Source: Salinisphaera sp. LB1 (GTDB taxonomy: Bacteria; Pseudomonadota; Gammaproteobacteria; Nevskiales; Salinisphaeraceae). From it: 64,000 bases of DNA. The first letter of the stretch is position 1. Each line of letters starts with the position of its first letter. The stretch is taken from positions 1,736,001 to 1,800,000 of the forward strand of contig NZ_CP029488.1 in the NCBI RefSeq assembly GCF_003177035.1, given 5' to 3'. The position numbers were made by a program, and so were the translations under genes. Shown here piece by piece: positions 1 to 64,000 of this stretch. Under the pieces are notes generated by a model. It worked only from the letters and a program-made list of their open reading frames with translations. It was not told the origin of the DNA and did not search any database.

Positions 1-1257
1 CGTCGCGATCTGGCTTGGTTTTCCACGGAAAGCAATCAATTCGGCACCAACGAGTTCATCGACTGGTGCCGCGTTACCGGCATCGAGCCGATGTTCGGGG
101 TCAACCTGGGCACGCGCGGCATCGATGAGGCACGGCGCTTCATCGAATACTGCAACGGCGCGCCCGGTTCCGCGCTGGCGGATTGGCGCGTTGAGCACGG
201 CTACCGCCAGCCGCACGGCATCAAATACTGGTGTCTCGGCAACGAGATGGACGGGCCCTGGCAGATTGGCAGTCTGACCGCCGCCGAGTATGGCCGCCGG
301 GCCCAGGAAAGCGCCAAGGTCATGCGCTGGGTGGACCCGGATGTACAGCTTGCGGCCTGTGGCTCGTCAAACCGCGGCATGCAGACCTTCGGTCACTGGG
401 AGCAGGAAGTGCTCGATCACTGCTTCGATCAGGTCGACCTTATTTCCCTGCATACCTACTTTCGCAACGACCACGACGATCTCGGCGAATATTTCGCCGA
501 GATCGAACTGATGGATATGTTCATCCGCGAGGTGGTATCGATCTGCGACGCCGTGGCCGCCAAGCGGCGCTCGCCCAAACGCGTGATGTTGTCGTTCGAC
601 GAATGGAACGTGTGGTACCGCACCCACAGCGAACCGTACATGCACAAGCCGGGCTGGCCGACCGCGCCGCGCCTGATCGAGGAAGTCTACGATTTCGAGG
701 ACGCGCTGATTGTCGGTGGTGCCCTGATCACACTCATCAACAATGCCGATCGCGTGAAAATTGCCTGCCTGGCGCAACTCGTCAACGTCATTGCGCCGAT
801 CATGACCGAACCCGGCGGGCCCGCCTGGCGCCAGACCATCTTCTGGCCATTCGCACTCGCCGCCCGCCACGGCCATGGCCGCGTCTTGCAGTTGCATACC
901 GCCAGCCCGGGCTACACGACACAGGCGGGCATCGAGGTGCCTTATCTTTACGCCACCGCCATCGACAACCGCGCGGATGGCACGGTGACGCTGATGGCCA
1001 TGAATCGACACCAGAGCGAGCCGCTGGAATTGAATGCCGAGCTACGCGGCTATGGTCTTGAAGAGCTGGTGAGCGCCACGGAACTCCACGAACAGGACAC
1101 CAAGGCCACCAACACGGCCGACGAGCCCGATCGCGTCGTGCCCCGTCGACTCGCGAGCGCACGTTTGAGCGGGGCGATCGTACAGGCCACATTGCAGCCC
1201 GCGTCGTGGAATATCATCGTCTTGCGCACACGGGACGTATCGCACACTGAAGCCTAG
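1..1257 (+). CDS. alpha-L-arabinofuranosidase (GH51), 5'-truncated by window edge
   Basis: The reading frame is open from base 1, so the N-terminus lies outside the window; the visible 418 residues are the rest of a retaining GH51 arabinofuranosidase, which removes terminal arabinose from plant or algal polysaccharides and oligosaccharides. The catalytic barrel shows the acid/base glutamate in the motif CLGNEMDGPW (codon at 244-246) and the nucleophile in SFDEWNVWY (codon at 601-603). Upstream residues FGTNEFIDWCR are also typical of the family. The C-terminal third is the usual beta-sandwich. No signal peptide can be judged. A cytoplasmic enzyme acting on imported oligosaccharides is usual for the family. 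The stop TAG is at 1255. Confidence 0.93.
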   Translation, partial: RRDLAWFSTESNQFGTNEFIDWCRVTGIEPMFGVNLGTRGIDEARRFIEYCNGAPGSALADWRVEHGYRQPHGIKYWCLGNEMDGPWQIGSLTAAEYGRRAQESAKVMRWVDPDVQLAACGSSNRGMQTFGHWEQEVLDHCFDQVDLISLHTYFRNDHDDLGEYFAEIELMDMFIREVVSICDAVAAKRRSPKRVMLSFDEWNVWYRTHSEPYMHKPGWPTAPRLIEEVYDFEDALIVGGALITLINNADRVKIACLAQLVNVIAPIMTEPGGPAWRQTIFWPFALAARHGHGRVLQLHTASPGYTTQAGIEVPYLYATAIDNRADGTVTLMAMNRHQSEPLELNAELRGYGLEELVSATELHEQDTKATNTADEPDRVVPRRLASARLSGAIVQATLQPASWNIIVLRTRDVSHTEA

Positions 1258-1826
1258 CCGCCCATTCGTCGTCCGATTTCGGCGCTTTTTCGCGCCGTGC
1301 GCGTAGCGCGCTGCGTTGGCGCGCCGTCGATCCGGTGGGGCTTGAGCTGGCGCCCTCGTCGCAGGCACGGTTTTGACGATTGTCCCTGGAATGCCCGGGC
1401 AGAGCCCCTTGCAGGCGGCGTTGCGTTGAAAAGCGGTAACCGCGATACCGCGTGATACGATCGCTAAGTAGGCATCGGCCGTGGTGTGGGAGCATCTGCG
1501 GCGGCGTGTGATCGAGTAGCCGGATGCGGCGCAGCGCCGGGCTGGCACGCGTACGCTAACGAGGCAAGGCGTCGACCCGACGCGCAGCGGGGGTAGCAGT
1601 GGTGACCAACAATCCGGGGCTGTGGACAGCGGCGGTGGCCGTCAAAGACTGGCCGGCCTGTGCTGCAACGGTCGATGCGGTCGTGCGCAAGACGGTACCC
1701 CGTTCGGCGATCGAAAGCATCGCAGCGGATCTGAACCTTCGCCCGGCCGGTATTGCGAGCCGCGAGGCTGGTGGCCGGCAACGTCGGCCTATAGGCGATA
1801 TCACCGAGCAGCCGCCGACACGCGCC
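1258..1826. other. non-coding spacer between GH51 and mscS-like genes
   Basis: About 650 bases separate the two genes. A short GC stem (GGCGC, five T, then CGCGCC, near 1281-1297) could end GH51 transcription, but no U-run follows it. ORFs here on either strand show no recognisable domain. The distal part carries the palindrome and repeat described separately. Confidence 0.5.
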
Positions 1827-1852
1827 GTGACAGGACACAGGTGTCCTGTCAC
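1827..1852. repeat. perfect 12-2-12 palindrome upstream of mscS-like gene
   Basis: Arms GTGACAGGACAC (1827-1838) and GTGTCCTGTCAC (1841-1852) are exact reverse complements around a 2-base centre. It lies 65 bases before the channel gene. It could be an operator for a dimeric regulator or the head of a repeat element, because its right arm is shared with a second copy near 18889. Confidence 0.75.
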
Positions 1853-1912
1853 GGGTATTTTGCCGTATTCAGAACGCCTGTGTGCGCGCAGCACAAGGCG
1901 CGCGACTGCGCC
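1841..1912 (+). repeat. interspersed repeat, copy A
   Basis: From 1841 the sequence matches, with a few substitutions, the stretch beginning at 18888. Shared blocks include TGTCACGG, GCCGTATTC (1862-1870 and 18909-18917) and a GC-rich tail. It ends at or just inside the start of the channel gene. The similarity was found by eye over about 70 bases. Confidence 0.55.
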
Positions 1913-1916
1913 CTAG

Positions 1917-3161
1917 ATGCGTCGCGCGCCGCTGGTCACGGGCCTGCTTCTGATTCTGACCGTCGCGGCCGCGGCGGCCTCGCTGTTGCAGTATTTCCGG
2001 CCGGGCTCGCTGGCGCATCTGCCCATCGTGCCGGTGGCTGCCAGCCTTGCAGCCGTGTTCGTGGCCTGGCTGGCCAGCCGCGGCATCGAACGATTGGCCA
2101 CCGGCCTGAACATCGGTCGCCATGCCTGGCAGCGGCGTATCCGCCACGCGCTCCGCGTCGAGCCAGACCAGCGTTTTCGTGAAGCCGACCTGCTGGCGGC
2201 GCTGCTGCATCTGGCGGTATGGCTGCCGCTGCCCCTGGTTGTGCTGCACTTCTGGGGATTGTCGCGCGCCAGCCTGGACCTGCTGCGCCATATGGCCTGG
2301 ACAGGCTTTCCCATCGGCAAGATGCAGCTCGTACCGGCGCAGCTGCTCATGGGGGCGATCCTGCTGGTGATGCTGGCCACGCTGATCCGCTGGCTGACCG
2401 GCGTGATGGAAAACCGCTGGCTGGCGCGCACGCCGATGGAGATACACACCCGTGAGTCGGTGGCCACCCTCACGGGCTACGCGTTGTTCGTGGTCGCTGC
2501 GCTCCTGGTGCTCAGCTATATCGGGCTCGATCTCACCAAGCTGGCTTTCATCGCCGGTGCGTTATCGGTCGGTATCGGCTTCGGGTTGCAGACGATCGTC
2601 AACAACTTCGTCTCCGGCCTGATCCTGTTGTTCGAACAACCGGTACGCAGCGGCAACTACATCACCGTAGGCGAAACCGAGGGCTTCGTGCGGCGCATCC
2701 GCATCCGCGCCACCGAGATCGAGACGCTGGACCGGATTACAGTGGTCGTGCCGAATTCCGAATTGCTAACGCAGCACGTGAAGAACTGGAATCTGCGTGA
2801 CCGTTATGGCCGCCTTCGCTGCCCGGTCGGCGTGGCGTACGGCAGCGACGTGCAGTTGGTGCAGCGCCTGCTGCTGGAGGTCGCCCACGCCCATCGCGAA
2901 GTGTTCAGCGAAGGGCTGAAGAGCATGCCCGAGCCGCAGGCGCTGTTCCTGGCTTTCGGCGACTCGGCCCTGAACTTCGAATTGCGCTGCTTCATCCGCG
3001 ACATCACGCGACGCTTCATCGTGATTTCGGAGATCAACTGCGCGATCGATGCCGCCTTCCGTGCCCACAATGTCACCGTCGCTTTCCCGCAGCTGGATGT
3101 CTGGCATCGTAACCTGCCCCCGTCTGCCGGCCTGGCGAGTGACGATGCGACAGGGCACTAA
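1917..3161 (+). CDS. MscS-family mechanosensitive channel
   Basis: A 414-residue inner-membrane protein of the small-conductance mechanosensitive channel family, which opens under membrane tension and releases solutes on hypo-osmotic shock. Hydrophobic segments lie near residues 6-24, 34-50, 98-118, 135-160 and 180-200. The pore helix and upper beta domain follow (GALSVGIGFGLQTIVNNF, then LFEQPVRSGNYI and VPNSELL), and a cytoplasmic vestibule domain closes the protein. It is longer than E. coli MscS (286) because of extra N-terminal helices. No strong ribosome site precedes the ATG; the start is the first in frame. Orthology to a named member is not claimed. Confidence 0.9.
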   Translation: MRRAPLVTGLLLILTVAAAAASLLQYFRPGSLAHLPIVPVAASLAAVFVAWLASRGIERLATGLNIGRHAWQRRIRHALRVEPDQRFREADLLAALLHLAVWLPLPLVVLHFWGLSRASLDLLRHMAWTGFPIGKMQLVPAQLLMGAILLVMLATLIRWLTGVMENRWLARTPMEIHTRESVATLTGYALFVVAALLVLSYIGLDLTKLAFIAGALSVGIGFGLQTIVNNFVSGLILLFEQPVRSGNYITVGETEGFVRRIRIRATEIETLDRITVVVPNSELLTQHVKNWNLRDRYGRLRCPVGVAYGSDVQLVQRLLLEVAHAHREVFSEGLKSMPEPQALFLAFGDSALNFELRCFIRDITRRFIVISEINCAIDAAFRAHNVTVAFPQLDVWHRNLPPSAGLASDDATGH

Positions 3162-3329
3162 ATATCGCAACATGCGGTTTTGCATTCGCTCGGACCACAG
3201 GAAGCAACCCGATGTGCTGGCGTCGGTATCTCGGAGAAAGGGACAGGCTTTGACCTGCGCGCATGGACAAAGTCTGCCGCTATCGCATGCGTCTTGCGAG
3301 CATTTGACGCAGGCGTAAAAGCGAACGGT

Positions 3330-4187
3330 CTAGGCCGCTCGTATGGCGCCGCGTATGGAATCGGTGGTCTGATTGATCGAAGCGGAGCCTGTTCCAGGCG
3401 CATGATGCAGGCTGATCGAAAATCGCGGTAACGCCGGCAATTCCGAGTCAGGCGGGAGCGTCTGCAAATGGGATGGCACGGCCGACTCAAGGCACGCGGT
3501 GATCGCCAAGTCGCCCGCTACGGCGGCCATGGCCGCATCGAGATTGCCATCCTCGAACCGGTGCACCCACGAGATATTGTGTTCCCGCAATACGCCGAAG
3601 ACCGAGTCACGAAACACGCATCGTTCGCTGACCAGCGAAAGCGGGAGCGGCCGCCTTGCATGGGCCTGGCCCGCGGGGCTGCCGACCCAGACCAGCTGCT
3701 CGGAGACCAGTTGAGTCGCCCCAGCGTGATCCCCAGGCGCTTCCAGCACCGACAAATCAATTTTGCCGGAAAGCAACAGGGCCTCAAGCTCGGCCGATGT
3801 GCCGCTATGCACTGATAGCTCGATGTCCGGATCTGCTGTCGATAGGGATTTAAGAATCGCCGGCATGTAGCGACCGACAAGATCGCAAGGCATGCCCAGT
3901 CTTACGCGTTCGATTTTCTGGCGGCTCGTCGTCTCGACTAGAAAACGATCATTGAGTTCGACCATCGCCTCCGCATGACGCAGCAATCGGGCGCCATCGG
4001 CCGTGAGTTTTAAACCGTCGTTATCACGCTGCAGCAAACGGTGCCCCAGGAACGTCTCGAGGCGTTTGAGCTGCTGGCTGACGGCACTCTGCGTCAGATA
4101 CAGCGCGTGGGCTGCCCTGACCATGCTGCCGTAGCGCACGACCGCGGCATAGGTGCGTAGAAGGCGAATCTCGAGATTTTGAGGCAT
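3330..4187 (-). CDS. LysR-family transcriptional regulator
   Basis: 285 residues. The N-terminal winged HTH (residues 5-65, with the typical AAHALYLTQSAVSQQLKRLE) is followed by a periplasmic-binding-like effector domain. It is transcribed divergently from the LysE-type exporter gene, the classical layout of a LysG/ArgP-type activator controlling an amino-acid exporter. A 6-4-6 palindrome at 4201-4216 between the two genes is the likely binding site. The inducer is probably an amino acid or related metabolite; this is inferred from the neighbour only. Confidence 0.93.
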   Translation of the reverse strand: MPQNLEIRLLRTYAAVVRYGSMVRAAHALYLTQSAVSQQLKRLETFLGHRLLQRDNDGLKLTADGARLLRHAEAMVELNDRFLVETTSRQKIERVRLGMPCDLVGRYMPAILKSLSTADPDIELSVHSGTSAELEALLLSGKIDLSVLEAPGDHAGATQLVSEQLVWVGSPAGQAHARRPLPLSLVSERCVFRDSVFGVLREHNISWVHRFEDGNLDAAMAAVAGDLAITACLESAVPSHLQTLPPDSELPALPRFSISLHHAPGTGSASINQTTDSIRGAIRAA

Positions 4188-4200
4188 CGGTCTATCGTCC

Positions 4201-4216
4201 AGGCTTAAGCAAGCCT
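4201..4216. promoter_or_regulatory. LysR-type operator candidate between lysR and lysE
   Basis: AGGCTT (4201-4206) and AAGCCT (4211-4216) form a perfect inverted repeat around AAGC. It sits 14 bases before the lysR start on one side and about 90 bases before the exporter start on the other. It contains the T-N11-A arrangement of LysR sites. An AT-rich box ATTATAAA near 4227 could be the -10 of the exporter gene. Confidence 0.5.
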
Positions 4217-4304
4217 AATGGCGCCCATTATAAACATTCGTTTTTCGCGTGCTTCCGGGTCTTACAGAATCCACCTGATTCATGGGCTCACTCAAGGACG
4301 CAGG

Positions 4305-4895
4305 ATGTGGCCGTCGTTATTGGTCTTTGTCTTTGTGGCGACCATTACCCCGGGTGGGGCCACGACATTGGCTACGGCATCCGGTACCCAGCACGGCCTG
4401 CGACGCAGCCTGCCGCTGATTGCCGGTATCGCGACCGGCCTGGCTAGCCTGGCTGCGGCCAGTTCGCTGGGACTTGGCCGTCTCTTACACGCCTTTCCGG
4501 CACTCGCTCTCGTGTTGCGAATCGCCGGATCCGGCTATCTCCTGTATCTCGCTTGGCAAGTCGCCTCGCCTGGCCGGCCCGATCCGGACTCGAAGAATAT
4601 GCGCCGGCCCATTTCGTTTGCGGGCGGGGCGGTGCTGCTCTGGATGAATCCCAAGGGCTGGGCCATGACACTGAGCGCCGCCGTTACATTCAGTGCGCTC
4701 GCGGACACCCCCGTGGGGCTCGCCGTGAAGCTTGGCGCCGCGTTCGGCATAGCCGCCGTCATATCGCTCACGTCATGGTGCGTGATCGGTAAGGCGCTCG
4801 GCCAGTTGCTGCACAGCGACCGACAATGGCAAACAGTCAATAGGGCGCTTGGCGTTCTGCTGGCCGCGTCCGTCGTCGGGTTGTGGCTCGAGTAG
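4305..4895 (+). CDS. LysE/RhtB-family amino-acid exporter
   Basis: 196 residues from the ATG at 4305, chosen because AAGGA (4294-4298) lies 6 bases upstream and the product then starts directly with the first membrane helix (WPSLLVFVFVATITPGG). An in-frame ATG at 4218 has no ribosome site and would add 29 polar residues. Family hallmarks are the early TPGG motif, about six hydrophobic segments and the LLWMNPKGWAM motif mid-protein. Members export amino acids or derivatives across the inner membrane. Divergence from a LysR gene suggests inducible control; the substrate is not determinable here. Confidence 0.88.
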   Translation: MWPSLLVFVFVATITPGGATTLATASGTQHGLRRSLPLIAGIATGLASLAAASSLGLGRLLHAFPALALVLRIAGSGYLLYLAWQVASPGRPDPDSKNMRRPISFAGGAVLLWMNPKGWAMTLSAAVTFSALADTPVGLAVKLGAAFGIAAVISLTSWCVIGKALGQLLHSDRQWQTVNRALGVLLAASVVGLWLE

Positions 4896-4965
4896 CTCGT
4901 TCGAATACTTTCGCCGCCGCACGGTGCTGATGTCTCAACGAATGGCAATCAATCGAGGATATCCC

Positions 4966-5280
4966 ATGGTGACCTGCTATCTACGTTATGTGATCGACCC
5001 GCTGAAGCTGGACGATTTCGAACATTACGCCCGGCTCTGGATCCCGCTGGTCGAACGCTTTGGCGGCGCGCATCACGGCTACTTCCTGCCTCACGAAGGC
5101 CCGAACAATATAGCGGTCGCACTTTTTTCCTTTCCGACGCTGGCGGCTTACGAAGCCTATCGAGAGAAAGCCGCGGATGACCCGGACTGCCAGGACGCCA
5201 TGCGCCATTACGAAAAAACACAGTGCTATTTGAGTTATGAGCGATCATTCATGCGCCCGGTGTTACAGGCATATGGGTGA
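4966..5280 (+). CDS. NIPSNAP family protein
   Basis: 104 residues from the ATG at 4966, preceded by GAGG at 4955-4958. The product is one ferredoxin-like alpha/beta barrel of the NIPSNAP type: YVIDPLKLDDFEHYARLWIPLV, then a conserved GYFLPHEGPNN loop. The biochemical role of bacterial members is not established. It follows the exporter gene by 70 bases on the same strand and may be co-transcribed with it. Confidence 0.85.
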   Translation: MVTCYLRYVIDPLKLDDFEHYARLWIPLVERFGGAHHGYFLPHEGPNNIAVALFSFPTLAAYEAYREKAADDPDCQDAMRHYEKTQCYLSYERSFMRPVLQAYG

Positions 5281-5448
5281 GCATTTGAGGTCAGGTTTGG
5301 CGATGTGCAAGCCCCTCGCCCACCGGGGTGGATAACCTGGAACGGCAGCGCGATACGAAATGCCGCCCGGTCGGCAACGGCTCGATCTGCTTGCCCTTCG
5401 CGTATCCTCTCTTCGTATCCGCCCGTTTTCGTAAACGCGAGCGACGCG

Positions 5449-5649
5449 ATGCGCACCGATAGCCGTTTGTCCCGAATGCTGCACGTTCTTCTGCATATGG
5501 CGCGTGCGACCGAGCCGATGACGTCGGTGCAGATCGGCGCCATGCTGGGCACGAACGCGGTCGTGGTGCGGCGTACGATGGCCGGTCTGCGCAAGGCCGG
5601 CTATGTTGATGCCGAAAAGGGGCGCCACGGCGGTTGGCGTAACGCCTGA
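5449..5649 (+). pseudogene. truncated Rrf2-type regulator
   Basis: The 66-residue product carries the Rrf2 winged HTH: RLSRMLHVLLHMA, then TSVQIGAMLGTNAVVVRRTMAGLRKAGYVDAEKGRHGGW. It stops where intact members continue into the wing and dimerisation helix, and intact members are roughly 130-160 residues. None of the three forward frames after 5640 resumes a recognisable Rrf2 tail, so this looks like a 3'-truncated gene rather than a simple frameshift. The cysteines that bind an Fe-S cluster in IscR-type members are absent. A short DNA-binding fragment could still be made. Confidence 0.6.
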
Positions 5650-6015
5650 GACCAGACGCGCTAGAAAGCGGCGGTTAACTTGGCTCGATTCACCGTATAA
5701 ATACGGTGTTGGTCTCTCGGGCAATGTGACCGATTATCGAATGTTTAAATCGCCTTGTGTCGCTGTGGCGGCAATATCCGTGATTCAGGTGGATTGCGGA
5801 TGCCGCGTCTCGAACTTGTTTCGGGGTCATTCTTTTCCACGGTCGTACTTTCCCGGGAGCATTTTTCGCACTGACGTTCAGTTTATTGGAATCATACTTA
5901 ACGTTATGAATTCGAAGCGTTTTAATTGCCGGAGCACCTTGGATGAAACTAGAACTTGTATTGTTATCCCACCATAGGGTGTGCACGAGGCGGAACGGCT
6001 TGGTATTACAAAGAG
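5650..6015. other. AT-richer non-coding stretch before the LuxR-type gene
   Basis: About 365 bases without a supportable gene. Base composition drops visibly below the neighbours between 5690 and 5990. The stretch holds the palindrome at 5691-5708. Several AT-rich boxes (for example around 5880-5935) could be promoter elements for the gene at 6016. The change in composition suggests insertion of foreign DNA or loss of an older gene. Confidence 0.5.
5691..5708. promoter_or_regulatory. palindrome CACCGTAT-AA-ATACGGTG
   Basis: Perfect 8-2-8 inverted repeat, 307 bases upstream of the LuxR-type gene. A close relative (core CCGTGTAAATACGG) lies about 20 bases after that gene's stop codon. Size and symmetry fit a dimeric GerE-type HTH operator. 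Confidence 0.55.
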
Positions 6016-6294
6016 ATGGCAGACAAACGCGCACACAATGGACTACGCCGACGTGCCGCGCGTAGTCGAGAGGAACTGATCGAGGCGTTCGATTCGCTTT
6101 CACCCCGCGAGCAGCAGGTTCTGGACCTGCTTCTCCGTGGTTTCCTGAACAAGGAAATCGCCCATCATCTGGAGCTAAGTCCGCGCACGATCGAGGATTA
6201 CCGGGCTTCCCTCAAACGCAAGATGGGCGCCAGAACCTCGGCCGAGTTGGTCACACTGGTGACCGCGGTTCGGCACCATAAATCCGGCAATTAG
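6016..6294 (+). CDS. stand-alone LuxR/GerE-type HTH regulator
   Basis: About 92 residues consisting of little more than a GerE-type helix-turn-helix: LSPREQQVLDLLLRGFLNKEIAHHLELSPRTIEDYRASLKRKMGA covers residues 28-72. No receiver or autoinducer domain is present, so DNA binding is not obviously gated by a signal. The start at 6016 is the first reasonable ATG; an in-frame ATG at 5956 would add 20 unlikely residues, and neither has a strong ribosome site. It lies between two similar palindromes and upstream of the KaiC-like gene. FixJ/NarL-type C-terminal domain is the closest description. Confidence 0.8.
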   Translation: MADKRAHNGLRRRAARSREELIEAFDSLSPREQQVLDLLLRGFLNKEIAHHLELSPRTIEDYRASLKRKMGARTSAELVTLVTAVRHHKSGN

Positions 6295-6660
6295 CCGACA
6301 ACGAAGCGGCCGTTTGCCGTGTAAATACGGTATTGATGGCCCGATACCCCGTGCGAGCATACGCACTCATACGCACACGGCAGGCGCGTATACAGAAGTC
6401 TGTGGCCGTTTCACATGAGTCCGCAACAACGGTCCACGAGCCGCAAAAAGAAGCGTAGCGAGCGCACAGCCTTTGCGCTACACAAGCCACTGCCGGCGGC
6501 TGGCTTCTTGTCGGGTCGAGTTCGGACCACCCCTCGCCGCGTATGAGACGGCGACAGCGCCTGCCACAGCCTGTCCTGCTTTTTGGAATGCCGCGACGGC
6601 ATCCGTCAAGCGCAATCCATCCCATCAGCCAAGCGGATCGAAACCAGATGCAGACGCGCG
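6295..6660. other. intergenic region with second copy of the LuxR-flanking motif
   Basis: No gene is supportable in these 366 bases. At 6317-6332 it carries GCCGTGTAAATACGGT, an imperfect inverted repeat matching the palindrome at 5691 in its AAATACGGT half. The remaining bases have no clear terminator or promoter. Confidence 0.5.
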
Positions 6661-8124
6661 ATGCTTAACCCAGGACGCATGACAACCGGAGTGCCCGGAC
6701 TCGACGAGATCCTGCACGGCGGTTTATTGGAAACCTATTCCTGCCTGGTACGCGGCGGCCCGGGGACCGGCAAGACGACCCTCGGGATGCATTTTCTGAC
6801 CGCCGGCCGGGGCGGGGACGGGGTGCTCGTATCGCTCGGCGAGACCGAGGGGCAACTGCGTCGCAATGCACAGCTCAGGGGGCTGGCGCTGGACGGCGTA
6901 CCGGTACTGGATGTGTCGCCGTCGATCAACCTGTCCGGTGCCGACGAAACCTTCAATCTCCTGGAAACCTGGGAAGTCGAGGCGGGCTCGATCCACGACT
7001 CGATTCTCGAATATGTGCGCAAGCACCGCCCCCAACGCGTGTTCATCGATGCGCTCAGTGAATTGCGTCACATGTCGCCCGACGCCTTTCAGTTCCGCAA
7101 GCAGGTGCTTTCGCTGTTGCGTCAGCTGACAGCTCTGGGCGCGACCGTGGTCTGCACCGCGGAAGCGGGCAGCGCCTCGGACGATGACCTGCAGTTCCTC
7201 AGTGATGGCGTGGTCGAGCTTGCGCAGGTGCCCAGCGGCCGCATGTGCGCGGTGAGCAAACTCAGGGGCTCGGACTTCGCTGGCGGCTGGCATTACTACG
7301 ACCTCGGCGCCAACGGTATGGCGGTTTATCCACGCCTGCTGCCAGGCCATCACCAGCGCTCGTTCGAACCGGAGTCGCTCGGCAGTGGCGTGCCTGAGCT
7401 GGATGCACTCACTGGCGGCGGCATCGAGCGGGGGACCGTCACTTTGCTGTCCGGGCCCACCGGCGTCGGCAAGACCACGCTGGGCGCGCATTACATGAAA
7501 GAGGCCGCAGGGCGCGGCGAGCGCTCGGTGATTTATAGCTTCGACGAGCATCGACACACATTTGTCCGCCGCAGCACCCAGGTCGGCCTGCCGATTCGGG
7601 AGATGCTTGAGAGTGGTCATTTGATGTTCGAGGCCGTCGAGCCTCTGGCCTATGACCCGGATCGGTTCGCGCTCAAGGTGCGCCATGAGGTCGAGACGCT
7701 GGGCACCCGCGTCGTGATGCTCGACAGCCTGTCGGGTTACCAGCAGTCGATGCGCGGGGAGGACCTGCAAGAGCGGGTACACGCCCTGTGTCGTTATCTG
7801 GTCAACATGGGCGTGACCGTGCTGCTGATCAACGAGGTGAATACGATCGCCAGCCCGGAATTGCAGGTGTCCCAACACGGCATCAGCTATCTTGCCGACG
7901 CCATCGTGCTCCTGCGTTATATGGAGTTGGCCGGCGAACTGCGCAAGACGGTGGGCATGCTCAAGAAACGCACCGGCGATTTCGAGAAAACCCTGCGCGA
8001 GCTGGCCATTACCGACCACGGTGTACAGGTCGGGCGGCCGCTATCGGGATTGCGCGGGATCTTGAGTGGCATCCCCGAGATTCTGGAGGAAAAACGTGCG
8101 CACGATGTGGCTCGATCACGTTGA
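6661..8124 (+). CDS. KaiC-like RecA-fold ATPase (two domains)
   Basis: 487 residues with two KaiC domains. Each has its own Walker A: GGPGTGKTT at residues 32-40 and GPTGVGKTT near 265-273, both preceded by the family opening GVPGLDEIL / GVPELDALTGGG. KaiC proteins are ATPase/autokinases; outside cyanobacteria they act in signalling or stress physiology rather than in a true clock. No KaiA or KaiB is visible in the window. The start is ATG 6661; an alternative ATG at 6679 has AGGA only 3 bases upstream. The 3' end overlaps the next gene by 29 bases, and that gene's ribosome site lies inside this one, so the two products are probably made together. Confidence 0.9.
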   Translation: MLNPGRMTTGVPGLDEILHGGLLETYSCLVRGGPGTGKTTLGMHFLTAGRGGDGVLVSLGETEGQLRRNAQLRGLALDGVPVLDVSPSINLSGADETFNLLETWEVEAGSIHDSILEYVRKHRPQRVFIDALSELRHMSPDAFQFRKQVLSLLRQLTALGATVVCTAEAGSASDDDLQFLSDGVVELAQVPSGRMCAVSKLRGSDFAGGWHYYDLGANGMAVYPRLLPGHHQRSFEPESLGSGVPELDALTGGGIERGTVTLLSGPTGVGKTTLGAHYMKEAAGRGERSVIYSFDEHRHTFVRRSTQVGLPIREMLESGHLMFEAVEPLAYDPDRFALKVRHEVETLGTRVVMLDSLSGYQQSMRGEDLQERVHALCRYLVNMGVTVLLINEVNTIASPELQVSQHGISYLADAIVLLRYMELAGELRKTVGMLKKRTGDFEKTLRELAITDHGVQVGRPLSGLRGILSGIPEILEEKRAHDVARSR

Positions 8125-10414
8125 ATCCTCGGACGCGCCGCAGGCGCGCATCGCCTGTGCGCTGTCCAGTCCGGGCAACGCCAAGTTGCTACGCCGGTTG
8201 CTGACGGGGCGATATCAGCTCACTGAGGCGTTCGATGAACGCCTGCAGGATGATGACCACAGCCGCTTCGATATCGTACTTGTCGACCCCCTCTCTCTGG
8301 AGTATCTGCGCGATCGATTGCGTCGATACCGGGAGCGCTGCTCGCCTGTGGTGTTGCCGGTGCTGCTGCTGGTCACCGGCAGCCAGACGCCCGCATCCTG
8401 GATACGGCAGGAACTCGGGCATACGGTCGATGATGTGCTGCGCATCCCGGCGACCGAAATCGAGTTGACCGCCCGGGTTGAGAACATGCTGCGTCTGCGC
8501 TCGCTATCGCTTTTGCAGTCGGCGACCGGACGCGAGCGCGATAACGTCGTGCGGGCATTGCGCACTCTCAACACCTGCGACGAGATCCTGGTACGCGCCC
8601 GCGAAGAAGAGGGCCTGCTCGCCCGGATCTGCCAGGCCATCGTGGCGACCGAGGGTTACCGTCTGGCCTGGATCGGTTTCGCGTTGGATGGCCCGGATCG
8701 ACAACTCGCGATCCAGGCCAGTGCGGGGCCGGCCCGCGGTTATCTCGACGGGGTACGGGTGCACTGGCGCAGCGGGGTTTTGGCCAGCGCGCTACAAAGC
8801 CGCCAGACACAAGTGGTTACTGATATTACTGAGGATCCGGAGCGGATGTTGTCGAGCGTTCGTGCCCGGGAATTCAATCTGCGGTCTGTGATCGTGCTGC
8901 CGCTGCCCCTGCACGGTGGCACGCTCGGCTGCCTGGTCATCTACTCGGAACACGTCGGCCACTTCGATCGCGAGCCACAGCAACTGCTGGAGCGACTGGC
9001 GCGCAATCTGTGTTTCGGTTTGCGCGCACTGCATGTCTATCAGGAGAGCAAGCGACAGGCCGCAGAAATTAGAACCCTCGCCTACGCCGACAGTCTGACC
9101 GAATTGCCCAATCGGCTGAGTTTCTTGAATCACCTGCGCGATCGGGTCACGCGGTGGCAGGAGGCCGGCATCGCGGGGGCGGTGCTTTTCATCGATCTGG
9201 ACTCGTTCAAGGTGGTGAACGATGCCCTGGGCCACCAGGCCGGCGACCAGGTGCTGCGCTGGGTTGGCCAGCGTCTACGCCGATTGGTCCGCGGCAGCGA
9301 TGTCGTGGCGCGCCACGGAGGCGACGAGTTCGTGGTGGCGTTATCGGATGTTTCGCGGGGGCGTGTACGCGAGTCGGATAGCGTGGCTACGAAGCAGGCG
9401 TTTCAGATCAAGGTTCAGCGCATTGCGGAGCGTATCCTTCAACATCTGCGTGAGCCGATCCGCCTGGGCGAACATGAGCATCGCCAGGGCGCCAGCATCG
9501 GTATCAGTCTGTTTCCGGACCATGGCGACGACGCGGACACGCTGCTGGAGCGCGCCGATACCGCTATGTACGAGGCCAAGAATGGAGCTTGCGGGCATAT
9601 CTGCCAGTTCCACGGCGAAATTCTGGAGCGGCGCCAGCAGCGTCTCACGCTGGAAGGTCGGCTCTATCAGGCGATCAAGAGCGATCAGCTGACCCTGCAC
9701 TATCAGCCGATTTTCCGCCTGGACACGCTTGAGATCACCGGTGTCGAGGCCCTGGTCCGTTGGCCGCAGCCGGACGGCAGTCTGCTGTCGCCGGCGGCGT
9801 TTCTGCCGCTGGCCGAGGAGACCGGCATGATCGTGCCGCTCGGCGAGTGGGTGGTGGCCACGGCGGCCCGCCAGTTGTGCGCGTGGCGGGCTGCGGGTCA
9901 TTCGTTGCAGATGATGGTGAATCTGAGTGTGCGTCAATTGCATGCCGCCGGCGAGATCAGCGGCCTGGCCGATCTTGTGCGCCCGCATGTGGATCCGTCG
10001 GCAATCGAATTCGAGGTGACCGAGAGCGCGCTGATGCCGGATCCGTCGACCACCGAGGCCAATCTGGCCGCGTTGCACGCCTGGGGTTTTCGCTTCGCGA
10101 TCGATGATTTCGGTACCGGCTATTCCTCGCTCAGTCGGATCAAGGATCTGCCGTTCCAAACGCTGAAGATTGACCGAAGCTTTGTTAGTGGCTCTGAGCA
10201 TTCAGGCAAGGGCGAAGCGATAACCCGTAGCATCATCCAGCTGGCACGCAACCTCTCCCTACGCACGGTCGGCGAAGGTATCGAGACAGAGCAACAATGC
10301 CATTTCCTCAGGGAATGGGGCTGTGAATACGGCCAGGGGTATTGGTTCAGCCGACCGTTGCCGGCAGACGACATGGCCCGCTTGCTGGCAGCCAAGGTGG
10401 GCCGATCTGTTTAG
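8096..10414 (+). CDS. receiver-like / GAF / GGDEF / EAL signalling protein
   Basis: 772 residues. The GTG start at 8096 is favoured because GGAGGA (8085-8090) lies 5 bases upstream, inside the kaiC-like gene. Residues 1-140 look like a degenerate response-regulator fold (FDIVLVDPLS as the DxxxxD strand). A GAF domain follows (about 160-300), then a GGDEF domain (330-500) with an intact active-site loop RHGGDEFVV, then an EAL domain (515-765) with GVEALVRW and DDFGTGYSSL. Both c-di-GMP synthesis and hydrolysis look possible from the motifs; which dominates cannot be read from sequence. Coupling to a KaiC-like ATPase suggests input from it. Confidence 0.92.
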   Translation: MRTMWLDHVESSDAPQARIACALSSPGNAKLLRRLLTGRYQLTEAFDERLQDDDHSRFDIVLVDPLSLEYLRDRLRRYRERCSPVVLPVLLLVTGSQTPASWIRQELGHTVDDVLRIPATEIELTARVENMLRLRSLSLLQSATGRERDNVVRALRTLNTCDEILVRAREEEGLLARICQAIVATEGYRLAWIGFALDGPDRQLAIQASAGPARGYLDGVRVHWRSGVLASALQSRQTQVVTDITEDPERMLSSVRAREFNLRSVIVLPLPLHGGTLGCLVIYSEHVGHFDREPQQLLERLARNLCFGLRALHVYQESKRQAAEIRTLAYADSLTELPNRLSFLNHLRDRVTRWQEAGIAGAVLFIDLDSFKVVNDALGHQAGDQVLRWVGQRLRRLVRGSDVVARHGGDEFVVALSDVSRGRVRESDSVATKQAFQIKVQRIAERILQHLREPIRLGEHEHRQGASIGISLFPDHGDDADTLLERADTAMYEAKNGACGHICQFHGEILERRQQRLTLEGRLYQAIKSDQLTLHYQPIFRLDTLEITGVEALVRWPQPDGSLLSPAAFLPLAEETGMIVPLGEWVVATAARQLCAWRAAGHSLQMMVNLSVRQLHAAGEISGLADLVRPHVDPSAIEFEVTESALMPDPSTTEANLAALHAWGFRFAIDDFGTGYSSLSRIKDLPFQTLKIDRSFVSGSEHSGKGEAITRSIIQLARNLSLRTVGEGIETEQQCHFLREWGCEYGQGYWFSRPLPADDMARLLAAKVGRSV

Positions 10415-10761
10415 TGCAGGATGCCTCTTTACACGCGTATGCCAAGATAAGGTCGCTTTATTATGTATAAAGTTCAGTCAAAGTCTTGACGACGCGCTTG
10501 CTCGCGCACCTGGCGCAGTAATGCATTGATTTTGCGTCTTTTTTTTCGTTCGCGTGCATTTGCGGACAAATGCCCTGGCTTTTTCAGCCGCTGCGTGTCA
10601 CCCATAACCAAGTAAGGCCTTGTTACATACGCACGCGTGCGACGGGCTCGGTTATCTTTGCGGTAGCGGATGGTGCGGCGGCGGGCTTGTTGGCGCATCG
10701 GAGTTTGATGTTCGGCTTGTGATCGTGCGAGCAGTAAAGCGGTCCGGGCATGAAGGCATCA
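10415..10761. other. spacer after GGDEF-EAL gene
   Basis: Contains one possible small gene (10474-10605, minus) and otherwise nothing recognisable. Around 10455-10480 and 10535-10550 it is AT-rich. Confidence 0.4.
10474..10605 (-). CDS. possible small basic protein (43 aa)
   Basis: From the ATG at 10605 the frame encodes a very basic, helix-prone peptide ending RERKKRRKINALLRQVREQ and then ARRQDFD. It looks more protein-like than the shadow frames around it: it is rich in Lys/Arg with heptad-like spacing and contains no proline in the second half. The frame remains open upstream to 10698. There is no good ribosome site (AAGG lies about 12 bases upstream). It may be a DNA- or RNA-binding micro-protein or may be spurious. 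Confidence 0.3.
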   Translation of the reverse strand: MGDTQRLKKPGHLSANARERKKRRKINALLRQVREQARRQDFD

Positions 10762-11628
10762 TCAAGCAGGCGTCACGGTCACGCCGTCGCACAACGTGGC
10801 GGCCAGCCAATCGGCCACCACGCGGACACGGGGCAGATGGGCCATGTCCTGATGGGTCAGTAGCCAGAGTTCGCGTCCGGCCGGTGTCATGTCGAGCCGA
10901 TGCAAACCTGCGACATGGTCGCCAATACAGCGCGGCATCAAACAACAGGCGCCGGTCGCCAGGGCCAGTTGCACCATGATGCCGCCGCGGTTGCCGCGTG
11001 CGATGGTTCGCCGATCCGGAAAATGCGCCACCAGCCATTGTTGCTCGGGCTTGTCGATGAATTGTTCATTCAAATCCACCCAGGGTGCGCTGTCGGGGTC
11101 TGTTTCCGTGGCGGTGGCATAGACGCCGTAGGCGAGATCGCCCAGTCGCCGGGCATGAAAGGCGCCGCTTGTCGGGCGAGCCAGGCGCAGGGCAATATCG
11201 GCCTCGCGCTGCGCGACACGGAAATTGCGATTTCCGCCGATCAAGTCGAGCCGTAGACGCGGATGGGCCGACAGCAGGCTGTCGACCCTCGGCCCAACCG
11301 CGTACTCGAGTACGCCGTCCACCCCGGTCACGCGGACCACGCCGGTGATCCGTTCGCGCCGCGGTTCTGCCTGTGTATGAATCAGAGTGGCGGCAAGTTG
11401 ATCTTCCATTGCCCGGGCGGTCTGCAGTAGGGGGTCGGCGCGCAGGGTGGCGCGCAAGCGCTGACCGTCGCGGCGTAGCAGGGAATACCCCAGCTGTGCC
11501 TCGAGCCGCTGGAGGCGGCGTGCCACGGTGGTCTGGTTGACGCCGAGCTCACGGGCGGCGGCGCTCATGGTGCCGCCGCGGCAAACCAGGGCCAGGGTTT
11601 TCAGCCCTTCCCAATCCAATGTGCTCAT
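10762..11628 (-). CDS. LysR-family transcriptional regulator
   Basis: 288 residues: winged HTH at 4-62 (GTMSAAARELGVNQTTVARR), then a substrate-binding-like domain. It resembles the subgroup that often controls a divergently transcribed enzyme gene, here an isochorismatase-type hydrolase. The shared 114-base promoter region holds two palindromes, a 16-base one at 11650 and ATTTG-N5-CAAAT at 11686, that fit LysR binding and auto-control. Confidence 0.93.
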   Translation of the reverse strand: MSTLDWEGLKTLALVCRGGTMSAAARELGVNQTTVARRLQRLEAQLGYSLLRRDGQRLRATLRADPLLQTARAMEDQLAATLIHTQAEPRRERITGVVRVTGVDGVLEYAVGPRVDSLLSAHPRLRLDLIGGNRNFRVAQREADIALRLARPTSGAFHARRLGDLAYGVYATATETDPDSAPWVDLNEQFIDKPEQQWLVAHFPDRRTIARGNRGGIMVQLALATGACCLMPRCIGDHVAGLHRLDMTPAGRELWLLTHQDMAHLPRVRVVADWLAATLCDGVTVTPA

Positions 11629-11649
11629 CGCGGTTCGTCTCCTCTAGCG

Positions 11650-11665
11650 TCTGCGTATACGCAGA
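11650..11665. promoter_or_regulatory. perfect 16-base palindrome in lysR/hydrolase promoter
   Basis: TCTGCGTA followed directly by TACGCAGA, starting 22 bases upstream of the lysR start codon. It is longer and more symmetrical than a typical LysR recognition site, and may serve the LysR protein or a second dimeric regulator. Confidence 0.5.
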
Positions 11666-11685
11666 GCATGCCTGCAAACGAACGG

Positions 11686-11700
11686 ATTTGAATTGCAAAT
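11686..11700. promoter_or_regulatory. LysR box candidate ATTTG-N5-CAAAT
   Basis: Perfect 5-5-5 inverted repeat containing T-N11-A, 43 bases before the hydrolase ATG at 11743. This is close to where an activator-bound LysR box would contact RNA polymerase. Confidence 0.5.
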
Positions 11701-11742
11701 TGGCCGGATCATAATCTGTTTTCCCAATCAAGGAGACGAGAC

Positions 11743-12348
11743 ATGGCTACACACACAATGTTTGAGATTGCCGGCGCAAGCCTGCCCGTCGGGACACCGG
11801 CAACCGCCGCGTTGATCGTGATCGATGCACAGGAGGAATACCGCAAAGGTGCATTGCCGCTATCCGGTCTCGCCCCGGCGCTCGAACACATGGCAGGTCT
11901 GATCGCGCATTGGCGGGCTCATGGCGGTACGCTGATCCATATCGCGCATCATGGGGAGGCCGGCGGCCCCATGTTCGATCCGGACGGGCCGTACGTTTCG
12001 ACCATGCCGGAAGTCGCGCCGCGCGGCGAGGAGCCGGTTGTCGTCAAACACGTACCCAATGCCTTCGGCGGGACCGATCTTCAGGCACGCCTGCAAGAGC
12101 GAGGCGTCGGGCAGGTGGTACTGGCCGGGTTCATGACGCATGTTTGCGTGTCGACCACGGCTCGGATGGCAAACGAGTTGGGCTATCCGGTCACGATCGC
12201 GGAAGATGCGGTGGCGACCCGTGACCTGCCGTGTGCTGACGGCGACGGGATCTTGCCGGCCGCCGAGCTGCAGCGCGCCGAACTGGCGATGTTGTCGGAC
12301 ATCTTCGCCCGGGTGGTCGCCACTGACGCGATAATCGCCGCTTATTAA
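11743..12348 (+). CDS. isochorismatase-type cysteine hydrolase
   Basis: 201 residues of the cysteine hydrolase (isochorismatase-like) superfamily, whose members hydrolyse amides or enol ethers (nicotinamidase, isochorismatase, N-carbamoyl amidases). The presumed triad is visible: Asp in VIDAQEEY, Lys in VVKHVPNAF and Cys in THVCVSTT. AAGGAG 8-13 bases upstream supports the ATG at 11743. The divergent LysR gene likely controls it. The substrate is unknown. Confidence 0.9.
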   Translation: MATHTMFEIAGASLPVGTPATAALIVIDAQEEYRKGALPLSGLAPALEHMAGLIAHWRAHGGTLIHIAHHGEAGGPMFDPDGPYVSTMPEVAPRGEEPVVVKHVPNAFGGTDLQARLQERGVGQVVLAGFMTHVCVSTTARMANELGYPVTIAEDAVATRDLPCADGDGILPAAELQRAELAMLSDIFARVVATDAIIAAY

Positions 12349-12435
12349 CCCGGCACAAAAATAGATGATTTTTCGGGTTAATAGCGCGAGTATGCGGCCG
12401 CATGCTCGCTGCGGCCATTGGCCGCTAAGCCTTTG

Positions 12436-12470
12436 AAAATAAAAGACGGACAGGCGCCGGCTTTTATTTT
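12436..12470. terminator. bidirectional rho-independent terminator
   Basis: AAAATAAAAG (12436-12445) pairs with CTTTTATTTT (12461-12470). The interior CGG/CCG extends the stem, and A- and T-runs flank it on both sides. It is placed about 90 bases after the hydrolase stop. Confidence 0.65.
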
Positions 12471-12481
12471 TGAAGGCGTTG

Positions 12482-12508
12482 AAAACAGCTGATGAAGTCA
12501 GCTGTTTT
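12482..12508. terminator. second hairpin, 11-base perfect stem
   Basis: AAAACAGCTGA and TCAGCTGTTTT enclose a 5-base loop. It follows the first terminator by 11 bases; together they would insulate the OmpA-type operon from upstream transcription. Confidence 0.6.
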
Positions 12509-12821
12509 GACGCCGGATTAATAGTCGGGCTGTGCCCCGGTAACTGCCCCGGCGCATCGCAGCGTGCCCGGGTGTGGCGTCCAGTGTCGTGCCGACCGCC
12601 CGTCGCGTGTGCCGAGCCTCGAGTGGCGGGGCAGGTGGCCCTGAAGGCACCAACGCTCGGGTCTTTGCCGCAGAGACATGCCCGTAGTTTTTTCCCTTCA
12701 AGGACTTTCCGCCGAATTCATCCCTCAAGATAAGTCGTGATCCGCCGTTCTTCGAACCGTATAGGGTGCCGCCGGTATTTCGAGCTGCCGGCGGCGAGGT
12801 TCCTGGGGAATTGGGGGTGCG

Positions 12822-14348
12822 ATGAAGTTGTGGTTGCGCAGTGGGCGTTGTCTCGCCACCGGGGCTGTATTCGCCGTAATCGTCGTCATGACCGGTTGCG
12901 CGGGTATGCAGCAAACGATGGCCCGTGCCGGCGATGCCGTTCGCAATCACGGCGGTACGCTGGTGGGGGTGGCCGCGGGCGCTGCTGCCGGGGCGTTGCT
13001 GTGCGATAACAACGATCGGGTGAAGTGCGCGGTGGTGGGCGGCGCCGCCGGCGCGGCGCTCGGTTATCTCTGGGACAAGCGCCAAGCGCGTCTTCGCCGC
13101 ATCGCAAAGCAGCAAGATCTGCCGATCACGACCTCGAAGATCAAGACATTCAACGCCGCGAAGGATAACGGCGTTGCGACCGCAATCAATGATGGCGGCA
13201 TGTTTGCCAGCGGTTCGGCCCGGCTTAAGCCGGCGGCGGCACGCAAGATGCGCGCCCTGGCGGCCGTATACAAGGACAACCCGCAAAGTCTGCTGGTGAT
13301 CGGGCATACCGATTCGACGGGTAGCGACCGTTTCAACCTGACGTTGTCGCAAAAGCGAGCCTACACAGTGGCTTCGCTGCTCGCGGATCAAGGCATCGAT
13401 AGGTCGCGCATATATTTTCAGGGGGTTGGCGAGTCCCAGCCGATCGCGAGCAACGATACCGCCGCCGGCCGATTGGCCAATCGCCGGGTGGAAATCGTTG
13501 AGACCGACAGCGAGCGTTCGATCGCTGCATACAGCCTGGAACAAGAGTCCGATCCCCGGTTTCTGGCCTACTCGAACAAGACCGCCGCGGAACAGCGACA
13601 GATATCGGCACCCAAACCGGCGCCGGCTGGCCCGTCGTCACCCCGGGTTGCCGCGAACCAGGCCAAAGCCAGCGCTGCGGAGGCGGGCCCACAGTCGCCA
13701 CACGCCGGCCGGACTCGCACGGCGTCGAGCGCGTCATCGTCCGCCAGCGAAGTCGACTTCGGGGGGCATCCGGCCACCTCGGACATCAGCAAGATCGTAG
13801 CCGCAGCGGGCCCTCGGGCTGGCGGGGGTGGCGGGCTGTCATTCATCGGTACGGCTCGGGCGGCCGAGCCGGCAGCGATTTCGCCCTGCTATATGAACAG
13901 TCCGCGCCAAACGGCGGCAGTGCACAATCTCGCCAGCGGGAAGGCGCTGGATTCTTCGGCGATTTCCGAATCCTCCTACTGGCCCGGACTCAACGGGAAT
14001 GTGTGGTTGGCGACCGTGCACAGCAATCTTGTGGCGGTCAAGAATCTACGGGTGATGGCGGGTTCGGGCACCGTTGCCGGGCAGCCGCAGGTTCTGGTCT
14101 ATCGCCACTATCACGGCGCCGCGAAGCACCCCGACTATCGCATGGCGGCGCATACGCGCAGCTATAAGGGGCAGGACGGCGTGATCATCCGAAGTTACTT
14201 CGGCCGTGGCAACCCGATGCAGTGCATGGACGTGGTGATGGCCAATACGTCACAGCGTGTAGCCAAGGCCGGCGTGCTGTATTACGACCGCGGGCGGCAA
14301 CTCTACGAAAACGATATTCGACTCCACCGTCTCGGGGCCAGCGACTAA
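12822..14348 (+). CDS. OmpA-family lipoprotein with long C-terminal extension
   Basis: 508 residues. A lipoprotein signal ends at Cys26 (VVMTGC). A glycine-zipper segment (about 45-90, GVAAGAAAGALL and GGAAGAALGYLW) precedes a complete OmpA peptidoglycan-binding domain at about 125-230, with GHTDSTGS, NLTLSQKRAYTV and NRRVEIV. The remaining 270 residues are a low-complexity Ala/Ser/Pro linker and then a folded-looking region with no family I recognise. It is probably anchored in the outer membrane and tethered to the cell wall. The stop is one base before the next ATG, so it is the first gene of a three-gene unit. Confidence 0.88.
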   Translation: MKLWLRSGRCLATGAVFAVIVVMTGCAGMQQTMARAGDAVRNHGGTLVGVAAGAAAGALLCDNNDRVKCAVVGGAAGAALGYLWDKRQARLRRIAKQQDLPITTSKIKTFNAAKDNGVATAINDGGMFASGSARLKPAAARKMRALAAVYKDNPQSLLVIGHTDSTGSDRFNLTLSQKRAYTVASLLADQGIDRSRIYFQGVGESQPIASNDTAAGRLANRRVEIVETDSERSIAAYSLEQESDPRFLAYSNKTAAEQRQISAPKPAPAGPSSPRVAANQAKASAAEAGPQSPHAGRTRTASSASSSASEVDFGGHPATSDISKIVAAAGPRAGGGGGLSFIGTARAAEPAAISPCYMNSPRQTAAVHNLASGKALDSSAISESSYWPGLNGNVWLATVHSNLVAVKNLRVMAGSGTVAGQPQVLVYRHYHGAAKHPDYRMAAHTRSYKGQDGVIIRSYFGRGNPMQCMDVVMANTSQRVAKAGVLYYDRGRQLYENDIRLHRLGASD

Positions 14349-14349
14349 C

Positions 14350-15885
14350 ATGGACAGCATTCTTTCGCTCATCAACGATTACCGAATCATCATCGGCGCG
14401 ATCCTCGTGGCCCTGCTGACGATTGTGGCGATCCACCGCTGGTGGGAAACAGTGTCTCTGTGGTGGCTTCAGGTCACCTGCAGTCTGCCCCTGATCGGCA
14501 AGAACGCTGTTTATGCCCGACGCAGTGGATTCGACAGCCAGACCCAGTGGTTTCACGGCGAAAAGAATCTTTGCGAAGCCTATGCGCCGCATTACAGCAA
14601 GTCGGATCTGAGCCCGGAATTCTTCGATCACTGCAAGAGTTATCTGCGCAAGGCCAGGGAAATCGGCCGCAATACGTTGCCGCTGGCGGGCTGGGCTGGG
14701 CTGGCGGTTATGGTCTTCCTGGAAGCGATGGGTTTTTCCTATGTACTCGCGGGATGGACGATTCCGGGGGCCAGTGAGCAACTCAAGCAGCAGGGGGCGG
14801 TCGGGATCGCGCTGCTGATTTCCACGATTCTCGTATTCCTGACCCACTCCACCGGCCATGAGCTGCATCACAACTCGTTGATAAAAAAAGTAAATGCCTG
14901 GTGGGAAAGCGTCGACGGGCGTCATAAGCAACCCAACACCCATGTCTCGCTCGAGCATGACTCCGTAGACGATGACGATGAATCCTGGCGGCATCTGCTC
15001 AGCCGTATTCCGCACAATGCCAACGTCACCCCGTCGTACAAGCTGACGATTGCCACGGTGATCGCGATCGTACTTATCGGTACCGGTGCGACATACGTGC
15101 GTGGTCAGGTGCTCGAGCAGCAGCTTGCCGCACAACACCGTTTGGACAACGCCGGTTCCAGCTATGGCGATAGCGGCGATCCTTACGCCAATGCCGCGCC
15201 GCAGGAACTCAAGAATGCGCAGCGGAAGGTCGATACGCAGGTCGACAACGCTGTCGACTCCGCGGAACGCAAGGGCGGCTGGATGACGTTCGCGGTATTG
15301 GCCGTGATCTTCACGTTCCTGCAGTTCATTGGCATCGTCGTGGGGTACAAGACCGGATTCGCCGGGTATGAGTCGAAAGCGGCCCGCAGATTCATCGGCC
15401 GGTTCAAGACGCGCGAGGAATTCGCCAATTACTACCAGCGTAAACGTGACCGCATTGTGCGTCTGGCCGACAAGAACCTGGGCCAGGTGCAAAGCAAGAT
15501 GGCGGCGCGGCCGGGCATCGATCGCGATAAAAAGCGCCATCTTGATAATCCGGGCGGCCGTCACTTCCTGGCTTATATGCAGGGCCGCGCGACAGCCGGT
15601 ACGACAGAGGCGAGTGCGTTCGCGTCACCCGCCCCGGAGGCCCGGGATGCTGGCCCGGCCCCGCGCGTGCCGCAGGATGTCGCGCCAGCGGATCAGGTGG
15701 AGCAGGCCGTACTCGACGAACAGGAGATTCAAGCCTGGATGGAACGCCTGGGCTGGGATCGCGAACGGACGGTCGAGCGGTTGCTGCAGGCCAGGCATGA
15801 AAAGCAGGCGCGCAGCGCGGAAAGAGCGCCCGTGTCCGAAGAGGAAGCGGCGCGCCTGATCGCCGAGCAGTTCGGCCGTAACTGA
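14350..15885 (+). CDS. five-helix inner-membrane protein, unknown family
   Basis: 511 residues that I cannot assign. Hydrophobic helices are near residues 13-30, 112-135, 148-166, 228-247 and 312-332. A polar domain of about 80 residues lies between helices 1 and 2. A second, between helices 3 and 4, has a striking acidic run (DSVDDDDESW). The last 170 residues are soluble and charged. Helix 3 ends in a histidine-rich HSTGHELHHN motif that could bind metal. It starts one base after the OmpA-type stop, and its own stop overlaps the next ATG (TGATG). The likely role is the inner-membrane component of an envelope complex. Confidence 0.75.
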   Translation: MDSILSLINDYRIIIGAILVALLTIVAIHRWWETVSLWWLQVTCSLPLIGKNAVYARRSGFDSQTQWFHGEKNLCEAYAPHYSKSDLSPEFFDHCKSYLRKAREIGRNTLPLAGWAGLAVMVFLEAMGFSYVLAGWTIPGASEQLKQQGAVGIALLISTILVFLTHSTGHELHHNSLIKKVNAWWESVDGRHKQPNTHVSLEHDSVDDDDESWRHLLSRIPHNANVTPSYKLTIATVIAIVLIGTGATYVRGQVLEQQLAAQHRLDNAGSSYGDSGDPYANAAPQELKNAQRKVDTQVDNAVDSAERKGGWMTFAVLAVIFTFLQFIGIVVGYKTGFAGYESKAARRFIGRFKTREEFANYYQRKRDRIVRLADKNLGQVQSKMAARPGIDRDKKRHLDNPGGRHFLAYMQGRATAGTTEASAFASPAPEARDAGPAPRVPQDVAPADQVEQAVLDEQEIQAWMERLGWDRERTVERLLQARHEKQARSAERAPVSEEEAARLIAEQFGRN

Positions 15886-16727
15886 TGCGCGTCGCTCTAT
15901 TCACTGGCCTGGTCAGCGCATTGATTATGGCCGGCGTGTTGAGCTCGAGTGCGCAGGCCGCCCGGCGCGACGATTTTCCGAGCTGTTACGCGATACTCAA
16001 TCGCCCGGATCTGGCCGCCAGGCCGGCGCGCCGTGAATTGTTCGTGATCGTGGATCAAACGGTGCCCCTGAATCGATCGCTCAAGCGCAGCGTTTATCGC
16101 AAGGTGCATCGCTTCCTGAAGGCCGGCGATCGCCTGACCCTCCTCACTTTCAGCGCGTTCGCCAAGGACCGCTATGCCGCGATGTCGCTGACGGGCAAGT
16201 TGGATTACCCGCTGGCCAAAGACGTTCGCTACCGGACCAGCATTCCAGCGCTGAAGAAATTCGACCACTGCATGCAAGAGCAGCGACATTATGTCGACCA
16301 TCAGGTTGGCGAAAAGCTCAAGGCGGCGTTGGATCACGCGAGTACGAACCTGCCCAAAACAGAGCTCGCCGGCTCGCTGGCACAATTTGGCCGAACCCTG
16401 ATCGGCAAGTCGAAAGCCGGTCATGTGGATGTGCTGATCGTATCCGACATGCTGGAAAACTCCGACGTCACCAGCTTCTATCGTCATGGCCACGTGAAGT
16501 CGATCGACGCGGGCGATGCGTTGAAAAAGATCGCCGGTGCGGGATTTATTTCCAACTGGGGTAACGCGAGGGTCTATGTGATCGGGGCTGGGTTCGCGGC
16601 TGACAGGGGCTATCGCGGCGAAGACACGCTTAAAAGCCTCGAAGATTTCTGGCGGGCTTATTTCCAGCGCTCGCATGCCCGACTCGCGGGTTGGGGGCAG
16701 CCGGAGTTGATGACCGATCTGCAGTAG
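15885..16727 (+). CDS. exported vWA-like protein
   Basis: 280 residues with a clear signal peptide (cleavage after SSSAQA, about residue 25). The first strand of the mature part, RRELFVIVDQTVPLN, resembles the start of a von Willebrand A domain. The metal-site signature DxSxS is degenerate (DQT), so metal-dependent adhesion is uncertain. A later strand, VDVLIVSDMLENS, fits the fold. It overlaps the membrane-protein gene by one base (TGATG), closing the OmpA / membrane / vWA unit. It is probably periplasmic. Function unknown. Confidence 0.75.
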   Translation: MRVALFTGLVSALIMAGVLSSSAQAARRDDFPSCYAILNRPDLAARPARRELFVIVDQTVPLNRSLKRSVYRKVHRFLKAGDRLTLLTFSAFAKDRYAAMSLTGKLDYPLAKDVRYRTSIPALKKFDHCMQEQRHYVDHQVGEKLKAALDHASTNLPKTELAGSLAQFGRTLIGKSKAGHVDVLIVSDMLENSDVTSFYRHGHVKSIDAGDALKKIAGAGFISNWGNARVYVIGAGFAADRGYRGEDTLKSLEDFWRAYFQRSHARLAGWGQPELMTDLQ

Positions 16728-17028
16728 TGCCGAAAGCGGCGTAGCGGTACCGGCGTCGGGGCAGCCGCGGCCCGTCGTATGGCCGGCGCGGCATTGAGCA
16801 ACCCGCGCCAGCGCATGTGGCCCACTCGGACGTGGCGACACGCGAGGCGCCGCTTGCTCGGGGTGCGCGGGATATTCCGGGCCAATCCACGGCCAGGCGC
16901 GGTCGGCCCGCTAAAGGGCGGCCGGCGGCGGTCGACGCGCTTCACCCGGCCGGGTCTGTATGGCAGCGTGGGTTGGGCGTACCATCGGTCGGGGACTAGC
17001 CATTGCCGACGCGGCCGACGCGGGGCCA
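16728..17028. other. spacer
   Basis: About 300 GC-rich bases. Long frames run through it in several phases, but none has a recognisable product. No terminator hairpin with a T-run is visible. Confidence 0.4.
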
Positions 17029-17700
17029 ATGCTCATGAGCCGTTTTATCCATCCATTTTGGCATCACGGTGCGCGCCTCGCCGCGGAGCTCGGCGTCAAT
17101 TGTGTGCTGCCGCTTTTGATCTACGATCAGCTGGCGCCGACCATGGGGGATGTGCGGGCGCTGATGGCGTCATCGGTGCCGCCGATGCTGTGGGCCATCA
17201 TCGAGTTCGTGCGGCGACGACGGCTGGATGCCGTTTCCGTCATGGTGCTCGGGGGTATCGCGCTGTCGCTGCTTGCGATGATCGGCTCGGGGTCGGCGCG
17301 GTTTCTTCAGCTGCGCGAGAATCTCGTGACCGCGCTGATCGGTATGGTTTTTCTCGGCTCGGTGCTGGTCCGGAGGCCGCTGATCTATTATCTCGCCCGG
17401 GCCGGCATCGAGCGCAGCGCTCCGGATCAGGCCGCCGTGTTCGAAGCGCTTCGCCACCAGCCGCATTTTCATCGTGCGATGACGGTCATGACACTCACCT
17501 GGGGCGTGGGCCTGCTGTTGTCGACCGCCGCGGCATGCGTGCTGGTTTTCTCGGTCAGCATCCACGAATACCTCATCGTCCAGCCATTCATCGGTTACGG
17601 CACCATGGGTTTGTTGGTGCTCTGGACAATCGGATACCGGCGCTATTTGCGAAAACGCGCCGACTGGGCTTCCGTGCTTGAGAGCGCGCATGATCCGTAG
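17029..17700 (+). CDS. VC0807-type membrane protein
   Basis: 223 residues from ATG 17029 (ATG 17035 is also possible), with six hydrophobic stretches. The opening resembles the uncharacterised VC0807 family, which is distantly like intracellular-septation protein A: a helix with NCVLPLLIYDQLAP, then ASSVPPMLWAIIEFVRRRRLDAVS. A frame open back to 16960 is less likely because the added residues are polar. Function unknown. It follows the envelope module by 300 bases and may or may not belong to it. Confidence 0.75.
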   Translation: MLMSRFIHPFWHHGARLAAELGVNCVLPLLIYDQLAPTMGDVRALMASSVPPMLWAIIEFVRRRRLDAVSVMVLGGIALSLLAMIGSGSARFLQLRENLVTALIGMVFLGSVLVRRPLIYYLARAGIERSAPDQAAVFEALRHQPHFHRAMTVMTLTWGVGLLLSTAAACVLVFSVSIHEYLIVQPFIGYGTMGLLVLWTIGYRRYLRKRADWASVLESAHDP

Positions 17701-17817
17701 CCACGGGCCGGGGCAGATCGGCCGCCACGCTGCCGGGCGCGAATGATCGGCCGGCGTGAGCCGCATGTCGGTGCGGCGCCGGTTGCCGGGCGTGTCGTGG
17801 GGCTGCAGCTGGGCGCC

Positions 17818-18258
17818 TTATTGGCGCGGCTCCCGCTCGAATTCCTGCAGTGCACTCATCAGGTCGTCGAACTCGCCGTCGTGTTCGGCCGCTGAATCGG
17901 CCATGGCATCGAGATCGTCGGTCGGGATATTTTCGGTACGGGGCGGCGCCGGCGCGTCGTCGTCGCGGGCTGGCGACGTTCCGCGGGCGCCCGCTCGGGA
18001 CGGGCCGGTTTGGGCCGCAGGCTGGGTCATCCCGGGCTGCGATGCCGCGGAGGGCTTGCTGTTCTCGCTGGCCGTTTCGCAGATGCAGGTCTGGTCGTCG
18101 GTCCACACGACCTGCGTGATCTCGGCGCGCCACTGCTTGTTGGCGCGCGTGACGATGCGCACGGTGTCGCCCACCTGCACCGGCTGCTGGGTCTTGCAGC
18201 CCCAGTTGCCATTGCGCAGTTTGCAGGGGCTGGCTTCGACGAGGTCGTTTTCACTCAT
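17818..18258 (-). CDS. small protein with SH3-like N-terminus and acidic tail
   Basis: 146 residues, no family recognised. Residues 1-65 contain a compact beta-rich segment (VGDTVRIVTRANKQWRAEITQVVW) with four cysteines that resembles a small SH3-like barrel. Residues 66-110 are a Pro/Ala/Ser linker. The end is acidic and probably helical (DDLMSALQEF). No signal peptide is seen. Codon use looks like that of the neighbours, which supports a real gene. Confidence 0.6.
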   Translation of the reverse strand: MSENDLVEASPCKLRNGNWGCKTQQPVQVGDTVRIVTRANKQWRAEITQVVWTDDQTCICETASENSKPSAASQPGMTQPAAQTGPSRAGARGTSPARDDDAPAPPRTENIPTDDLDAMADSAAEHDGEFDDLMSALQEFEREPRQ

Positions 18259-18432
18259 GGGTCTTTTGCGGCTCGGGCGTTGGTCTGCGATGCATTGGAA
18301 ACAACGCTATGGGCATGGGCGGGAAAATTCCAGTCGCGCCCCGGCGTGGCGCGGGCCACGGTCGCGTGCCTGGGTCTGTGGCCGGCTCGCGCGAGCCGCA
18401 GATCGAGGGGCGCCCTGCGGCGGGTCGCCGTC

Positions 18433-18873
18433 TCAACGGTCGCCCACATCCCGGCGGGTCCAGTAGCGTTGCATCTCGAGGAAAAGAAACGAAGCCGACC
18501 AGGTGATGAGCAAAAGCCCGGTGAGGGATTCGATACCGGTGAGATAGCGGACGCCCGCCATGGGCTCGATATCGCCGAAGCCGAGCGTGGTGAAGGTGGT
18601 GAACGAAAAATAGGCGCAGTCGAGCACTGTGCCGTTGAAATGGCCCGAGAAATAGCCGATATGCGCCCAGTGCAGCATGCCGTAGTAGGCGATCGCGAAT
18701 ATCCAGACTTCGACCGCGTGGGCGCAAAGCGCGCCGAATACGCCGAGCACGATACGGAAGCGATGCCGGACCGGCAGCCGCGGCAAGATGGTCGTCATGC
18801 GATAGAGTAATTCGTAGTGGATACCCACAGCGAGGGTGACCACGACGATATTGATCACGATAATGCCGAGCAC
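18433..18873 (-). CDS. two-helix potassium channel protein
   Basis: 146 residues from a GTG at 18873. The frame is open further to 19032 (TTG), but the extra part runs through a repeat element and looks non-coding. Helices lie near residues 2-22, 40-65 and 112-135. The pore loop carries the selectivity filter TTLGFGD, close to the TVGYGD consensus with Leu-Gly-Phe. It is a minimal one-domain K+ channel of the inner membrane without an RCK domain. The start is uncertain because no ribosome site stands out. Confidence 0.8.
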   Translation of the reverse strand: MLGIIVINIVVVTLAVGIHYELLYRMTTILPRLPVRHRFRIVLGVFGALCAHAVEVWIFAIAYYGMLHWAHIGYFSGHFNGTVLDCAYFSFTTFTTLGFGDIEPMAGVRYLTGIESLTGLLLITWSASFLFLEMQRYWTRRDVGDR

Positions 18874-18887
18874 GGCAACCGGCCACA

Positions 18888-18960
18888 GTGTCTTGTCACG
18901 GTTATTCTGCCGTATTCGGCATGCCGGTGCGCGCTCGGCACAGGGGGCGACGGCGGCGCC
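18888..18960 (+). repeat. interspersed repeat, copy B
   Basis: Second copy of the element at 1841. It shares TGTCACGG, the GCCGTATTC box (18909-18917), the following ATGCC/ACGCC and a GC-rich tail. The left arm of the palindrome seen in copy A is not conserved here. The copy separates the potassium-channel gene from the gene at 19100. Confidence 0.5.
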
Positions 18961-19099
18961 TGCCCTCGCGAGCGGGGCGCGGTCAGTGGCGCATGGCATG
19001 CCACGCCGCCCGAATATTGCCACCGCGCTCAATGCGGCGTATTCCTTGTTATCGACCGAGGCGGGGTGTTGAACGATTGCGTTGAGCGAGGCCCAACCG

Positions 19100-19657
19100 A
19101 TGAAAGCGCCGTTCCCGATAAGTGAGCTCGATCGCGTGCTCCAGGCCTGTATCGATTTTACCGATCAGCACGAGCCGTACTTCTACTGGGCCCACATTGC
19201 CGACCGTTGCGGCATGGGTAATAACGGCGAAGAGGTCAAGCGCATGATCGCCTGGCTGGCCCGGGTTGATCCGGGGCTTTTGGAGGACTGCGGCCACGCG
19301 GAGGATAACATCCGCTACTTTCGCCTGGGCGTGGAGGCCAGGCGGGTGATGCGCACGGGCGGACTCGGGCCGTATGTTCGCAAGAAGTCGCGCGCCGAGT
19401 CCGAGGAGAGGATCCGCAACTGGACGTATATCGGTATCTCCACGCTGGCCGTGGTCGTATCGCTGTTCGCCCTGAACAAGCCGCCGGCCAATTCGGCCGA
19501 GGTCGGGCGTTTGCGCGCCCAGGTTGCCGATCTGCAAAGCCACCAGGCACGGCTGGAAGCCGCGATCAGGCAGTTGGCGGCCACGCCCGGCTCGGCGCCG
19601 CGGCACGACCGGTCGCCCCCGGCCGCGGGCCGGACCGCGCCCGGCAGGGTTCTGTAA
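19100..19657 (+). CDS. single-pass membrane protein with coiled-coil tail
   Basis: 185 residues from ATG 19100 (GAGG upstream at 19087-19090); an in-frame TTG at 19082 is the alternative. Residues 1-95 look like a winged-helix-type alpha/beta domain (DRVLQACIDFTDQHEP, RMIAWLARVDPG). One transmembrane helix lies at about 108-127 (YIGISTLAVVVSLFAL). A coiled coil follows (VGRLRAQVADLQSHQARLEA), then a Pro/Ala tail. No family is recognised. The N-terminal domain would be cytoplasmic if the helix is inserted N-in. Confidence 0.65.
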   Translation: MKAPFPISELDRVLQACIDFTDQHEPYFYWAHIADRCGMGNNGEEVKRMIAWLARVDPGLLEDCGHAEDNIRYFRLGVEARRVMRTGGLGPYVRKKSRAESEERIRNWTYIGISTLAVVVSLFALNKPPANSAEVGRLRAQVADLQSHQARLEAAIRQLAATPGSAPRHDRSPPAAGRTAPGRVL

Positions 19658-20188
19658 CAAGCCGCCGGGCGCTGGGTCGGCAGCGCATTGCGGCCCGATC
19701 CAATGGCATCCCCTGCGGTGGACGCCGCGCCATGCCTGTGGTGTCGGCTCGGTTGTCATGCGGTCCGTCAGCGCAATACGTCAGACCAGGCCGGTGCCGG
19801 ATTGTTGGGCGGCCAATAATTCGTTTTGGCTTCGAGGGTTGGCCCGCCCGCTCGCCCGACTGAAGGCCGTAATCCGATCAGTACGACCCGGCCGGGCCGA
19901 TTCGGGTGATGCCCCGGGCGTCGGTTCATCTTACAGCGTCGTGCTGTGGCGGCGCCCGTTTCTCCCCTATCCGCGGCTCGCCCGCTCAGAGAAACAAGAT
20001 ATCCACTTACCTCGCGTACTTTTATCATATTGTACTAATTAAATATTTTTCGTTTTTTTGATTTTGTGGCGTGTCGATGTCGATTCAGTACATTAAATAA
20101 TCGGTCTTTGGCACATTGCTTGCTCTACGCCCGGGAATGGCGCGCGGTATGCTGCCGCTTCAGCGCCGAAAATTCACGAGGGTTAAGC
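19658..20188. other. upstream region of the PEP-CTERM gene
   Basis: No gene. Composition falls sharply at 20025-20100 (runs of A and T), typical of a regulatory region. It contains the sigma-54 promoter described separately. The AT-rich part upstream of it could bind an enhancer protein or IHF. Confidence 0.6.
20108..20124 (+). promoter_or_regulatory. sigma-54 (RpoN) promoter of the PEP-CTERM gene
   Basis: TTGGCACATTGCTTGCT matches the -24/-12 consensus (TGGCACG-N4-TTGCW) at every key base except the G after TGGCAC. GG (20110-20111) and GC (20122-20123) have the obligatory 10-base gap. Transcription would begin near 20135, about 54 bases before the ATG. Confidence 0.8.
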
Positions 20189-20806
20189 ATGAAAATGTTG
20201 AAGTGGGGCGCGCTTGCTTTGTTAGTTCTGGTGTCGGTCAGCGCGAATGCGACGATGATCTCGTCGTCCTATAGCGTTACCGCCAATTCCTCCAGTCCCG
20301 GTCTGGTAGTCCATACGCAGGATCATGCCGCGAACCCTTTCACCTATGACTTGAACGTCGGACAGTCGAAAACATTCGGTCTGTTCGATATCTGGACAAA
20401 TGAATACAGCCTTTTGCAGGGGTTCACGTCTGAGCCGATCAGCGTGCAATTCGGCTTCACGTCGCCCACGAGCGGCCAAGGTACGATCAACGGCCAAACC
20501 TACGGCATCTTCACCGGCTTCCTCAACGAGGAGGGCGTGGTGCATTGGGATAACCCGCTGAACTTCGCCTTCGGCCCCAATGGCGACGGCCTGATCCAGG
20601 TCAGCCTGTCGGACGAGACCTTCAACCAAGGCTTTCTGAGTCTCTACGGCGGCCCCTGTGACGGCGCCACCGTCAAGGCGACGCTGAAGTATGTCTCTGA
20701 CCCGAGCCCCGCCGATGTGCCGGAGCCTGGCAACTTCGCACTGTTCGGCCTCGCATTGGGCCTGCTCGGTTTTGCGGCCTATCGGCGTCGTTCGTTGTCC
20801 GAGTAG
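20189..20806 (+). CDS. PEP-CTERM sorting-domain protein
   Basis: 205 residues from ATG 20189 (GAGGG upstream at 20178-20182). A signal peptide (residues 1-21, ending SANA) is followed by a beta-rich secreted domain. The C-terminus is a textbook exosortase signal: VPEPGNFALFGLALGLLGF, then an AYRRR basic end. Such proteins are cut and transferred to a cell-surface or exopolysaccharide carrier by exosortase (EpsH-like). No exosortase or other PEP-CTERM partner occurs in the window. A sigma-54 promoter precedes it and a strong hairpin follows, so it is a single-gene unit. Confidence 0.92.
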   Translation: MKMLKWGALALLVLVSVSANATMISSSYSVTANSSSPGLVVHTQDHAANPFTYDLNVGQSKTFGLFDIWTNEYSLLQGFTSEPISVQFGFTSPTSGQGTINGQTYGIFTGFLNEEGVVHWDNPLNFAFGPNGDGLIQVSLSDETFNQGFLSLYGGPCDGATVKATLKYVSDPSPADVPEPGNFALFGLALGLLGFAAYRRRSLSE

Positions 20807-20825
20807 TTCTGTCGCGCAGGCTGCG

Positions 20826-20864
20826 AATCGGCCGGTGCCTCCTCGGGCACCGGCCGATTTGTTT
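20826..20864 (+). terminator. rho-independent terminator of PEP-CTERM gene
   Basis: ATCGGCCGGTGCC (20826-20838) pairs perfectly with GGCACCGGCCGAT (20845-20857) around a 6-base loop and is followed by TTGTTTT. Confidence 0.85.
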
Positions 20865-21048
20865 TAAGCTTATGGCCTGCCTCGGCCGCCGATGCGATCG
20901 CCTTCGGTTCGCCTGCGCCGCGCTGGAGAATCGTCGGTGATAGAGTCACCCGACCAATTCTGCATGCAGCGTGCGATCGGCAGCCGCAAGGTTAGGCGAA
21001 GATCGATCGGGTCGCACGGTGCCTGTGTCGCGAACAGGAGAGCACGCG

Positions 21049-22077
21049 ATGTCCTATACCCCGTCGGAGAGCCGCTACGAGTCCATGGTCTATCGCCGCT
21101 GTGGGCGCTCGGGGCTGAAGCTCCCCGCGGTATCGCTCGGACTGTGGCACAACTTTGGTGAAGACACGCCGCACGAAACCAAGCGGGCGATCTGCCGTAC
21201 GGCCTTCGACCACGGCATCACGCATTTCGATCTGGCCAACAACTACGGTCCGCCGCCGGGCTCGGCCGAGCGCGCCTTCGGCCAGATCCTGAAGACCGAC
21301 TTCGCCGGCTATCGCGACGAATTGATCATCTCGTCCAAGGCTGGCTATGACATGTGGCCCGGTCCCTACGGCAACTGGGGCAGCCGCAAGTACCTGATCG
21401 CCTCCTGCGATCAATCGCTCCAGCGCCTGGGTGTGGATTATGTCGACATCTTCTATTCGCACCGGGTCGACCCGGAAACGCCGCTGGAAGAGACGATGGG
21501 CGCGCTCGACAGTCTGGTCAAACAGGGCAAGGCGCTGTACGTGGGTATTTCGTCCTACAACGCGGAGCGCACGCGCGAGGCCGCGGCGCTACTCGCCGAG
21601 ATGGGTACGCCGTGCCTGATCCACCAGCCGAGCTACAACATGCTCAATCGCTGGGTGGAGCGCGACGGGCTGGCCGATACCCTGGCCGAGATCGGCATGG
21701 GCGCGATCGCGTTCACGCCGCTGGCCCAGGGGATGCTCACCTCGAAATATCTCGGCGGTATCCCGAAAGGCTCGCGTGCCACGCAAGGCAAGTCGCTGGA
21801 TCCGGACATGCTCTCGGAGCGGGCGGTGTCGCATCTCAACAAGCTCAACGATATCGCCGGACGACGCGGGCAGACGCTGGCCCAGATGGCGATTGCCTGG
21901 GTGCTGCGCGACGAGCGGATCACCTCGGCGTTGATTGGCGCCTCGCGGCCCGAGCAGGTCGAGGACTGCGCCCGGGCCGCCGGCAATCTGTCGTTTACCG
22001 AGGCCGAGCTGGACGAGATCGACAACTATGCCACCGACGAGGACATCAACCTCTGGGCGGCGTCCAGCAATGCCTGA
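21049..22077 (+). CDS. yghZ: aldo/keto reductase, YghZ/MgrA type
   Basis: 342 residues, the usual length of the YghZ group (L-glyceraldehyde-3-phosphate / methylglyoxal reductase, NADPH-dependent, beta-subunit-like AKR14). AGGAGA 8-13 bases upstream fixes the ATG at 21049. Active-site motifs are present: FDLANNYGPPPGSAE (Asp, Tyr), ISSKAGYDMWPGPYG with the catalytic Lys, and YSHRVDPETPLEETM (His). The C-terminal cofactor-binding motif is ALIGASRPEQVED. The role is probably carbonyl detoxification in the cytoplasm. It looks monocistronic. Confidence 0.9.
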   Translation: MSYTPSESRYESMVYRRCGRSGLKLPAVSLGLWHNFGEDTPHETKRAICRTAFDHGITHFDLANNYGPPPGSAERAFGQILKTDFAGYRDELIISSKAGYDMWPGPYGNWGSRKYLIASCDQSLQRLGVDYVDIFYSHRVDPETPLEETMGALDSLVKQGKALYVGISSYNAERTREAAALLAEMGTPCLIHQPSYNMLNRWVERDGLADTLAEIGMGAIAFTPLAQGMLTSKYLGGIPKGSRATQGKSLDPDMLSERAVSHLNKLNDIAGRRGQTLAQMAIAWVLRDERITSALIGASRPEQVEDCARAAGNLSFTEAELDEIDNYATDEDINLWAASSNA

Positions 22078-22904
22078 TGCGCCCGGTGTGTGCCGCGCCC
22101 GGCCCGGGTCTTTACTGATCCGAAGGCGCGGGGTCGTTATCCCGAATCGCTTGCAGACGTCACGAAGCCGAATCTGACCGACTGGCAATCGCTCGAGCGC
22201 GATGCCGAGCGCGGCGACGAAATCAGGGGCCGTGAAGGCCACAGCGGCTGGGAAGTCGAAGTCCGCTTCGATAACGGCACGTCGCCGAAGCCCCGGAGCG
22301 CAAGGCGCCGCGCCGAGCCGCGAAGAAGCGGTCCGGATCGGACGCGAAATCGCCACGATGCGCGACTCCCGATGGTCTCGGGCCGCCTGCGCCCGGCATC
22401 GGGGGCGGCGCGCTCTGTTCTTCAGCGTCGGTCTTGATGCTGTCCGACACGCGGCGGGCTGAATAAGCCAGGGCATTGGGTCGACCAATGCACGCGAATG
22501 CGCGCGAACAATAAGGAAGATCAAGGCGCTGCCGCTTCAGGTGCACGAGCAATCGCGCCGGTGCGCGTTGTGGCTATTCGCCGTATTGCCTCCGCCAAAT
22601 ACGGCACATCCCGTTGCCTTGCCTGACACGAACTCATATCACGACGTAGCCAGGTGTCGGACGGGTTCGGGCGGAGCGGTGGCCGCCGCGACCCGCGCGG
22701 CCCGAGGTGCACCGCCCGGATCCACAGATCAGCATACGACGCCTGCCCGCGAATTCACGCGAGCCGGACGGCTGTAGCACCGATCGCTGACGTTCGGCCG
22801 GGCGGTCGAGGCGCTCAAGAAAAAAGCCGGCCCGCCGATACGCGACATATCGGGCAGGCCACCCGGACCAGGTTGTGCCTGTTCTGAACACGAAGGGAGG
22901 AGCT
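22078..22904. other. long intergenic region with hairpins and a possible gene relic
   Basis: About 830 bases without a supportable intact gene. At 22215-22350 two overlapping frames read like halves of a small conserved protein (GREGHSGWEVEVRFDNGTS, then SREEAVRIGREIA one frame over). This could be a frameshifted DUF2188-like gene, but the match is weak. A hairpin with GCCGTATT/AATACGGC arms is at 22580-22605, and another stem (CCGATA/TATCGG) lies near 22830-22852 just before the chemoreceptor gene. Confidence 0.45.
22580..22605. repeat. hairpin with GCCGTATT / AATACGGC arms
   Basis: Perfect 8-base arms around a 10-base loop. The arm sequence resembles the GCCGTATTC core of the repeat copies at 1862 and 18909 and the GGAATACGGCGAATT stretch at 35658. 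Confidence 0.5.
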
Positions 22905-24683
22905 GTGCAATTCTTGTCGAGTGTCAAAGCGAAAATCACCTGGGCCTTCGGGAGCACCATTCTGGCGTGGGTGGTGCTCTGCGCGCTGTCGCTCTACGCA
23001 GTGGCACAGCTCAATGCGAAAAACGATGCATTGTATTCCACCAATCTGCGGGGCGTGAGTGCGCTGGCCGAGACCAGCCAGACCTACGCGACCATGCTGC
23101 AGAATATCCGTGGCCGTCTGCATGCCGGCCAGCCCGGCGACATCAAGGCCCTGGCCGATGAATTGAAGGACGCGCGCCAGTCGCTGCAGGCCCATTGGAG
23201 CGATTATTACCCGGCGCGTGTTTCGTCGCCTGCCGAGCGCAAGCAGGCCGACAAGCTGCAGAAGACATTCGACAAGCTCAATCCCAAGCTCGACAAGTTC
23301 GCGAAAGTGCTGCGCCAGGGCAAGACCTTTCTCGCCAACGCCTATTACAATGCCCAGCTGTCGCTGCCGCTGACCATGGCCGCGCGTAAGCTCTACGATT
23401 TGCGCGATAGTGAAATGTCGGCCGCCAAGCGTGTTCACGCCAAAAGCGGGCAGATTGCGAAATGGCTGTCGCTGCTGATCGCGGGTACGTGCGCGGCGGC
23501 GCTCCTGGCGGGCGTGATCGTGGCCGTGATCCTGGTGCGTCTGGTGACGCGGCCGCTGGCCCAGGCGCGGCAGCTGGCTGAGTCGATCGGCGATGGCCAC
23601 CTGGATAACGAGATCGCCCATTCGCGCCGCGACGAGTTCGGCGCCATGCTGACCGCCCTCGGCGGGATGCAGCAGCGCCTGGTCGATACCGTGAGCGACG
23701 TCCGGAGCAGTTCGGAGTCGGTCGGCGCCAGCGCGTCCCAGATTGCCAGTGGCAGTGAGGAACTCAATGCCCGGACCCAGCGCCAGGCGGCCAGTCTCGA
23801 GGAGACTGCGGCGTCCATGGAGCAGATGACGGCCACCGTGAAGCAGAACGCCGATAACGCGGTCGAGGCGGAAACGCTGGCGCGTGATGTGCAGACCCGG
23901 TCCGACGACGGCAGTTCGGTGGCGCGCAGCGCCGTGGCGGCCATGGGCGAGATTGATGCCTCTAGCCGCCAGATCACCGACATCGTGAGCCTGATCGAAG
24001 ATATCGCCTTTCAGACCAATCTGTTGGCCCTCAATGCGTCGGTCGAGGCGGCGCGGGCCGGCGAGCAGGGGCGGGGCTTTGCCGTGGTCGCCAGCGAAGT
24101 GCGCAACCTGGCTAATCGCAGTGCCAGCGCGGTCGACGATATCAAGGCTCTGGTGGCCGACAGTGCCTCGAAAGTCGCCGATGGCTCCAAGCAGGTCAGC
24201 CTGTGCGGCGAAGCGCTGGAGACCATCAATACGCGTATCCACAAGGTGAGCGCGCTGATCGCCGAGATCGCCTCGGCCAGTCGCGAACAGGCCGGCGGCA
24301 TCGAACAGGTCAATCTGGCGATCGCCGACATGGATTCGAGCACGCAGGAGAACGCGGCGCTGGTCGAGGAATCCGCCGCGGCAAGCCACGACCTCCAAAG
24401 CCGTGCGCAGGAACTGTTCACCAAAATGTCAGTCTTCCACCTGGGGCAGCATGCGCCGCCGGCCCGCCAGGAGCAGCCATCGGATGAGTCGGCCGATGCA
24501 GCCCCGGTGCGCGAGGACAAGCAGGCTGAGGTCCCGCCTGCGGCGTCTTCCGAGCCTTCGGCGGCGTCCGAGGCGTCCGAGCAGCCCAAGGCCCGGCGGG
24601 CGCCGACTCGAACGCGCGAGTCGGCGGAGACACCGGCGGCCGACGAGCCGGCCGCCGAAGCGGACGAGTGGGCGACGTTTTAG
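22905..24683 (+). CDS. methyl-accepting chemotaxis protein
   Basis: 592 residues from GTG 22905, chosen because GGGAGG (22895-22900) lies 4 bases upstream. TM1 (13-33), a periplasmic four-helix-type sensor domain (34-185), TM2 (187-211), HAMP (212-265) and a long cytoplasmic signalling coiled coil follow. The hairpin tip [18 protein letters not shown] is intact, near residue 370. The C-terminal 80 residues are a Pro/Glu/Ala-rich linker ending in DEWATF, which resembles the Glu/Trp-containing tail that recruits CheR/CheB in Tar/Tsr-type receptors. The ligand is unknown. No other che gene is nearby. Confidence 0.93.
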
Positions 24684-24978
24684 CGCGTTTTCCTCGCGGG
24701 TGTCGACCCACGCTTGTTCCGTCCACCGACGTTAAAACAATGCCCTGGCGCTCAGCGCGTAATCCGGCGCGCAATGCCCGGGGTTGCGGCTTGGCCGTCG
24801 GCTTACGCGGCAACAGGCCCTTGTGTCTTGCCGAAGCTGACTGATTAGCGGCCCGTCCAGCGGTGCTCGCTCGGGTGAGCATCCACCACAGGCCCCAAAG
24901 CGGGTAGGGCCGCCCCGACGAAAGGGGCGGTGCGTTATAGTCATTGCCAGATTGTTCTTTCAGTGCGGAGAAACAGGC
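24684..24978. other. spacer with one copy of the AGGGCCTGTTGCCG repeat
   Basis: No gene. It contains the 14-base repeat unit at 24808-24821 (minus orientation). A palindromic GC stretch near 24755-24800 may act as terminator for the chemoreceptor gene. Confidence 0.45.
24808..24821 (-). repeat. dispersed repeat unit (AGGGCCTGTTGCCG), copy 1
   Basis: Exact match to both arms of the hairpin at 30142-30199 and one mismatch from the copy at 35707-35720. All copies lie between genes. Confidence 0.6.
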
Positions 24979-25911
24979 TTGCGCTCCGAAGTGCCTTGGC
25001 TACCTCGTGGCTGGCTCGACCCCGTACACGAGCGCGTTCGTGGCTGGATCATCGATACCGTGGCCACGCACGACAAGTTCGGCATCGACTACGATGCGCC
25101 GGTCGGTGACCGCGGGCTGTTCGGCCCGGATTCGGTGACGTGGAAGATTCATGCCGACTTCCCGGGCATGATGGCCGGCGGTATCGCCGCGCTCATGCTG
25201 CAGACGCTGCACCCCCGCGCGCTGGCCGGTGTGTGGGATCATTCGCGTTTTCGCGAGGACCCGCTCGGCCGGCTGCGCAACACCACGACCTTCGTGGCCG
25301 CGACCAGCTACGCGCCGACGGCCGACGCCGAACGCCTGATCGACATCGTGGATCGCATGCATGCCCGTGTGGTGGGCGAGACGCCGGAAGGCGAGCCCTA
25401 CGACGCGCGCGATCCGGAATTGCTGACCTGGGTGCACTGCACCGAGATGGCGATGTTCATCGAAGGCTACAAGCGCTATCGCCGCGCCGATCTGCCGGCC
25501 GGTGCGGAGGACCGTTATTTCGACGAGACGCGCTGCATCGCCGAACGTCTCGGGGCGCGTAACGTACCGGCGTCGAAAACCGAAATGACCGACTATTTCG
25601 CGGCCGTCCAGCCCCAGCTGCGCTTCGATGAACGTTCGCGCGCCACATTGGCGGTGCTCGAGGCGATGGAGCTGCCGGTGCCGGTGGCCGGCGTATCGCG
25701 CCGGACCTTTCTCGGCGCGGGAGGCGCCTTGTTGCCGGAATGGGCGCGTGTCCACATGGGGCGGACACGGCGCGAGCGGGTGCTCGACCGGGCCGCGGCT
25801 GCCGCGCTCGGGCGGGTTGCGCCACTGATCCGGGCTGCCATGAGCGAAGGCGTGGCCATGCGTTCGGCGCGGCGCTGCGGCGCCGGTCGCGAGGCGCTCG
25901 TCTTCGACTAA
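24979..25911 (+). CDS. MpaB-family oxygenase (DUF2236)
   Basis: 310 residues. TTG 24979 is proposed as start because GGAG lies 8 bases upstream and homology-like sequence begins there; a TTG at 24952 is less likely. The family is named after latex-clearing oxygenase and MpaB-type heme proteins. Its conserved features here are KIHADFPGMMAGGIAALMLQTLHPRA, the WVHCTEMAMFIEGY segment with its histidine, and the FLGAGGALLPEWAR region. Many bacterial members are uncharacterised oxygenases. No signal peptide; no operon partner. Confidence 0.82.
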   Translation: MRSEVPWLPRGWLDPVHERVRGWIIDTVATHDKFGIDYDAPVGDRGLFGPDSVTWKIHADFPGMMAGGIAALMLQTLHPRALAGVWDHSRFREDPLGRLRNTTTFVAATSYAPTADAERLIDIVDRMHARVVGETPEGEPYDARDPELLTWVHCTEMAMFIEGYKRYRRADLPAGAEDRYFDETRCIAERLGARNVPASKTEMTDYFAAVQPQLRFDERSRATLAVLEAMELPVPVAGVSRRTFLGAGGALLPEWARVHMGRTRRERVLDRAAAAALGRVAPLIRAAMSEGVAMRSARRCGAGREALVFD

Positions 25912-26114
25912 TCACCCATTGGAACAGGTGCTGCGCGTTCCCGGCGGTCAGTCGCCCGGCCGGCTCGGCATGGGCCGAATGAACGCTAGCGGCGCCGCGT
26001 CAGCGGACCACTGGCGCCTGTGTTGTCAAAGGGTTGCGTACCAATACGGATAGCCGGGTTGACATCCGGGCGTTACGGTCAGGATTGATCATTCGACCCG
26101 TCGAGCACGACACC

Positions 26115-27536
26115 ATGAGCGATCACGATACCGATCTCGGCCTGATGGACGCCGGCCAGTTGTCCGAACTGTTTGCCTCCGGCGAGGCTTCCCCCCTGGA
26201 GGCCACCCGCGCTGCGCTCGATCGTATCGATCGCTTCAACGATGAGGTCAACGCCTATGTCTACGTCGACCGCGAAGGCGCGGAACAAGCTGCCGCCGAG
26301 TCGGCGCGGCGTTGGGGGCAGGGCACGCAACGCTCGGAAATCGACGGTGTGCCGGTTTCCCTCAAGGATCTGACCGAGGTCGCCGGCATGCCGGCTCGGG
26401 AAGGCTCGGCGACGACCAGTACGGCGCTGTGCGAGACCGATGCCCCGCCGGCTGCGCGCCTGCGCGAGGCCGGCGCCATATTGCTGGGCAAGACCAATAC
26501 ACCCGAGTTCGGCTGGAAGGCGGTGACCGACAATCGTGTGTTCGGCGCCACCTGCAATCCGTGGGACACGCGTCTCACGCCCGGCGGATCCTCCGGCGGG
26601 GCTGCTGCGGCTGCCGCGCTCAATATGGGGGTGCTGCATCAAGGCGGCGATTCCGGTGGTTCGATCCGTATCCCGGCGGCGTTCACCGGTGTGTTCGGCC
26701 TCAAGCCGAGCTTCGGCTGGGTTCCCCAGTGGCCGCCGTCGAAGATGGCCACCCTGTCACACATCGGCCCGATAACCCGGCATCCCCGCGACGCGGCCCG
26801 CATGCTCAACGTGATCGGCCGCTACGATTTTCGCGACCCCTATGCCAAGCGTGGCCAGCCCGATGATTGGGGCGAGGATCTGGAATGTGATCTGCGCGGT
26901 CTGCGTATCGCCTATTCGAAGGATCTGGGCTATGCCCAGGTCGACCCGCAGATCGCCGCGCGGGTCAAGGAAGCAGCCGAAAAACTGGAGGATCTCGGCG
27001 CCGAGATCGTCGAAGTTCACCCCGGGTTTTCCTCGCCGATCGAGGTGTTCCGCCGCCTCTGGTTCACCGCCTCGCTCGCGGTCTGGACGCAATGCGACGA
27101 AGCGACCAAGCAGTTGATGGATCCGGGCCTGGTCCGCAATGCCCGGAAGGCCGAGCGTTGGAGCGCGCTCGATCTGTTCCAAGCGTTCGACGAACGCGCC
27201 AAGCTCACCCAGCAGTTGGAACATTTCAACCAGGACTATCATCTGCTGATGACGCCGTCGGTGCCAATCGCGCCGTTCGAGATCAATCACGAAGTGCCGC
27301 CGGGCAGCGACATGACGGACTGGGAAGAATGGGCGCCATTCTCCTATCCATTCAACATCAGCCAGCAGCCGGCGGCGTCGGTCCCCTGTGGGTTCACGGA
27401 TTCGGGGCTGCCCGTGGGCTTTCAGCTCGCCGGCGGCATGTTCGATGACGTTCGCGTACTGCGCGCGGCCAATGCCTACCTCGATGCGCATCCCGCGCGT
27501 TTGCCGCGGGTACCGGATCCGGCGCTTTACGGCTGA
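26115..27536 (+). CDS. amidase-signature-family amidase
   Basis: 473 residues from ATG 26115. The Ser-cisSer-Lys triad is visible: Lys in PVSLKDLTEV, the glycine-rich TPGGSSGGAAAAAALN and the nucleophile segment GGDSGGSIRIPAAF. Length and layout match stand-alone amidases acting on aryl, aliphatic or peptide-like amides. There is no GatB or GatC neighbour, so it is not the tRNA amidotransferase subunit. An in-frame ATG at 26034 would add 27 residues without support. A strong hairpin follows the stop. Confidence 0.9.
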   Translation: MSDHDTDLGLMDAGQLSELFASGEASPLEATRAALDRIDRFNDEVNAYVYVDREGAEQAAAESARRWGQGTQRSEIDGVPVSLKDLTEVAGMPAREGSATTSTALCETDAPPAARLREAGAILLGKTNTPEFGWKAVTDNRVFGATCNPWDTRLTPGGSSGGAAAAAALNMGVLHQGGDSGGSIRIPAAFTGVFGLKPSFGWVPQWPPSKMATLSHIGPITRHPRDAARMLNVIGRYDFRDPYAKRGQPDDWGEDLECDLRGLRIAYSKDLGYAQVDPQIAARVKEAAEKLEDLGAEIVEVHPGFSSPIEVFRRLWFTASLAVWTQCDEATKQLMDPGLVRNARKAERWSALDLFQAFDERAKLTQQLEHFNQDYHLLMTPSVPIAPFEINHEVPPGSDMTDWEEWAPFSYPFNISQQPAASVPCGFTDSGLPVGFQLAGGMFDDVRVLRAANAYLDAHPARLPRVPDPALYG

Positions 27537-27542
27537 TCTAAC

Positions 27543-27575
27543 CGCGCGGCCGGGAGCGAAGAGACCGGCCGCGCG
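27543..27575. terminator. GC hairpin after amidase
   Basis: CGCGCGGCCGG (27543-27553) pairs perfectly with CCGGCCGCGCG (27565-27575). No T-run follows, so it is a weak or factor-assisted terminator. Confidence 0.45.
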
Positions 27576-27694
27576 TCTGCAGTGATGATCAATGTCACCT
27601 TCCGTGGCGCATGGGACGCAAGGCCTCCGGCTCGCGCTTTTGTCCGGTTTCGGGATAATGGGCGCCTGATTGTCTGTTTCCGAGTCCCGCAACC

Positions 27695-28180
27695 ATGTCT
27701 GAACTTGTGATTCGTCCCGCCGAACCTGCCGACGCCGAGCGTATTCTCGGCTTCATACGGGAACTGGCGATCTACGAAAAAGCCGAGCATGAAGTCGTGG
27801 CCACGGTCGACGCTATCCGCGAGCGTCTGTTCGGTGCGGGCGCCACCGTGCATGCCCTGATGGCCGAGGTCCAAGACGAGCCGGTTGGCTTCGCGGTGTA
27901 TTTTCTCAACTTTTCGACCTGGCTCGGGCGCCACGGCATCTTTCTGGAAGATCTCTATATCACGCCTTCGGCACGCGGGCAGGGTCATGCCACCCGGCTA
28001 TTGCGCCATCTCGCGCGCATGGCGGTTGAGCACGGCTATGGCCGCTTCGAGTGGAACGTGCTCGACTGGAACGCGCCGGCGATCGCTTTCTATGAGTCGA
28101 TTGGCGCCACCCCGCAGAGCGAGTGGATCGGTTACCGGCTGGAAGGCGAGCGCTTGAAGGCGTTCGCCAGCGGCGCCTGA
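27695..28180 (+). CDS. GNAT acetyltransferase, diamine-acetyltransferase-like
   Basis: 161 residues covering one GNAT fold. The acetyl-CoA loop is RGQGHATRLL. The C-terminal segment FEWNVLDWNAPAIAFYESIGA is characteristic of the spermidine/spermine N-acetyltransferase-like branch. This suggests acetylation of a polyamine or amino-acid-like amine in the cytoplasm. No ribosome site is obvious before the ATG. It converges with the next gene, 7 bases apart. Confidence 0.88.
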   Translation: MSELVIRPAEPADAERILGFIRELAIYEKAEHEVVATVDAIRERLFGAGATVHALMAEVQDEPVGFAVYFLNFSTWLGRHGIFLEDLYITPSARGQGHATRLLRHLARMAVEHGYGRFEWNVLDWNAPAIAFYESIGATPQSEWIGYRLEGERLKAFASGA

Positions 28181-28187
28181 CCGGTTG

Positions 28188-28742
28188 TCACCAGGCCCGG
28201 CCGATCATCGAGTCGCGGATCGCCGCCGTACTGCGTACGCAACAGAACTCGCCATCGAGGCTGGCCAGATGGACGCGCTGCACCGTGTCGGCATCGATCC
28301 GGGTGGGGTCGGCCGCCCGGCGTTGGAAGGTCGCGCTCGCATCCCCGGCCAGCACCACCTCGAAGCCGAGATTGCCCGCCATGCGAACGGTGGTCGAGAC
28401 ACAATGGTCGGTGGTCAGGCCGGCAACGACCAGGGATCGGCTGCCTAAATGCTCGAGTTCGGCTTCGAGGCCGGTGCCGATGAACGCACTGTTGACGCCC
28501 TTGCTGAGCCACAACTCGCCCGGCGCCGGGTCGAAACCGGCTTTGAACGCATGCCCCGGCCGGTTCGGGGCCAGCGCCGAGCCGGCTTCGGTTGAGCTGT
28601 GCTGGATATGTACTACCGGCGCGCCAGCGAGCAATGCGAGCGCGTTGTCTTCGGCCCGCGGATTGCTGCGCGGTCCCAGCCCGGGCGCGTCGAACGCCCG
28701 CTGAAAATCCACCAGCAGCAGTGCCGTCGCGTTATTTGGCAT
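28188..28742 (-). CDS. isochorismatase-type cysteine hydrolase
   Basis: 184 residues. Presumed triad: Asp in LLVDFQRAF, Lys in LSKGVNSAF and Cys in TDHCVSTT, after the usual cis-peptide region. It is shorter than, and clearly different from, the paralogue at 11743. The start codon overlaps the 3' end of the arylsulfotransferase-like gene by 11 bases, so the two are probably one transcript. Substrate unknown. Confidence 0.87.
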   Translation of the reverse strand: MPNNATALLLVDFQRAFDAPGLGPRSNPRAEDNALALLAGAPVVHIQHSSTEAGSALAPNRPGHAFKAGFDPAPGELWLSKGVNSAFIGTGLEAELEHLGSRSLVVAGLTTDHCVSTTVRMAGNLGFEVVLAGDASATFQRRAADPTRIDADTVQRVHLASLDGEFCCVRSTAAIRDSMIGRAW

Positions 28743-30081
28743 GAGCCTGGATCTGTTTTTCCCGGGCTGCCAGCCGTTGGCGGAACGCCGGGTCGAGCGA
28801 GGCCGGGTCGATGCGATACCCGCCGGAGAGCACCGGGATGAACTGGTGATGATCGCCGGCGCGGATCGGGCTGACGTATTCCCACACGATCTGCCCGGCC
28901 TTTGTGACTTCGAGCATTCGACCGCCGTCGGATTCAGTGATCAGCGTGTTGCCGTCGGCCAGGCGTTGGGCGGTGGAACGGATGCGGCTGTCCAGCGGCT
29001 GAGCCGCGCTACCGTCGTAGGACCACACGATCTTGTCGTTGCGCGGATTGAATTCGATCACGCGCGAGGGGTTGTGCGGCTTCATGTTACCGCGGTTGTC
29101 GAACATCAAGATATTGCCGTTGGCCAGCACGTGCGGGTCGTGTGGCGCCAGCCAGTTGCCGTGCATGGCCCAGACGATACGCTGGGCTTTCGGGTCCACC
29201 AGCGCCAGCAGATTGATCTGGCGGAACATGACGAGCACGTCGCCGGGTTTGCCGAAGCCGAGCGCTTTGATGTCGTTTGGGCCGAGCCAATCAACCGTAT
29301 TCACGTGCAGCGGGTCGAAGTCGGCGAACCAGGGCTCGCCGCGACGCAGCGATATGCCGTAGGGCGAGCGTGCCAGCATGCGGGTGAGCGACAGCTTTGA
29401 CAGCTGTTTGCCGTTCGGTGACAGGGTGACCAGGAAATCTTCAAGATAAGGCGTGGGCACGAAGCCATAGCCCGACAACGGTTGATCGGTGAAGTCGTGG
29501 GTCAGCGTGACGATACAGCCGTCGTTGGTGACATCCAGATCGTGATGCACGTGTGCCAGATAGCGCCAGACGATGTGTGAATCAGCGTCGAGCTCGACCA
29601 GGCCATAACCCCAGGGCGTATCGTTGCCCGAGATATAGATCGCCAGCAGATGGCCGTTGGGCAGCAGTTTGGCCCGGCGCATGTAGATCAGGTCGTCCTT
29701 CTGCGGATGCTGAACGGCGGCGTTTTTCGTCCATACCCTGGAAAACGGCATCTTCCATTCATGGACGACGCGGCCGTCGGCATCGATCAGGCGCGCGACG
29801 TTGCCGTCACCCGAGGTGAACAGCGTATAGCCCGGCTGCATCTTCGCGGCGTCGTGCACGGTGACGCCGCGGGCATTGGTGCGCGCACGACGCCATAGAT
29901 CGGTGGCCAGCGGATTGACCGCGGTCTGCGACTGCGACCATTCGGCCATCCCGGCCTTGTAGGCATCGTGAAACAGCGGAAAGGGCCAGACTTGGGTCAG
30001 ACTGACGGCGATGCCGGCCGCGAAAGCCAGAAACAGGACCGCTAGCACATACAACGCGTTCGCAAGATAGCTCAGTTTCAT
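28732..30081 (-). CDS. arylsulfotransferase (ASST)-like membrane-anchored protein
   Basis: 449 residues. An N-terminal signal anchor (8-30, YLANALYVLAVLFLAFAAGIAV) precedes a six-bladed propeller of the ASST type: repeats such as GDGNVARLIDADGRVVHEW, ARLLPNGHLLAIY-like strands and ITESDGGRMLEVTKAGQIVWEY. Histidines in HVHHDLD and AMHGNWLAPHDPH could be the catalytic ones of PAPS-independent aryl-sulfate sulfotransferases. Membership is clear, but the actual transfer reaction is not proven. It sits ahead of the cysteine hydrolase gene in an overlapping pair. Confidence 0.82.
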   Translation of the reverse strand: MKLSYLANALYVLAVLFLAFAAGIAVSLTQVWPFPLFHDAYKAGMAEWSQSQTAVNPLATDLWRRARTNARGVTVHDAAKMQPGYTLFTSGDGNVARLIDADGRVVHEWKMPFSRVWTKNAAVQHPQKDDLIYMRRAKLLPNGHLLAIYISGNDTPWGYGLVELDADSHIVWRYLAHVHHDLDVTNDGCIVTLTHDFTDQPLSGYGFVPTPYLEDFLVTLSPNGKQLSKLSLTRMLARSPYGISLRRGEPWFADFDPLHVNTVDWLGPNDIKALGFGKPGDVLVMFRQINLLALVDPKAQRIVWAMHGNWLAPHDPHVLANGNILMFDNRGNMKPHNPSRVIEFNPRNDKIVWSYDGSAAQPLDSRIRSTAQRLADGNTLITESDGGRMLEVTKAGQIVWEYVSPIRAGDHHQFIPVLSGGYRIDPASLDPAFRQRLAAREKQIQAHAK

Positions 30082-30141
30082 GATCGGCCGGGCGCAGCGT
30101 CATGAACCCGGATCATGACGCGAAAATGAGCCGAAGAGTCT

Positions 30142-30199
30142 AGGGCCTGTTGCCGTTTCACGCGACGCCGCGTTGCCGTGTGAAGCGGCAACAGGCCCT
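30142..30199. repeat. hairpin made of two inverted copies of the dispersed repeat
   Basis: AGGGCCTGTTGCCG (30142-30155) and its exact reverse complement (30186-30199) enclose 30 bases; TTTCAC/GTGAA bases next to the arms extend the pairing. It lies between rhtA and the ASST-like gene and could end rhtA transcription. The arms recur singly at 24808 and 35707. Confidence 0.75.
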
Positions 30200-30250
30200 G
30201 GCAAGCCCCCGCGCCGTCACCGCGACCGTCCGTCGCGGCGGGCGACCCGG

Positions 30251-31153
30251 TCAGTCCGGCCGCGGCGGTTCCTCGACATGCGGCTCGGTTTCGGCGCCCG
30301 GCGTGAGCGTGGTGCCGATGGAAGCACACATCACCGCGCCGATCGCCAGCCATTGCCATAGATCCAGTTCCTGGCCGAGAAACAACAAGCCGGACAGGGC
30401 GCCAACCGCGGGCTCCAGGCTCATCAAGGTGCCGAACATGGCGGTGGGCAGCCGTGGCAGCGCGATCATCTCGAGCGTATAGGGTAGCGCGGTCGACAGA
30501 ATCGCCACCCCGGCGCCCATCGCCAGTACGTGCGGCGTGAGCAGGGTCGCGCCGGCCTGCCAGATGCCGATCGGCGCGACCACGATCGCCGCGATGGTCA
30601 CGCCGAGCACCGCGCTGTGCATGCCGTGAACCGCGCCGGCCTTCTGCCCGAACAGGATATACAGCGCCCAGCAGGCGCCGGCGCCGAGCGCGCAGGCGGC
30701 CCCGGGCCAGTTGACCGCGCCGGTGGTGTCGGAGCCCGGCCACAGCAGCACGGCGAGCCCGGCGATGGCCAGCATGACCCAGAGCAGATCGATTACCCGG
30801 CGCGAGGAGGCCACGGCCACGGTGAGCGGGCCGGTAAACTCGAAGGCCACGGCGATGCCGAGTGGAATCCGGTCCAGCGCCTGGTAAAACAGGAAGTTCA
30901 TGGCGCCGAGCGCGACGCCGTAGACCGCGATCGCCTTCCAGGCCTCAGCGGAGATGGTCCTGCGCCACGGGCGCAGCACGGCCAGTAGCAGTAGCGACGC
31001 GATGATCAGGCGTACCGATGTGGTACCAGCCGCGCCGGCGACCGGGAACAGCATCTTCGCCAGCGAGGCGCCACTCTGGATCGCGCTCATGGCGATCAGA
31101 AGCAGGGCGACGGGCCAGCTCCGGGCAATGAGGGCACGATGATGGGCTTGCAT
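30251..31153 (-). CDS. rhtA: EamA-family exporter, RhtA-like
   Basis: 300 residues from ATG 31153; a GTG four codons earlier is possible. Ten hydrophobic helices in two EamA halves. Phrases close to E. coli RhtA (threonine/homoserine exporter, 295 residues) include GASLAKMLFP, FYQALDRIPLGIAVAFEFTG and LFGQKAGAVHG. It exports small neutral amino acids or homoserine-like compounds from the inner membrane. It is divergent from an XRE/cupin regulator gene, which is the likely controller. Confidence 0.87.
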   Translation of the reverse strand: MQAHHRALIARSWPVALLLIAMSAIQSGASLAKMLFPVAGAAGTTSVRLIIASLLLLAVLRPWRRTISAEAWKAIAVYGVALGAMNFLFYQALDRIPLGIAVAFEFTGPLTVAVASSRRVIDLLWVMLAIAGLAVLLWPGSDTTGAVNWPGAACALGAGACWALYILFGQKAGAVHGMHSAVLGVTIAAIVVAPIGIWQAGATLLTPHVLAMGAGVAILSTALPYTLEMIALPRLPTAMFGTLMSLEPAVGALSGLLFLGQELDLWQWLAIGAVMCASIGTTLTPGAETEPHVEEPPRPD

Positions 31154-31179
31154 GAGCGTTTCCACACCACGTCGTATCG

Positions 31180-31199
31180 CCGGCGCGCGCTGGCGCCGG
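31180..31199. promoter_or_regulatory. inverted repeat in rhtA/xre promoter region
   Basis: CCGGCGC (31180-31186) and GCGCCGG (31193-31199) flank six bases in the 74-base divergent promoter. It is a candidate operator for the XRE/cupin protein. The GC-only composition makes chance occurrence plausible. Confidence 0.35.
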
Positions 31200-31227
31200 A
31201 ACCTCGATCCGGCTTGGCCGGTCGCGC

Positions 31228-31821
31228 ATGATGGCGCAAAATAATGCGATGAGCAATATATTGCACAGCCCCGATGGGCGGCCCGATGTGCTCGTGCATG
31301 TCGCGACCAACGTGCGTCGCCTGCGCGCGGCGGCCGGTTTGAGCCAGGCGGCCCTTGCCGAAGCCGCCGGGGTGAGCCGGCGCATGCTGGTCAACATCGA
31401 AAAAGGTGACGTCAACGTCAGCCTCAATACCCTCGATCGGCTGGCGGAGGCGTTGGGCGTGGCGTTCTATGCGCTGGTGGCACCGCCGGAGACCCCCGAC
31501 GCGGCCCGAATCGACGAGGTCGCCTGGGCGGGCGCGAGCACCGACAGCCAGGCCCGGCTGCTCGCCAGCAAGACGGCGCGCGAACAAGTGGAGCTGTGGT
31601 CCTGGTCGATGGCGCCCGGCGAGGTTTATGCCTCGGATGCCGATCCGGCGGGCTGGGCCAACATGATCGTGGTGCTGGCCGGCGAACTGACGGTCACGCT
31701 GGGCGACGATCGTTTCGTGATCGCGGCGGGGGATTTCCGGGTCTTTCCCAGCGATCGGCCGCATCGTTATGCCAACGAGGGCGATATGCTGTTGCGTTTC
31801 GTGCGCAACGTCGTCTATTGA
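31228..31821 (+). CDS. XRE-family regulator with cupin domain
   Basis: 197 residues. HTH at about 25-80 (LRAAAGLSQAALAEAAGVSRRMLVNIEKG), followed by a C-terminal cupin at 120-195 (AGELTVTLGDDRFVIAAGDFRVFPSDRPHRYAN). Such proteins repress or activate transport and catabolic genes on binding a small molecule in the cupin. It is divergent from rhtA and 46 bases upstream of cytX on the same strand, so it may control both. ATG 31249 is an alternative start. Confidence 0.9.
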   Translation: MMAQNNAMSNILHSPDGRPDVLVHVATNVRRLRAAAGLSQAALAEAAGVSRRMLVNIEKGDVNVSLNTLDRLAEALGVAFYALVAPPETPDAARIDEVAWAGASTDSQARLLASKTAREQVELWSWSMAPGEVYASDADPAGWANMIVVLAGELTVTLGDDRFVIAAGDFRVFPSDRPHRYANEGDMLLRFVRNVVY

Positions 31822-31867
31822 GTCGGCGGGCCGACTGGCCGGCCCGGCTTGAAACTGTCTGGAGAGC

Positions 31868-33064
31868 ATGCCCATGCGCGGGTTTCGCGACATTCCGTTC
31901 TTTTTCCTCTGGTTCGGCGCCGCCGTGTCGTTGTCGGAGATGCTCGCCGGCACGCTGCTCGCCCCGCTGGGGCTGGGCCGTGCGCTGGCCGCGATCGTGC
32001 TCGGCCATGTCATCGGCACTACGCTGCTGGTGGCCGCCGGGCTGATCGGCAGCCGCGAGAACCAAAGCGCGATGGGTACGGCGGGCGCGGCCTTCGGCTC
32101 GGCCGGGCGGCGCCTGTTCGCGGCCCTCAATGTGCTGCAACTGGTCGGCTGGACGGCAATCATGCTGGCCACCGGCGCGCGCCAGTTCGCGAGCCTGGCC
32201 GGGCACCTCGGGGCGGTCGGGCCGATCGATCTGTGGATCGGCGTGCTGGGACTGCTGGTCGCGGGCTGGGCGGCTTTCGCCCGGGCCGGTATCGGTCGGC
32301 TCAACACGCTGGCCGTGGTGTTGTTGATCGGGCTGCTACTGGCCGTGTTCGTGCGCCTGTTCTTCGTGGCCGGCGCCGCCCCGGCGCCGATGGCGACGCC
32401 GATGCGCTTCGGTGCGGCGCTGGAACTGGTGGTGGTCATGCCGTTGTCCTGGCTGCCGCTGGTGGCCGACTATAACCGCCACGCGACAAGCGGCGGCACC
32501 GCGGCCGTGTTCACCTGGCTGGGGTACGCGATCGGCAGCGCGTGGATGTATGCGATCGGCCTGCTCATGGCGCTGCATTTCGGCGGGCTGGATCTCGGCG
32601 CACTGGTATCGGGCGCCCCGGCGCTCGTGGCGGCCCTGGCGGTGATCGTGCTCTCGACCGTCACCACGACCTTCATGGACACTTATTCGGCGGGCGTGAG
32701 CCTGCGCCATGTCGCGCCCGTGGCCTCGCCGCGCGTAATGGCGCTCGCGATGACGGCGATCGGCACCGTGATCGCGTTGATGGCGCCGATCTCGGCCTAC
32801 GAAGGATTTCTCTATACCATCGGCGCGCTGTTCTCCCCGCTGTATGCCGTGGTGCTGGCGCGCTATTTCGCGCTCGGCGAGCGCGTCGACGAGCCCGGCG
32901 TGCTGGCCTGGCCGGCCTTGGGTGTATGGGCTGTCGGGGTAGCGAGCTACTACGGTTTTCTGGCGCTGGATACGCCGATCGGCGCGACCTTGCCTTCGTT
33001 CGCGGTCACGGCGCTGCTCTACGTGCTCAGCCGCCGCGCCCGAGCCATTGCGCACGCGGTCTGA
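31868..33064 (+). CDS. cytX: CytX-type NCS1-like transporter
   Basis: 398 residues, twelve hydrophobic helices, preceded by GGAGAG. The opening FFFLWFGAAVSLSEMLAGTLLAPLG, the motif LGHVIGTTLL and the later TTTFMDTYSAGVSLRH identify the CytX group of the nucleobase:cation symporter family, predicted importers of the hydroxymethylpyrimidine moiety of thiamine. No thi gene is nearby, and the 46-base gap upstream is too short for a TPP riboswitch. Specificity is therefore a family inference. Confidence 0.83.
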   Translation: MPMRGFRDIPFFFLWFGAAVSLSEMLAGTLLAPLGLGRALAAIVLGHVIGTTLLVAAGLIGSRENQSAMGTAGAAFGSAGRRLFAALNVLQLVGWTAIMLATGARQFASLAGHLGAVGPIDLWIGVLGLLVAGWAAFARAGIGRLNTLAVVLLIGLLLAVFVRLFFVAGAAPAPMATPMRFGAALELVVVMPLSWLPLVADYNRHATSGGTAAVFTWLGYAIGSAWMYAIGLLMALHFGGLDLGALVSGAPALVAALAVIVLSTVTTTFMDTYSAGVSLRHVAPVASPRVMALAMTAIGTVIALMAPISAYEGFLYTIGALFSPLYAVVLARYFALGERVDEPGVLAWPALGVWAVGVASYYGFLALDTPIGATLPSFAVTALLYVLSRRARAIAHAV

Positions 33065-33222
33065 TGCGTGTCGGCGGCGCGGTCCGCGGCGGGCTGTTGT
33101 CGCGCCTGGGCGGTGCGCGGGTATGCCGGCCGAGCGGCCGGCCGATGAAAGCCGCGCGCCAATACACGTCACCGTACAGGCGTTAGGCTGGGCATCAGTC
33201 CCTGCGTTGATGTGGCGTGACC

Positions 33223-33858
33223 ATGAAACAAAGCGAATTGATCGACGCGCTGTTGGCCGAGCATGGTCGTACCTTCGCCGCCGAACTGGGCGCGCCGATT
33301 GCGAAGAACACACCGTCGCCGCTGTTTCGGCTGCTGTGTCTGGCACTGTTGACCAGCGCGCCGGTGCAGGCTGACATTGCAATGCGTGCGGCACAGGCGA
33401 TGGCCGCGGCCGGCTGGACCACGCCGGACAAGCTGGCGGCCAGCACGTGGCGCCAGCGCGTTGACGTATTCAACGGCGCCGGCTATGCCCGAGTGGATGA
33501 GAAGACCGCGACCCAGATCATGGATTTCAACGATCACCTGCGCGAGGCCTATGGCGGCGATCTGCGCCGGCTGCGTGCAGAGGCCGACGGCGATATCGAT
33601 GCTGCCAAGCGTGCATTGAAGCGCTTCAAGGGCATCGGCGATACCGGCGCGGCGATCTTTTTGCGTGAGGTGCAGGCGGTCTGGGGCGAGTTCTATCCGT
33701 TCGCCGACAAGGCGAGCCTGACCACCGCCGACAGGCTCGGTCTGCCGGCCGACGCGGCGAAGCTCGCGCGGCTGATCGGGCGGGATGATTTCCCGCGGCT
33801 GGTCGCCGCCCTGGTTCGGGTTAAACTCACCAGCGACATCGATCGCTTTCAGGATTGA
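33223..33858 (+). CDS. HhH-GPD-superfamily protein without iron-sulfur cluster
   Basis: 211 residues. The middle contains a helix-hairpin-helix like that of endonuclease III glycosylases (ALKRFKGIGDTGAAIFLREV) with a following ADKASLTTADRLG segment in the position of the catalytic Asp. The lysine normally in the hairpin (GxGxKTA) is absent, and only one cysteine occurs, so neither bifunctional lyase chemistry nor a 4Fe-4S cluster is expected. It may be a mono-functional glycosylase or a non-catalytic DNA-binding relative. It is 6 bases upstream of the LysE gene. Confidence 0.7.
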   Translation: MKQSELIDALLAEHGRTFAAELGAPIAKNTPSPLFRLLCLALLTSAPVQADIAMRAAQAMAAAGWTTPDKLAASTWRQRVDVFNGAGYARVDEKTATQIMDFNDHLREAYGGDLRRLRAEADGDIDAAKRALKRFKGIGDTGAAIFLREVQAVWGEFYPFADKASLTTADRLGLPADAAKLARLIGRDDFPRLVAALVRVKLTSDIDRFQD

Positions 33859-33864
33859 AAAGCC

Positions 33865-34509
33865 ATGTTCGATTACTCGCTGGCCCACTGGCTGACGTTC
33901 TTCGGCGCGGCGTTCGCGCTCGAGATCGCGCCGGGGCCGGACCTGCTGTTCATTGCCGCCCAGACCGGGCGTCACGGGCGTGGCCATGGCTTTGCGGCCA
34001 TGTTCGGGGTATGGACGGGCGCGCTCGTGCATGTTGTTGCCACGGTGCTCGGCTTGGCCGCGATCCTCGCGCGCTCGGCGATGGCGTTCTCGATCATCAA
34101 GTATGTCGGCGCAGCCTATCTGGTCTGGCTGGGGCTCCAGTCGCTGGTCTCGTCCGGGCGTGGCGCCGACGCCGCCGACACGCCCGCGGCGCTGGCCGCG
34201 CCCAGCCGCTGGGCCGCCTATCGACAGGGGATTCTGGTCGATCTGCTCAATCCCAAGGTCGCGTTGTTCTTCCTGGCCTTCATCCCGCAGTTCGTGGTCG
34301 AGGGCGCCGGACCGGTGACGGCACAGCTGGCCTTGCACGGGCTGTTGCTGTTCGTGGTGGCGGGCGTCATAGAACCAGCCCTGATCGTGGTCGGTGATCG
34401 GCTGATTCGATTCCTCAAAGGGCGGCGTCGTCTGGCTGCCTGGGCCGAGCGCGGCGTGGGCGTGATTTTCATCGGGCTCGGCGCGCGCCTGGCCGCCGCG
34501 CATCGCTGA
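33865..34509 (+). CDS. LysE/RhtB-family exporter
   Basis: 214 residues with six hydrophobic helices. Hallmarks: FALEIAPGPDLLFIAAQTGRHGRGHG near the start and LVDLLNPKVALFFLAFIPQF in the middle. An amino-acid or metabolite exporter of the inner membrane. The C-terminal 25 residues reappear as a decayed copy at 37228-37306. Confidence 0.92.
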   Translation: MFDYSLAHWLTFFGAAFALEIAPGPDLLFIAAQTGRHGRGHGFAAMFGVWTGALVHVVATVLGLAAILARSAMAFSIIKYVGAAYLVWLGLQSLVSSGRGADAADTPAALAAPSRWAAYRQGILVDLLNPKVALFFLAFIPQFVVEGAGPVTAQLALHGLLLFVVAGVIEPALIVVGDRLIRFLKGRRRLAAWAERGVGVIFIGLGARLAAAHR

Positions 34510-34519
34510 GGCGGGCGCC

Positions 34520-34927
34520 ATGAGCGAACATGAACACGCCGGCCGCTGCGCCTGTGGCGCCGTACGTTTCCGCCTGGTCGGCCAGCCGACCGACGTCATC
34601 GCCTGCCACTGCCAGACCTGCCGGCGCTGGTCGGGCTATTACTGGGCAGCGACCCATGTGCCGCGCGACGCATTGATCATCGATGCCGAGGCCGAGCTCG
34701 CCTGGTGGGCCTCATCGGAATTCGCCGAACGCGGTTTCTGCAGCCACTGCGGGTCGAGCCTGTTCTATCGGCGGCACGACGCCGATCGTGTGTCGGTGGC
34801 GCCAGGCGCGCTCGACGCGCCGACGCATCTCGCCACCACGGCGCATATCTGTGTCGCCGAGGCCGGCGATTATTATGCGATCGATCCGAACACGCCGCGG
34901 TTTCCCGGTCCGGACACGGGCTCGTGA
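34520..34927 (+). CDS. GFA/CENP-V family zinc protein, copy 1
   Basis: 135 residues with the zinc-binding cysteines of the glutathione-dependent formaldehyde-activating fold: CACGAVRF, CHCQTCRRWSG and CSHCGSSL. Most bacterial members have no proven substrate. The last four bases overlap the GTG start of a second GFA gene with the same motifs, so this is a tandem duplication. It follows the exporter by 10 bases and is probably in one operon with it. Confidence 0.9.
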   Translation: MSEHEHAGRCACGAVRFRLVGQPTDVIACHCQTCRRWSGYYWAATHVPRDALIIDAEAELAWWASSEFAERGFCSHCGSSLFYRRHDADRVSVAPGALDAPTHLATTAHICVAEAGDYYAIDPNTPRFPGPDTGS

Positions 34928-35322
34928 TCCACAGGGGCGGCTGTGCCTGTGGCGGCGTGCGTTTTGTGGTGTACGGCGATCTGGCGCCGGTCGGCGCCTG
35001 CCATTGTGAAAGCTGTCGGCGCTGGTCGGGCTATTACTGGGCCGCAATGGAAATCCCGCGCCGGCGATTCAAACTGACCGTGGCGGGCGCATTGGTCTGG
35101 TGGCGATCCTCAGCAGCGGCGGCGCGTGGCTTTTGCAGCCGTTGCGGCTCGAGTCTGTTGTTCGACGAGACGAACAGCCCGTGGATTGAAATCAGCCCCG
35201 GCGCCTTCGACGAACCCACCGGCGAGACAACCACGGCCCATATCTTCTGTGCCGAAGCGGGTGACTATTATCGGTTGGACGATGGCGCGCCGCGTTATCC
35301 GGGGTTTGAACCGCGGGGCTGA
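34924..35322 (+). CDS. GFA/CENP-V family zinc protein, copy 2
   Basis: 132 residues from GTG 34924, which overlaps the previous stop (GTGA), the usual coupling arrangement. The same cysteine motifs are kept (GCACGGVRF, CHCESCRRWSGYYW, CSRCGSSL). The block CRRWSGYYWAA is identical in both copies, and the endings AEAGDYY are identical, while the middles differ. The copies are paralogues, perhaps working as a hetero-oligomer. Confidence 0.87.
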   Translation: MIHRGGCACGGVRFVVYGDLAPVGACHCESCRRWSGYYWAAMEIPRRRFKLTVAGALVWWRSSAAAARGFCSRCGSSLLFDETNSPWIEISPGAFDEPTGETTTAHIFCAEAGDYYRLDDGAPRYPGFEPRG

Positions 35323-35755
35323 AGGGCCCCGGACATTCGTGGCGCGCAGGCGCCGGGGGCTTCCACGGGGCCGGTTGCCGGGCCGAGCGCTATAAACGAT
35401 GGGCTACGAGGGCCACGCCACGGAAGTTGGGCGAAAGGTCGAGCATGAGTCCACCCATGGCACGAAGGCACGGGGTTAAGTCTTGCCTTGCGCATATAAA
35501 ACGAGAGCCCGTGGCGGTGGATCGGTGCCAGGATCGAATCATCGTCGTGCGCGCCCTTGGGGATGATAATGGACACATTTTGTCGTGTTCGTTTTTAACT
35601 ATTCGAGAAAAAAGCAGTTCGGTCGAAAAAACAAAGTGCGGTGACGAGTCGTATCAGGGAATACGGCGAATTGCCGCAACGCCGCATGGCGCGGACTCGG
35701 CCGAAACGGCGACAGGCCCTGATATTCGGCTTACCGTTCGCCGCGAACTTGTCGT
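35323..35755. other. intergenic region with repeat copy
   Basis: No gene. A short GGGGC/GCCCC stem at 35313-35331 overlaps the GFA stop. Downstream, 35580-35640 is AT-rich. At 35657-35720 lies the stretch joining GGAATACGGCGAATT with the 14-base repeat. Confidence 0.5.
35707..35720 (-). repeat. dispersed repeat unit, copy 4 (one mismatch)
   Basis: CGGCGACAGGCCCT differs from the other three units by one base. About 45 bases away on the same element is GGAATACGGCGAATT, which resembles the core of the other intergenic repeat family, so the two short repeats may be parts of one longer element. Confidence 0.5.
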
Positions 35756-36682
35756 TCAGCCCCAGATGACGCGTGCCGCCACAAATGCAAGATACACGGT
35801 GACGATGATCATGCCGTGGGTTCGCGACAGCCCATTCCCGACCCATGTCAGAGCAGAAACGAATGCGGTGAATCCGAGCAGCCACCATATTTCCGTCAGG
35901 GCCACGGGCTTGTGTGCCATACCGAAGACCAGGGCAGGAACACCGACACCGATGACCATATTGATGGTGTTGCTGTTGACGGTTTCGCTGACCACGGCGG
36001 TTCCCTGGTTACGCAGCGCCAGCCGGATCGAGGTGTAGGCGTTCGGAAATCCGGTCAGCGCCGCCAGTAGTAGGGCGCCGATCAGCCCATGCGGCACGTT
36101 CCAGGCATCCCCAATGGCAATGGCAGTGTGTACTGTGCCCATGCTACCGGCGACAACCAATACAAGGCCGCAGACGATACCGACAAGGCTGCGCCAACCC
36201 GGCCGTTGCTGTTTCCCGTGGCTGACATCCTTGTGATGATGCGTGTGCACATCGTCGAGAAACGCCGCGATCATGCGGCGGATCTCTCTGGGTAGCGGCG
36301 AGCGCTTAACCACGCTGCCGGGCAGCGATACCGCCAGTACGTAGACCGAAAAAGTCGCGGCCAGCGCCGCCATGCCGGCGACTGGAGTGAGCACATGCAG
36401 CATCATCAAGGCGACGAAACCGGTCTCCAGCAGAGATACGGCGGCGTTAAACGCCAAGACGTTGCGCTGCATGGTGATGTTTCCGGCCAGGATGGCACTG
36501 AACCCCATGAGCGCGGCGAGGTTGAACAGGTTCGAGCCGAGCACAACCCCGACTCCGACTTCATGGTCGCCGCCGGACAAAGCAGTAATTGCGGACGTAA
36601 TCTCCGGCGAGTCGGCCGCAAGCGCCGTAATGAGGCCAAGCAGGCCAGGCAGCAGCGCAAGACCGGTGCCCAAGCGATGCAA
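35756..36682 (-). CDS. cation/calcium exchanger, N-terminus damaged or miscalled
   Basis: 308 residues from a TTG at 36682. Two repeats of the sodium/calcium exchanger fold are visible. The alpha-repeat motifs are ALAADSPEITSAITAL plus GSNLFNLAALMG, and ALTGFPNAYTSIRLA plus NSNTINMVIGV; a His-rich loop (HTHHHKD) lies between the halves. In the usual alpha repeats the first motif reads GTSxPE, so the motif here (AADSPE) is a variant. Hydrophobic coding sequence continues upstream in frame (YILLPIYFAGIAFGSAWLSRG) to an in-frame TAA at 36779-36781, with no ATG, GTG or TTG upstream of 36682. A start mutation or homopolymer slip at the T7 run (36786-36792) is likely. Confidence 0.7.
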   Translation of the reverse strand: MHRLGTGLALLPGLLGLITALAADSPEITSAITALSGGDHEVGVGVVLGSNLFNLAALMGFSAILAGNITMQRNVLAFNAAVSLLETGFVALMMLHVLTPVAGMAALAATFSVYVLAVSLPGSVVKRSPLPREIRRMIAAFLDDVHTHHHKDVSHGKQQRPGWRSLVGIVCGLVLVVAGSMGTVHTAIAIGDAWNVPHGLIGALLLAALTGFPNAYTSIRLALRNQGTAVVSETVNSNTINMVIGVGVPALVFGMAHKPVALTEIWWLLGFTAFVSALTWVGNGLSRTHGMIIVTVYLAFVAARVIWG

Positions 36683-37460
36683 TCCACGCGAAAGCCAGGC
36701 GCTGCCAAACGCGATCCCGGCGAAGTAGATCGGTAAGAGTATGTAGGAGGTTGTCAGAACGCCATTTGCGCTGTCGTTTTATCGTAAAAAAACATATTCC
36801 AGTGGGTGGGGCAAGCAGACGTGCATCAGCATGAAGCGCTGAACCCGGACTACAGATATTCGCTTTGTTGTCCGGGCTGCACATTCGCAAGGCGTGGCGG
36901 GCAACGGTCGCGCGAGGTAGATTAAAGCAGGCCAGGGCGGCGCAAGCACATGGAATCCGGTTGTGTACCTTGCGCGGCACAAGATCTTCTAACCCCGCGC
37001 TCGGCTCGTTGCGTCGTTGAGTGCTTGGTCTCAGCAGAAATCAACATGACGTGCTGAGCGCGCCGCGCGTGATGCCCTCGACGGCTCGCGCGGTGCGCTC
37101 GCCGAATGCGTCAAGGCGGCGGGTTCGGGGCCGTGGAACGCTATTTCGATCACCCGCTCGATCCCGACGGGCCCGACTACGCAGGGCCCGCTGAGATACA
37201 GATCGGACATGCCTAAAGGCCGGCCTCGTTGGACCGTATGGGCCGAGGGTGGTTTGGGCGCGATCTTCATCGGGCTCGGCGTAGTGCTTGCCGCCGCGCA
37301 TCGCGGAGTGCAAGCCGGTTATGGGCGAATAAGTGACCGCCGGCCGAGGTGCCGGCGGTATGGATGAATCCGGCGGCCAGGCTGGCAAGTATTCACCGCC
37401 ACAGAGTGCAGTAAAAACTTGGCCTGTCCCGCGCGACATTGCTGGCGCCCCTCTCGGACC
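36683..37460. other. region of gene relics
   Basis: About 780 bases with no intact gene. The first 100 hold the extended N-terminus of the exchanger. At 37100-37205 one frame reads FGAVERYFDHPLDPDGPDY, which looks like real but decayed coding sequence of unknown origin. It stops at a codon immediately before the LysE-like tail at 37228-37306. Confidence 0.5.
37205..37308 (+). pseudogene. LysE-family C-terminal fragment
   Basis: The frame encodes WAEGGLGAIFIGLGVVLAAAHR, matching the end of the intact exporter at 34440-34506 (WAERGVGVIFIGLGARLAAAHR). Nucleotide similarity is high over about 80 bases. It runs past the normal stop into unrelated sequence. No other part of the gene is present nearby, so this is a remnant of a duplicated or deleted exporter gene. 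Confidence 0.7.
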
Positions 37461-38357
37461 TTACGCGTTTCTCGTCCCGCGAATGCCGCTTACAAAAGCG
37501 GCTACCGCCTCGCCGATTTCATGTGGCGAGTCCTCCTGAACGAAATGCAGGCCCCTGACAGTAACTTCCGTCTGGTTGGGCCAGGTGCGGCAGAATTCAC
37601 GCTGCTTGCCGATCAGGATAATGCCGGGGTCAGCGTTGATAAACAGCTTGGGCAACTCGGAGCGGGACAGCCACTGTCCATACTCGGTCACGATCTTGTG
37701 CACGTCCTCGGGTTCGCCCTCTATCGGGATCTCACGCGGCCATGTGAGCGTGGGCCGGCGGCCCTCGCCCTGCTCACGGAAGGGGCGGCGGTATTCGTCC
37801 ATTTCCTCATCGCTCAACTCTCGGAGAATGGACGTTGGCAATACCCGCTCGACGAACACGTTTTTCTTCAGGCAAATTTCCTCGCCAGACTCGGAGCGAA
37901 AAGCCTGGAAAATTCCTCGCGCCTGCTCCGGCCAGTCGTCCCAGGTTACCGGACAGACGATGGCCTCCATGTAGGCGATACCCTGCACCGCATCACGGTG
38001 TCGATTGGCCCAATCGAAACCCAGGCCCGAGCCCCAGTCGTGGATGACCAGGGTCACGTTTTCTTTTACATCGAGCTTTTCTAGCAGCGCATCCAGATAT
38101 TTACGGTGCTCGACGAAACGGTATGAGGCGGGGCCGCTGTCGGGCAGCTTGTCGGAATCCCCCATACCGATCAGATCCGGCGCGATGCAACGGCCCAGTT
38201 TCTCCAAGTGTGGCATCACGTTGCGCCACAGATAAGAAGACGTCGGATTGCCATGCAAAAACACGATGGGATCGCCACTGCCGGCCTCCACGTAAGCCAT
38301 TTCCCGGCCTAGCACTTCGACTGTTTGCTTCGTATAGGGCTGCTTGGATGATGTCAT
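37461..38357 (-). CDS. dhaA: haloalkane dehalogenase (LinB/DhaA type)
   Basis: 298 residues, an alpha/beta-hydrolase that converts haloalkanes to alcohol and halide. The catalytic pentad of subfamily II is complete, one position earlier than in LinB: nucleophile Asp107 (VIHDWGSG), Glu131 (AYMEAI), His271 (LHFVQEDSP), with halide-binding Asn37 ([10 protein letters not shown]) and Trp108. The sequence is LinB-like along its whole length, for example [17 protein letters not shown] and [21 protein letters not shown] lies upstream of the ATG. Flanks are an IS3 relic (70 bases upstream) and exporter relics (downstream), suggesting acquisition by transfer. Confidence 0.95.
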
Positions 38358-38474
38358 AGCGCCTCCTTTGTTGACACAACGTTAACCTGAGTGCGTGCAG
38401 GGCACGCAAGCCGGCAGGCGGCGTTGAACTGTCCTGAGAATGCCGGAGGCTCCAACTCTTGAGACAATGAAACC

Positions 38475-38771
38475 ATGAAACAGCGGCAACTTTATTCCCC
38501 GGAAGCCCGTGAACACGCGGTTCCCATGGTCTTTGAGCATCAGGCGGGCTACAGCTCGCAGTGGGCGGCGATCGGTTCGATCGCCGGCAAGATCGGCTGT
38601 ACGCCCGAGACGCTGCGCAGTTGGGTTCGCGAGGCCGAGCGGGACCGCGGGATGCGCGATGGCCAGACCACGGAGGAGCGCGAGCGCATCAAGGCGCTTG
38701 AGCGTGAGAACCGTCAGTTGAAACGGGCCAATGAGATCCGGCAAAAGGCCTCGGCGTATTTTGCCCAATAG
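38475..38771 (+). CDS. IS3 OrfA (HTH part of transposase)
   Basis: 98 residues: helix-turn-helix (YSSQWAAIGSIAGKIGCTPETLRSWVRE) followed by a leucine-zipper-like helix (RIKALERENRQLKRANEI) used for OrfA/OrfAB multimerisation. It ends in KASAYFAQ, where the programmed frameshift into orfB usually occurs. It looks intact, but the partner orfB is not. Confidence 0.88.
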   Translation: MKQRQLYSPEAREHAVPMVFEHQAGYSSQWAAIGSIAGKIGCTPETLRSWVREAERDRGMRDGQTTEERERIKALERENRQLKRANEIRQKASAYFAQ

Positions 38772-38791
38772 GGCCTCGACCGCCTGCACAA

Positions 38792-39403
38792 GTGATGGTG
38801 CCGTTCATCGACGATTATCGCGGGGTCTACGTTGTTGGGCCGATCTGCCGTGTGCTGCCGATCGCACCGTCGACCTACGATGCCGCCGAGGCCCGGCAAA
38901 CCGACCCGGCTCGCCGTTCGAACCGCGATCAACGCGCGAGCGCTTTGCGCGACGCGATCCAGCAGGTCTGGGCGGCCAATCGTTGCGTCTATGGCGCCCG
39001 CAAAGTCTGGCGGCAGTTGTGGCGTGAGGATGGGCCGGTGGCTCTTCTGTGCCCGGTCGAGCGTCTGATGCGTCAGATGGGCTTGCAAGGCGCTGTGCGC
39101 GGGTGCAGGCCGAAAATGACCGCTGCCGACCCCGATCAACCGAGCCCGGCCGATTGCGCCCAGCGTGACTTCAGTTCATATGATAACGCGCTGGCCGAGA
39201 CCGAGATCGGCCTGTCCAAGACGGAAGTCATCCGTCAGCACGACGGGCCGTGGCCTCATCTTGTCGCCGTCGAGTTCGCGGTGCTGGACTGGGTCGACGG
39301 GTTCAATCATCAACGGCTGTTCGAGCCGATCGGCGATATGCCGTCGGCCGAGGCTGAAGCGAACTTCTATGACACAATCGCCGAGTCTGCCAGAGTGGCG
39401 TGA
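38792..39403 (+). pseudogene. IS3 OrfB with deleted catalytic core
   Basis: The N-terminal part (MVPFIDDYRGVYVVGPICRVL, then VWAANRCVYGARKVWRQL) is joined directly to the C-terminal part (SSYDNALAETEIGLSKTEVI, DWVDGFNHQRLFEPIG). The central 80-100 residues, which carry the first two Asp of the DDE triad, are missing; the junction is near CAQRDFSSYDNALAE (about 39160-39185). The frame is intact but the product cannot catalyse transposition. Confidence 0.85.
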
Positions 39404-39522
39404 CTCAAACCCACGAGTCTCCGGTAAACTCGGGGCAGTTCAGGTTCTATTTAACGAAAAAAGCAGGCGATTTGAGCCATTATCCCACTGGCGCACTAGA
39501 CTGGCCTTGAGTCTGACAGGCC

Positions 39523-40029
39523 TTAACAACCCAACCGGCCTCTGTGGACGTTTATGCAACAAAGCCTTTCAACGTGTGCAATGTCACCGTTTTCGTCGTG
39601 CCAGACACGAACCACCTGCGCTTTTTGTATGAGTCGTACCTGCTCAGGCAGCAAGTGGAACGACCGGGACAAGTTTTCGACCCGGAGAGGCGGCGGAGAC
39701 GAGCGCTGATCTCGCCCCTTGAAACGAAAATAGTTGTAAAAAGCCCAAATTATCAAGATCGAACCAAGCGCCCCGATAATCAAGCTATAGTCGAATAAAG
39801 TTGTTGAGCGCTTGACGAGCTCGCCCGCCATGGTCTGGCCGAAAAGATTGAGATTGAAAAACCAGCCAACCATCGTGAGCACTGGCATGAGCAGATAAAA
39901 CCATAACAACCACGCAAAGGTCGCAGCGACAGCAAGCAAACCCCGTTGCCAGCGCGGCTGCAACTGCGGTTTGTTGATGATGATCGGCAGTTCGAGTTGG
40001 TCGCTGTTGCACTCTTTTCTATTTGCCAC
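39523..40029 (-). CDS. pgaD: PgaD, poly-GlcNAc synthase accessory subunit
   Basis: 168 residues with two membrane helices (about 30-55 and 82-100) and a cytoplasmic tail, as in PgaD, which binds PgaC and is stabilised with it by c-di-GMP. It is longer than the E. coli protein (137), with extra residues at both ends. It is 12 bases after pgaC in the same operon. The 3' end lies 80 bases from the IS3 relic, so the element inserted just after the operon. Confidence 0.88.
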   Translation of the reverse strand: MANRKECNSDQLELPIIINKPQLQPRWQRGLLAVAATFAWLLWFYLLMPVLTMVGWFFNLNLFGQTMAGELVKRSTTLFDYSLIIGALGSILIIWAFYNYFRFKGRDQRSSPPPLRVENLSRSFHLLPEQVRLIQKAQVVRVWHDENGDIAHVERLCCINVHRGRLGC

Positions 40030-40041
40030 GGCCGCTCCTAT

Positions 40042-41325
40042 TCATCCGACGCCACGGTCGGGGCTAACCCACGTCGCTCGTCGATTGCGCCCGTGGGCGA
40101 GTAGTGTCTTGGGCACCGCCACGATTATCGTAAACATCGACAGCATCCAGTACACCAGCGGATACCAGATAATCCAATAATAAATTCCGAGGAAAGATTC
40201 ACGCTCGTAGCGACGATCCATCCACAAACTGACGAGCGACTGAATCAGGAAGGTCATGCCGAGTACGGCGCCGTGCCATTGCGGCATCAGCGTTTGAACC
40301 TGCCAACGCGCCGGCAGGTCGATGACCAGGCCGATGAAGAACAATATGAAAACGGTCAACATGGCATAAGACCAGAAAACGCTGACCAGATACTCGATCG
40401 CCACCCCCCAAAACCGTCGCTGTCTCCAGCGAAATAGCCGCAAGCCTTGTTCAATCAACACCTCGACCCCGCCCTGCGCCCAGCGCAGGCGTTGTTTCCA
40501 GAGGCCGCGCAGTGTCTCGGGCATGAAGATGTAACAGAGCGCGTTGGCTTCAAAACGCACCTCCGAATGATCGATCTGCAAGCGCCACGAAACATCGATA
40601 TCGTCGGTCGCCATGCGTTCATCCCAGAATCCGATGCGGTGAAGCGCGGCCCGGTTGAAGGCAGCGATTACGCCGGAAACCGTAAAGAGGCGCCCGTAAA
40701 CCCGCTGTGCCCGCTTGACCAGCCCGATGATCGACGAAAACTCACCCACCTGAATCTTGCCCAGCAGCGTGGATCGGTTGATGATCCGAGGGTTGCCCGT
40801 CACCGCCCCGACGCGGGTACCGGTCACCAGGTGATAGACAAGCCACTGCACCGCATGAGGGTGCAGATACGCATCGCCGTCGATACACACGAGATAATCC
40901 GAGCGTGCGGCCAGCGCCGCCGCGCGCAGTCCGATGGCCTTGCCCTGATTGCTCGCCAGATGAATCACCCGCACGCGCGGTTCGCGATCGGCATAGGCGT
41001 CGAGTAGCTCACCGGTGCGATCGGTGCTGCCATCGTTGACCACAATCACCTCGAGCGTCGGATAGCGCGAGGCCAGCGCGTAGCGAACCGTTTCCTCGAT
41101 CCGGTCTTCTTCGTTCATGCACGGAATCAAGACGCTGGCCAGCGGATAACCGGGGACTTCCGGCGGTTCATGGTGACAATGCCGCCGGCCGCGTTCGCGG
41201 CGAGCGTAATAAAAGACTCCGCCAATTATCCAGATCCAGGCCATGAACAGCGGATAATTAAAAGCCAGACCAAATACCAGTCCAGACAAGTCGAAGTTCC
41301 TGATGATCTGGTGGATCAGCCCCAT
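40042..41325 (-). CDS. pgaC: PgaC, poly-beta-1,6-GlcNAc synthase
   Basis: 427 residues (E. coli 441). N-terminal helices (20-45) are followed by a processive GT2 domain with VIVVNDGSTDRTGE, the DGD nucleotide motif (LVCIDGDAYL), TDD as general base (MATDDIDVSW) and QxxRW (QRLRWAQGG), then C-terminal helices. It polymerises UDP-GlcNAc at the inner membrane. The start overlaps the pgaB stop (TAATG), indicating coupled translation. Confidence 0.95.
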   Translation of the reverse strand: MGLIHQIIRNFDLSGLVFGLAFNYPLFMAWIWIIGGVFYYARRERGRRHCHHEPPEVPGYPLASVLIPCMNEEDRIEETVRYALASRYPTLEVIVVNDGSTDRTGELLDAYADREPRVRVIHLASNQGKAIGLRAAALAARSDYLVCIDGDAYLHPHAVQWLVYHLVTGTRVGAVTGNPRIINRSTLLGKIQVGEFSSIIGLVKRAQRVYGRLFTVSGVIAAFNRAALHRIGFWDERMATDDIDVSWRLQIDHSEVRFEANALCYIFMPETLRGLWKQRLRWAQGGVEVLIEQGLRLFRWRQRRFWGVAIEYLVSVFWSYAMLTVFILFFIGLVIDLPARWQVQTLMPQWHGAVLGMTFLIQSLVSLWMDRRYERESFLGIYYWIIWYPLVYWMLSMFTIIVAVPKTLLAHGRNRRATWVSPDRGVG

Positions 41326-43439
41326 TACGGTTCAGATTGGAGGTGCGGAAACTGGTTCAGGCTGAAGGCCTGGAAAATGGGCTTGAACGGCGGGCGGTTA
41401 CTGAGAAAATCATCAGGGTAATAAGCTAGATTGACGGCGCCCAGGCCAATCAATTCGTGCATCCAGCCGGTGAGTGTCGATGCCGGTATCCAGCGATTTC
41501 GCGCCCAGTTCCGCGTCTGGAGTTCGAACACGGTCTTTTTCAGGCCCTGCGGCTTCGCGGCGACATCCTTGACGAGTTGGCGCAACCACGCTTTAGGCGC
41601 CTGTTGCGTGTCATCCAGATAGGGCATGGCCATCAGAGCGACGTGGCCGTAGTTTTTCAGAAACGGCCCCAGCGCCTGCGCGAAACGTCCTTCAGCCATG
41701 GGGTGCGTGACGACGCGTGCGAACAGATTGCGTGTCACACCGAAATGATTGCTGCTGTTGAGATAGGGGTGCATGGCCCCAGTCGCCGCATGGTCGAGCG
41801 CAATCAGGGCGTTGGTCTTGGTTCGTGGTTGGAGCGGGCAGTTCAGTGATTGCTGGCGCGGGCCCGGCCAGCGCGCGCCGGGGGTACACGCGCGGGCGCC
41901 TTCGTGTGCGTGCAGGGTGGCATCGTCGCCAATCAAAACGCCATGCAGCGCCGAGTAGTTCCGGGCCAGATCAGCATAGATGCCGCGGATGATGTGTTGC
42001 GCTTTCGGGCGGAATGGACTCAGCCGCCGTACTTGGGTTTTGACCGGCGTAATGGTGCCGTTTTTGTTTCGGCGCGCCACGGAAAGCGCGCGCTCCTGCG
42101 CTGCGTTCGGCAGCTTGAAAGCCAGCAACGGCAGCCAAGCATAGATTTTGACGCCGGCCCGGGTACTTAGCTGCCACGCGACCCGGTTGAACAGATCCGC
42201 CCGCATGGGCAGGTACGAGTTCGGAAAATACAGCGCATTGGCCGTGCCGTCGCCGTCGGGATCGGCGAAGGCTTGGAGATAGACCGTATTGATATGCATG
42301 GCTTTGATACGATCCAGCAACGCACCGAGATTCTTGTTGACTTGCTTTGGATCGGGCGAATAGATATCGTCCATATCGACTTGTACCGCGCGCTTGACTC
42401 GCTTTGGCGGATGAAGTGCGCGGCGCACCTGGGCTTCGATCGCCTCCGGCTTCGGATCTTCGCTGATCAAGAAACGCCCGAGACTCCCGATATGCTTGAC
42501 CGAGGATATATGCCGGTCGCCCAGTCCAAACGACAGGGCCAACCCAACCGAATGGGCGATGCGCGTCACTTCCGGCGTCAACGCGCCGTAAGGCCATACC
42601 ACCGCGCGCGGAACGCGGCCGGTGCGCTCTGTGATTATGTGTTTGCTGAACTTCAGGTCATAGCGAATACGCTGGCGAAACAGCGTGTTCGACTCGTAGG
42701 TTCGGGTCGCCGGGTTGTATATGCGCGTGATGGCTGCCGGCTCTTTATTGCCCTGGGGATTCGCCAGTACGCCGTGGTGCAGGTTCTGCGTATGCACGGC
42801 AATCGCAACCAGTCCTGAGCGCTGCATGGCCCGAATCTGCGCCCACGTCAGGAACGAGCCGCCCCCCAGTTCCTGACCTTCGTAAAACACCTTGCCCGGC
42901 TTGCGGATATTGGGCGATTTGTTTTCACGTTTGAGTTCTTTTTTCAATGCGGTGGTCGGCGCGCCCCGGATATAAGCTTTTTCCATCCGGCTGGTTTTGT
43001 GTTTGGAAGAACCGTGGACGTGCTCGATCCAGCGTGTCTCTACCGCGACTAGAGCGGGATAGTCAAACGCTTGCAATAACGGGAAAAGCTTGCTGTAGAC
43101 GCTCTCCAGCCCATCGTCGAAACTCAGCAAGACGGCGTTGGGCGGCAGGCTTTTCCTCCCCTTGTGCGCGGCGATAATCTGGCCCAGCGAGACCGGATGC
43201 CAGTCGTGCGTTTTCATCCAGTCGAAAAACTTCGCCAGACGCTGGGTGCTTATGGCGTAAGGGTCATGGTCGGCAACCGGCACCACGTTTTTACGGACGT
43301 CGTGAAAATTCAACGTGACGAAATGCCCCGGCGGAATCGTGAAATGAATAGGATCAGACGCGTTGGCCGCACGGGCCACCAGAAAGGCCAGCAAAAACAG
43401 TAGTGGAAAAAAACTGGCACCGCGCCGTGACAAGTTCAT
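41325..43439 (-). CDS. pgaB: PgaB, poly-GlcNAc N-deacetylase / glycosidase
   Basis: 704 residues. The signal peptide (1-27) ends in ARAA-type sequence rather than a lipobox, unlike E. coli PgaB, which is a lipoprotein. Deacetylase domain (about 30-310): LNFHDVR for the metal, SFDDG for the catalytic Asp pair, and the WPYG motif. C-terminal glycoside-hydrolase-like domain (about 330-680): VDMDDIYSPDP, YLQAFADPDGDG and AWLPLLAF. It partially deacetylates the polymer in the periplasm before export. Start and stop both overlap neighbouring genes. Confidence 0.93.
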   Translation of the reverse strand: MNLSRRGASFFPLLFLLAFLVARAANASDPIHFTIPPGHFVTLNFHDVRKNVVPVADHDPYAISTQRLAKFFDWMKTHDWHPVSLGQIIAAHKGRKSLPPNAVLLSFDDGLESVYSKLFPLLQAFDYPALVAVETRWIEHVHGSSKHKTSRMEKAYIRGAPTTALKKELKRENKSPNIRKPGKVFYEGQELGGGSFLTWAQIRAMQRSGLVAIAVHTQNLHHGVLANPQGNKEPAAITRIYNPATRTYESNTLFRQRIRYDLKFSKHIITERTGRVPRAVVWPYGALTPEVTRIAHSVGLALSFGLGDRHISSVKHIGSLGRFLISEDPKPEAIEAQVRRALHPPKRVKRAVQVDMDDIYSPDPKQVNKNLGALLDRIKAMHINTVYLQAFADPDGDGTANALYFPNSYLPMRADLFNRVAWQLSTRAGVKIYAWLPLLAFKLPNAAQERALSVARRNKNGTITPVKTQVRRLSPFRPKAQHIIRGIYADLARNYSALHGVLIGDDATLHAHEGARACTPGARWPGPRQQSLNCPLQPRTKTNALIALDHAATGAMHPYLNSSNHFGVTRNLFARVVTHPMAEGRFAQALGPFLKNYGHVALMAMPYLDDTQQAPKAWLRQLVKDVAAKPQGLKKTVFELQTRNWARNRWIPASTLTGWMHELIGLGAVNLAYYPDDFLSNRPPFKPIFQAFSLNQFPHLQSEP

Positions 43440-45616
43440 CAGAATGTCCCCGAAAAACCGAAAATGCCGAAGACGCGCCCTTCGCGGCTGCCGTTATAAA
43501 CGTGGCTACCGTAGCCCACGGCGTAATGCAGCGACCAGGTTCGCGACAGATCCCATTCGTGGCCGTACTGGATCGAATAGGCAGGCGAAGCCCCGTAGCC
43601 GGCCTCGAAATCGCTGCCCGCGCTTGCCTTGAATATCTGATGAAACGTCTGCCGATAGTGGCGCCAGGTTATCCAGTCGTGGCGAATGGTTGCCTCGACC
43701 GAGCCGGAGCGTCTCGGGTTGTAGTACGGCGTGTTGTTGACCGTGTTGTTCTCGAATCCGGCGTACAGACCAAGCCCAGTGAGGTGATGCGCACTGGCGA
43801 ACAAACGCTGCGAAAACTGTCCCGACACCGAGCTGCGCAGATTGCCGTCGCTGGTATGGAGCTCGCTGAGGTTGAAACTGGCGCTGCGCGACTCGTTCTG
43901 TCGCCAGGTCAGATGGGCGCCGTACAGTTGCCCGGTAAGCCCGGCGCGCGTGGCTCGTAGCGGCGTTTCGCGGGCGGCGGTAGCCACCGTGAACCCGTAT
44001 TGCCAGCGGTCGCTCACCCACTGCGACCAGTTCAAGCGCACACCGGCCGGGCTTTTATAAACCCCGTCGCTGATCAGTGCGCTGGCGTGTTTGCGGCCCC
44101 AGGCCCATTCCACGCCCAGGCCGGGGCGCCATGTGCGCGCGCTGTAACTGCCGTAGTTCGCGTATTGATAATACTGCTCGGCGAAGGCACGAAAGCCGTT
44201 TTTCGTCCACGGCGAATTAGCACGGGCCTTGAGTTGGAAATCCTTCGAGCCGGCACTCCCGGTGCTGCCGCTGCTGCTTCCATACTGGCTTGTGGCACTG
44301 ACCGACGGCCGCCGCCGATCACGCACTCCTGCCCGAGCAAGCTGGATGTGATCATCTTGCGGAAACAGCCTCGCCAAGTGCTTGACGTGTCGGCGCCAAT
44401 ATCGGTAATGGCCGCGATCGTGGGCGATCTTCGCCTCGTTAAAACGAAGCCCGGAATCAAGCGGGGCATAGGCTGCCGCGCGCCGGGCCACGCGATGCGC
44501 GTGGTTGGGCAACCCGCGCCAGCGCAGCGACTTGGCCGCCAGATTGATCAGCCCGACGTTACGCGGCGCCGCGTTATACAGCGCAAAGGCCCGCGATTGG
44601 GCGGTTTTGTGATGCCGCCGGAAATACGCATCCAGAACACGCAGCCGGTCAACGTCGAGACGTTGCCAGTTGGGCTTGCGTTTGCGCTTTTGCCCGCGGA
44701 CATAGCGCCACACCGGCGTGTTCTTCACCAGACGGGCCAGGATTTGCCGGGCGTGCCCGTAGTGCTCGCAGTCGACGAGCGTGTAATAACGCGCCATCAA
44801 CAAGCCGGTATCCGGATGTTTTTTATTGGCGATCAACCGAGCATATATCCGTCCGGCCGGCGCGCATTCATGAATATCCAGCAATGCATCCGCCGCCGCA
44901 TGGCGAACATAGGCCGGCGTGTCATGGCGCTTGGGGCCCAAAGCGTGAAAGGCATGCACCGCTGCCTTGGCGCGCCCCAGTTGACGCAGAACATAAATGC
45001 GATCGTAGCGGCTGCGTTGATACGCCGGACTCCCCGCGGGCAACAGTGCCAGATCGACATTGACCAGCCCAAGCGCGTGTTTCAGCGCCTCGTTGCGTCT
45101 GGCATAGCGATGCTGACTATCCAGCCGTTGGCGTTTGGTGATGGCACGCCGGATCGCCGCTGCAGCGCGGTCGGCGCGCAGCCGCCGGCGCACCGCGACG
45201 GGCAAGCCCTCTGCCTTGTTCTGGCTCAGCTCGAACGCATAGTCAGCCGCGCCCAGGTCCGAAAGCGAGGAAAGCTGGGTTTGCAACGCCTGCTGGTTAC
45301 TCGGTGCATAGCCCAGCACCCGATTGGCCAGATGCAGTGCCTCGGCTGGGTGGCCCTGATCGCGCAGGCGCGCTGAAATGCCGGCCATATCCGCCAGATT
45401 CGGGTGCCCCGATCCGGGCCTGACTTTGGATCCGTAGGCCGACGCGGGCGCGCCGGGCAACGGAAAACCGTCCGATCCAAAACCACCCAGGCCCGAATTC
45501 GCCGAGGCCTGAGCACAGCCGCACACAAGCACAAGATACAAGGCACTAACGGCTATGCAGCCACCCGGGGCAACCGGTAAACGCTTTCGGTCGCGTGGCA
45601 TAGCCTCGCCAACCAT
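43439..45616 (-). CDS. pgaA: PgaA, outer-membrane poly-GlcNAc porin
   Basis: 725 residues from ATG 45616 (ATG 45601 is an alternative; the tool-like first codon TTG 45619 is unlikely). A signal peptide is followed by TPR-type helical repeats to about residue 440 and a C-terminal 16-strand-type barrel ending in GIFGFSGTF with terminal Phe. It exports the deacetylated polymer. It is shorter than the E. coli protein (807). It is the first gene of pgaABCD, and its stop overlaps the pgaB ATG (TGATG). Confidence 0.9.
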   Translation of the reverse strand: MVGEAMPRDRKRLPVAPGGCIAVSALYLVLVCGCAQASANSGLGGFGSDGFPLPGAPASAYGSKVRPGSGHPNLADMAGISARLRDQGHPAEALHLANRVLGYAPSNQQALQTQLSSLSDLGAADYAFELSQNKAEGLPVAVRRRLRADRAAAAIRRAITKRQRLDSQHRYARRNEALKHALGLVNVDLALLPAGSPAYQRSRYDRIYVLRQLGRAKAAVHAFHALGPKRHDTPAYVRHAAADALLDIHECAPAGRIYARLIANKKHPDTGLLMARYYTLVDCEHYGHARQILARLVKNTPVWRYVRGQKRKRKPNWQRLDVDRLRVLDAYFRRHHKTAQSRAFALYNAAPRNVGLINLAAKSLRWRGLPNHAHRVARRAAAYAPLDSGLRFNEAKIAHDRGHYRYWRRHVKHLARLFPQDDHIQLARAGVRDRRRPSVSATSQYGSSSGSTGSAGSKDFQLKARANSPWTKNGFRAFAEQYYQYANYGSYSARTWRPGLGVEWAWGRKHASALISDGVYKSPAGVRLNWSQWVSDRWQYGFTVATAARETPLRATRAGLTGQLYGAHLTWRQNESRSASFNLSELHTSDGNLRSSVSGQFSQRLFASAHHLTGLGLYAGFENNTVNNTPYYNPRRSGSVEATIRHDWITWRHYRQTFHQIFKASAGSDFEAGYGASPAYSIQYGHEWDLSRTWSLHYAVGYGSHVYNGSREGRVFGIFGFSGTF

Positions 45617-46292
45617 CAACGGCGGGCCAAGGCGCGGGAATGGACTGGTCTTTGGTGCATAAAGTCGGACCGGACAGACCCACCGGCGACCCGATAAGCT
45701 CGGACGGCGTAGCGGTCAGGCATCTCCAGTTGTGTCATCCGGTTGACTGTCGCGCAGCAGATGAACCGTTCGCGGCTTTGGGCGTCGACGCGCCGTGCTC
45801 TGATGCGATCGCCGAACCTCGTTTCCATCCGGAACACCACTGTCTCCGCAAAGCTCCGCCGCCGGTCACTGCAGGCATGCTTCCCTGCCCCCCGACCAGT
45901 GCCGGCCGGTAAACCGCAGATTTTCGTCGGGTTCTGTCCAGCGCAGCGCAGCGCAAATGTCGTCTCACTGCGCGATCCGGTGCCGCGTTGGGGACGGGAT
46001 CGTGACAGCACGTTTAGCTTTGCACAATTAATATAACACCGTTGCCTTTCGTAAGCCCAATCGCCGGAGACCAAGGTCGCCGCCACGTCGCCATCGGCTT
46101 CATCCAGGATTTATGGGGCCAGACGCCACTCCAGAACCATGCTTGAACGCGGTGTGTAGGCAGGATTGAAAAAGACGGCGTATCCCGCTGGAGTGGAAGC
46201 GCCACCAACTAACCAGTCCTGAAGAATACGAAGTAAGAATCGATACCGATGATTCGACGACGAGACCAGCAACCGAGACCGACGATCCACGG
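45617..46292. other. pga leader/promoter region
   Basis: No gene. About 415 bases lie between pgaA and the only AT-rich candidate promoter (46030-46060), so the transcript may have a long leader, as in E. coli where CsrA binds it. Several GGA triplets occur on the transcribed strand (for example near 45733, 45823, 45852, 45918 and 45983), but not clearly more than expected. Confidence 0.45.
46030..46060 (-). promoter_or_regulatory. candidate pgaABCD promoter
   Basis: On the minus strand TTGGGC (46055-46060) is followed after 18-19 bases by TTATATT (46030-46036). The sequence around it is the only AT-rich block upstream of the operon. Prediction only. Confidence 0.35.
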
Positions 46293-46649
46293 ACCATCCT
46301 GCGGCGCCGCACGCCCTGGATCGAAGCGCGGTTGCCGTGGCTGTATCTCAAAGGCATTTTTTCGACTGGCGACTTCAGCTAAGCGCTGACGGTCGTGCTG
46401 CGTGACGGCGCGGCGAGCGTATCGGCGGCGACGCTATCCCGATTGAAACAGTAGGGGCGCACCGAACACGACGCCTCGGTCCCCCGGGAGCTGAGCGCTC
46501 ATCGTCATCTGTATGGTTGGGCGGATGGCATGCAGTTCAACCTACCAGGCGACGATACGCGCGCCTGTAGGCTGGTCATCATTGGCGTGCTGCCCGACGG
46601 AACGAAAGAGTTCGTGGCCTTCGGTGATGGCGTGCGCGAGTCGGAACAG
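46293..46649 (+). pseudogene. IS256-family transposase relic
   Basis: One frame aligns with the central part of IS256-type transposases: LPWLYLKGIFSTGDFS, SAATLSRLKQ, HRHLYGWADGMQFNL, VIIGVLPDGTKEFVAFGDGV, RESEQ. It is interrupted by TAA at 46380 and TAG at 46452 and is truncated at both ends. Asp of WADG, the first catalytic residue, is present, but the remaining triad is missing. A decayed fragment between pgaA and amn. Confidence 0.8.
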
Positions 46650-46715
46650 CGGGGGCCCGCGCTCGAAATGCAACCGGACCGCTGGCGGGTAAGACGTTTT
46701 CCGAGGGTGCCGGTG

Positions 46716-48188
46716 TCAGCGAAACGCCGGCTCGTCGAACGAGCGCAGCTTGCGTGAATGCAGGGCTTCGACGCCCGATTCGCGGATCAGCTTGAGTGTT
46801 TCCAGGCCGATGGCCAGATGCTGCTGGACCTGGCTCTGGTAGAAGGCGTTGGCCATGCTGCGCAGCTTGAGTTCGCCGTGCATGGGCTTGTCGGATACGC
46901 ACAGCAGGGTGCCGTAGGGCACGCGCAGGCGAAAGCCGTTGGCGGCGATGGTCGCGCTTTCCATGTCGATGGCGATGGCGCGCGACTGGGAGAAGCGTTC
47001 GTAGAGTTCGTCGTAGCGGAATTCCCAGTTCCGGTTGTCGGTGCTGGCGACGGTGCCGGTGCGCAGGCGATTTTTAAGGTTGCGTTTGGACAGCCCGGTC
47101 ACGCCGGACACGGCCTGTTCGAGCGCGATCTGCATTTCGGCGATCGGCGGGATCGGCACCCACGGCGGCAGGTCCTGATCGAGGACATGATCCTCGCGCA
47201 CGTAGGCGTGGGCGAGCACGTAGTCGCCCAGTTGCTGGGAGCGGCGCAGGCCGCCGCAGTGGCCGATCATCAGCCAGCAGTGCGGGCGCAGTACGGCCAC
47301 ATGATCGGTGATGGTCTTGGCATTCGCCGGGCCCATGCCGATGTTGATCAGCGTGACGCCGAGGCCGTCCTCGCGGGTCAGGTGATAGGCCGGCATCGGC
47401 GGCAGATGCTTCGGCGTCTCGCCGCCGGCACTCAGATGATCGAAGCGGGGGTTGGGCTCGACCACGTCGCCCGGCGAGATGAAGCCGGTGTACTCGTCGT
47501 GGTGGGCGATCTGTTCATGGGCATAAGTGGCGAAATCGTCGACATAGCGCTGGTAGTTGGTCAGCAGTACGAAGCCCTGGAAATACGATGGGTCGGTGCC
47601 GGTGTAGTGCGCCAGGCGTTGCAGGGCCAGATCGGTGCGCTGGGCATCGAACAGCGCCAACGGGAACGGTTGGCCGGGCTGGGTGCGATGCGTGCTGTTG
47701 GGAATCGCGTCGTTCATGTTGGCCAGATCCGGCAGATCGAAGGCCTGTTCCATCGCCCGTACCTCCGCCGGCGTGAGATTGGCCGTGGCCTGTTCAATCA
47801 TGAACGGCAGCGGGATCGGCTGATCCGACAGGCCGACCTGGATCGGCGCGCCGTGGTTTTCGATCAGCAACGACAGTTGTTCCAGCAGGTAATCGTGGAA
47901 CAGATCCGGCCGGGTGACCGTGGTGCCGTGCACACCGCCCTTGCGCAGCGAGCCGTAGGTCGGCCGCACCGGGCTGACCAGTCGATCCGGCGTGGTTTCG
48001 ATGCCGACGTAGGGGTAGTAGGCCGCCGGCAGGGGTTCCGGCGCGTGCTCACCGGCCACGAACCGACGATGCCGGTCGGCCATCTGCGCATGCGCGGCCG
48101 CATACAGCGATTCGATCCGGGCAAGGGCGGCCTCGGCGGTGTCGAAGGATTGCAGATCGCGGGCGTTGCCGTGTGCGGTGCCGGGCAT
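46716..48188 (-). CDS. amn: AMP nucleosidase
   Basis: 490 residues from ATG 48188 (AAGGA 9 bases upstream), matching E. coli Amn (484). It hydrolyses AMP to adenine and ribose-5-phosphate in purine salvage. The N-terminal regulatory domain contains RPTYGSLRKGGVHGTTVTRPDL. The C-terminal phosphorylase-like domain has GMGPANAKTITDHVAVLRP, MIGHCGGLR and the nucleoside-binding IDMESATIAANG. The frame is open beyond the chosen start but overlaps the GNAT gene there. The minus-strand cluster amn, GNAT, poxB may be co-transcribed. Confidence 0.94.
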   Translation of the reverse strand: MPGTAHGNARDLQSFDTAEAALARIESLYAAAHAQMADRHRRFVAGEHAPEPLPAAYYPYVGIETTPDRLVSPVRPTYGSLRKGGVHGTTVTRPDLFHDYLLEQLSLLIENHGAPIQVGLSDQPIPLPFMIEQATANLTPAEVRAMEQAFDLPDLANMNDAIPNSTHRTQPGQPFPLALFDAQRTDLALQRLAHYTGTDPSYFQGFVLLTNYQRYVDDFATYAHEQIAHHDEYTGFISPGDVVEPNPRFDHLSAGGETPKHLPPMPAYHLTREDGLGVTLINIGMGPANAKTITDHVAVLRPHCWLMIGHCGGLRRSQQLGDYVLAHAYVREDHVLDQDLPPWVPIPPIAEMQIALEQAVSGVTGLSKRNLKNRLRTGTVASTDNRNWEFRYDELYERFSQSRAIAIDMESATIAANGFRLRVPYGTLLCVSDKPMHGELKLRSMANAFYQSQVQQHLAIGLETLKLIRESGVEALHSRKLRSFDEPAFR

Positions 48189-48247
48189 TTCGTGGTGATC
48201 CTTGTGCGTCGGTTCCGTTGTCGGAGCGAGATTAGCAGCTCGAAGCG

Positions 48248-48733
48248 TCAGTGGAACGCGGCGCGCTGCAAGGTCATGATGTCGTCGCCAAGTATCCCCT
48301 TGCAGACGCCAAAACCGAGCCGCTTGTATGCGCGAACGGCCTGGGCATTGTCGGCAAATACGGCCAGTTCGAGCGTGTTCGCCGCGCCATGCCGGTCGGC
48401 CTCTGCGGCAAGCCGGAGAATCAGTGTATCTATGATGCGCTGGCCTCGCCGGGCCGGGTTCACGATCAGGCGGGCGAAGCGCACGATGGCGGGCGGCTTG
48501 AAATAGTATTCGCCGAAGGCGATCAAGCTGCCGGTTGCGTCCACCAGCGCATGGGGGCGGGCTTGTTCGCGATGCAACGCGAGCGCCAAGCCCGGACCGT
48601 CCAGCGGCCAGGGCGTATTCGGACCGGCCCAACGCTGCGCGGCATGGGCATCCGAGATCCAGCGGGTCAGTTGCGCATAGTCGCCGGGTTCGGGCTTGCG
48701 CAGCGCAAACCGGGCGTCGACGGTCGGGGTCAT
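48248..48733 (-). CDS. GNAT acetyltransferase
   Basis: 161 residues, RimI/RimJ-like GNAT fold. The acetyl-CoA motif appears as VNPARRGQRIIDTLI, and the later LELAVFADNAQAVRAYKRLGF is typical. The ATG overlaps the poxB stop (ATGA), so translation is coupled. Substrate unknown. Confidence 0.87.
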   Translation of the reverse strand: MTPTVDARFALRKPEPGDYAQLTRWISDAHAAQRWAGPNTPWPLDGPGLALALHREQARPHALVDATGSLIAFGEYYFKPPAIVRFARLIVNPARRGQRIIDTLILRLAAEADRHGAANTLELAVFADNAQAVRAYKRLGFGVCKGILGDDIMTLQRAAFH

Positions 48734-50442
48734 CGCGTCCAGAAGTTATTGCGTACCAGGTCGACCACTTCGCCCATGCGCCCGGATAGCACGGCCTTGG
48801 TCGAATACAGTGCGGTGGAGGCCACCTGGCCGAATTCGATATGCGGCGGCATCACCAGTTCCATGCGATTGACCTTCACATCGAGAATGCCGGGGCCGTC
48901 GTGGGCGAGCAGTTCGGCCACGGCGCCGTCGAGTTCGTGCTTGGCCTCGATCTTGCGGCCCCACAGGCCGATGGCATGCGCCAGCGCGCCGAAATCCGGG
49001 TTCTTCAATTCGGTATACGCATCCAGCAGGCCGTCGACCTTCTGTTCCAGTTCCACGAACCCGAGCGAGCTGTTGTTGAAGATCACGATCTTGAGCGGGA
49101 TTTCGAACTGGGCCAGCGTGAGCAGATCGCCCATGAGCATGGACAGTCCGCCGTCGCCGCACATGGCGATCACCTGGCGGCCCGGATAGGCCCGGCTGAT
49201 GCCGAGCGCCTGTGGATAGGCATTCGCCATGGTGCCGTGGACCAGGCTCGGCAGGGTCCGGCGCTTGCCGTTGGCCTTGATATGACGCAGACACCACACC
49301 ATCGGGCTGCCGCCGTCGGCGGTGAACACGGCATCGTCGGCCCCGTGCCGATCGAGCGCGAGCGTGAGTTCCTGGGGATGAATCAGGCCGTCGTCCTCCG
49401 ATTCGACCGCCGCGTCATCGAGTGATTCGAGATAGGTCTGGCGGCAGGCGTTGACCCAGTCGCGGTCGTCGTGGGGCTGGATACGTTCGAGGAGCGCTGC
49501 ACAGGTATCGCGCACCGAGCCGATCACGCCGATATCCACCGGGTGGCGCAGGCCGATCTGGCCGGCGGCGATATCGACCTGGATGAGGGTCGCGTCCTCG
49601 GGATAGAACTGGGCCCAGGCGAAACTGCAGCCGAGCAGCAGCAGGGTGTCGCATTCGGAGACCGCACGATAACCGCCGGCCAGCCCGAACACGCCGGTCA
49701 TGCCCACTTCCAGTTCGTTGTCGTATTCGATGAAGTCCTTGGCGCGCGAAGTCCAGGCGATCGGCGCGCCGAGCTTGTCGGCCAGCGCGATCACTTCGTC
49801 GTGGGCGTCGGCGCAGCCGTAGCCGGCATAGATGGAGACTTTCCTGCCCGCGTCGAGCGCGGCGACCACGGCGTCCAGTTCGGACTCGGACGGGCGGATG
49901 ACCGGATCGAAGCGCATCGTGCGCCAGGGCAGCGGATTCTCGGGCCTGGCGGTGAAGATATCGCCCGGCACGATCAACACGGCGACGCCGCCTTCGTTGA
50001 GCGCCTTCTGCGCGGCGATGGCGGTCAGACGCCTGGCATTCTCGGGGCTGGCGACGTATTCGCAGAACACGCTGTACTGCGAATACAGTGGACGCTGGTC
50101 CACGTCCTGCGGAAAGCCGACGCCCATCTCGGCGGTTGCCACCTGCGAGGCGATGAACACCACCGGCGCGCCGTTGCGGTGCGATTCCAGCAAGCCGTTG
50201 ATGAAATGGGTGCTGCCCGGCCCGCAGGTGCCCGCACAGCAGGCCAGCTCGCCGGTCAGATAGGCCTCGCCGCCGGCCGCGAAGCCACCGACTTCCTCGT
50301 GGCGGACGTGGACCCAGTCCATTTCCGAGCGGCGGATGGCATCGGTGAGGTGGTTGATGGTGTCGCCGACCACGCCGTAGCAGCGCTTGGCGCCCGCTTC
50401 AAGCAGGGTGGCGACCATGATTTCTGCGACGTTCTGACTCAT
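48730..50442 (-). CDS. poxB: PoxB-type pyruvate dehydrogenase (ubiquinone)
   Basis: 570 residues from ATG 50442, like E. coli PoxB (572). A peripheral membrane flavoenzyme that oxidises pyruvate to acetate and CO2 and passes electrons to ubiquinone. ThDP fold: the catalytic Glu region HVRHEEVGGFAAGGEAYL (PYR domain), FAD domain, and the Mg/ThDP motif CGDGGLSMLMGDLLTL ... NNSSLGF (PP domain). In E. coli it is an RpoS-dependent stationary-phase enzyme. Here a perfect FNR/ANR-type box lies 126 bases upstream of the start. Confidence 0.93.
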   Translation of the reverse strand: MSQNVAEIMVATLLEAGAKRCYGVVGDTINHLTDAIRRSEMDWVHVRHEEVGGFAAGGEAYLTGELACCAGTCGPGSTHFINGLLESHRNGAPVVFIASQVATAEMGVGFPQDVDQRPLYSQYSVFCEYVASPENARRLTAIAAQKALNEGGVAVLIVPGDIFTARPENPLPWRTMRFDPVIRPSESELDAVVAALDAGRKVSIYAGYGCADAHDEVIALADKLGAPIAWTSRAKDFIEYDNELEVGMTGVFGLAGGYRAVSECDTLLLLGCSFAWAQFYPEDATLIQVDIAAGQIGLRHPVDIGVIGSVRDTCAALLERIQPHDDRDWVNACRQTYLESLDDAAVESEDDGLIHPQELTLALDRHGADDAVFTADGGSPMVWCLRHIKANGKRRTLPSLVHGTMANAYPQALGISRAYPGRQVIAMCGDGGLSMLMGDLLTLAQFEIPLKIVIFNNSSLGFVELEQKVDGLLDAYTELKNPDFGALAHAIGLWGRKIEAKHELDGAVAELLAHDGPGILDVKVNRMELVMPPHIEFGQVASTALYSTKAVLSGRMGEVVDLVRNNFWTR

Positions 50443-50567
50443 TGCACGGCTCGGGTTCACGGGTTTCTCGATCGCTCGATCATACAACCTGGGTCGGGCC
50501 CGGGTGCCATCCGTTGTGTTGCGCGGCCTGGGCTGACGAGGCCTGCGCAGCCATCGGCGGAATGCCG

Positions 50568-50581
50568 TTGATCTGCATCAA
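50568..50581. promoter_or_regulatory. FNR/ANR box between poxB and hemerythrin gene
   Basis: TTGAT-CTGC-ATCAA is an exact match to the FNR/ANR/DNR consensus TTGAT-N4-ATCAA. Its centre is 74 bases before the hemerythrin ATG at 50649 and 133 bases before poxB, so it could serve either or both divergent genes. Confidence 0.75.
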
Positions 50582-50648
50582 ATACCCCCGGCCGGCGATC
50601 GGACAGGCTGTGCTGGAAGTCCTCCCGGACACGATGGAGAGTAAGGCG

Positions 50649-51107
50649 ATGGATATTGTCGACACCTTGAGTGCCGATCATGGCTATCTCACGAGTCTGG
50701 CGCGCCGGATCGTGGATGAGCTGCCGCGCTATGTACGTGCCCGCCCGCATTCGGCGGCACGGCTTCGCACGCTGGTGGCCGGCTATGTCGAGTATGAACA
50801 GCGCGTGCACGAGCCGCGCGAGGCCTGGCTGCGTGCCTATCTCGCCGCGCGCGACGGGGCCGAGGTGCCGCCCGGGTCCGGCGAGCCGGCCCATGACTGG
50901 GCCACGATCCGCGAATGGCTGGTGTCGGCCACCGGGGGCGCGGCCCGGTTGGATCTGCGCCATCAACTCACGGCGGCCCTGCGCGACGGCGCGGAATCGA
51001 TGCAGCACGAGGAAACGGAGCTGCTCGCCCGGGCCCGGCGGCGCCTGTCCGCGGTCGAGCGGCACGCCCTGGCGCTGCGCACAATGGCCCGGGGCGCCCC
51101 GGCGTAA
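50649..51107 (+). CDS. hemerythrin-like (HHE) domain protein
   Basis: 152 residues from ATG 50649 with AAGG just upstream (ATG 50634 is possible). A four-helix bundle with candidate iron ligands in order: His of LSADHGYL, Glu of YVEYEQRVHEPRE, His of RLDLRHQL and QHEETELLARARRRL near the end. Such proteins bind oxygen or nitric oxide at a di-iron site, or repair Fe-S centres (YtfE-like). The upstream FNR/ANR box supports induction under low oxygen or NO. Confidence 0.8.
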   Translation: MDIVDTLSADHGYLTSLARRIVDELPRYVRARPHSAARLRTLVAGYVEYEQRVHEPREAWLRAYLAARDGAEVPPGSGEPAHDWATIREWLVSATGGAARLDLRHQLTAALRDGAESMQHEETELLARARRRLSAVERHALALRTMARGAPA

Positions 51108-51132
51108 GAACCGGGCGCCCCGAACCGTTGTT

Positions 51133-52587
51133 TCAGGCTTGGGCCAGTTCGGTGAGGGTTGCGCGCAGGATCTCGTAGAAATTGCCGACCGCGGCGATAT
51201 CCACCCGCTCCGCGGGCGAGTGCGCGCCACGAATGGTCGGCCCGAACGAGATCATGTCCATCTTCGGGTAACGCGCTCCGATCAGCCCGCATTCCAGCCC
51301 GGCGTGGATGACCTTGACCTGAGGTTTTTGCCCGGTCACGCGCTCATGCACGGCCACGAAGCGCGCCAGCAGTGAGGACTTCGGGTTCGGCGCCCAGCCG
51401 GGGTAGCCGCGTTCGCGCGTCACCGGAAAGCCGGCCAGCTCGAACATCGTGGCAATCCGGTCGGCCAGCGAGTCGCGCGCGGAATCCATCAGCGAGCGCA
51501 CCATGAGCGCGGCAGTGAACAAGCCGTCGGCGACCTGCACCACGCCGATATTGTTGGAGGTTTCGACCACGCCGGGCGCGGCCAGGCTCATGCGTTCCAC
51601 GCCGTAGGGCAGGGCATAGAGCAGGCGCACCAGGCGCTTGGTGTCGCTGGTTGACAAGGCTTTGTCGGCGTCGGCGCGATCCTGGTCGACGCTGACATGG
51701 CCATCCACGCCGGCCAACTCTTTCTTGAATATCGCTTCCAGCTCCACCAGTTCCGCGGTGGCTTCGTCGAAGGCGGCATCCGGCAGCGCCACGGTCGCCC
51801 AGGCCGCCCGGGTGATGGCGTTGTCCATGCGCCCGCCGTCGTAGTCGACCAGGCGCAGGCCGAGCGGGAGCAGTTGATGCAGCGCACGCGCTAACAGACG
51901 GTTGGCACTGGCGCGCCCGGTGTGGATGTCCATGCCCGAATGGCCCCCAGTCAGGCCGCGCACACCGACCTTGAACACGGTGAGGTTACCTTCGAGCGGG
52001 TGCTCGGCCAGCTCGGTTTCGGTGGTGACGTTGGCGCCGCCGGCACAGCCGATGCAGACCTCGCCTTCCTCCTCCGTGTCCAGGTTGAGCAGCAGGCGAC
52101 CGTCCAGCCATTGGGACGCGAGGTTGGCCGCGCCCACCAGCGAGACTTCCTCGGCCACGGTCAGCAACACCTCGATGGGGCCATGTTCGAGTGTGTCGTC
52201 GTCCAGGATTGCCAGCGCGGCGGCGGCGCCGATGCCATTGTCGGCGCCGAGCGTGGTGCCGCGCGCCTTCAGCCAGCCGTCCTCGACGAAGGTTTCGATC
52301 GGATCCCTTTGGAAATCGTGGTCCACGCCGGCATCGGTTTCGGCGACCATGTCGACATGGCCTTGCAGCACCACGCCCGGCGCGTTTTCGTGGCCCGGCG
52401 TGGCGGGTTTGACGATACGCAGGTTATTGGCTTCGTCGCGTTCATGCGCGAAGCCGCGATCATCCGCCCAGGCTTCGATCTTCGACAGGATCGCGTCCTC
52501 GTGCCAGGACGGGCGCGGGGTGTCGCAGAAGGTACGGAAATGCTGCCACAGCAGCGTCGGTTCGAGTTGTTCGAGGTGTGTGTTCAC
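51133..52587 (-). CDS. pepD: PepD, aminoacyl-histidine dipeptidase
   Basis: 484 residues (E. coli 485), GTG start. M20C family di-zinc peptidase cleaving Xaa-His and other dipeptides in the cytoplasm. Metal ligands are in QGHVDMV (His, Asp), TTLGADNGIG (bridging Asp), VAEEVSLVGA (catalytic Glu and ligand), NLDTEEEG and GLECG near the C-terminus. The lid domain has GLTGGHSGMDIHTGRASANRL. Monocistronic. Confidence 0.95.
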   Translation of the reverse strand: MNTHLEQLEPTLLWQHFRTFCDTPRPSWHEDAILSKIEAWADDRGFAHERDEANNLRIVKPATPGHENAPGVVLQGHVDMVAETDAGVDHDFQRDPIETFVEDGWLKARGTTLGADNGIGAAAALAILDDDTLEHGPIEVLLTVAEEVSLVGAANLASQWLDGRLLLNLDTEEEGEVCIGCAGGANVTTETELAEHPLEGNLTVFKVGVRGLTGGHSGMDIHTGRASANRLLARALHQLLPLGLRLVDYDGGRMDNAITRAAWATVALPDAAFDEATAELVELEAIFKKELAGVDGHVSVDQDRADADKALSTSDTKRLVRLLYALPYGVERMSLAAPGVVETSNNIGVVQVADGLFTAALMVRSLMDSARDSLADRIATMFELAGFPVTRERGYPGWAPNPKSSLLARFVAVHERVTGQKPQVKVIHAGLECGLIGARYPKMDMISFGPTIRGAHSPAERVDIAAVGNFYEILRATLTELAQA

Positions 52588-52868
52588 GGCGTCGGCCCTC
52601 TGAGTCTATGAAAACCCAAGAATCCTAGCGTATGGGCCGTGACTCTGGCAGTGGTGGCGCGTTGATCAGAAGCCAGACTCTGGATCGGTCAACCCTTGAA
52701 GATGTAGTTGGTGCCGACAATGGTGGTCTTGAGATTCCCGAGGACGCTATTCACACAACGGAATTCGGCGTGCTCCGCCGCTGCCTGTACGGAACCGGTA
52801 ATCACAGGATGATGTGCGGTCAATTCCACGGCTAGTGCACCGGGCGCTGACAGGCCGTCCGACCACGC
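52588..52868. other. spacer before IS1595 relic
   Basis: No gene recognised. The stretch may include the end of the decayed insertion sequence, but I could not find its inverted repeats. Confidence 0.35.
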
Positions 52869-53410
52869 CTACGTGTTGGCGTGCAGCGCCGCCCATGCGC
52901 TGATCGCGTCTTTGGTAAATGGCCTGAGGTGAATGGCGAACTGGTGCGGCGGGTTGTCGCCCATGGTAGAGACGCCGATGACAAACGGTGCCTTGTTGGG
53001 CGAGCCACGCCGGTATTTGCCGGTACGCTCCCCACCCAGATAGGCACCGTCGATCTCGACCCCACCGGCCAGCTGACGGCGCGATTCACGCTCGTCCATG
53101 GTATGCAGCAGCTTATGCTTGACCCGCCACGCCGCACGATAGCCCACGCCCAGATGAAGAATGAGTTTCAGTACCGAGACGTTGTTCTGGGCCTGGGTTA
53201 GCCGATGCATAGCCAGAAACCATATCGTAAGCGGCAATTTTGGTGGACGCGAAGATTGTGCCGGCCGTTGCCGTCGTCTGATGCCGACAGCGAGGGCACT
53301 GCCAGTGGGCGCTCCGGCCCGTTCGAATGTGATGTGCAAATTACAGCGACCGCCAGATAGGCAAAGCAGCGCGGCCAGCGCGACTAATCAATGCGGCTTC
53401 GCATTCATCC
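52869..53410 (-). pseudogene. IS1595-family transposase relic
   Basis: Two overlapping frames carry parts of an ISXO2-like transposase. In the first are the zinc-finger end and CPRCRHQTTATAGTIFASTK. After a frameshift near 53225 the second continues with PLTIWFLAMHRLTQAQN, LGVGYRAAWRVKHKLL, GGVEIDGAYLGGERTGKYR and NKAPFVIGVSTM. It then ends at AALHANT, before the rest of the catalytic domain. The DDE core Asp (EIDGAYLGG) is present, but the protein is both frameshifted and 3'-truncated. Confidence 0.8.
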
Positions 53411-53690
53411 CTTTTTAGCGCATATCAGTGCAGAAGAGCTGAAACTGTATACCCTGAGCGCGTAAGGAGCGATCCCCCCTGTCGCTTTTAACCCCAACGA
53501 TCTGATCCGCGTTATCGCGAAAAAAACGGGGCGCAACGTCCGACACGCGACAACCAGTCACACCGCCGGGCTCAGTCCGACAGACTCCTGATATGGATTG
53601 CATCGTAAGCATCTGTGCCAAAAAGACTTTTTGGGCGCTGATTTTGGCCTATCCCAAGTACACCATGGATTGAGATGCAATCCATGGTGT
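53411..53690. other. spacer, probably relic DNA
   Basis: No gene recognised. The last 30 bases hold the hairpin that likely terminates the SDR gene. Confidence 0.35.
53661..53689 (-). terminator. hairpin directly after the SDR stop
   Basis: CACCATGGATT (53661-53671) and AATCCATGGTG (53679-53689) are perfect complements around 7 bases, two bases beyond the SDR stop codon. There is no strong T-run on the minus strand. Confidence 0.5.
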
Positions 53691-54443
53691 CTAGTGTGCT
53701 GTCCAGCCACCATCGACACGCAGAGTAGTCCCCGTGATACTTCCCAGCCGGTCCGATGCGAGGAAATGCACAGCATTAGCCACATCGCTCAATTTCGGTA
53801 ACGCCTCGGTCAAAAGCTTGCGGTTGATAAGTTCTCGAAACTCGTCGCGGGCAAGCGTCTCACGGGTCATTTCTGTCTCCACGAAAGTCGGAGCCACGCT
53901 ATTGATCTGTACTCCCGTGCCGGCCAGATCGACAGCCACAGCTTTGATCAGTCCTTCGACGGCGTGCTTGCTAGCGCAATAGGCAGTGCGCTCCGGGAGG
54001 CCGACGAAGCCAGCCTGTGAGGATATCACCACGATTTTTCCGGTACATCCTGCCTCAATCATCGTTTTCGCCACCGCTTGTGTGACCATGAAAACCGATC
54101 TGAGGTTCACGCTCATAATCGCATCGAAATCCTCGATCTCGAACTCGAGAAATGGTCGAGGGCGATTCAAGCCTGCGTTATTTACGAGCACGTCGATACT
54201 TCCAACCTCTTTTAATAACGCTGCAATGGACGAGGGCGTATCAAGGTTGGCAACAATGGGATCGATTGAACCTGGAAATGAACCAGGTTTGGCCGCGAAC
54301 TCCACCGCGCGTTTCTCGCTACGCGTCGTCACGAATACCTGGTCGCCCTCATCCGCAAACCGATGTGCGCAGGCGAGACCAATGCCGCTCAGCCCGCCCG
54401 TAATGAGGACTATTCGGGGTTCGGAATTCGATCGATAGGTCAT
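53691..54443 (-). CDS. SDR-family dehydrogenase (distal member of the catabolic cluster)
   Basis: 250 residues from ATG 54443 (ATG 54464 is also possible). Classical short-chain dehydrogenase: TGGLSGIGLA for NAD(P), VNNAGLN, catalytic Ser in VVISSQAG, YCASK with Tyr and Lys, and the C-terminal TGTTLRVDGG. It resembles 3-oxoacyl reductase/sorbitol-type enzymes acting on hydroxyl groups. It is 67 bases after the LacI-type regulator on the same strand and is followed by a hairpin, so it is probably the last gene of the cluster. Confidence 0.9.
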   Translation of the reverse strand: MTYRSNSEPRIVLITGGLSGIGLACAHRFADEGDQVFVTTRSEKRAVEFAAKPGSFPGSIDPIVANLDTPSSIAALLKEVGSIDVLVNNAGLNRPRPFLEFEIEDFDAIMSVNLRSVFMVTQAVAKTMIEAGCTGKIVVISSQAGFVGLPERTAYCASKHAVEGLIKAVAVDLAGTGVQINSVAPTFVETEMTRETLARDEFRELINRKLLTEALPKLSDVANAVHFLASDRLGSITGTTLRVDGGWTAH

Positions 54444-54510
54444 GATGAGGCTGCCTTCCCCCATAGCGTTTACGGTTGGCGCCGCACTATCAGCGCGCTT
54501 TTCTCGCCCT

Positions 54511-55536
54511 TCACATCACCTCGCTAACCGTGTGTCGGCTAACGATGTGCCCAGGAATATTGATTCGCGTGCCGGCCGAAAAACCGGCCCGAGACATTTC
54601 GCTTATAACATCGGCGGTCGCAGCGATCATTTCTTCGACGGGTTGTCGATACGTCGTCAATTGGTAAGAAGCCCACCCAGCCATCGCGATGTCGTCGAAC
54701 CCGATCACCGAAAGCTCGTCGGGTACGCCGATTCCTTGCTCTCGCATGGCGTCGAGTACACCCAGTGCCAGGACGTCATTAGCGCAGAATACGCCATCGA
54801 TGTCGCCACGGTGCCTGTCAATGAGCAGGCGGCCCGCAGCGAGCCCGGCATCATGAGTGAAACGCTGCGCCTGTATGGACTTGGGTTTTGATAGGCCGCG
54901 TCGCCGACAAGCCCGGATGAACCCGATTTCGCGATCGCGATTGGTTGTTGCATCGAGATCACCGGCTACATAAGCTAGCCGGGTTAGCTGACGGTCGACG
55001 AGATAGTTCGCTACTGCCTCACCGCCCGCTTCGTTATCGCAGGTAACGGCAATCGATGAGTTGCCGGGAACATACCGATTGAACAGGACTACTGCGATTC
55101 CGGCGGCAACTGCGGAATCGATCGCAGCCGAGGACATGGTGGCGGCGAGAGCAACCAGTACGTCCGGCTGATATCGAAACGCGCTGTGGAAAGTATCGTC
55201 GAGGGTCTTCGCACGATGTCGGCAAAACAACATGACGCTGAAGCCATTGTACTCAAGAGCCTCGCTCAGCCCAGTCAATACCTCGGGGTAAAAAGGGTTC
55301 GCCAGATCGGAGACAACGATGGCCACGATGCGGCTGCGGTTCGTTTTCAGCGAACGCGCATGCGGATTCGGTTGATAACCCAGTTGCGCCGCCTTGCGCA
55401 GTACCCGGCGCCGGGTTGAATCAGCGATCACCGAATTGGGCGTGAAGGCCCGGGACACGGTCGAAATCGACACGCCAAGCGCCTCGGCAACCTGGCGTGC
55501 GACCACGCTTGCCGACGAGCCGTGATCGACACTCAC
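54511..55536 (-). CDS. LacI-family transcriptional regulator
   Basis: 341 residues, GTG start. DNA-binding HTH plus hinge (VARQVAEALGVSISTVSRAFTPNSVIADSTRRRVLRKAAQLGYQPN, residues 12-57) and a sugar-binding-type effector domain (IVSDLANPFYPEVLTGLSEALE; GVFCANDVLALGVLDAM; VIGFDDIAMAGW). It sits inside the catabolic cluster between the HpsN-like and SDR genes. A LacI-type operator, TGCAAA-CC-TTTGCA, upstream of the binding-protein gene at 63853 is the obvious target. The effector is probably the imported compound or a first metabolite. Confidence 0.93.
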   Translation of the reverse strand: MSVDHGSSASVVARQVAEALGVSISTVSRAFTPNSVIADSTRRRVLRKAAQLGYQPNPHARSLKTNRSRIVAIVVSDLANPFYPEVLTGLSEALEYNGFSVMLFCRHRAKTLDDTFHSAFRYQPDVLVALAATMSSAAIDSAVAAGIAVVLFNRYVPGNSSIAVTCDNEAGGEAVANYLVDRQLTRLAYVAGDLDATTNRDREIGFIRACRRRGLSKPKSIQAQRFTHDAGLAAGRLLIDRHRGDIDGVFCANDVLALGVLDAMREQGIGVPDELSVIGFDDIAMAGWASYQLTTYRQPVEEMIAATADVISEMSRAGFSAGTRINIPGHIVSRHTVSEVM

Positions 55537-55584
55537 GCGGCAAGCCTTCGGTTCGCCTGCAGGCCACGCAGCTGTGGCTCAGTC

Positions 55585-56904
55585 TCAGTCCGTGTCACGC
55601 GGCGCGGCCGTATAGGGTTCGACATCGCGATTGCCATAGCGGCGCACTCTTGCATTCGCCTGTTCTGCATGTCCCCGGAATCCTTCGAGCATACAGAGTC
55701 GGGAGGCGACCGCACCAACCCGCGCCGAGGCTTCGTCCGTTGTGATCCGTTGATAGGTATGGGTCTTGATGAACTTGCCAACCCACAGACCGCCGGTATA
55801 GCGCCCGGCACGCCGGGTCGGCAGGGTGTGGTTGGTGCCGATGACCTTGTCCCCAAACGCCACGTTGGTGCGCGGCCCCACGAACAGCGCGCCGTAAGAG
55901 TTCAGGTTGTCGGCAAAGAAATCCGGCTCGCGGGTCATGACCTGGACATGCTCGAAGGCCAGTTCCTCGGCCTGTTCGAGCATCTCGTCGCGATCGCGAC
56001 AGACGATCACCTGGCCGTAATCGCGCCACGCCTGGGCTGCTACCTCGGCGGTCGGCAGCACCTTGAGCTGTTCTTCGACAGCCGCGAGCACCTCGTTGGC
56101 CAGAGTCTCCGAGTCGGTGATCAGCACCGCCGGCGACGTCGGGCCGTGCTCGGCCTGGCCCAGCAGATCGATCGCGCAGAGCTCGGCGTCCACGCTGTCG
56201 TCGGCGATGACCATGGTTTCTGTCGGCCCGGCAAGCAGATCGATGCCCACCTGACCGAACAGCTGGCGCTTGGCTTCGGCCACAAACATATTGCCCGGCC
56301 CAACCAGCATGTCCACGGGCTCGATCGATTCAGTGCCCAGCGCCATGGCCGCCATCGCCTGGACGCCGCCGAGCACGAGTATTTCGTCGGCTCCGGCATA
56401 ATGCATGGCCGCCACGATCGCCGGATGCGGCAGACCCTCGAACGGCGGGGCTGCAGCCACCACTCGCTTGACCCCGGCCACCTTCGCCGTAAGCACGCTC
56501 ATATGGGCCGAAGCAATCATCGGGTATTTGCCGCCCGGGATGTAACAGCCGACCGCGCTGACCGGGATATTGCGATGCCCCAGAATCACGCCGGGCTGGG
56601 TCTCGACCTCCAGATCCTTGAGGCAAGCTTTCTGCTGTTCCGCGAAATAGCGGATCTGGGACTGGGCGTAGCGAATGTCTTCCAGATCGCGTTCATCGAC
56701 CTTTGCGATCGCATCGGCGATTTCGTCCTCGGTCATCCGGAAGCTGTCCGGCGACCAGTTGTCGAAATGCTCGGACAACTCGCGTGCCGCCTCGTCGCCG
56801 CGCGCTTCCACATCCGCCAGTATGTCGGTAACCGTCTGTCGGACCTTTTGGTCGGCCGCCTTGATCTGGCCCTGATCGAATCCGGATTTCAGAATTTTTG
56901 CCAT
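55585..56904 (-). CDS. hpsN: HpsN-type dehydrogenase (histidinol-dehydrogenase family)
   Basis: 439 residues; AAGGA 7 bases upstream of the ATG. It belongs to the HisD superfamily but looks like the 2,3-dihydroxypropane-1-sulfonate 3-dehydrogenase (HpsN) branch: [52 protein letters not shown] with zinc-ligand Gln and His, the catalytic EH in FEHVQVMT, and the [21 protein letters not shown] block. HisD-type enzymes perform two successive NAD-linked oxidations of a primary alcohol to a carboxylate. No his gene is nearby and the context is catabolic. Substrate specificity for a sulfonate is a family inference; no sulfolyase is in the window. Confidence 0.85.
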
Positions 56905-56951
56905 GATGTTGTCCTTACTTGGCGTACGCGAACAGTGGCGGCCACTGTGCG

Positions 56952-57746
56952 TCAGGGGGTTCGACAGGTCAGCCCGCCGTCGACGACGAGGGACTGCCCG
57001 GTGATATAGCGCGCTTCATCGCTGGCCAGATAAAGCGCGGCATGGGCGACATCCCAGGCATCGCCCATGCGGCCCATGGGCACCTGGGCGCGGCGCTGCG
57101 CAACGAAATGATCGTATTCGCCGGCGGCGTATTTGTCGGCCAGCCGTCGTACCAGCGGCGTATCGATCAGCCCGGGCACCACGCAGTTCAGACGTACGCC
57201 GCGTCCGGAATAGATCACGGCCGTCGTGCTCGTCATCTGCATGAGCGCGGCCTTGGCCGAAGCGTAGCCGACCTGATCCTTGCCGATATAGCGCAGACCT
57301 GCCACCGACGATACGCTGACGATACTGCCGCTGCCGGCCGCTTCCATGATCGGCAACACGTGATGACAGCAGTGATAGGCGCTGTCGAGATTGGTCGCGA
57401 TCTGTTCATGCCAGACCGCGGGTGATAGCTCGGCCGGGCCGCCGGGCTCCGAGCGCCCAACGTTATTGACGAGGATATCCAGCCGCCCGAATGCCGCCAT
57501 GCACTTGGAAACGGCTTCGCCGACCTGGGCCTCATCGGTGACATCGCAGACGTAGGGCACGATCGTGCCGCCTTCCTGGCGCACGATCGCGGCCGTGCGT
57601 TCGAGTGCCTGCGCATCGCGGTCGAGCCCGAACACACATGCGCCCTGGCGCGCAAACAGCGTGGCGATGGCCTGGCCGTTGCCCCAGCCACCGCCGGCGT
57701 TGCCGACGCCGGTGACGAAGGCGACCTTGTCTTCCAGACTCAGCAT
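56952..57746 (-). CDS. SDR-family dehydrogenase
   Basis: 264 residues. [15 protein letters not shown] is an expanded glycine-rich cofactor motif. The rest is classical: VNNVGRS, catalytic Ser in [22 protein letters not shown] and [11 protein letters not shown]. Its ATG lies inside the end of the preceding carboxymuconolactone-decarboxylase-like gene (7-base overlap). It may oxidise a secondary alcohol in the same pathway as the HpsN-like enzyme, 47 bases downstream. Confidence 0.9.
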
Positions 57747-58276
57747 GGGTCGTCGGGCTGGTCGCTGCTCTGGACATCGAGAGCGACCAGAAACCGCGAG
57801 ACCATGTTGTAGGCGCCGATCGTGGCCACCAGCTCGACCACGCCGCGCTCGTCGAAATATTCACGCACGCGCGACAGGGTCGCTTCCGCGACCCGGACCT
57901 CTCGGGTCATGGCATCGGTCAACGCAAGGACCGCGCTTTGTCTGGCGTCGAAAAACGAGGACGGGTCCGGCTGCGCAAGCTGATCGAGCTGGGCTTCGGT
58001 CAGGCCGGCAGCCAGCGCGATCGGGCGGTGCTGATCGGCTTCGTAGCTCGCCTGATTGAGTACGGCGATGCGCATGATCACGAGCTCGCGCGTGCGATCG
58101 TCCAGATCGGCATGCTGGCGAATGGCCGTGAGAAATCCCAGCCACCCTTCGGCCACCGGCGGGCTGTGCAGCAGCATCCGGTACAGATGCAGCACGCTGC
58201 CGCGCTGCGCCGTCATTCGCTCGACCAGCGGTTTCGTTGCATCGGCCTCGATATCGGCGTAGGGAATTCGCGCCAT
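57740..58276 (-). CDS. carboxymuconolactone decarboxylase / AhpD-like protein
   Basis: 178 residues. AAGGAAC precedes the ATG. Helical CMD fold: LVERMTAQRGSVLHLYRMLLHSPPVAEGW, then DLDDRTRELVIMRIAVLNQASYEADQH. The Cys-x-x-Cys of AhpD-type peroxidase partners is absent (NQASYEADQH in its place), so redox activity is unlikely. In catabolic operons such proteins often act as decarboxylases or lactonases, or have unknown roles. Located between two SDR genes with overlap on one side. Confidence 0.85.
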   Translation of the reverse strand: MARIPYADIEADATKPLVERMTAQRGSVLHLYRMLLHSPPVAEGWLGFLTAIRQHADLDDRTRELVIMRIAVLNQASYEADQHRPIALAAGLTEAQLDQLAQPDPSSFFDARQSAVLALTDAMTREVRVAEATLSRVREYFDERGVVELVATIGAYNMVSRFLVALDVQSSDQPDDPC

Positions 58277-58305
58277 CGGTGATCGTTCCTTGCAGCATTT
58301 GATGG

Positions 58306-59079
58306 TTACATCGAGGTGGTCAGGCCGCCGTCGACGAAAAGATTCTGGCCGCTGACGAAATCCGAAGCCGGCGCACAGAGATAAAGCAGCGTGCCGATCA
58401 GATCGTCCGGCTCGCCCCAGCGCCTGGCCGGGGTTCGTTCGCGCAGCCAGCTATCGAACTCCGGGTCTTCCCAGAGCCCACGCGTGATGTCGGTGCGATA
58501 GAAGCCCGGCGACAGACAGTTGACCTGAATGCCGTCGCCGGCCAGCTCGCAGGACAGCGATTTCGCCAGCATTGCCACGGCTGCCTTGCTGGCCGCATAG
58601 GGTCCGACCGTCTTACGCGGCAGCGCGCTGTGGCTCGAGCCGACCAGCACGATCTTACCGGAGCCACGGGCCCGCATGGCCGGCGCCAGCGCGCGGCAGA
58701 CATGGAAAACGCCGGACAGGTTGGTATCGATCAGCGTCTGCCAGTCGGCGGCCGGGTAATCGGCCAGTTCGCCGCGCTTTTGGAACCCGGCGTTGTTGAT
58801 GAGGATATCGGGCGCACCGGCTCGGTCGACCCGTTCGCTCAGCGCGGCCTCGATCGCGTCGGCCTGCGACACATCGAAGGCACAGGCCTCGACTTCCGTT
58901 CCCGTGGCCCGGGCCAGTCTTTCGGCTGCCTGTTCGGCCGAGGCGCGGGTGCGACCGTGCACGGTCACCCGGACGCCGGCTTCAGCCAGGCCCCGGGCCA
59001 TGGCGAAGCCGAGCCCCCGCGTCGAGCCGGTCACGAGCGCGCTGCGTGTCGATACATCGAACAGCGACGAAATGCTCAT
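58306..59079 (-). CDS. SDR-family dehydrogenase, gluconate-5-dehydrogenase-like
   Basis: 257 residues from ATG 59079 (GAGGTGG upstream); the frame continues to 59151 inside the transporter gene. The opening FDVSTRSALVTGSTRGLG is typical of gluconate 5-dehydrogenases (IdnO/Gno group), followed by INNAGFQKRG, the catalytic Ser in VGSSHS, YAASK and SGQNLFVDGGLT. It probably interconverts a keto/hydroxy group of a polyol acid using NAD(P). It starts 38 bases after the transporter gene in the operon. Confidence 0.9.
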   Translation of the reverse strand: MSISSLFDVSTRSALVTGSTRGLGFAMARGLAEAGVRVTVHGRTRASAEQAAERLARATGTEVEACAFDVSQADAIEAALSERVDRAGAPDILINNAGFQKRGELADYPAADWQTLIDTNLSGVFHVCRALAPAMRARGSGKIVLVGSSHSALPRKTVGPYAASKAAVAMLAKSLSCELAGDGIQVNCLSPGFYRTDITRGLWEDPEFDSWLRERTPARRWGEPDDLIGTLLYLCAPASDFVSGQNLFVDGGLTTSM

Positions 59080-59116
59080 GGCCACCTCGAACGGTGATGC
59101 CTGCTCGGGTATGCCC

Positions 59117-61603
59117 TCATACGCCGAGCAACTTGCCGAGCCGCTCGTCACCGAGGCTCAGCTCCCGGGTCGGGGCCGTTAACGCAATCGAACCGTTGAC
59201 CATGACATAGGCACGGCTTGCGATCTGCAGCGCCAGATCCACCCGTTGCTCGATCAGCAGGATCGCGACCTGTCCGCGTAGCCGCTCGACTGCCCGCATC
59301 ACTTCAGCGACAATCGACGGGGCGAGCCCTTCGAATGGTTCGTCGAGCAGCAACAGCCGGGTCGGCGCCATCAGAGCGCGCGCGATCGCGAGCATCTGTT
59401 GCTCGCCCCCGCTCAGATTCCCACCCGCCGACGAAGCCAGGGTGCGTAGCTTGGGAAACAGCTCGTAAGCCTCCTCCAGCGACCATCCGCCACTGCGTTG
59501 GGCCACTCGTAGATTGTCGGCCACCGTCAGGTTGGGAAATATTCGCCGCCCCTGCGGCACGATGGAAATCCCCAGCCGATTGACGGCATGGGCCGGCAGT
59601 TTGGTGATGTCCAGACCGTCGAAGCGGATCTGCCCATCGTCCACGGGCAGAATGCCGATCAGGGTCGACAACGTCGTGGTCTTGCCCACCCCGTTTCGAC
59701 CCAGAAGGGCCACGGTTTCGCCGACGTCGACTTCCATGGACAGCCCGCTGAGCACCCGGCTGCCATGGTAGCCCGACGCCACGTTGTCGAGGCTGATCAG
59801 CGTCTCGCCGCGCTCGGTGGCCTCTGGCAAGGCCGTGCGCTCGCGATCGTCTGCATGCCCCTCGCCAAGATAGGCATGAACAACGTCCGGGTGGTTGACT
59901 ACTTCGTCAGGCGGGCCATCGGCGATGAGCTTGCCTTGATGGAAAACGCTCAAACGGTTGGACAGCGCCACCACGCGGTCGATGTCGTGTTCGATCAACA
60001 GAATGGTGTGCTGCGCAGCCAGACGACGGATCAGCTGGCTGACCGTCTCGCGCTCGGCATCCGCCAAGCCGGCCAGCGGCTCGTCGAGCAGGAGCATGCT
60101 GGGCTGGCCGGCGAGCGCGATCGCGATGTCCAGCAACCTTTTTTCGCCGTGCGGCAGGTTCATCACGATATCGCCGGCCTTGGCATCGAGCCCGACTTCA
60201 TCGAGCGCCTGCCAGGCCAGCGCATTCACTTCGTCCAGCCCGTAGGCTCGGGCCCAGAGCGAAGCCCGCCGTCCATGCTTGGCCTGCGCAGCGACCCGAA
60301 CCGCCTCGAACACCGTGAGGTTGTCGGGCACGGAAACCACCTGAAACGAACGCACCAGCCCTTGCATGGCACGCTTGTTCGTGGGCAGGCGCGTGATGTC
60401 GCGGCCGGCAAACAAAATACGGCCTTCATCGGGCGCCAGCAGGCCGCTGAGCATGTTGAAGAACGTGGTCTTGCCGGCGCCGTTGGGCCCGAGAACACCG
60501 TGGATGGATCCGGCTTCCACGCTGAGATCGATGCGATCGGCGGTGACGATCTTCCCGAACCGTTTGGACAGCCCCTGTACCTCGAGGATGGTGCCGGACA
60601 ACGGCGGCGCGGTGTCCCTGCCGGCCGCCGCAGAGGTCGGCCGCGGCGGCAGCCGGTCCCGCGTCAGCGCCCAACGGTTATGACCGGCGAGCCGGCTGAC
60701 GAGCCCCGAAAGCCCTTCCGGCGAGAGCAGCACCACCGCGATCATCAACGCGCCGAAGATCAGCCACCAGTGCTCGGTGACCACGCTGAGCTGATCTTCG
60801 AGGTTGATGTAGAGAATCGCACCCCAGAGCGGGCCGAGGAAATGATGCATGCCGCCCAGGACCGTCATCATCACCGGGTCGCCGGCATGCTGCCAGTTCA
60901 TGTTCTCGGCATAGGCGCCTCGAATCAGGAACGTCAGCAGCGCTCCGGCCAGGCCCACCAGGGCTGACGACAGCACGAAGGCGCCGAGCTTGTAACGCTG
61001 CGGGTTGTAGCCCATCGACAGCGCGCGCTGTTCGTCGTCGCGGATCACCTGCAGGACACGCCCGAACGGCGAATGCACGACCCGCAGCATCGCGGCCGCT
61101 GCCAGCCACACGATCACCGCCGTCAATATGTAGTAGGCCAGCGGATCGGCGAATCCCGGTCGGGTCACGCCCTGCAGCCCATTCTCGCCACCAGTCACGT
61201 TCGTCCAATGAAAAGCGATCTCGTAGAACAGCTGGGTGAAGGCCAGTGTGAGCAGCGCGAAGTAGATGCCGCGGCGGCGCAGGATGAGCAGCCCGACAAA
61301 CACGCTCATTACAGCCGTCGCAAGAACGGCGGCAACGATGCTGAAAATGGGGTTCGCCCAGACATGCAAAGCCGTCAGACCGGCGACATAGCTGGCGAAC
61401 CCGAAGAAGAGCGAGGAGCCGAACGAGACCAGACCGACATAGCCGAGCAGCAGATTGAAGCCCAGGGCATACAACGCATACAGCGCGACCTGGGTCGCCA
61501 GGCTCAGGGTCGAGCCGAGCATGGGCATGATGATCGGCAGCAGCGCCAGGGCCACGGCCATGACGGTCAGCGGATGGGTGGCATAGGAACGCAGTGCATT
61601 CAT
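59117..61603 (-). CDS. fused LivM-LivG-LivF ABC transporter protein
   Basis: One 828-residue polypeptide with three units normally separate. A LivM-type permease (1-315) has about nine helices and the GENGLQGVTRP and ALSMGYNPQRYKL loops. A LivG-type ATPase (about 335-590) has Walker A GPNGAGKTT, signature LPHGEKRLL and DEPLAGL. A LivF-type ATPase (about 605-828) has Walker A GRNGVGKTT, the LSGGEQQ signature and DEPFEGLAP. The start ATG 61603 overlaps the livH stop (ATGA). It imports the operon's substrate with LivH and the binding protein. LivM-LivG fusions are known; a triple fusion is unusual. Confidence 0.92.
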   Translation of the reverse strand: MNALRSYATHPLTVMAVALALLPIIMPMLGSTLSLATQVALYALYALGFNLLLGYVGLVSFGSSLFFGFASYVAGLTALHVWANPIFSIVAAVLATAVMSVFVGLLILRRRGIYFALLTLAFTQLFYEIAFHWTNVTGGENGLQGVTRPGFADPLAYYILTAVIVWLAAAAMLRVVHSPFGRVLQVIRDDEQRALSMGYNPQRYKLGAFVLSSALVGLAGALLTFLIRGAYAENMNWQHAGDPVMMTVLGGMHHFLGPLWGAILYINLEDQLSVVTEHWWLIFGALMIAVVLLSPEGLSGLVSRLAGHNRWALTRDRLPPRPTSAAAGRDTAPPLSGTILEVQGLSKRFGKIVTADRIDLSVEAGSIHGVLGPNGAGKTTFFNMLSGLLAPDEGRILFAGRDITRLPTNKRAMQGLVRSFQVVSVPDNLTVFEAVRVAAQAKHGRRASLWARAYGLDEVNALAWQALDEVGLDAKAGDIVMNLPHGEKRLLDIAIALAGQPSMLLLDEPLAGLADAERETVSQLIRRLAAQHTILLIEHDIDRVVALSNRLSVFHQGKLIADGPPDEVVNHPDVVHAYLGEGHADDRERTALPEATERGETLISLDNVASGYHGSRVLSGLSMEVDVGETVALLGRNGVGKTTTLSTLIGILPVDDGQIRFDGLDITKLPAHAVNRLGISIVPQGRRIFPNLTVADNLRVAQRSGGWSLEEAYELFPKLRTLASSAGGNLSGGEQQMLAIARALMAPTRLLLLDEPFEGLAPSIVAEVMRAVERLRGQVAILLIEQRVDLALQIASRAYVMVNGSIALTAPTRELSLGDERLGKLLGV

Positions 61604-62475
61604 TCGAAGCGCTCCCACGTTTCACCGAACAGGCCACGCGGGCGGACCAGCAGGATCGCCACCATCAGTAGATACATCACCGCACTCGATGCCGCCGGCC
61701 AGAACTGGATCGCCAGGGCTACCGAGATACCGACCAGCAGCCCACTCACGATCGCGCCCCGTAGACTGCCGAGACCGCCGATCGTCACCACCACGAACGC
61801 CGGCATGATCGCCTGTTCGCTGATCGACGGCACCACGCTCCAGAGCGGAGCTGCCAGCACGCCGGCGATACCCGCAAGGGCCGTGCCCAGGCCGAACACC
61901 AGCGTAAAAACCCGCTTCAGGTTCACGCCGAGCATGTTGACCATTTCACCGTCGCGGCTACCGGCCCGGATGATCCGCCCGAAGCGGGTCTTCTCCAGCA
62001 GCAGCCAAATGCCGATCAGCAACAATACGGTGATCCCCAGAACAGCGAGCCGATACTGGGTCACGAACACCGGCCCGTAGTGCACGAATCCCGATAGGAA
62101 GTCCGGTGCGTCATACGGATGGCCGATCGAGCCCCAGATGGTGCGGATCGCTTCTTCGATGAACAGCGCCAGCCCGAACGTCAGCAATAGACTGAGCAAG
62201 GGTTCCTTGTCGTACAGCGGGCGCAAAAGCAATCGCTCGGCCACCACGCCCACTGCAAAAACACAGACCGGCGCCAGAAACAGCACCCCAACGTCGCCCA
62301 CATACGGCCTGAGGGTCCATGCGAAATAAGCCCCCAGCGCGAAGAACGCGCCGTGGGCAAAGTTTACCAGACCTAGCATGCCGAAGATGATGGACAGGCC
62401 GACCGCAATTAGTACGAACAGAAAGCCGAGGACCAGTCCATTGACGAGCTGCGAAGTCAGCAGCATCGCATCCAT
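61600..62475 (-). CDS. livH: LivH-type ABC permease
   Basis: 291 residues, eight or so helices. Family phrases: NGLVLGFLFVLIAVGLSIIFGMLGLVNFAHGAFFALGAY, TFGLALFIEEAIRTIWG and ITIGGLGSLRGAIVSGLLVG-type ending. Permease partner of the LivM half in the fused protein. The stop overlaps the next ATG by four bases. Confidence 0.93.
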   Translation of the reverse strand: MDAMLLTSQLVNGLVLGFLFVLIAVGLSIIFGMLGLVNFAHGAFFALGAYFAWTLRPYVGDVGVLFLAPVCVFAVGVVAERLLLRPLYDKEPLLSLLLTFGLALFIEEAIRTIWGSIGHPYDAPDFLSGFVHYGPVFVTQYRLAVLGITVLLLIGIWLLLEKTRFGRIIRAGSRDGEMVNMLGVNLKRVFTLVFGLGTALAGIAGVLAAPLWSVVPSISEQAIMPAFVVVTIGGLGSLRGAIVSGLLVGISVALAIQFWPAASSAVMYLLMVAILLVRPRGLFGETWERFE

Positions 62476-62486
62476 GCCGAGCCCCT

Positions 62487-63734
62487 CTAGTTCGAGTCCA
62501 TATGGCAGTTGCTTTCCGATTTGTTCGGATAGATCGATTCCAGAGGCTTGCCCGCAGCGGGCTGGACGCTGTCGATCTCGAAGTAGTTATATTGATCGGG
62601 GATGGTCTTGCGCACCTCGGCGACCAGCGTCGGCTGGATGAGCTGGTGATCCCACTTGCGGAAATAGATCGGACGCTGCTTGTAGCCCTCGAATTTATGG
62701 CTTTCCAGGAAGCTGATGAGCTTGCCCGGATCGGTCGAGCCGGTCTGCTTGATTGCGGTGAGCAGGGCGCTCATGCCGAAGTAGTCCTGCCAGGCTTCCG
62801 ACTCGGGCGGCTTGCCGTATTTATCCTCGAACGCCTTGGCGAACTGCTTGCTTTTCTCAGTGTTCTGGTCGCCGGTGTAATTCCAGATCTTGGGATACAC
62901 GCCGGTCGCCGCATCCTTGCCGGCCGCCCACAGGTCGGTATCGTTGGCCACCAGCGAGGACACCGGGATCTTGCCGGTCAAACCCATCTGGTGGAACTGC
63001 TTCAGGAAGTTCGTCAGGTCGCTGCCACCGATGCCGAGAAACAACGCATCGGGGTTCTTGGATACCACCTTGAGAATGTACGAGCTGAAATCCGACGTGC
63101 CGAGCGGGGTTTCGTCGGCCCCCACCACCTTGCCGCCGTGCGCATCGAGCAGGCCTTTCATCTGCTTGTAGCCGTCGATGCCCCACGCATAGGAAGCCGA
63201 GATGAAGTACCAGTTCTTGCCGTTTTTTGCCAACGACGGATAAATGGTGCGCGTGGTCGTATAGTTGGGAAGATCGACCCGGAAGGTGTAATGATTACAC
63301 TTTGCGCCGGTGATCTCTGTCGCATTGGGGCCGGTCGCGATGAGCGGCGTTTTGCTTCGCTCGGCTATCGGCATCACGGCCAGTATGTCGCCGCTGGAAA
63401 TACCGCCGGTCACGCCGACCACATGGTCCTGCTCGATCAGCTTGTGCATGTTCTGCTGGGTCGTCTGCGGACCGTTCTCGTCGTACCAGACGATCTTGAT
63501 CGGGCGGCCATTGATCTTTCCGCCGAAATCCTGTAATGCGATCATCGCGCCCTGATGACCCTGGGCACCTTGCACGGCGTAGGTCCCGGATTTGGGCAGC
63601 AATAGCCCGATACGGATTGGATTTGCGGCATGGGCCGTTAAAGCCCCCAGAAGCGAGCCGCAGACAGTCATCGCCAGTAACGCACGGCGGCTGCGCGCCC
63701 CTCGGCGCTTCGGTTTATGGATAGTGTTCGTCAT
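62487..63734 (-). CDS. LIV-type substrate-binding protein
   Basis: 415 residues; GGAGGAG lies 5-7 bases before the ATG. A signal peptide with a long basic n-region (1-37, ending LTAHAA) is followed by a type I periplasmic-binding protein: IRIGLLLPKSGTYAVQGAQG, GGISSGDILAVMPIAERSKTPLIATGPNA, NYTGDQNTEKSKQF. It belongs to the Peripla_BP_6 family, whose members bind amino acids, amides, aromatic acids and other small organics. It is the first gene of the operon; the ligand cannot be read from the sequence. Confidence 0.92.
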   Translation of the reverse strand: MTNTIHKPKRRGARSRRALLAMTVCGSLLGALTAHAANPIRIGLLLPKSGTYAVQGAQGHQGAMIALQDFGGKINGRPIKIVWYDENGPQTTQQNMHKLIEQDHVVGVTGGISSGDILAVMPIAERSKTPLIATGPNATEITGAKCNHYTFRVDLPNYTTTRTIYPSLAKNGKNWYFISASYAWGIDGYKQMKGLLDAHGGKVVGADETPLGTSDFSSYILKVVSKNPDALFLGIGGSDLTNFLKQFHQMGLTGKIPVSSLVANDTDLWAAGKDAATGVYPKIWNYTGDQNTEKSKQFAKAFEDKYGKPPESEAWQDYFGMSALLTAIKQTGSTDPGKLISFLESHKFEGYKQRPIYFRKWDHQLIQPTLVAEVRKTIPDQYNYFEIDSVQPAAGKPLESIYPNKSESNCHMDSN

Positions 63735-64000
63735 GGTTTTCTCCTCCGCCGGAAAGCCTTATGGCTATCTGCTTGTTTTTTTAATTTCCTAAAAAGCCGT
63801 GTAAACAGCTTTGAGATGGTGTTACCAGAGGGTTATCTATAGAGCAACAATATGCAAACCTTTGCACCAGCAAAGCGCTGCAGGTGGAACGAAGGAGATC
63901 GATCCAATTAATTTCAAATAAGTCATTTTATTTCATTGCGTTATGCCAAGCGTGCTCGGGCGAAGTCTGTCCAAAGTCGGCTCAGCGTGCGCGCAACAAC
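63735..64000. other. promoter region of the catabolic operon
   Basis: No gene. It is AT-rich between 63770 and 63960. It contains the LacI-type operator at 63853-63866 and, 1-2 bases farther upstream on the minus strand, a weaker half-matching site (AGCAAAGCGCTGCA, 63869-63882). Possible -10 boxes (such as TATAGAT near 63835-63841) lie between the operator and the gene. Confidence 0.5.
63853..63866. promoter_or_regulatory. LacI-family operator TGCAAA-CC-TTTGCA
   Basis: Perfect 6-2-6 palindrome with the TGCAAA/TTTGCA half-sites typical of LacI/PurR-type proteins, 119 bases upstream of the binding-protein start. The LacI-type protein encoded at 54511-55536 is the likely partner. Confidence 0.65.

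Follow-up and report, generated by a model that had tools for sequence, protein, structure and literature searches.

A nine-gene operon in the 64,000-nucleotide stretch of Salinisphaera sp. LB1 DNA analysed here (the window) and a divergent operon just past its edge are, on balance, best explained as parts of a single catabolic system. Its substrate would be a small hydroxylated compound without a sulfonate group, of roughly C4-C6 and resembling a polyol, diol or deoxysugar. The window operon encodes HisDL, a dehydrogenase that apparently represents a distinct, widespread and uncharacterised branch of its superfamily, neither HisD nor HpsN.

Gene content of the two operons

Nine open reading frames (ORFs), all on the minus strand, were verified between positions 53691 and 63734, and their family assignments were checked with NCBIfam and Pfam. 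Annotation of the window covered the part from about 48 kb onward; the part upstream of that entered as an ORF list. They are listed in gene order, followed by a palindrome and the BKACE gene of the divergent operon.

62487..63734, minus strand: LIV/HAAT-type substrate-binding protein (Peripla_BP_6; Pfam PF13458, 282 bits)
61600..62475, minus strand: LivH-type permease (PF02653)
59117..61603, minus strand: LivM-LivG-LivF triple fusion, permease plus two ATPases (PF02653, two PF00005 stretches)
58306..59079, minus strand: SDR3, gluconate-5-dehydrogenase-like (NCBIfam PRK07523/PRK08085, both below cut-off)
57740..58276, minus strand: CMD-family protein without CxxC (PF02627, 50 bits)
56952..57746, minus strand: SDR2 (PF13561/PF00106)
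55585..56904, minus strand: HisDL, HisD/HpsN-superfamily dehydrogenase (PF00815, 458 bits)
54511..55536, minus strand: LacI-family regulator (PF00356/PF13377)
53691..54464, minus strand: SDR1 (PF00106)
63853..63866, no strand: LacI-type palindrome TGCAAACCTTTGCA with six-base arms, divergent promoter region
8123-9055 of locus L118, outside the window (add 59000 to convert L118 to window coordinates): BKACE (NF053538, DUF849; 530 bits against a cut-off of 430, positions 1-310 of 310)

With the ORFs as listed, the inter-ORF gaps are 11, -19, -35, 29, -7, 47, 48 and 46 bases. The initial annotation had described a single-strand cluster of mostly overlapping or closely spaced genes, which these gaps (-35 to 48) bear out, and had called it catabolic, as the operon indeed looks. 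Its families and coordinates were correct, but the description was incomplete, as a divergently oriented operon outside the window carries one more LacI and a fourth SDR. Counted from the ORF translation, SDR3 probably starts at 59079, the listed beginning at 59151 being too early; for the fusion (833 codons as listed), the ATG at 61603, which overlaps the stop of LivH, is a likelier start than the listed 61618. Scans for promoters (1 found, 3.1 expected) and terminators (11 found, 7.7 expected, sd 2.8) were uninformative.

The beta-keto-acid half of the proposed pathway sits just outside the window, where the divergent operon of the same genome reads LacI2-SDR4-HADH-BKACE-CoA transferase A/B-thiolase. 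The thiolase is interrupted, which counts against a single system. The model passed by BKACE is named for 3,5-dioxohexanoate. The nearest solved relatives of HADH are lambda-crystallins, which act on free 3-hydroxy acids. HADH also exceeds the cut-off of a 3-hydroxyacyl-CoA dehydrogenase model (422 against 347 bits), so that a CoA ester could be its substrate, a further point against a single system. An IS630-type element, with ends read by eye, is also present; an inverted-repeat search on it was uninformative.

Analysis of the importer found all the components of a LIV/HAAT system: a Peripla_BP_6 binding protein, two BPD_transp_2 permeases (LivH and one inside the fusion), two ATPase domains and a LivG-type C-terminal domain. 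A search of solved structures with the binding protein returned generic LIV-type proteins, the nearest being the branched-chain-type protein 3i09 (E 1.4e-42). LivH is 89% identical to that of a congener. Full-length LivM-G-F fusions also occur in the clusters of Paracoccus denitrificans (39%) and Pseudogemmobacter (41%); the window fusion is closer (51%) to fusions of other contexts than to P. denitrificans-type clusters (39-42%), again counting against a single system. The idea of a pathway-specific importer was rejected, as such fusions exist elsewhere without HADH or BKACE.

Among the SDRs, SDR3 carries the YxxxK and GxxxGxG motifs, and its counterpart was sought in the congener's cluster and not found. 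SDR2 is 74% identical to its congener counterpart, and SDR1 is the type most common alongside HisDL, an SDR1-type best match occurring somewhere in 70 of 91 loci. The CMD-family protein has a single cysteine overall and lacks CxxC, the active-site motif of AhpD-type peroxidases. Its counterpart was found in only one of the 91 other HisDL loci, that of the congener (64% identity).

The window LacI and LacI2 are different genes. The recognition helix of the window LacI (VSISTVSRAF) is that of the LacI beside HisDL in locus L012. In L012 the HisDL operon is preceded by TGCAAACGTTTGCA, and in locus L028 by a variant with one mismatch; these two clusters with a LacI-type site use sugar-type importers, which supports assigning the operons to one system. 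A search of the 4.14-Mb genome gave a single match to TGCAAASSTTTGCA, and the LacI-type palindrome at 63853-63866 is retained in the congener; within the window alone it is weak, since 12 of 100 shuffles matched at one mismatch or fewer. No LacI operator-like site was found in P. denitrificans and Pseudogemmobacter at up to two mismatches, which was counted against one system.

Neighbourhoods of HisDL and the proposed pathway

Comparison of HisDL loci revealed that the importer, HADH, BKACE, HisDL and two SDRs are common to the congener, P. denitrificans and Pseudogemmobacter. Gene calls at unannotated loci came from a greedy script, so individual calls may be wrong, and plasmid-record gene tables are incomplete. 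LacI2, SDR4, HADH and BKACE diverge from the importer-HisDL run in the congener; P. denitrificans has SBP-LivH-LivMGF-HADH-BKACE-HisDL-SDR in a single run, and Pseudogemmobacter the same set split into two divergent runs. A search for the gene order in other genomes thus recovered this core, but CMD in only 1/91 and CoA transferase in 0/91 of the other loci. An HADH-type gene occurs in 21 of 93 HisDL loci and directly adjoins HisDL in eight, as it also does in Roseomonas. BKACE occurs in four of 93 (this genome, P. denitrificans, Pseudogemmobacter and locus L029, where it lies ~7.6 kb from HisDL on the opposite strand), the congener being additional.

Reading the two operons as one system rests on the divergent HADH-BKACE operon in this genome and the congener, the same genes in P. 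denitrificans and Pseudogemmobacter, the frequency of HADH beside HisDL, and the intact active-site residues of HisDL, including Lys353; the rarity of BKACE, CoA transferase and CMD in HisDL loci counts against it. Gene content, clade, residues, synteny and site conservation are observed, and from these we infer the reaction order, substrate, cofactors and regulation. A non-sulfonated substrate resembling a polyol or deoxysugar is probable, its exact identity being a matter of inference. The LIV-type importer with its LivM-G-F fusion would take up a hydroxylated compound, and HisDL, a presumed zinc- and NAD-dependent four-electron dehydrogenase, would oxidise a terminal primary alcohol or aldehyde to the carboxylate (a 3-hydroxy acid), with secondary hydroxyls set or oxidised by the SDRs. 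The lambda-crystallin-type HADH may then oxidise this 3-hydroxy acid, giving a beta-keto acid from which BKACE would form acetoacetate and a shortened acyl-CoA with acetyl-CoA; acetyl-CoA would be recovered via CoA transferase and thiolase. The scheme gives no particular step to CMD, SDR2 or SDR3, which counts against it. The site at 63853-63866 is the putative target of the LacI-type regulators.

It is unlikely, though the strongest of the alternatives, that two separate functions simply adjoin, SDR4-HADH-BKACE with the LIV importer serving a hydroxy acid and HisDL, the SDRs, CMD and LacI serving another compound. Such a division would fit the two differing LacI genes, the absence of BKACE from 89/93 HisDL loci, and the LIV-HADH-BKACE-SDR4 sets of Microvirga and Ponticoccus, where no HisDL was found in the stretches read and HisDL would therefore not be needed. 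It is opposed by the HADH genes adjoining HisDL, by the single P. denitrificans run of importer, HADH, BKACE, HisDL and SDR, and by the position of HisDL in this genome behind importer genes on the same strand. In favour of the single system, a Comamonadaceae plasmid pairs a 75% BKACE with an SDR and an aldehyde dehydrogenase; the stretch read contains no HisDL, a pattern that acid formation by HisDL would predict. Counting against the single system, HisDL is accompanied across loci by many different importers and downstream genes, and its substrate may therefore vary among clusters. An amidase adjoins HisDL in Martelella; pantoate/pantothenate catabolism, suggested by this amidase, was rejected, as the papers listed by a literature search included nothing relevant and it leaves BKACE unexplained. 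The papers listed for 1,3-butanediol likewise included nothing relevant.

Degradation of phloroglucinol (via triacetate) or carnitine, both known beta-keto-acid cleavage pathways, is improbable. The set of HADH, BKACE, CoA transferase and thiolase is identical to that of phloroglucinol degradation, and the BKACE model name points the same way. However, a genome search for PF04199 (Cyclase family) gave zero matches, hence no dihydrophloroglucinol cyclohydrolase of that family is encoded, and phloroglucinol was set aside. HADH matches carnitine dehydrogenase models, but at 179-192 bits against cut-offs of 414-592, and carnitine was also set aside. To our knowledge, neither pathway employs a HisD-like enzyme.

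Related systems resemble parts of the proposed pathway. In the available text on Clostridium scatologenes (PMC10470551), a route from a free 3-hydroxy acid through an HADH-like enzyme and a BKACE is experimentally shown, and the cluster also has CoA transferase and thiolase homologues. This TfD-TAL-CoA transferase-thiolase set shares its families downstream of the 3-hydroxy acid with the system proposed here; unlike this genome, it includes a Cyclase-family cyclohydrolase, and that text names no HisD-like enzyme or LIV importer. In the deoxyribonate pathway of Pseudomonas simiae, a 2-deoxy sugar acid is similarly handled by a dehydrogenase, a beta-keto acid cleavage enzyme and an acetyl-CoA acetyltransferase (available part of PMC6365646); its dehydrogenase is an SDR, its transporters are MFS, and the same part names no HisD-like enzyme. 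BKACE15 of P. denitrificans (PDB 8RIO) is 65% identical to the BKACE of the divergent operon and adjoins HisDL in the related cluster. In P. denitrificans BKACE and HisDL lie in one run rather than in divergent operons, without CMD, CoA transferase or thiolase alongside. Consistent with the initial annotation, the literature searched, limited in extent, gave no match for the gene combination of the cluster.

Clade and residues of HisDL

HisDL was found in 31 of 398 sampled Pseudomonadota genomes. The initial annotation called it HpsN-like, and it is indeed nearer to HpsN than to HisD, its closest solved relative being HpsN 8v35 (E 9e-119; 400 bits against Cupriavidus pinatubonensis HpsN), but it falls outside the HpsN clade and lacks His126. 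In the tree, HisDL (39 rows) and HpsN (6 rows) form separate sister groups (support 100/98 and 100/99; long branches flagged), and HisD its own clade (100/100); as the proposed phylogeny was to decide, HisDL does not group with true histidinol dehydrogenases. HisDL keeps the catalytic and zinc residues E318, H319, Q250, H253, D352, K353 and H412 (window numbering), corresponding to Glu318/His319, Lys353 and the zinc ligands Gln248/His251/Asp352/His411 of HpsN (PDB 8V35, HpsN numbering). In the C. pinatubonensis record hpsN, like HisDL, adjoins an SDR and a LacI. The HpsN signature is G-R-Y-A/S-H, with His126 binding sulfonate and zinc (PMC11382572). The window HisDL has G-K-Y-P-M, Met replacing His126; among 93 HisDL rows this position is M in 73, L in 19 and I in 1, while His is kept in 6/6 HpsN-clade rows. 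All 93 HisDL rows share His134 (window numbering), which HpsN rows lack. Tentatively, HisDL may be a further HisD-superfamily enzyme type, a four-electron dehydrogenase directly converting non-sulfonated polyols, diols or 2-deoxysugars to (deoxy)aldonic or 3-hydroxy acids, with one branch feeding HADH-BKACE.

A sulfonated substrate, offered initially as one option, is not borne out. That HisDL is an HpsN variant in DHPS or cysteinolate degradation, with desulfonation elsewhere in the genome, is slightly more improbable still than phloroglucinol or carnitine degradation, and sulfonate was rejected as the main reading on residues, tree, neighbourhood and genome search. HpsN is nevertheless the nearest solved relative and sister clade, and Lys353, a sulfonate contact in HpsN, is retained. 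Against this, His126 is gone in 93/93 HisDL rows, the cluster has no desulfonating enzyme, as first noted, and no other sulfonate gene is present in it or in the divergent operon. A genome search for Xsc gave six matches, none above cut-off (one at window 48898-50427, 193.7 against 676.4 bits), and the sole PF04295 (SuyB-superfamily) protein in the genome is 58% identical to an altronate dehydratase and 32% to SuyB. Of the six HpsN-clade loci, moreover, four have a gene for UxaA or D-cysteine desulfhydrase close by and two do not. In favour of the sulfonate reading, the HpsN paper places sulfolyases sometimes away from hpsN, and one CuyA/D-cysteine-desulfhydrase homologue (44%, at 2.75 Mb, 0.95 Mb from the cluster) is present, its role ambiguous. 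HpsO of C. pinatubonensis and SDR3 share 36% identity, too little to claim orthology, and HpsP had no match at 1e-3 among cluster and divergent-operon proteins. A sulfonate-degrading cluster is unlikely.

A second histidinol dehydrogenase for histidine biosynthesis can be dismissed: HisDL passes the TIGR00069 hisD cut-off, but so does C. pinatubonensis HpsN, HisD is a separate clade with Tyr in 11/11 rows at HpsN position 353 where HisDL has Lys, and another PF00815 gene elsewhere in the genome groups with HisD.

If HisDL is such a catabolic enzyme, a common family labelled histidinol dehydrogenase, widespread in Pseudomonadota yet annotated as histidine biosynthesis, would become a carbon-catabolism enzyme with a testable signature (no His126, His134 present). 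Low score thresholds for HpsN may sweep the HisDL clade into gene counts: in one survey the limit was set at 167 bits against Ruegeria pomeroyi HpsN (available text of PMC11131964), and the window HisDL reaches 400 bits against the C. pinatubonensis protein. BKACE15, crystallised and employed in a synthetic CO2-reduction cycle with its physiological role described as unknown (available text of PMC11961710), would gain a genomic context hinting at its natural pathway and physiological role.

The HisD-like dehydrogenase and its clade

Nine minus-strand ORFs at 53691-63734 fit, by ORF listing and family profiles, the single-strand cluster described in the initial annotation. They comprise the HisD-like dehydrogenase (HisDL, 55585-56904), the importer genes SBP, LivH and LivMGF, three SDRs (SDR1-SDR3), CMD and a LacI regulator. 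The importer is of LIV type as described, with LivM, LivG and LivF joined in one fused protein, which probably starts at 61603; for the middle SDR, 59079 is the probable start. An ORF at 52869-53339, adjoining the downstream end of the cluster, resembles a transposase remnant by eye and gave no Pfam family at 1e-5.

Phylogenetic analysis of 63 rows revealed four strongly supported groups: HisD (11), HpsN (6), HisDL (39) and a third group (7). HisDL stood apart from true HisD, in the phylogeny proposed earlier as a check, and was sister to HpsN with support of 98/95 in a tree that holds few HpsN rows (6) and flagged long branches, including L129 (HpsN) and L091 (third group). The genome, a single contig of 4.14 Mb, carries a second PF00815 gene, which groups with true HisD. 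The third clade (L091-L094, L046, L059, L076) shows the motif G-R-Y/F-P-L; five of the 13 genomes from the genus hold matches of this type (45-49%), and four of them are represented in the tree. The nearest solved structures to HisDL are HpsN (8v35, 8v37, 9cp9), followed by another DHPS dehydrogenase (8wwe), and all outrank any HisD.

His126, within the motif G-R-Y-A/S-H, distinguishes HpsN from HisD according to PMC11382572. At the place of this motif the window HisDL has G-K-Y-P-M. Among 96 aligned rows, drawn from 93 loci (93 HisDL rows and three second copies of another clade at L046, L059 and L076), the HisDL rows have methionine (73), leucine (19) or isoleucine (1) at the His126 position. 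Histidine at window position 134 is present in all 93 HisDL rows and in none of the HpsN (0/6), HisD (0/11) or other-clade (0/7) rows of the tree set. The catalytic residues, the zinc residues and Lys353 are retained in HisDL. The retention of Lys353 together with the loss of His126 suggests that the substrate may bear a polar or anionic group, such as a hydroxyl or carboxylate, in place of sulfonate.

Sulfonate controls

His126 is kept at all six HpsN-clade loci. The neighbours there include UxaA-type genes adjoining annotated hpsN/hpsO (one locus), sulfate-exporter genes (two) and DHPS-annotated TRAP genes (one); one of the six has no sulfonate-named gene in its neighbourhood. Three loci (L129, L131, L132) carry D-cysteine desulfhydrase, aminotransferase and racemase genes, with HpsO/HpsP unannotated within the stretch, and these sets perhaps represent a cysteinolate route. 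The Salinisphaera sp. LB1 genome gave six Xsc matches, none above the cut-off (window 48898-50427 scores 193.7 against 676.4 bits), in a search whose 14 control genomes all gave matches and none above the cut-off. A single PF04295 protein matches SuyB at 32% identity, against 58% for a protein annotated as altronate dehydratase, and one CuyA/D-cysteine-desulfhydrase homologue (44%) was found. With His126 lost and no Xsc above the cut-off, the sulfonate substrate entertained in the initial annotation is unlikely for this cluster.

Gene neighbourhoods of HisDL and BKACE

A divergent operon past the window end encodes LacI2, SDR4, a lambda-crystallin-type dehydrogenase (HADH), BKACE, CoA transferase A and B, and thiolase. 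The interrupted gene on the own-genome stretch L118 is as follows.

L118 10416-12720 (window scale 69416-71720, outside the window): thiolase gene, split by an IS630-type transposase gene
L118 10826-11881: IS630-type transposase gene, with a DDE_3 domain

By eye, the ends of this element resemble inverted repeats with TA on either side. A second BKACE-family gene (L141, 2782476-2783348) lies about 0.98 Mb off.

In the congener, LacI2, SDR4, HADH and BKACE run divergent to SBP, LivH, LivMGF, CMD, SDR2, HisDL, LacI and SDR1; SDR3 was not found at this cluster, and the contig ends past BKACE. Among 13 same-genus genomes, only G002 carries a HisDL ortholog (86% identical). The search for the same gene order showed that importer-HADH-BKACE-HisDL-SDR sets recur; other HisDL contexts vary widely. 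P. denitrificans plasmid NZ_CP141053 has the order SDR4, SBP, LivH, LivMGF, HADH, BKACE, HisDL, SDR1, its BKACE being identical to PDB 8RIO across 307 compared residues, and Pseudogemmobacter has this gene set as two divergent runs. No LacI, CMD, SDR2, SDR3, CoA transferase or thiolase homologues were among the best hits at these two loci. A Comamonadaceae plasmid stretch holds HADH, a 75% BKACE, a LIV importer, an SDR and an aldehyde dehydrogenase, and no HisDL.

A genome-collection scan yielded at least 577 confirmed relatives, of which the best 80 were kept together with 10 plasmid loci and one congener. Best hits at these 91 loci (best 80 of at least 577, plus 11 others) were SDR1-type at 70, LacI at 46, HADH at 19 and CMD at one, with CoA transferase at none of the 91. 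Family clustering of 93 loci gave SDR (69), LacI (48), HADH (21), LivMGF (7) and BKACE (4); HADH immediately adjoins HisDL in eight of the 93. In one frequent context type, HisDL accompanies a PotABCD-type importer and genes of the SnoaL, cupin and MetE-like kinds, apparently another pathway type; such loci (L045, L053, L055, L059, L066, L073, L074, L077 and similar) also carry alpha/beta-hydrolase and RraA genes. In a second type the importers are of sugar type, and the accompanying genes encode LacI, HADH, SDR and a protein with a metallo-beta-lactamase fold. Near contexts of this second type occur PdxA (L018) and a PF07005/PF17042 protein (L028), of the four-carbon-acid-sugar kinase family. 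Plasmid-borne HisDL-type genes were seen in Klebsiella michiganensis, Salmonella Milwaukee (both plasmids typed conjugative) and an 11-kb Geobacillus plasmid record (L110, L112, L119).

Several observations argue against a fixed link. HisDL-type matches (E up to 1e-150) occur in 31 of 398 genomes of a phylum-wide sample, own genome counted; among 32 HisDL genomes (these 31 and G002), 13 have a BKACE match (E up to 1e-90) and three (G000, G002, G151) have it, by position, no more than 20 kb from HisDL. SDR4-LIV(LivMGF)-HADH-BKACE sets, a simpler form of the system, occur with no HisDL within the stretches covered in Microvirga ossetica and Ponticoccus alexandrii (L134, L135). Skermanella, Rhizobium sp. 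Q54 and Rhizobium sullae have LivMGF-type fusions without HADH or BKACE. The R. sullae fusion shares 51% identity with that of the window, against 39-42% for P. denitrificans-type clusters.

Candidate regulator site and proposed route

The candidate LacI site TGCAAASSTTTGCA is present as a single copy in the genome (63853-63866), between the SBP gene and LacI2, and is retained in the congener though the flanking bases have diverged. Window-only support is weak, as 12 of 100 shuffles gave a match at one mismatch or fewer. In the HisDL cluster at L012, TGCAAACGTTTGCA precedes the importer operon, with one-mismatch forms adjoining; a one-mismatch form lies upstream of the L028 importer operon, a perfect match in L070 is some 5 kb away from HisDL, and L115, L109, L027 and L138 have one two-mismatch site each. 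No site at two mismatches or fewer was found in L018, L020, L021, L034, L040, L056 or L122. The recognition helix of the LacI adjoining HisDL is identical to that of the L012 LacI. Together, the site matches and the identical helix suggest that such clusters may share a regulator type.

HisD-type enzymes perform a four-electron oxidation of alcohol to acid. HisDL would act first, converting a primary alcohol or aldehyde to a 3-hydroxy acid, which would then be oxidised to a beta-keto acid; the final step would yield acetoacetate and an acyl-CoA. HADH scores above cut-off with a model that bears the name 3-hydroxyacyl-CoA dehydrogenase, yet its closest solved relatives are lambda-crystallins. 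As described in PMC10470551, a C. scatologenes HADH-like enzyme, annotated as 3-hydroxyacyl-CoA dehydrogenase before being tested, acts with BKACE to convert a free 3-hydroxy acid to acetoacetate and acetoacetyl-CoA, and its cluster also encodes CoA transferase and thiolase homologues; HADH-like enzyme, BKACE, CoA transferase and thiolase are common to that route and the present system. In Pseudomonas simiae, 2-deoxyribonate is handled via a dehydrogenase and BKACE route, according to PMC6365646.

No publication pairing 'histidinol dehydrogenase' with '3-keto-5-aminohexanoate cleavage' was found in a search mostly confined to sources other than subscription journals. The cluster represents a real and partly conserved catabolic system, and the clade of the HisD superfamily on which it is built is apparently uncharacterised.
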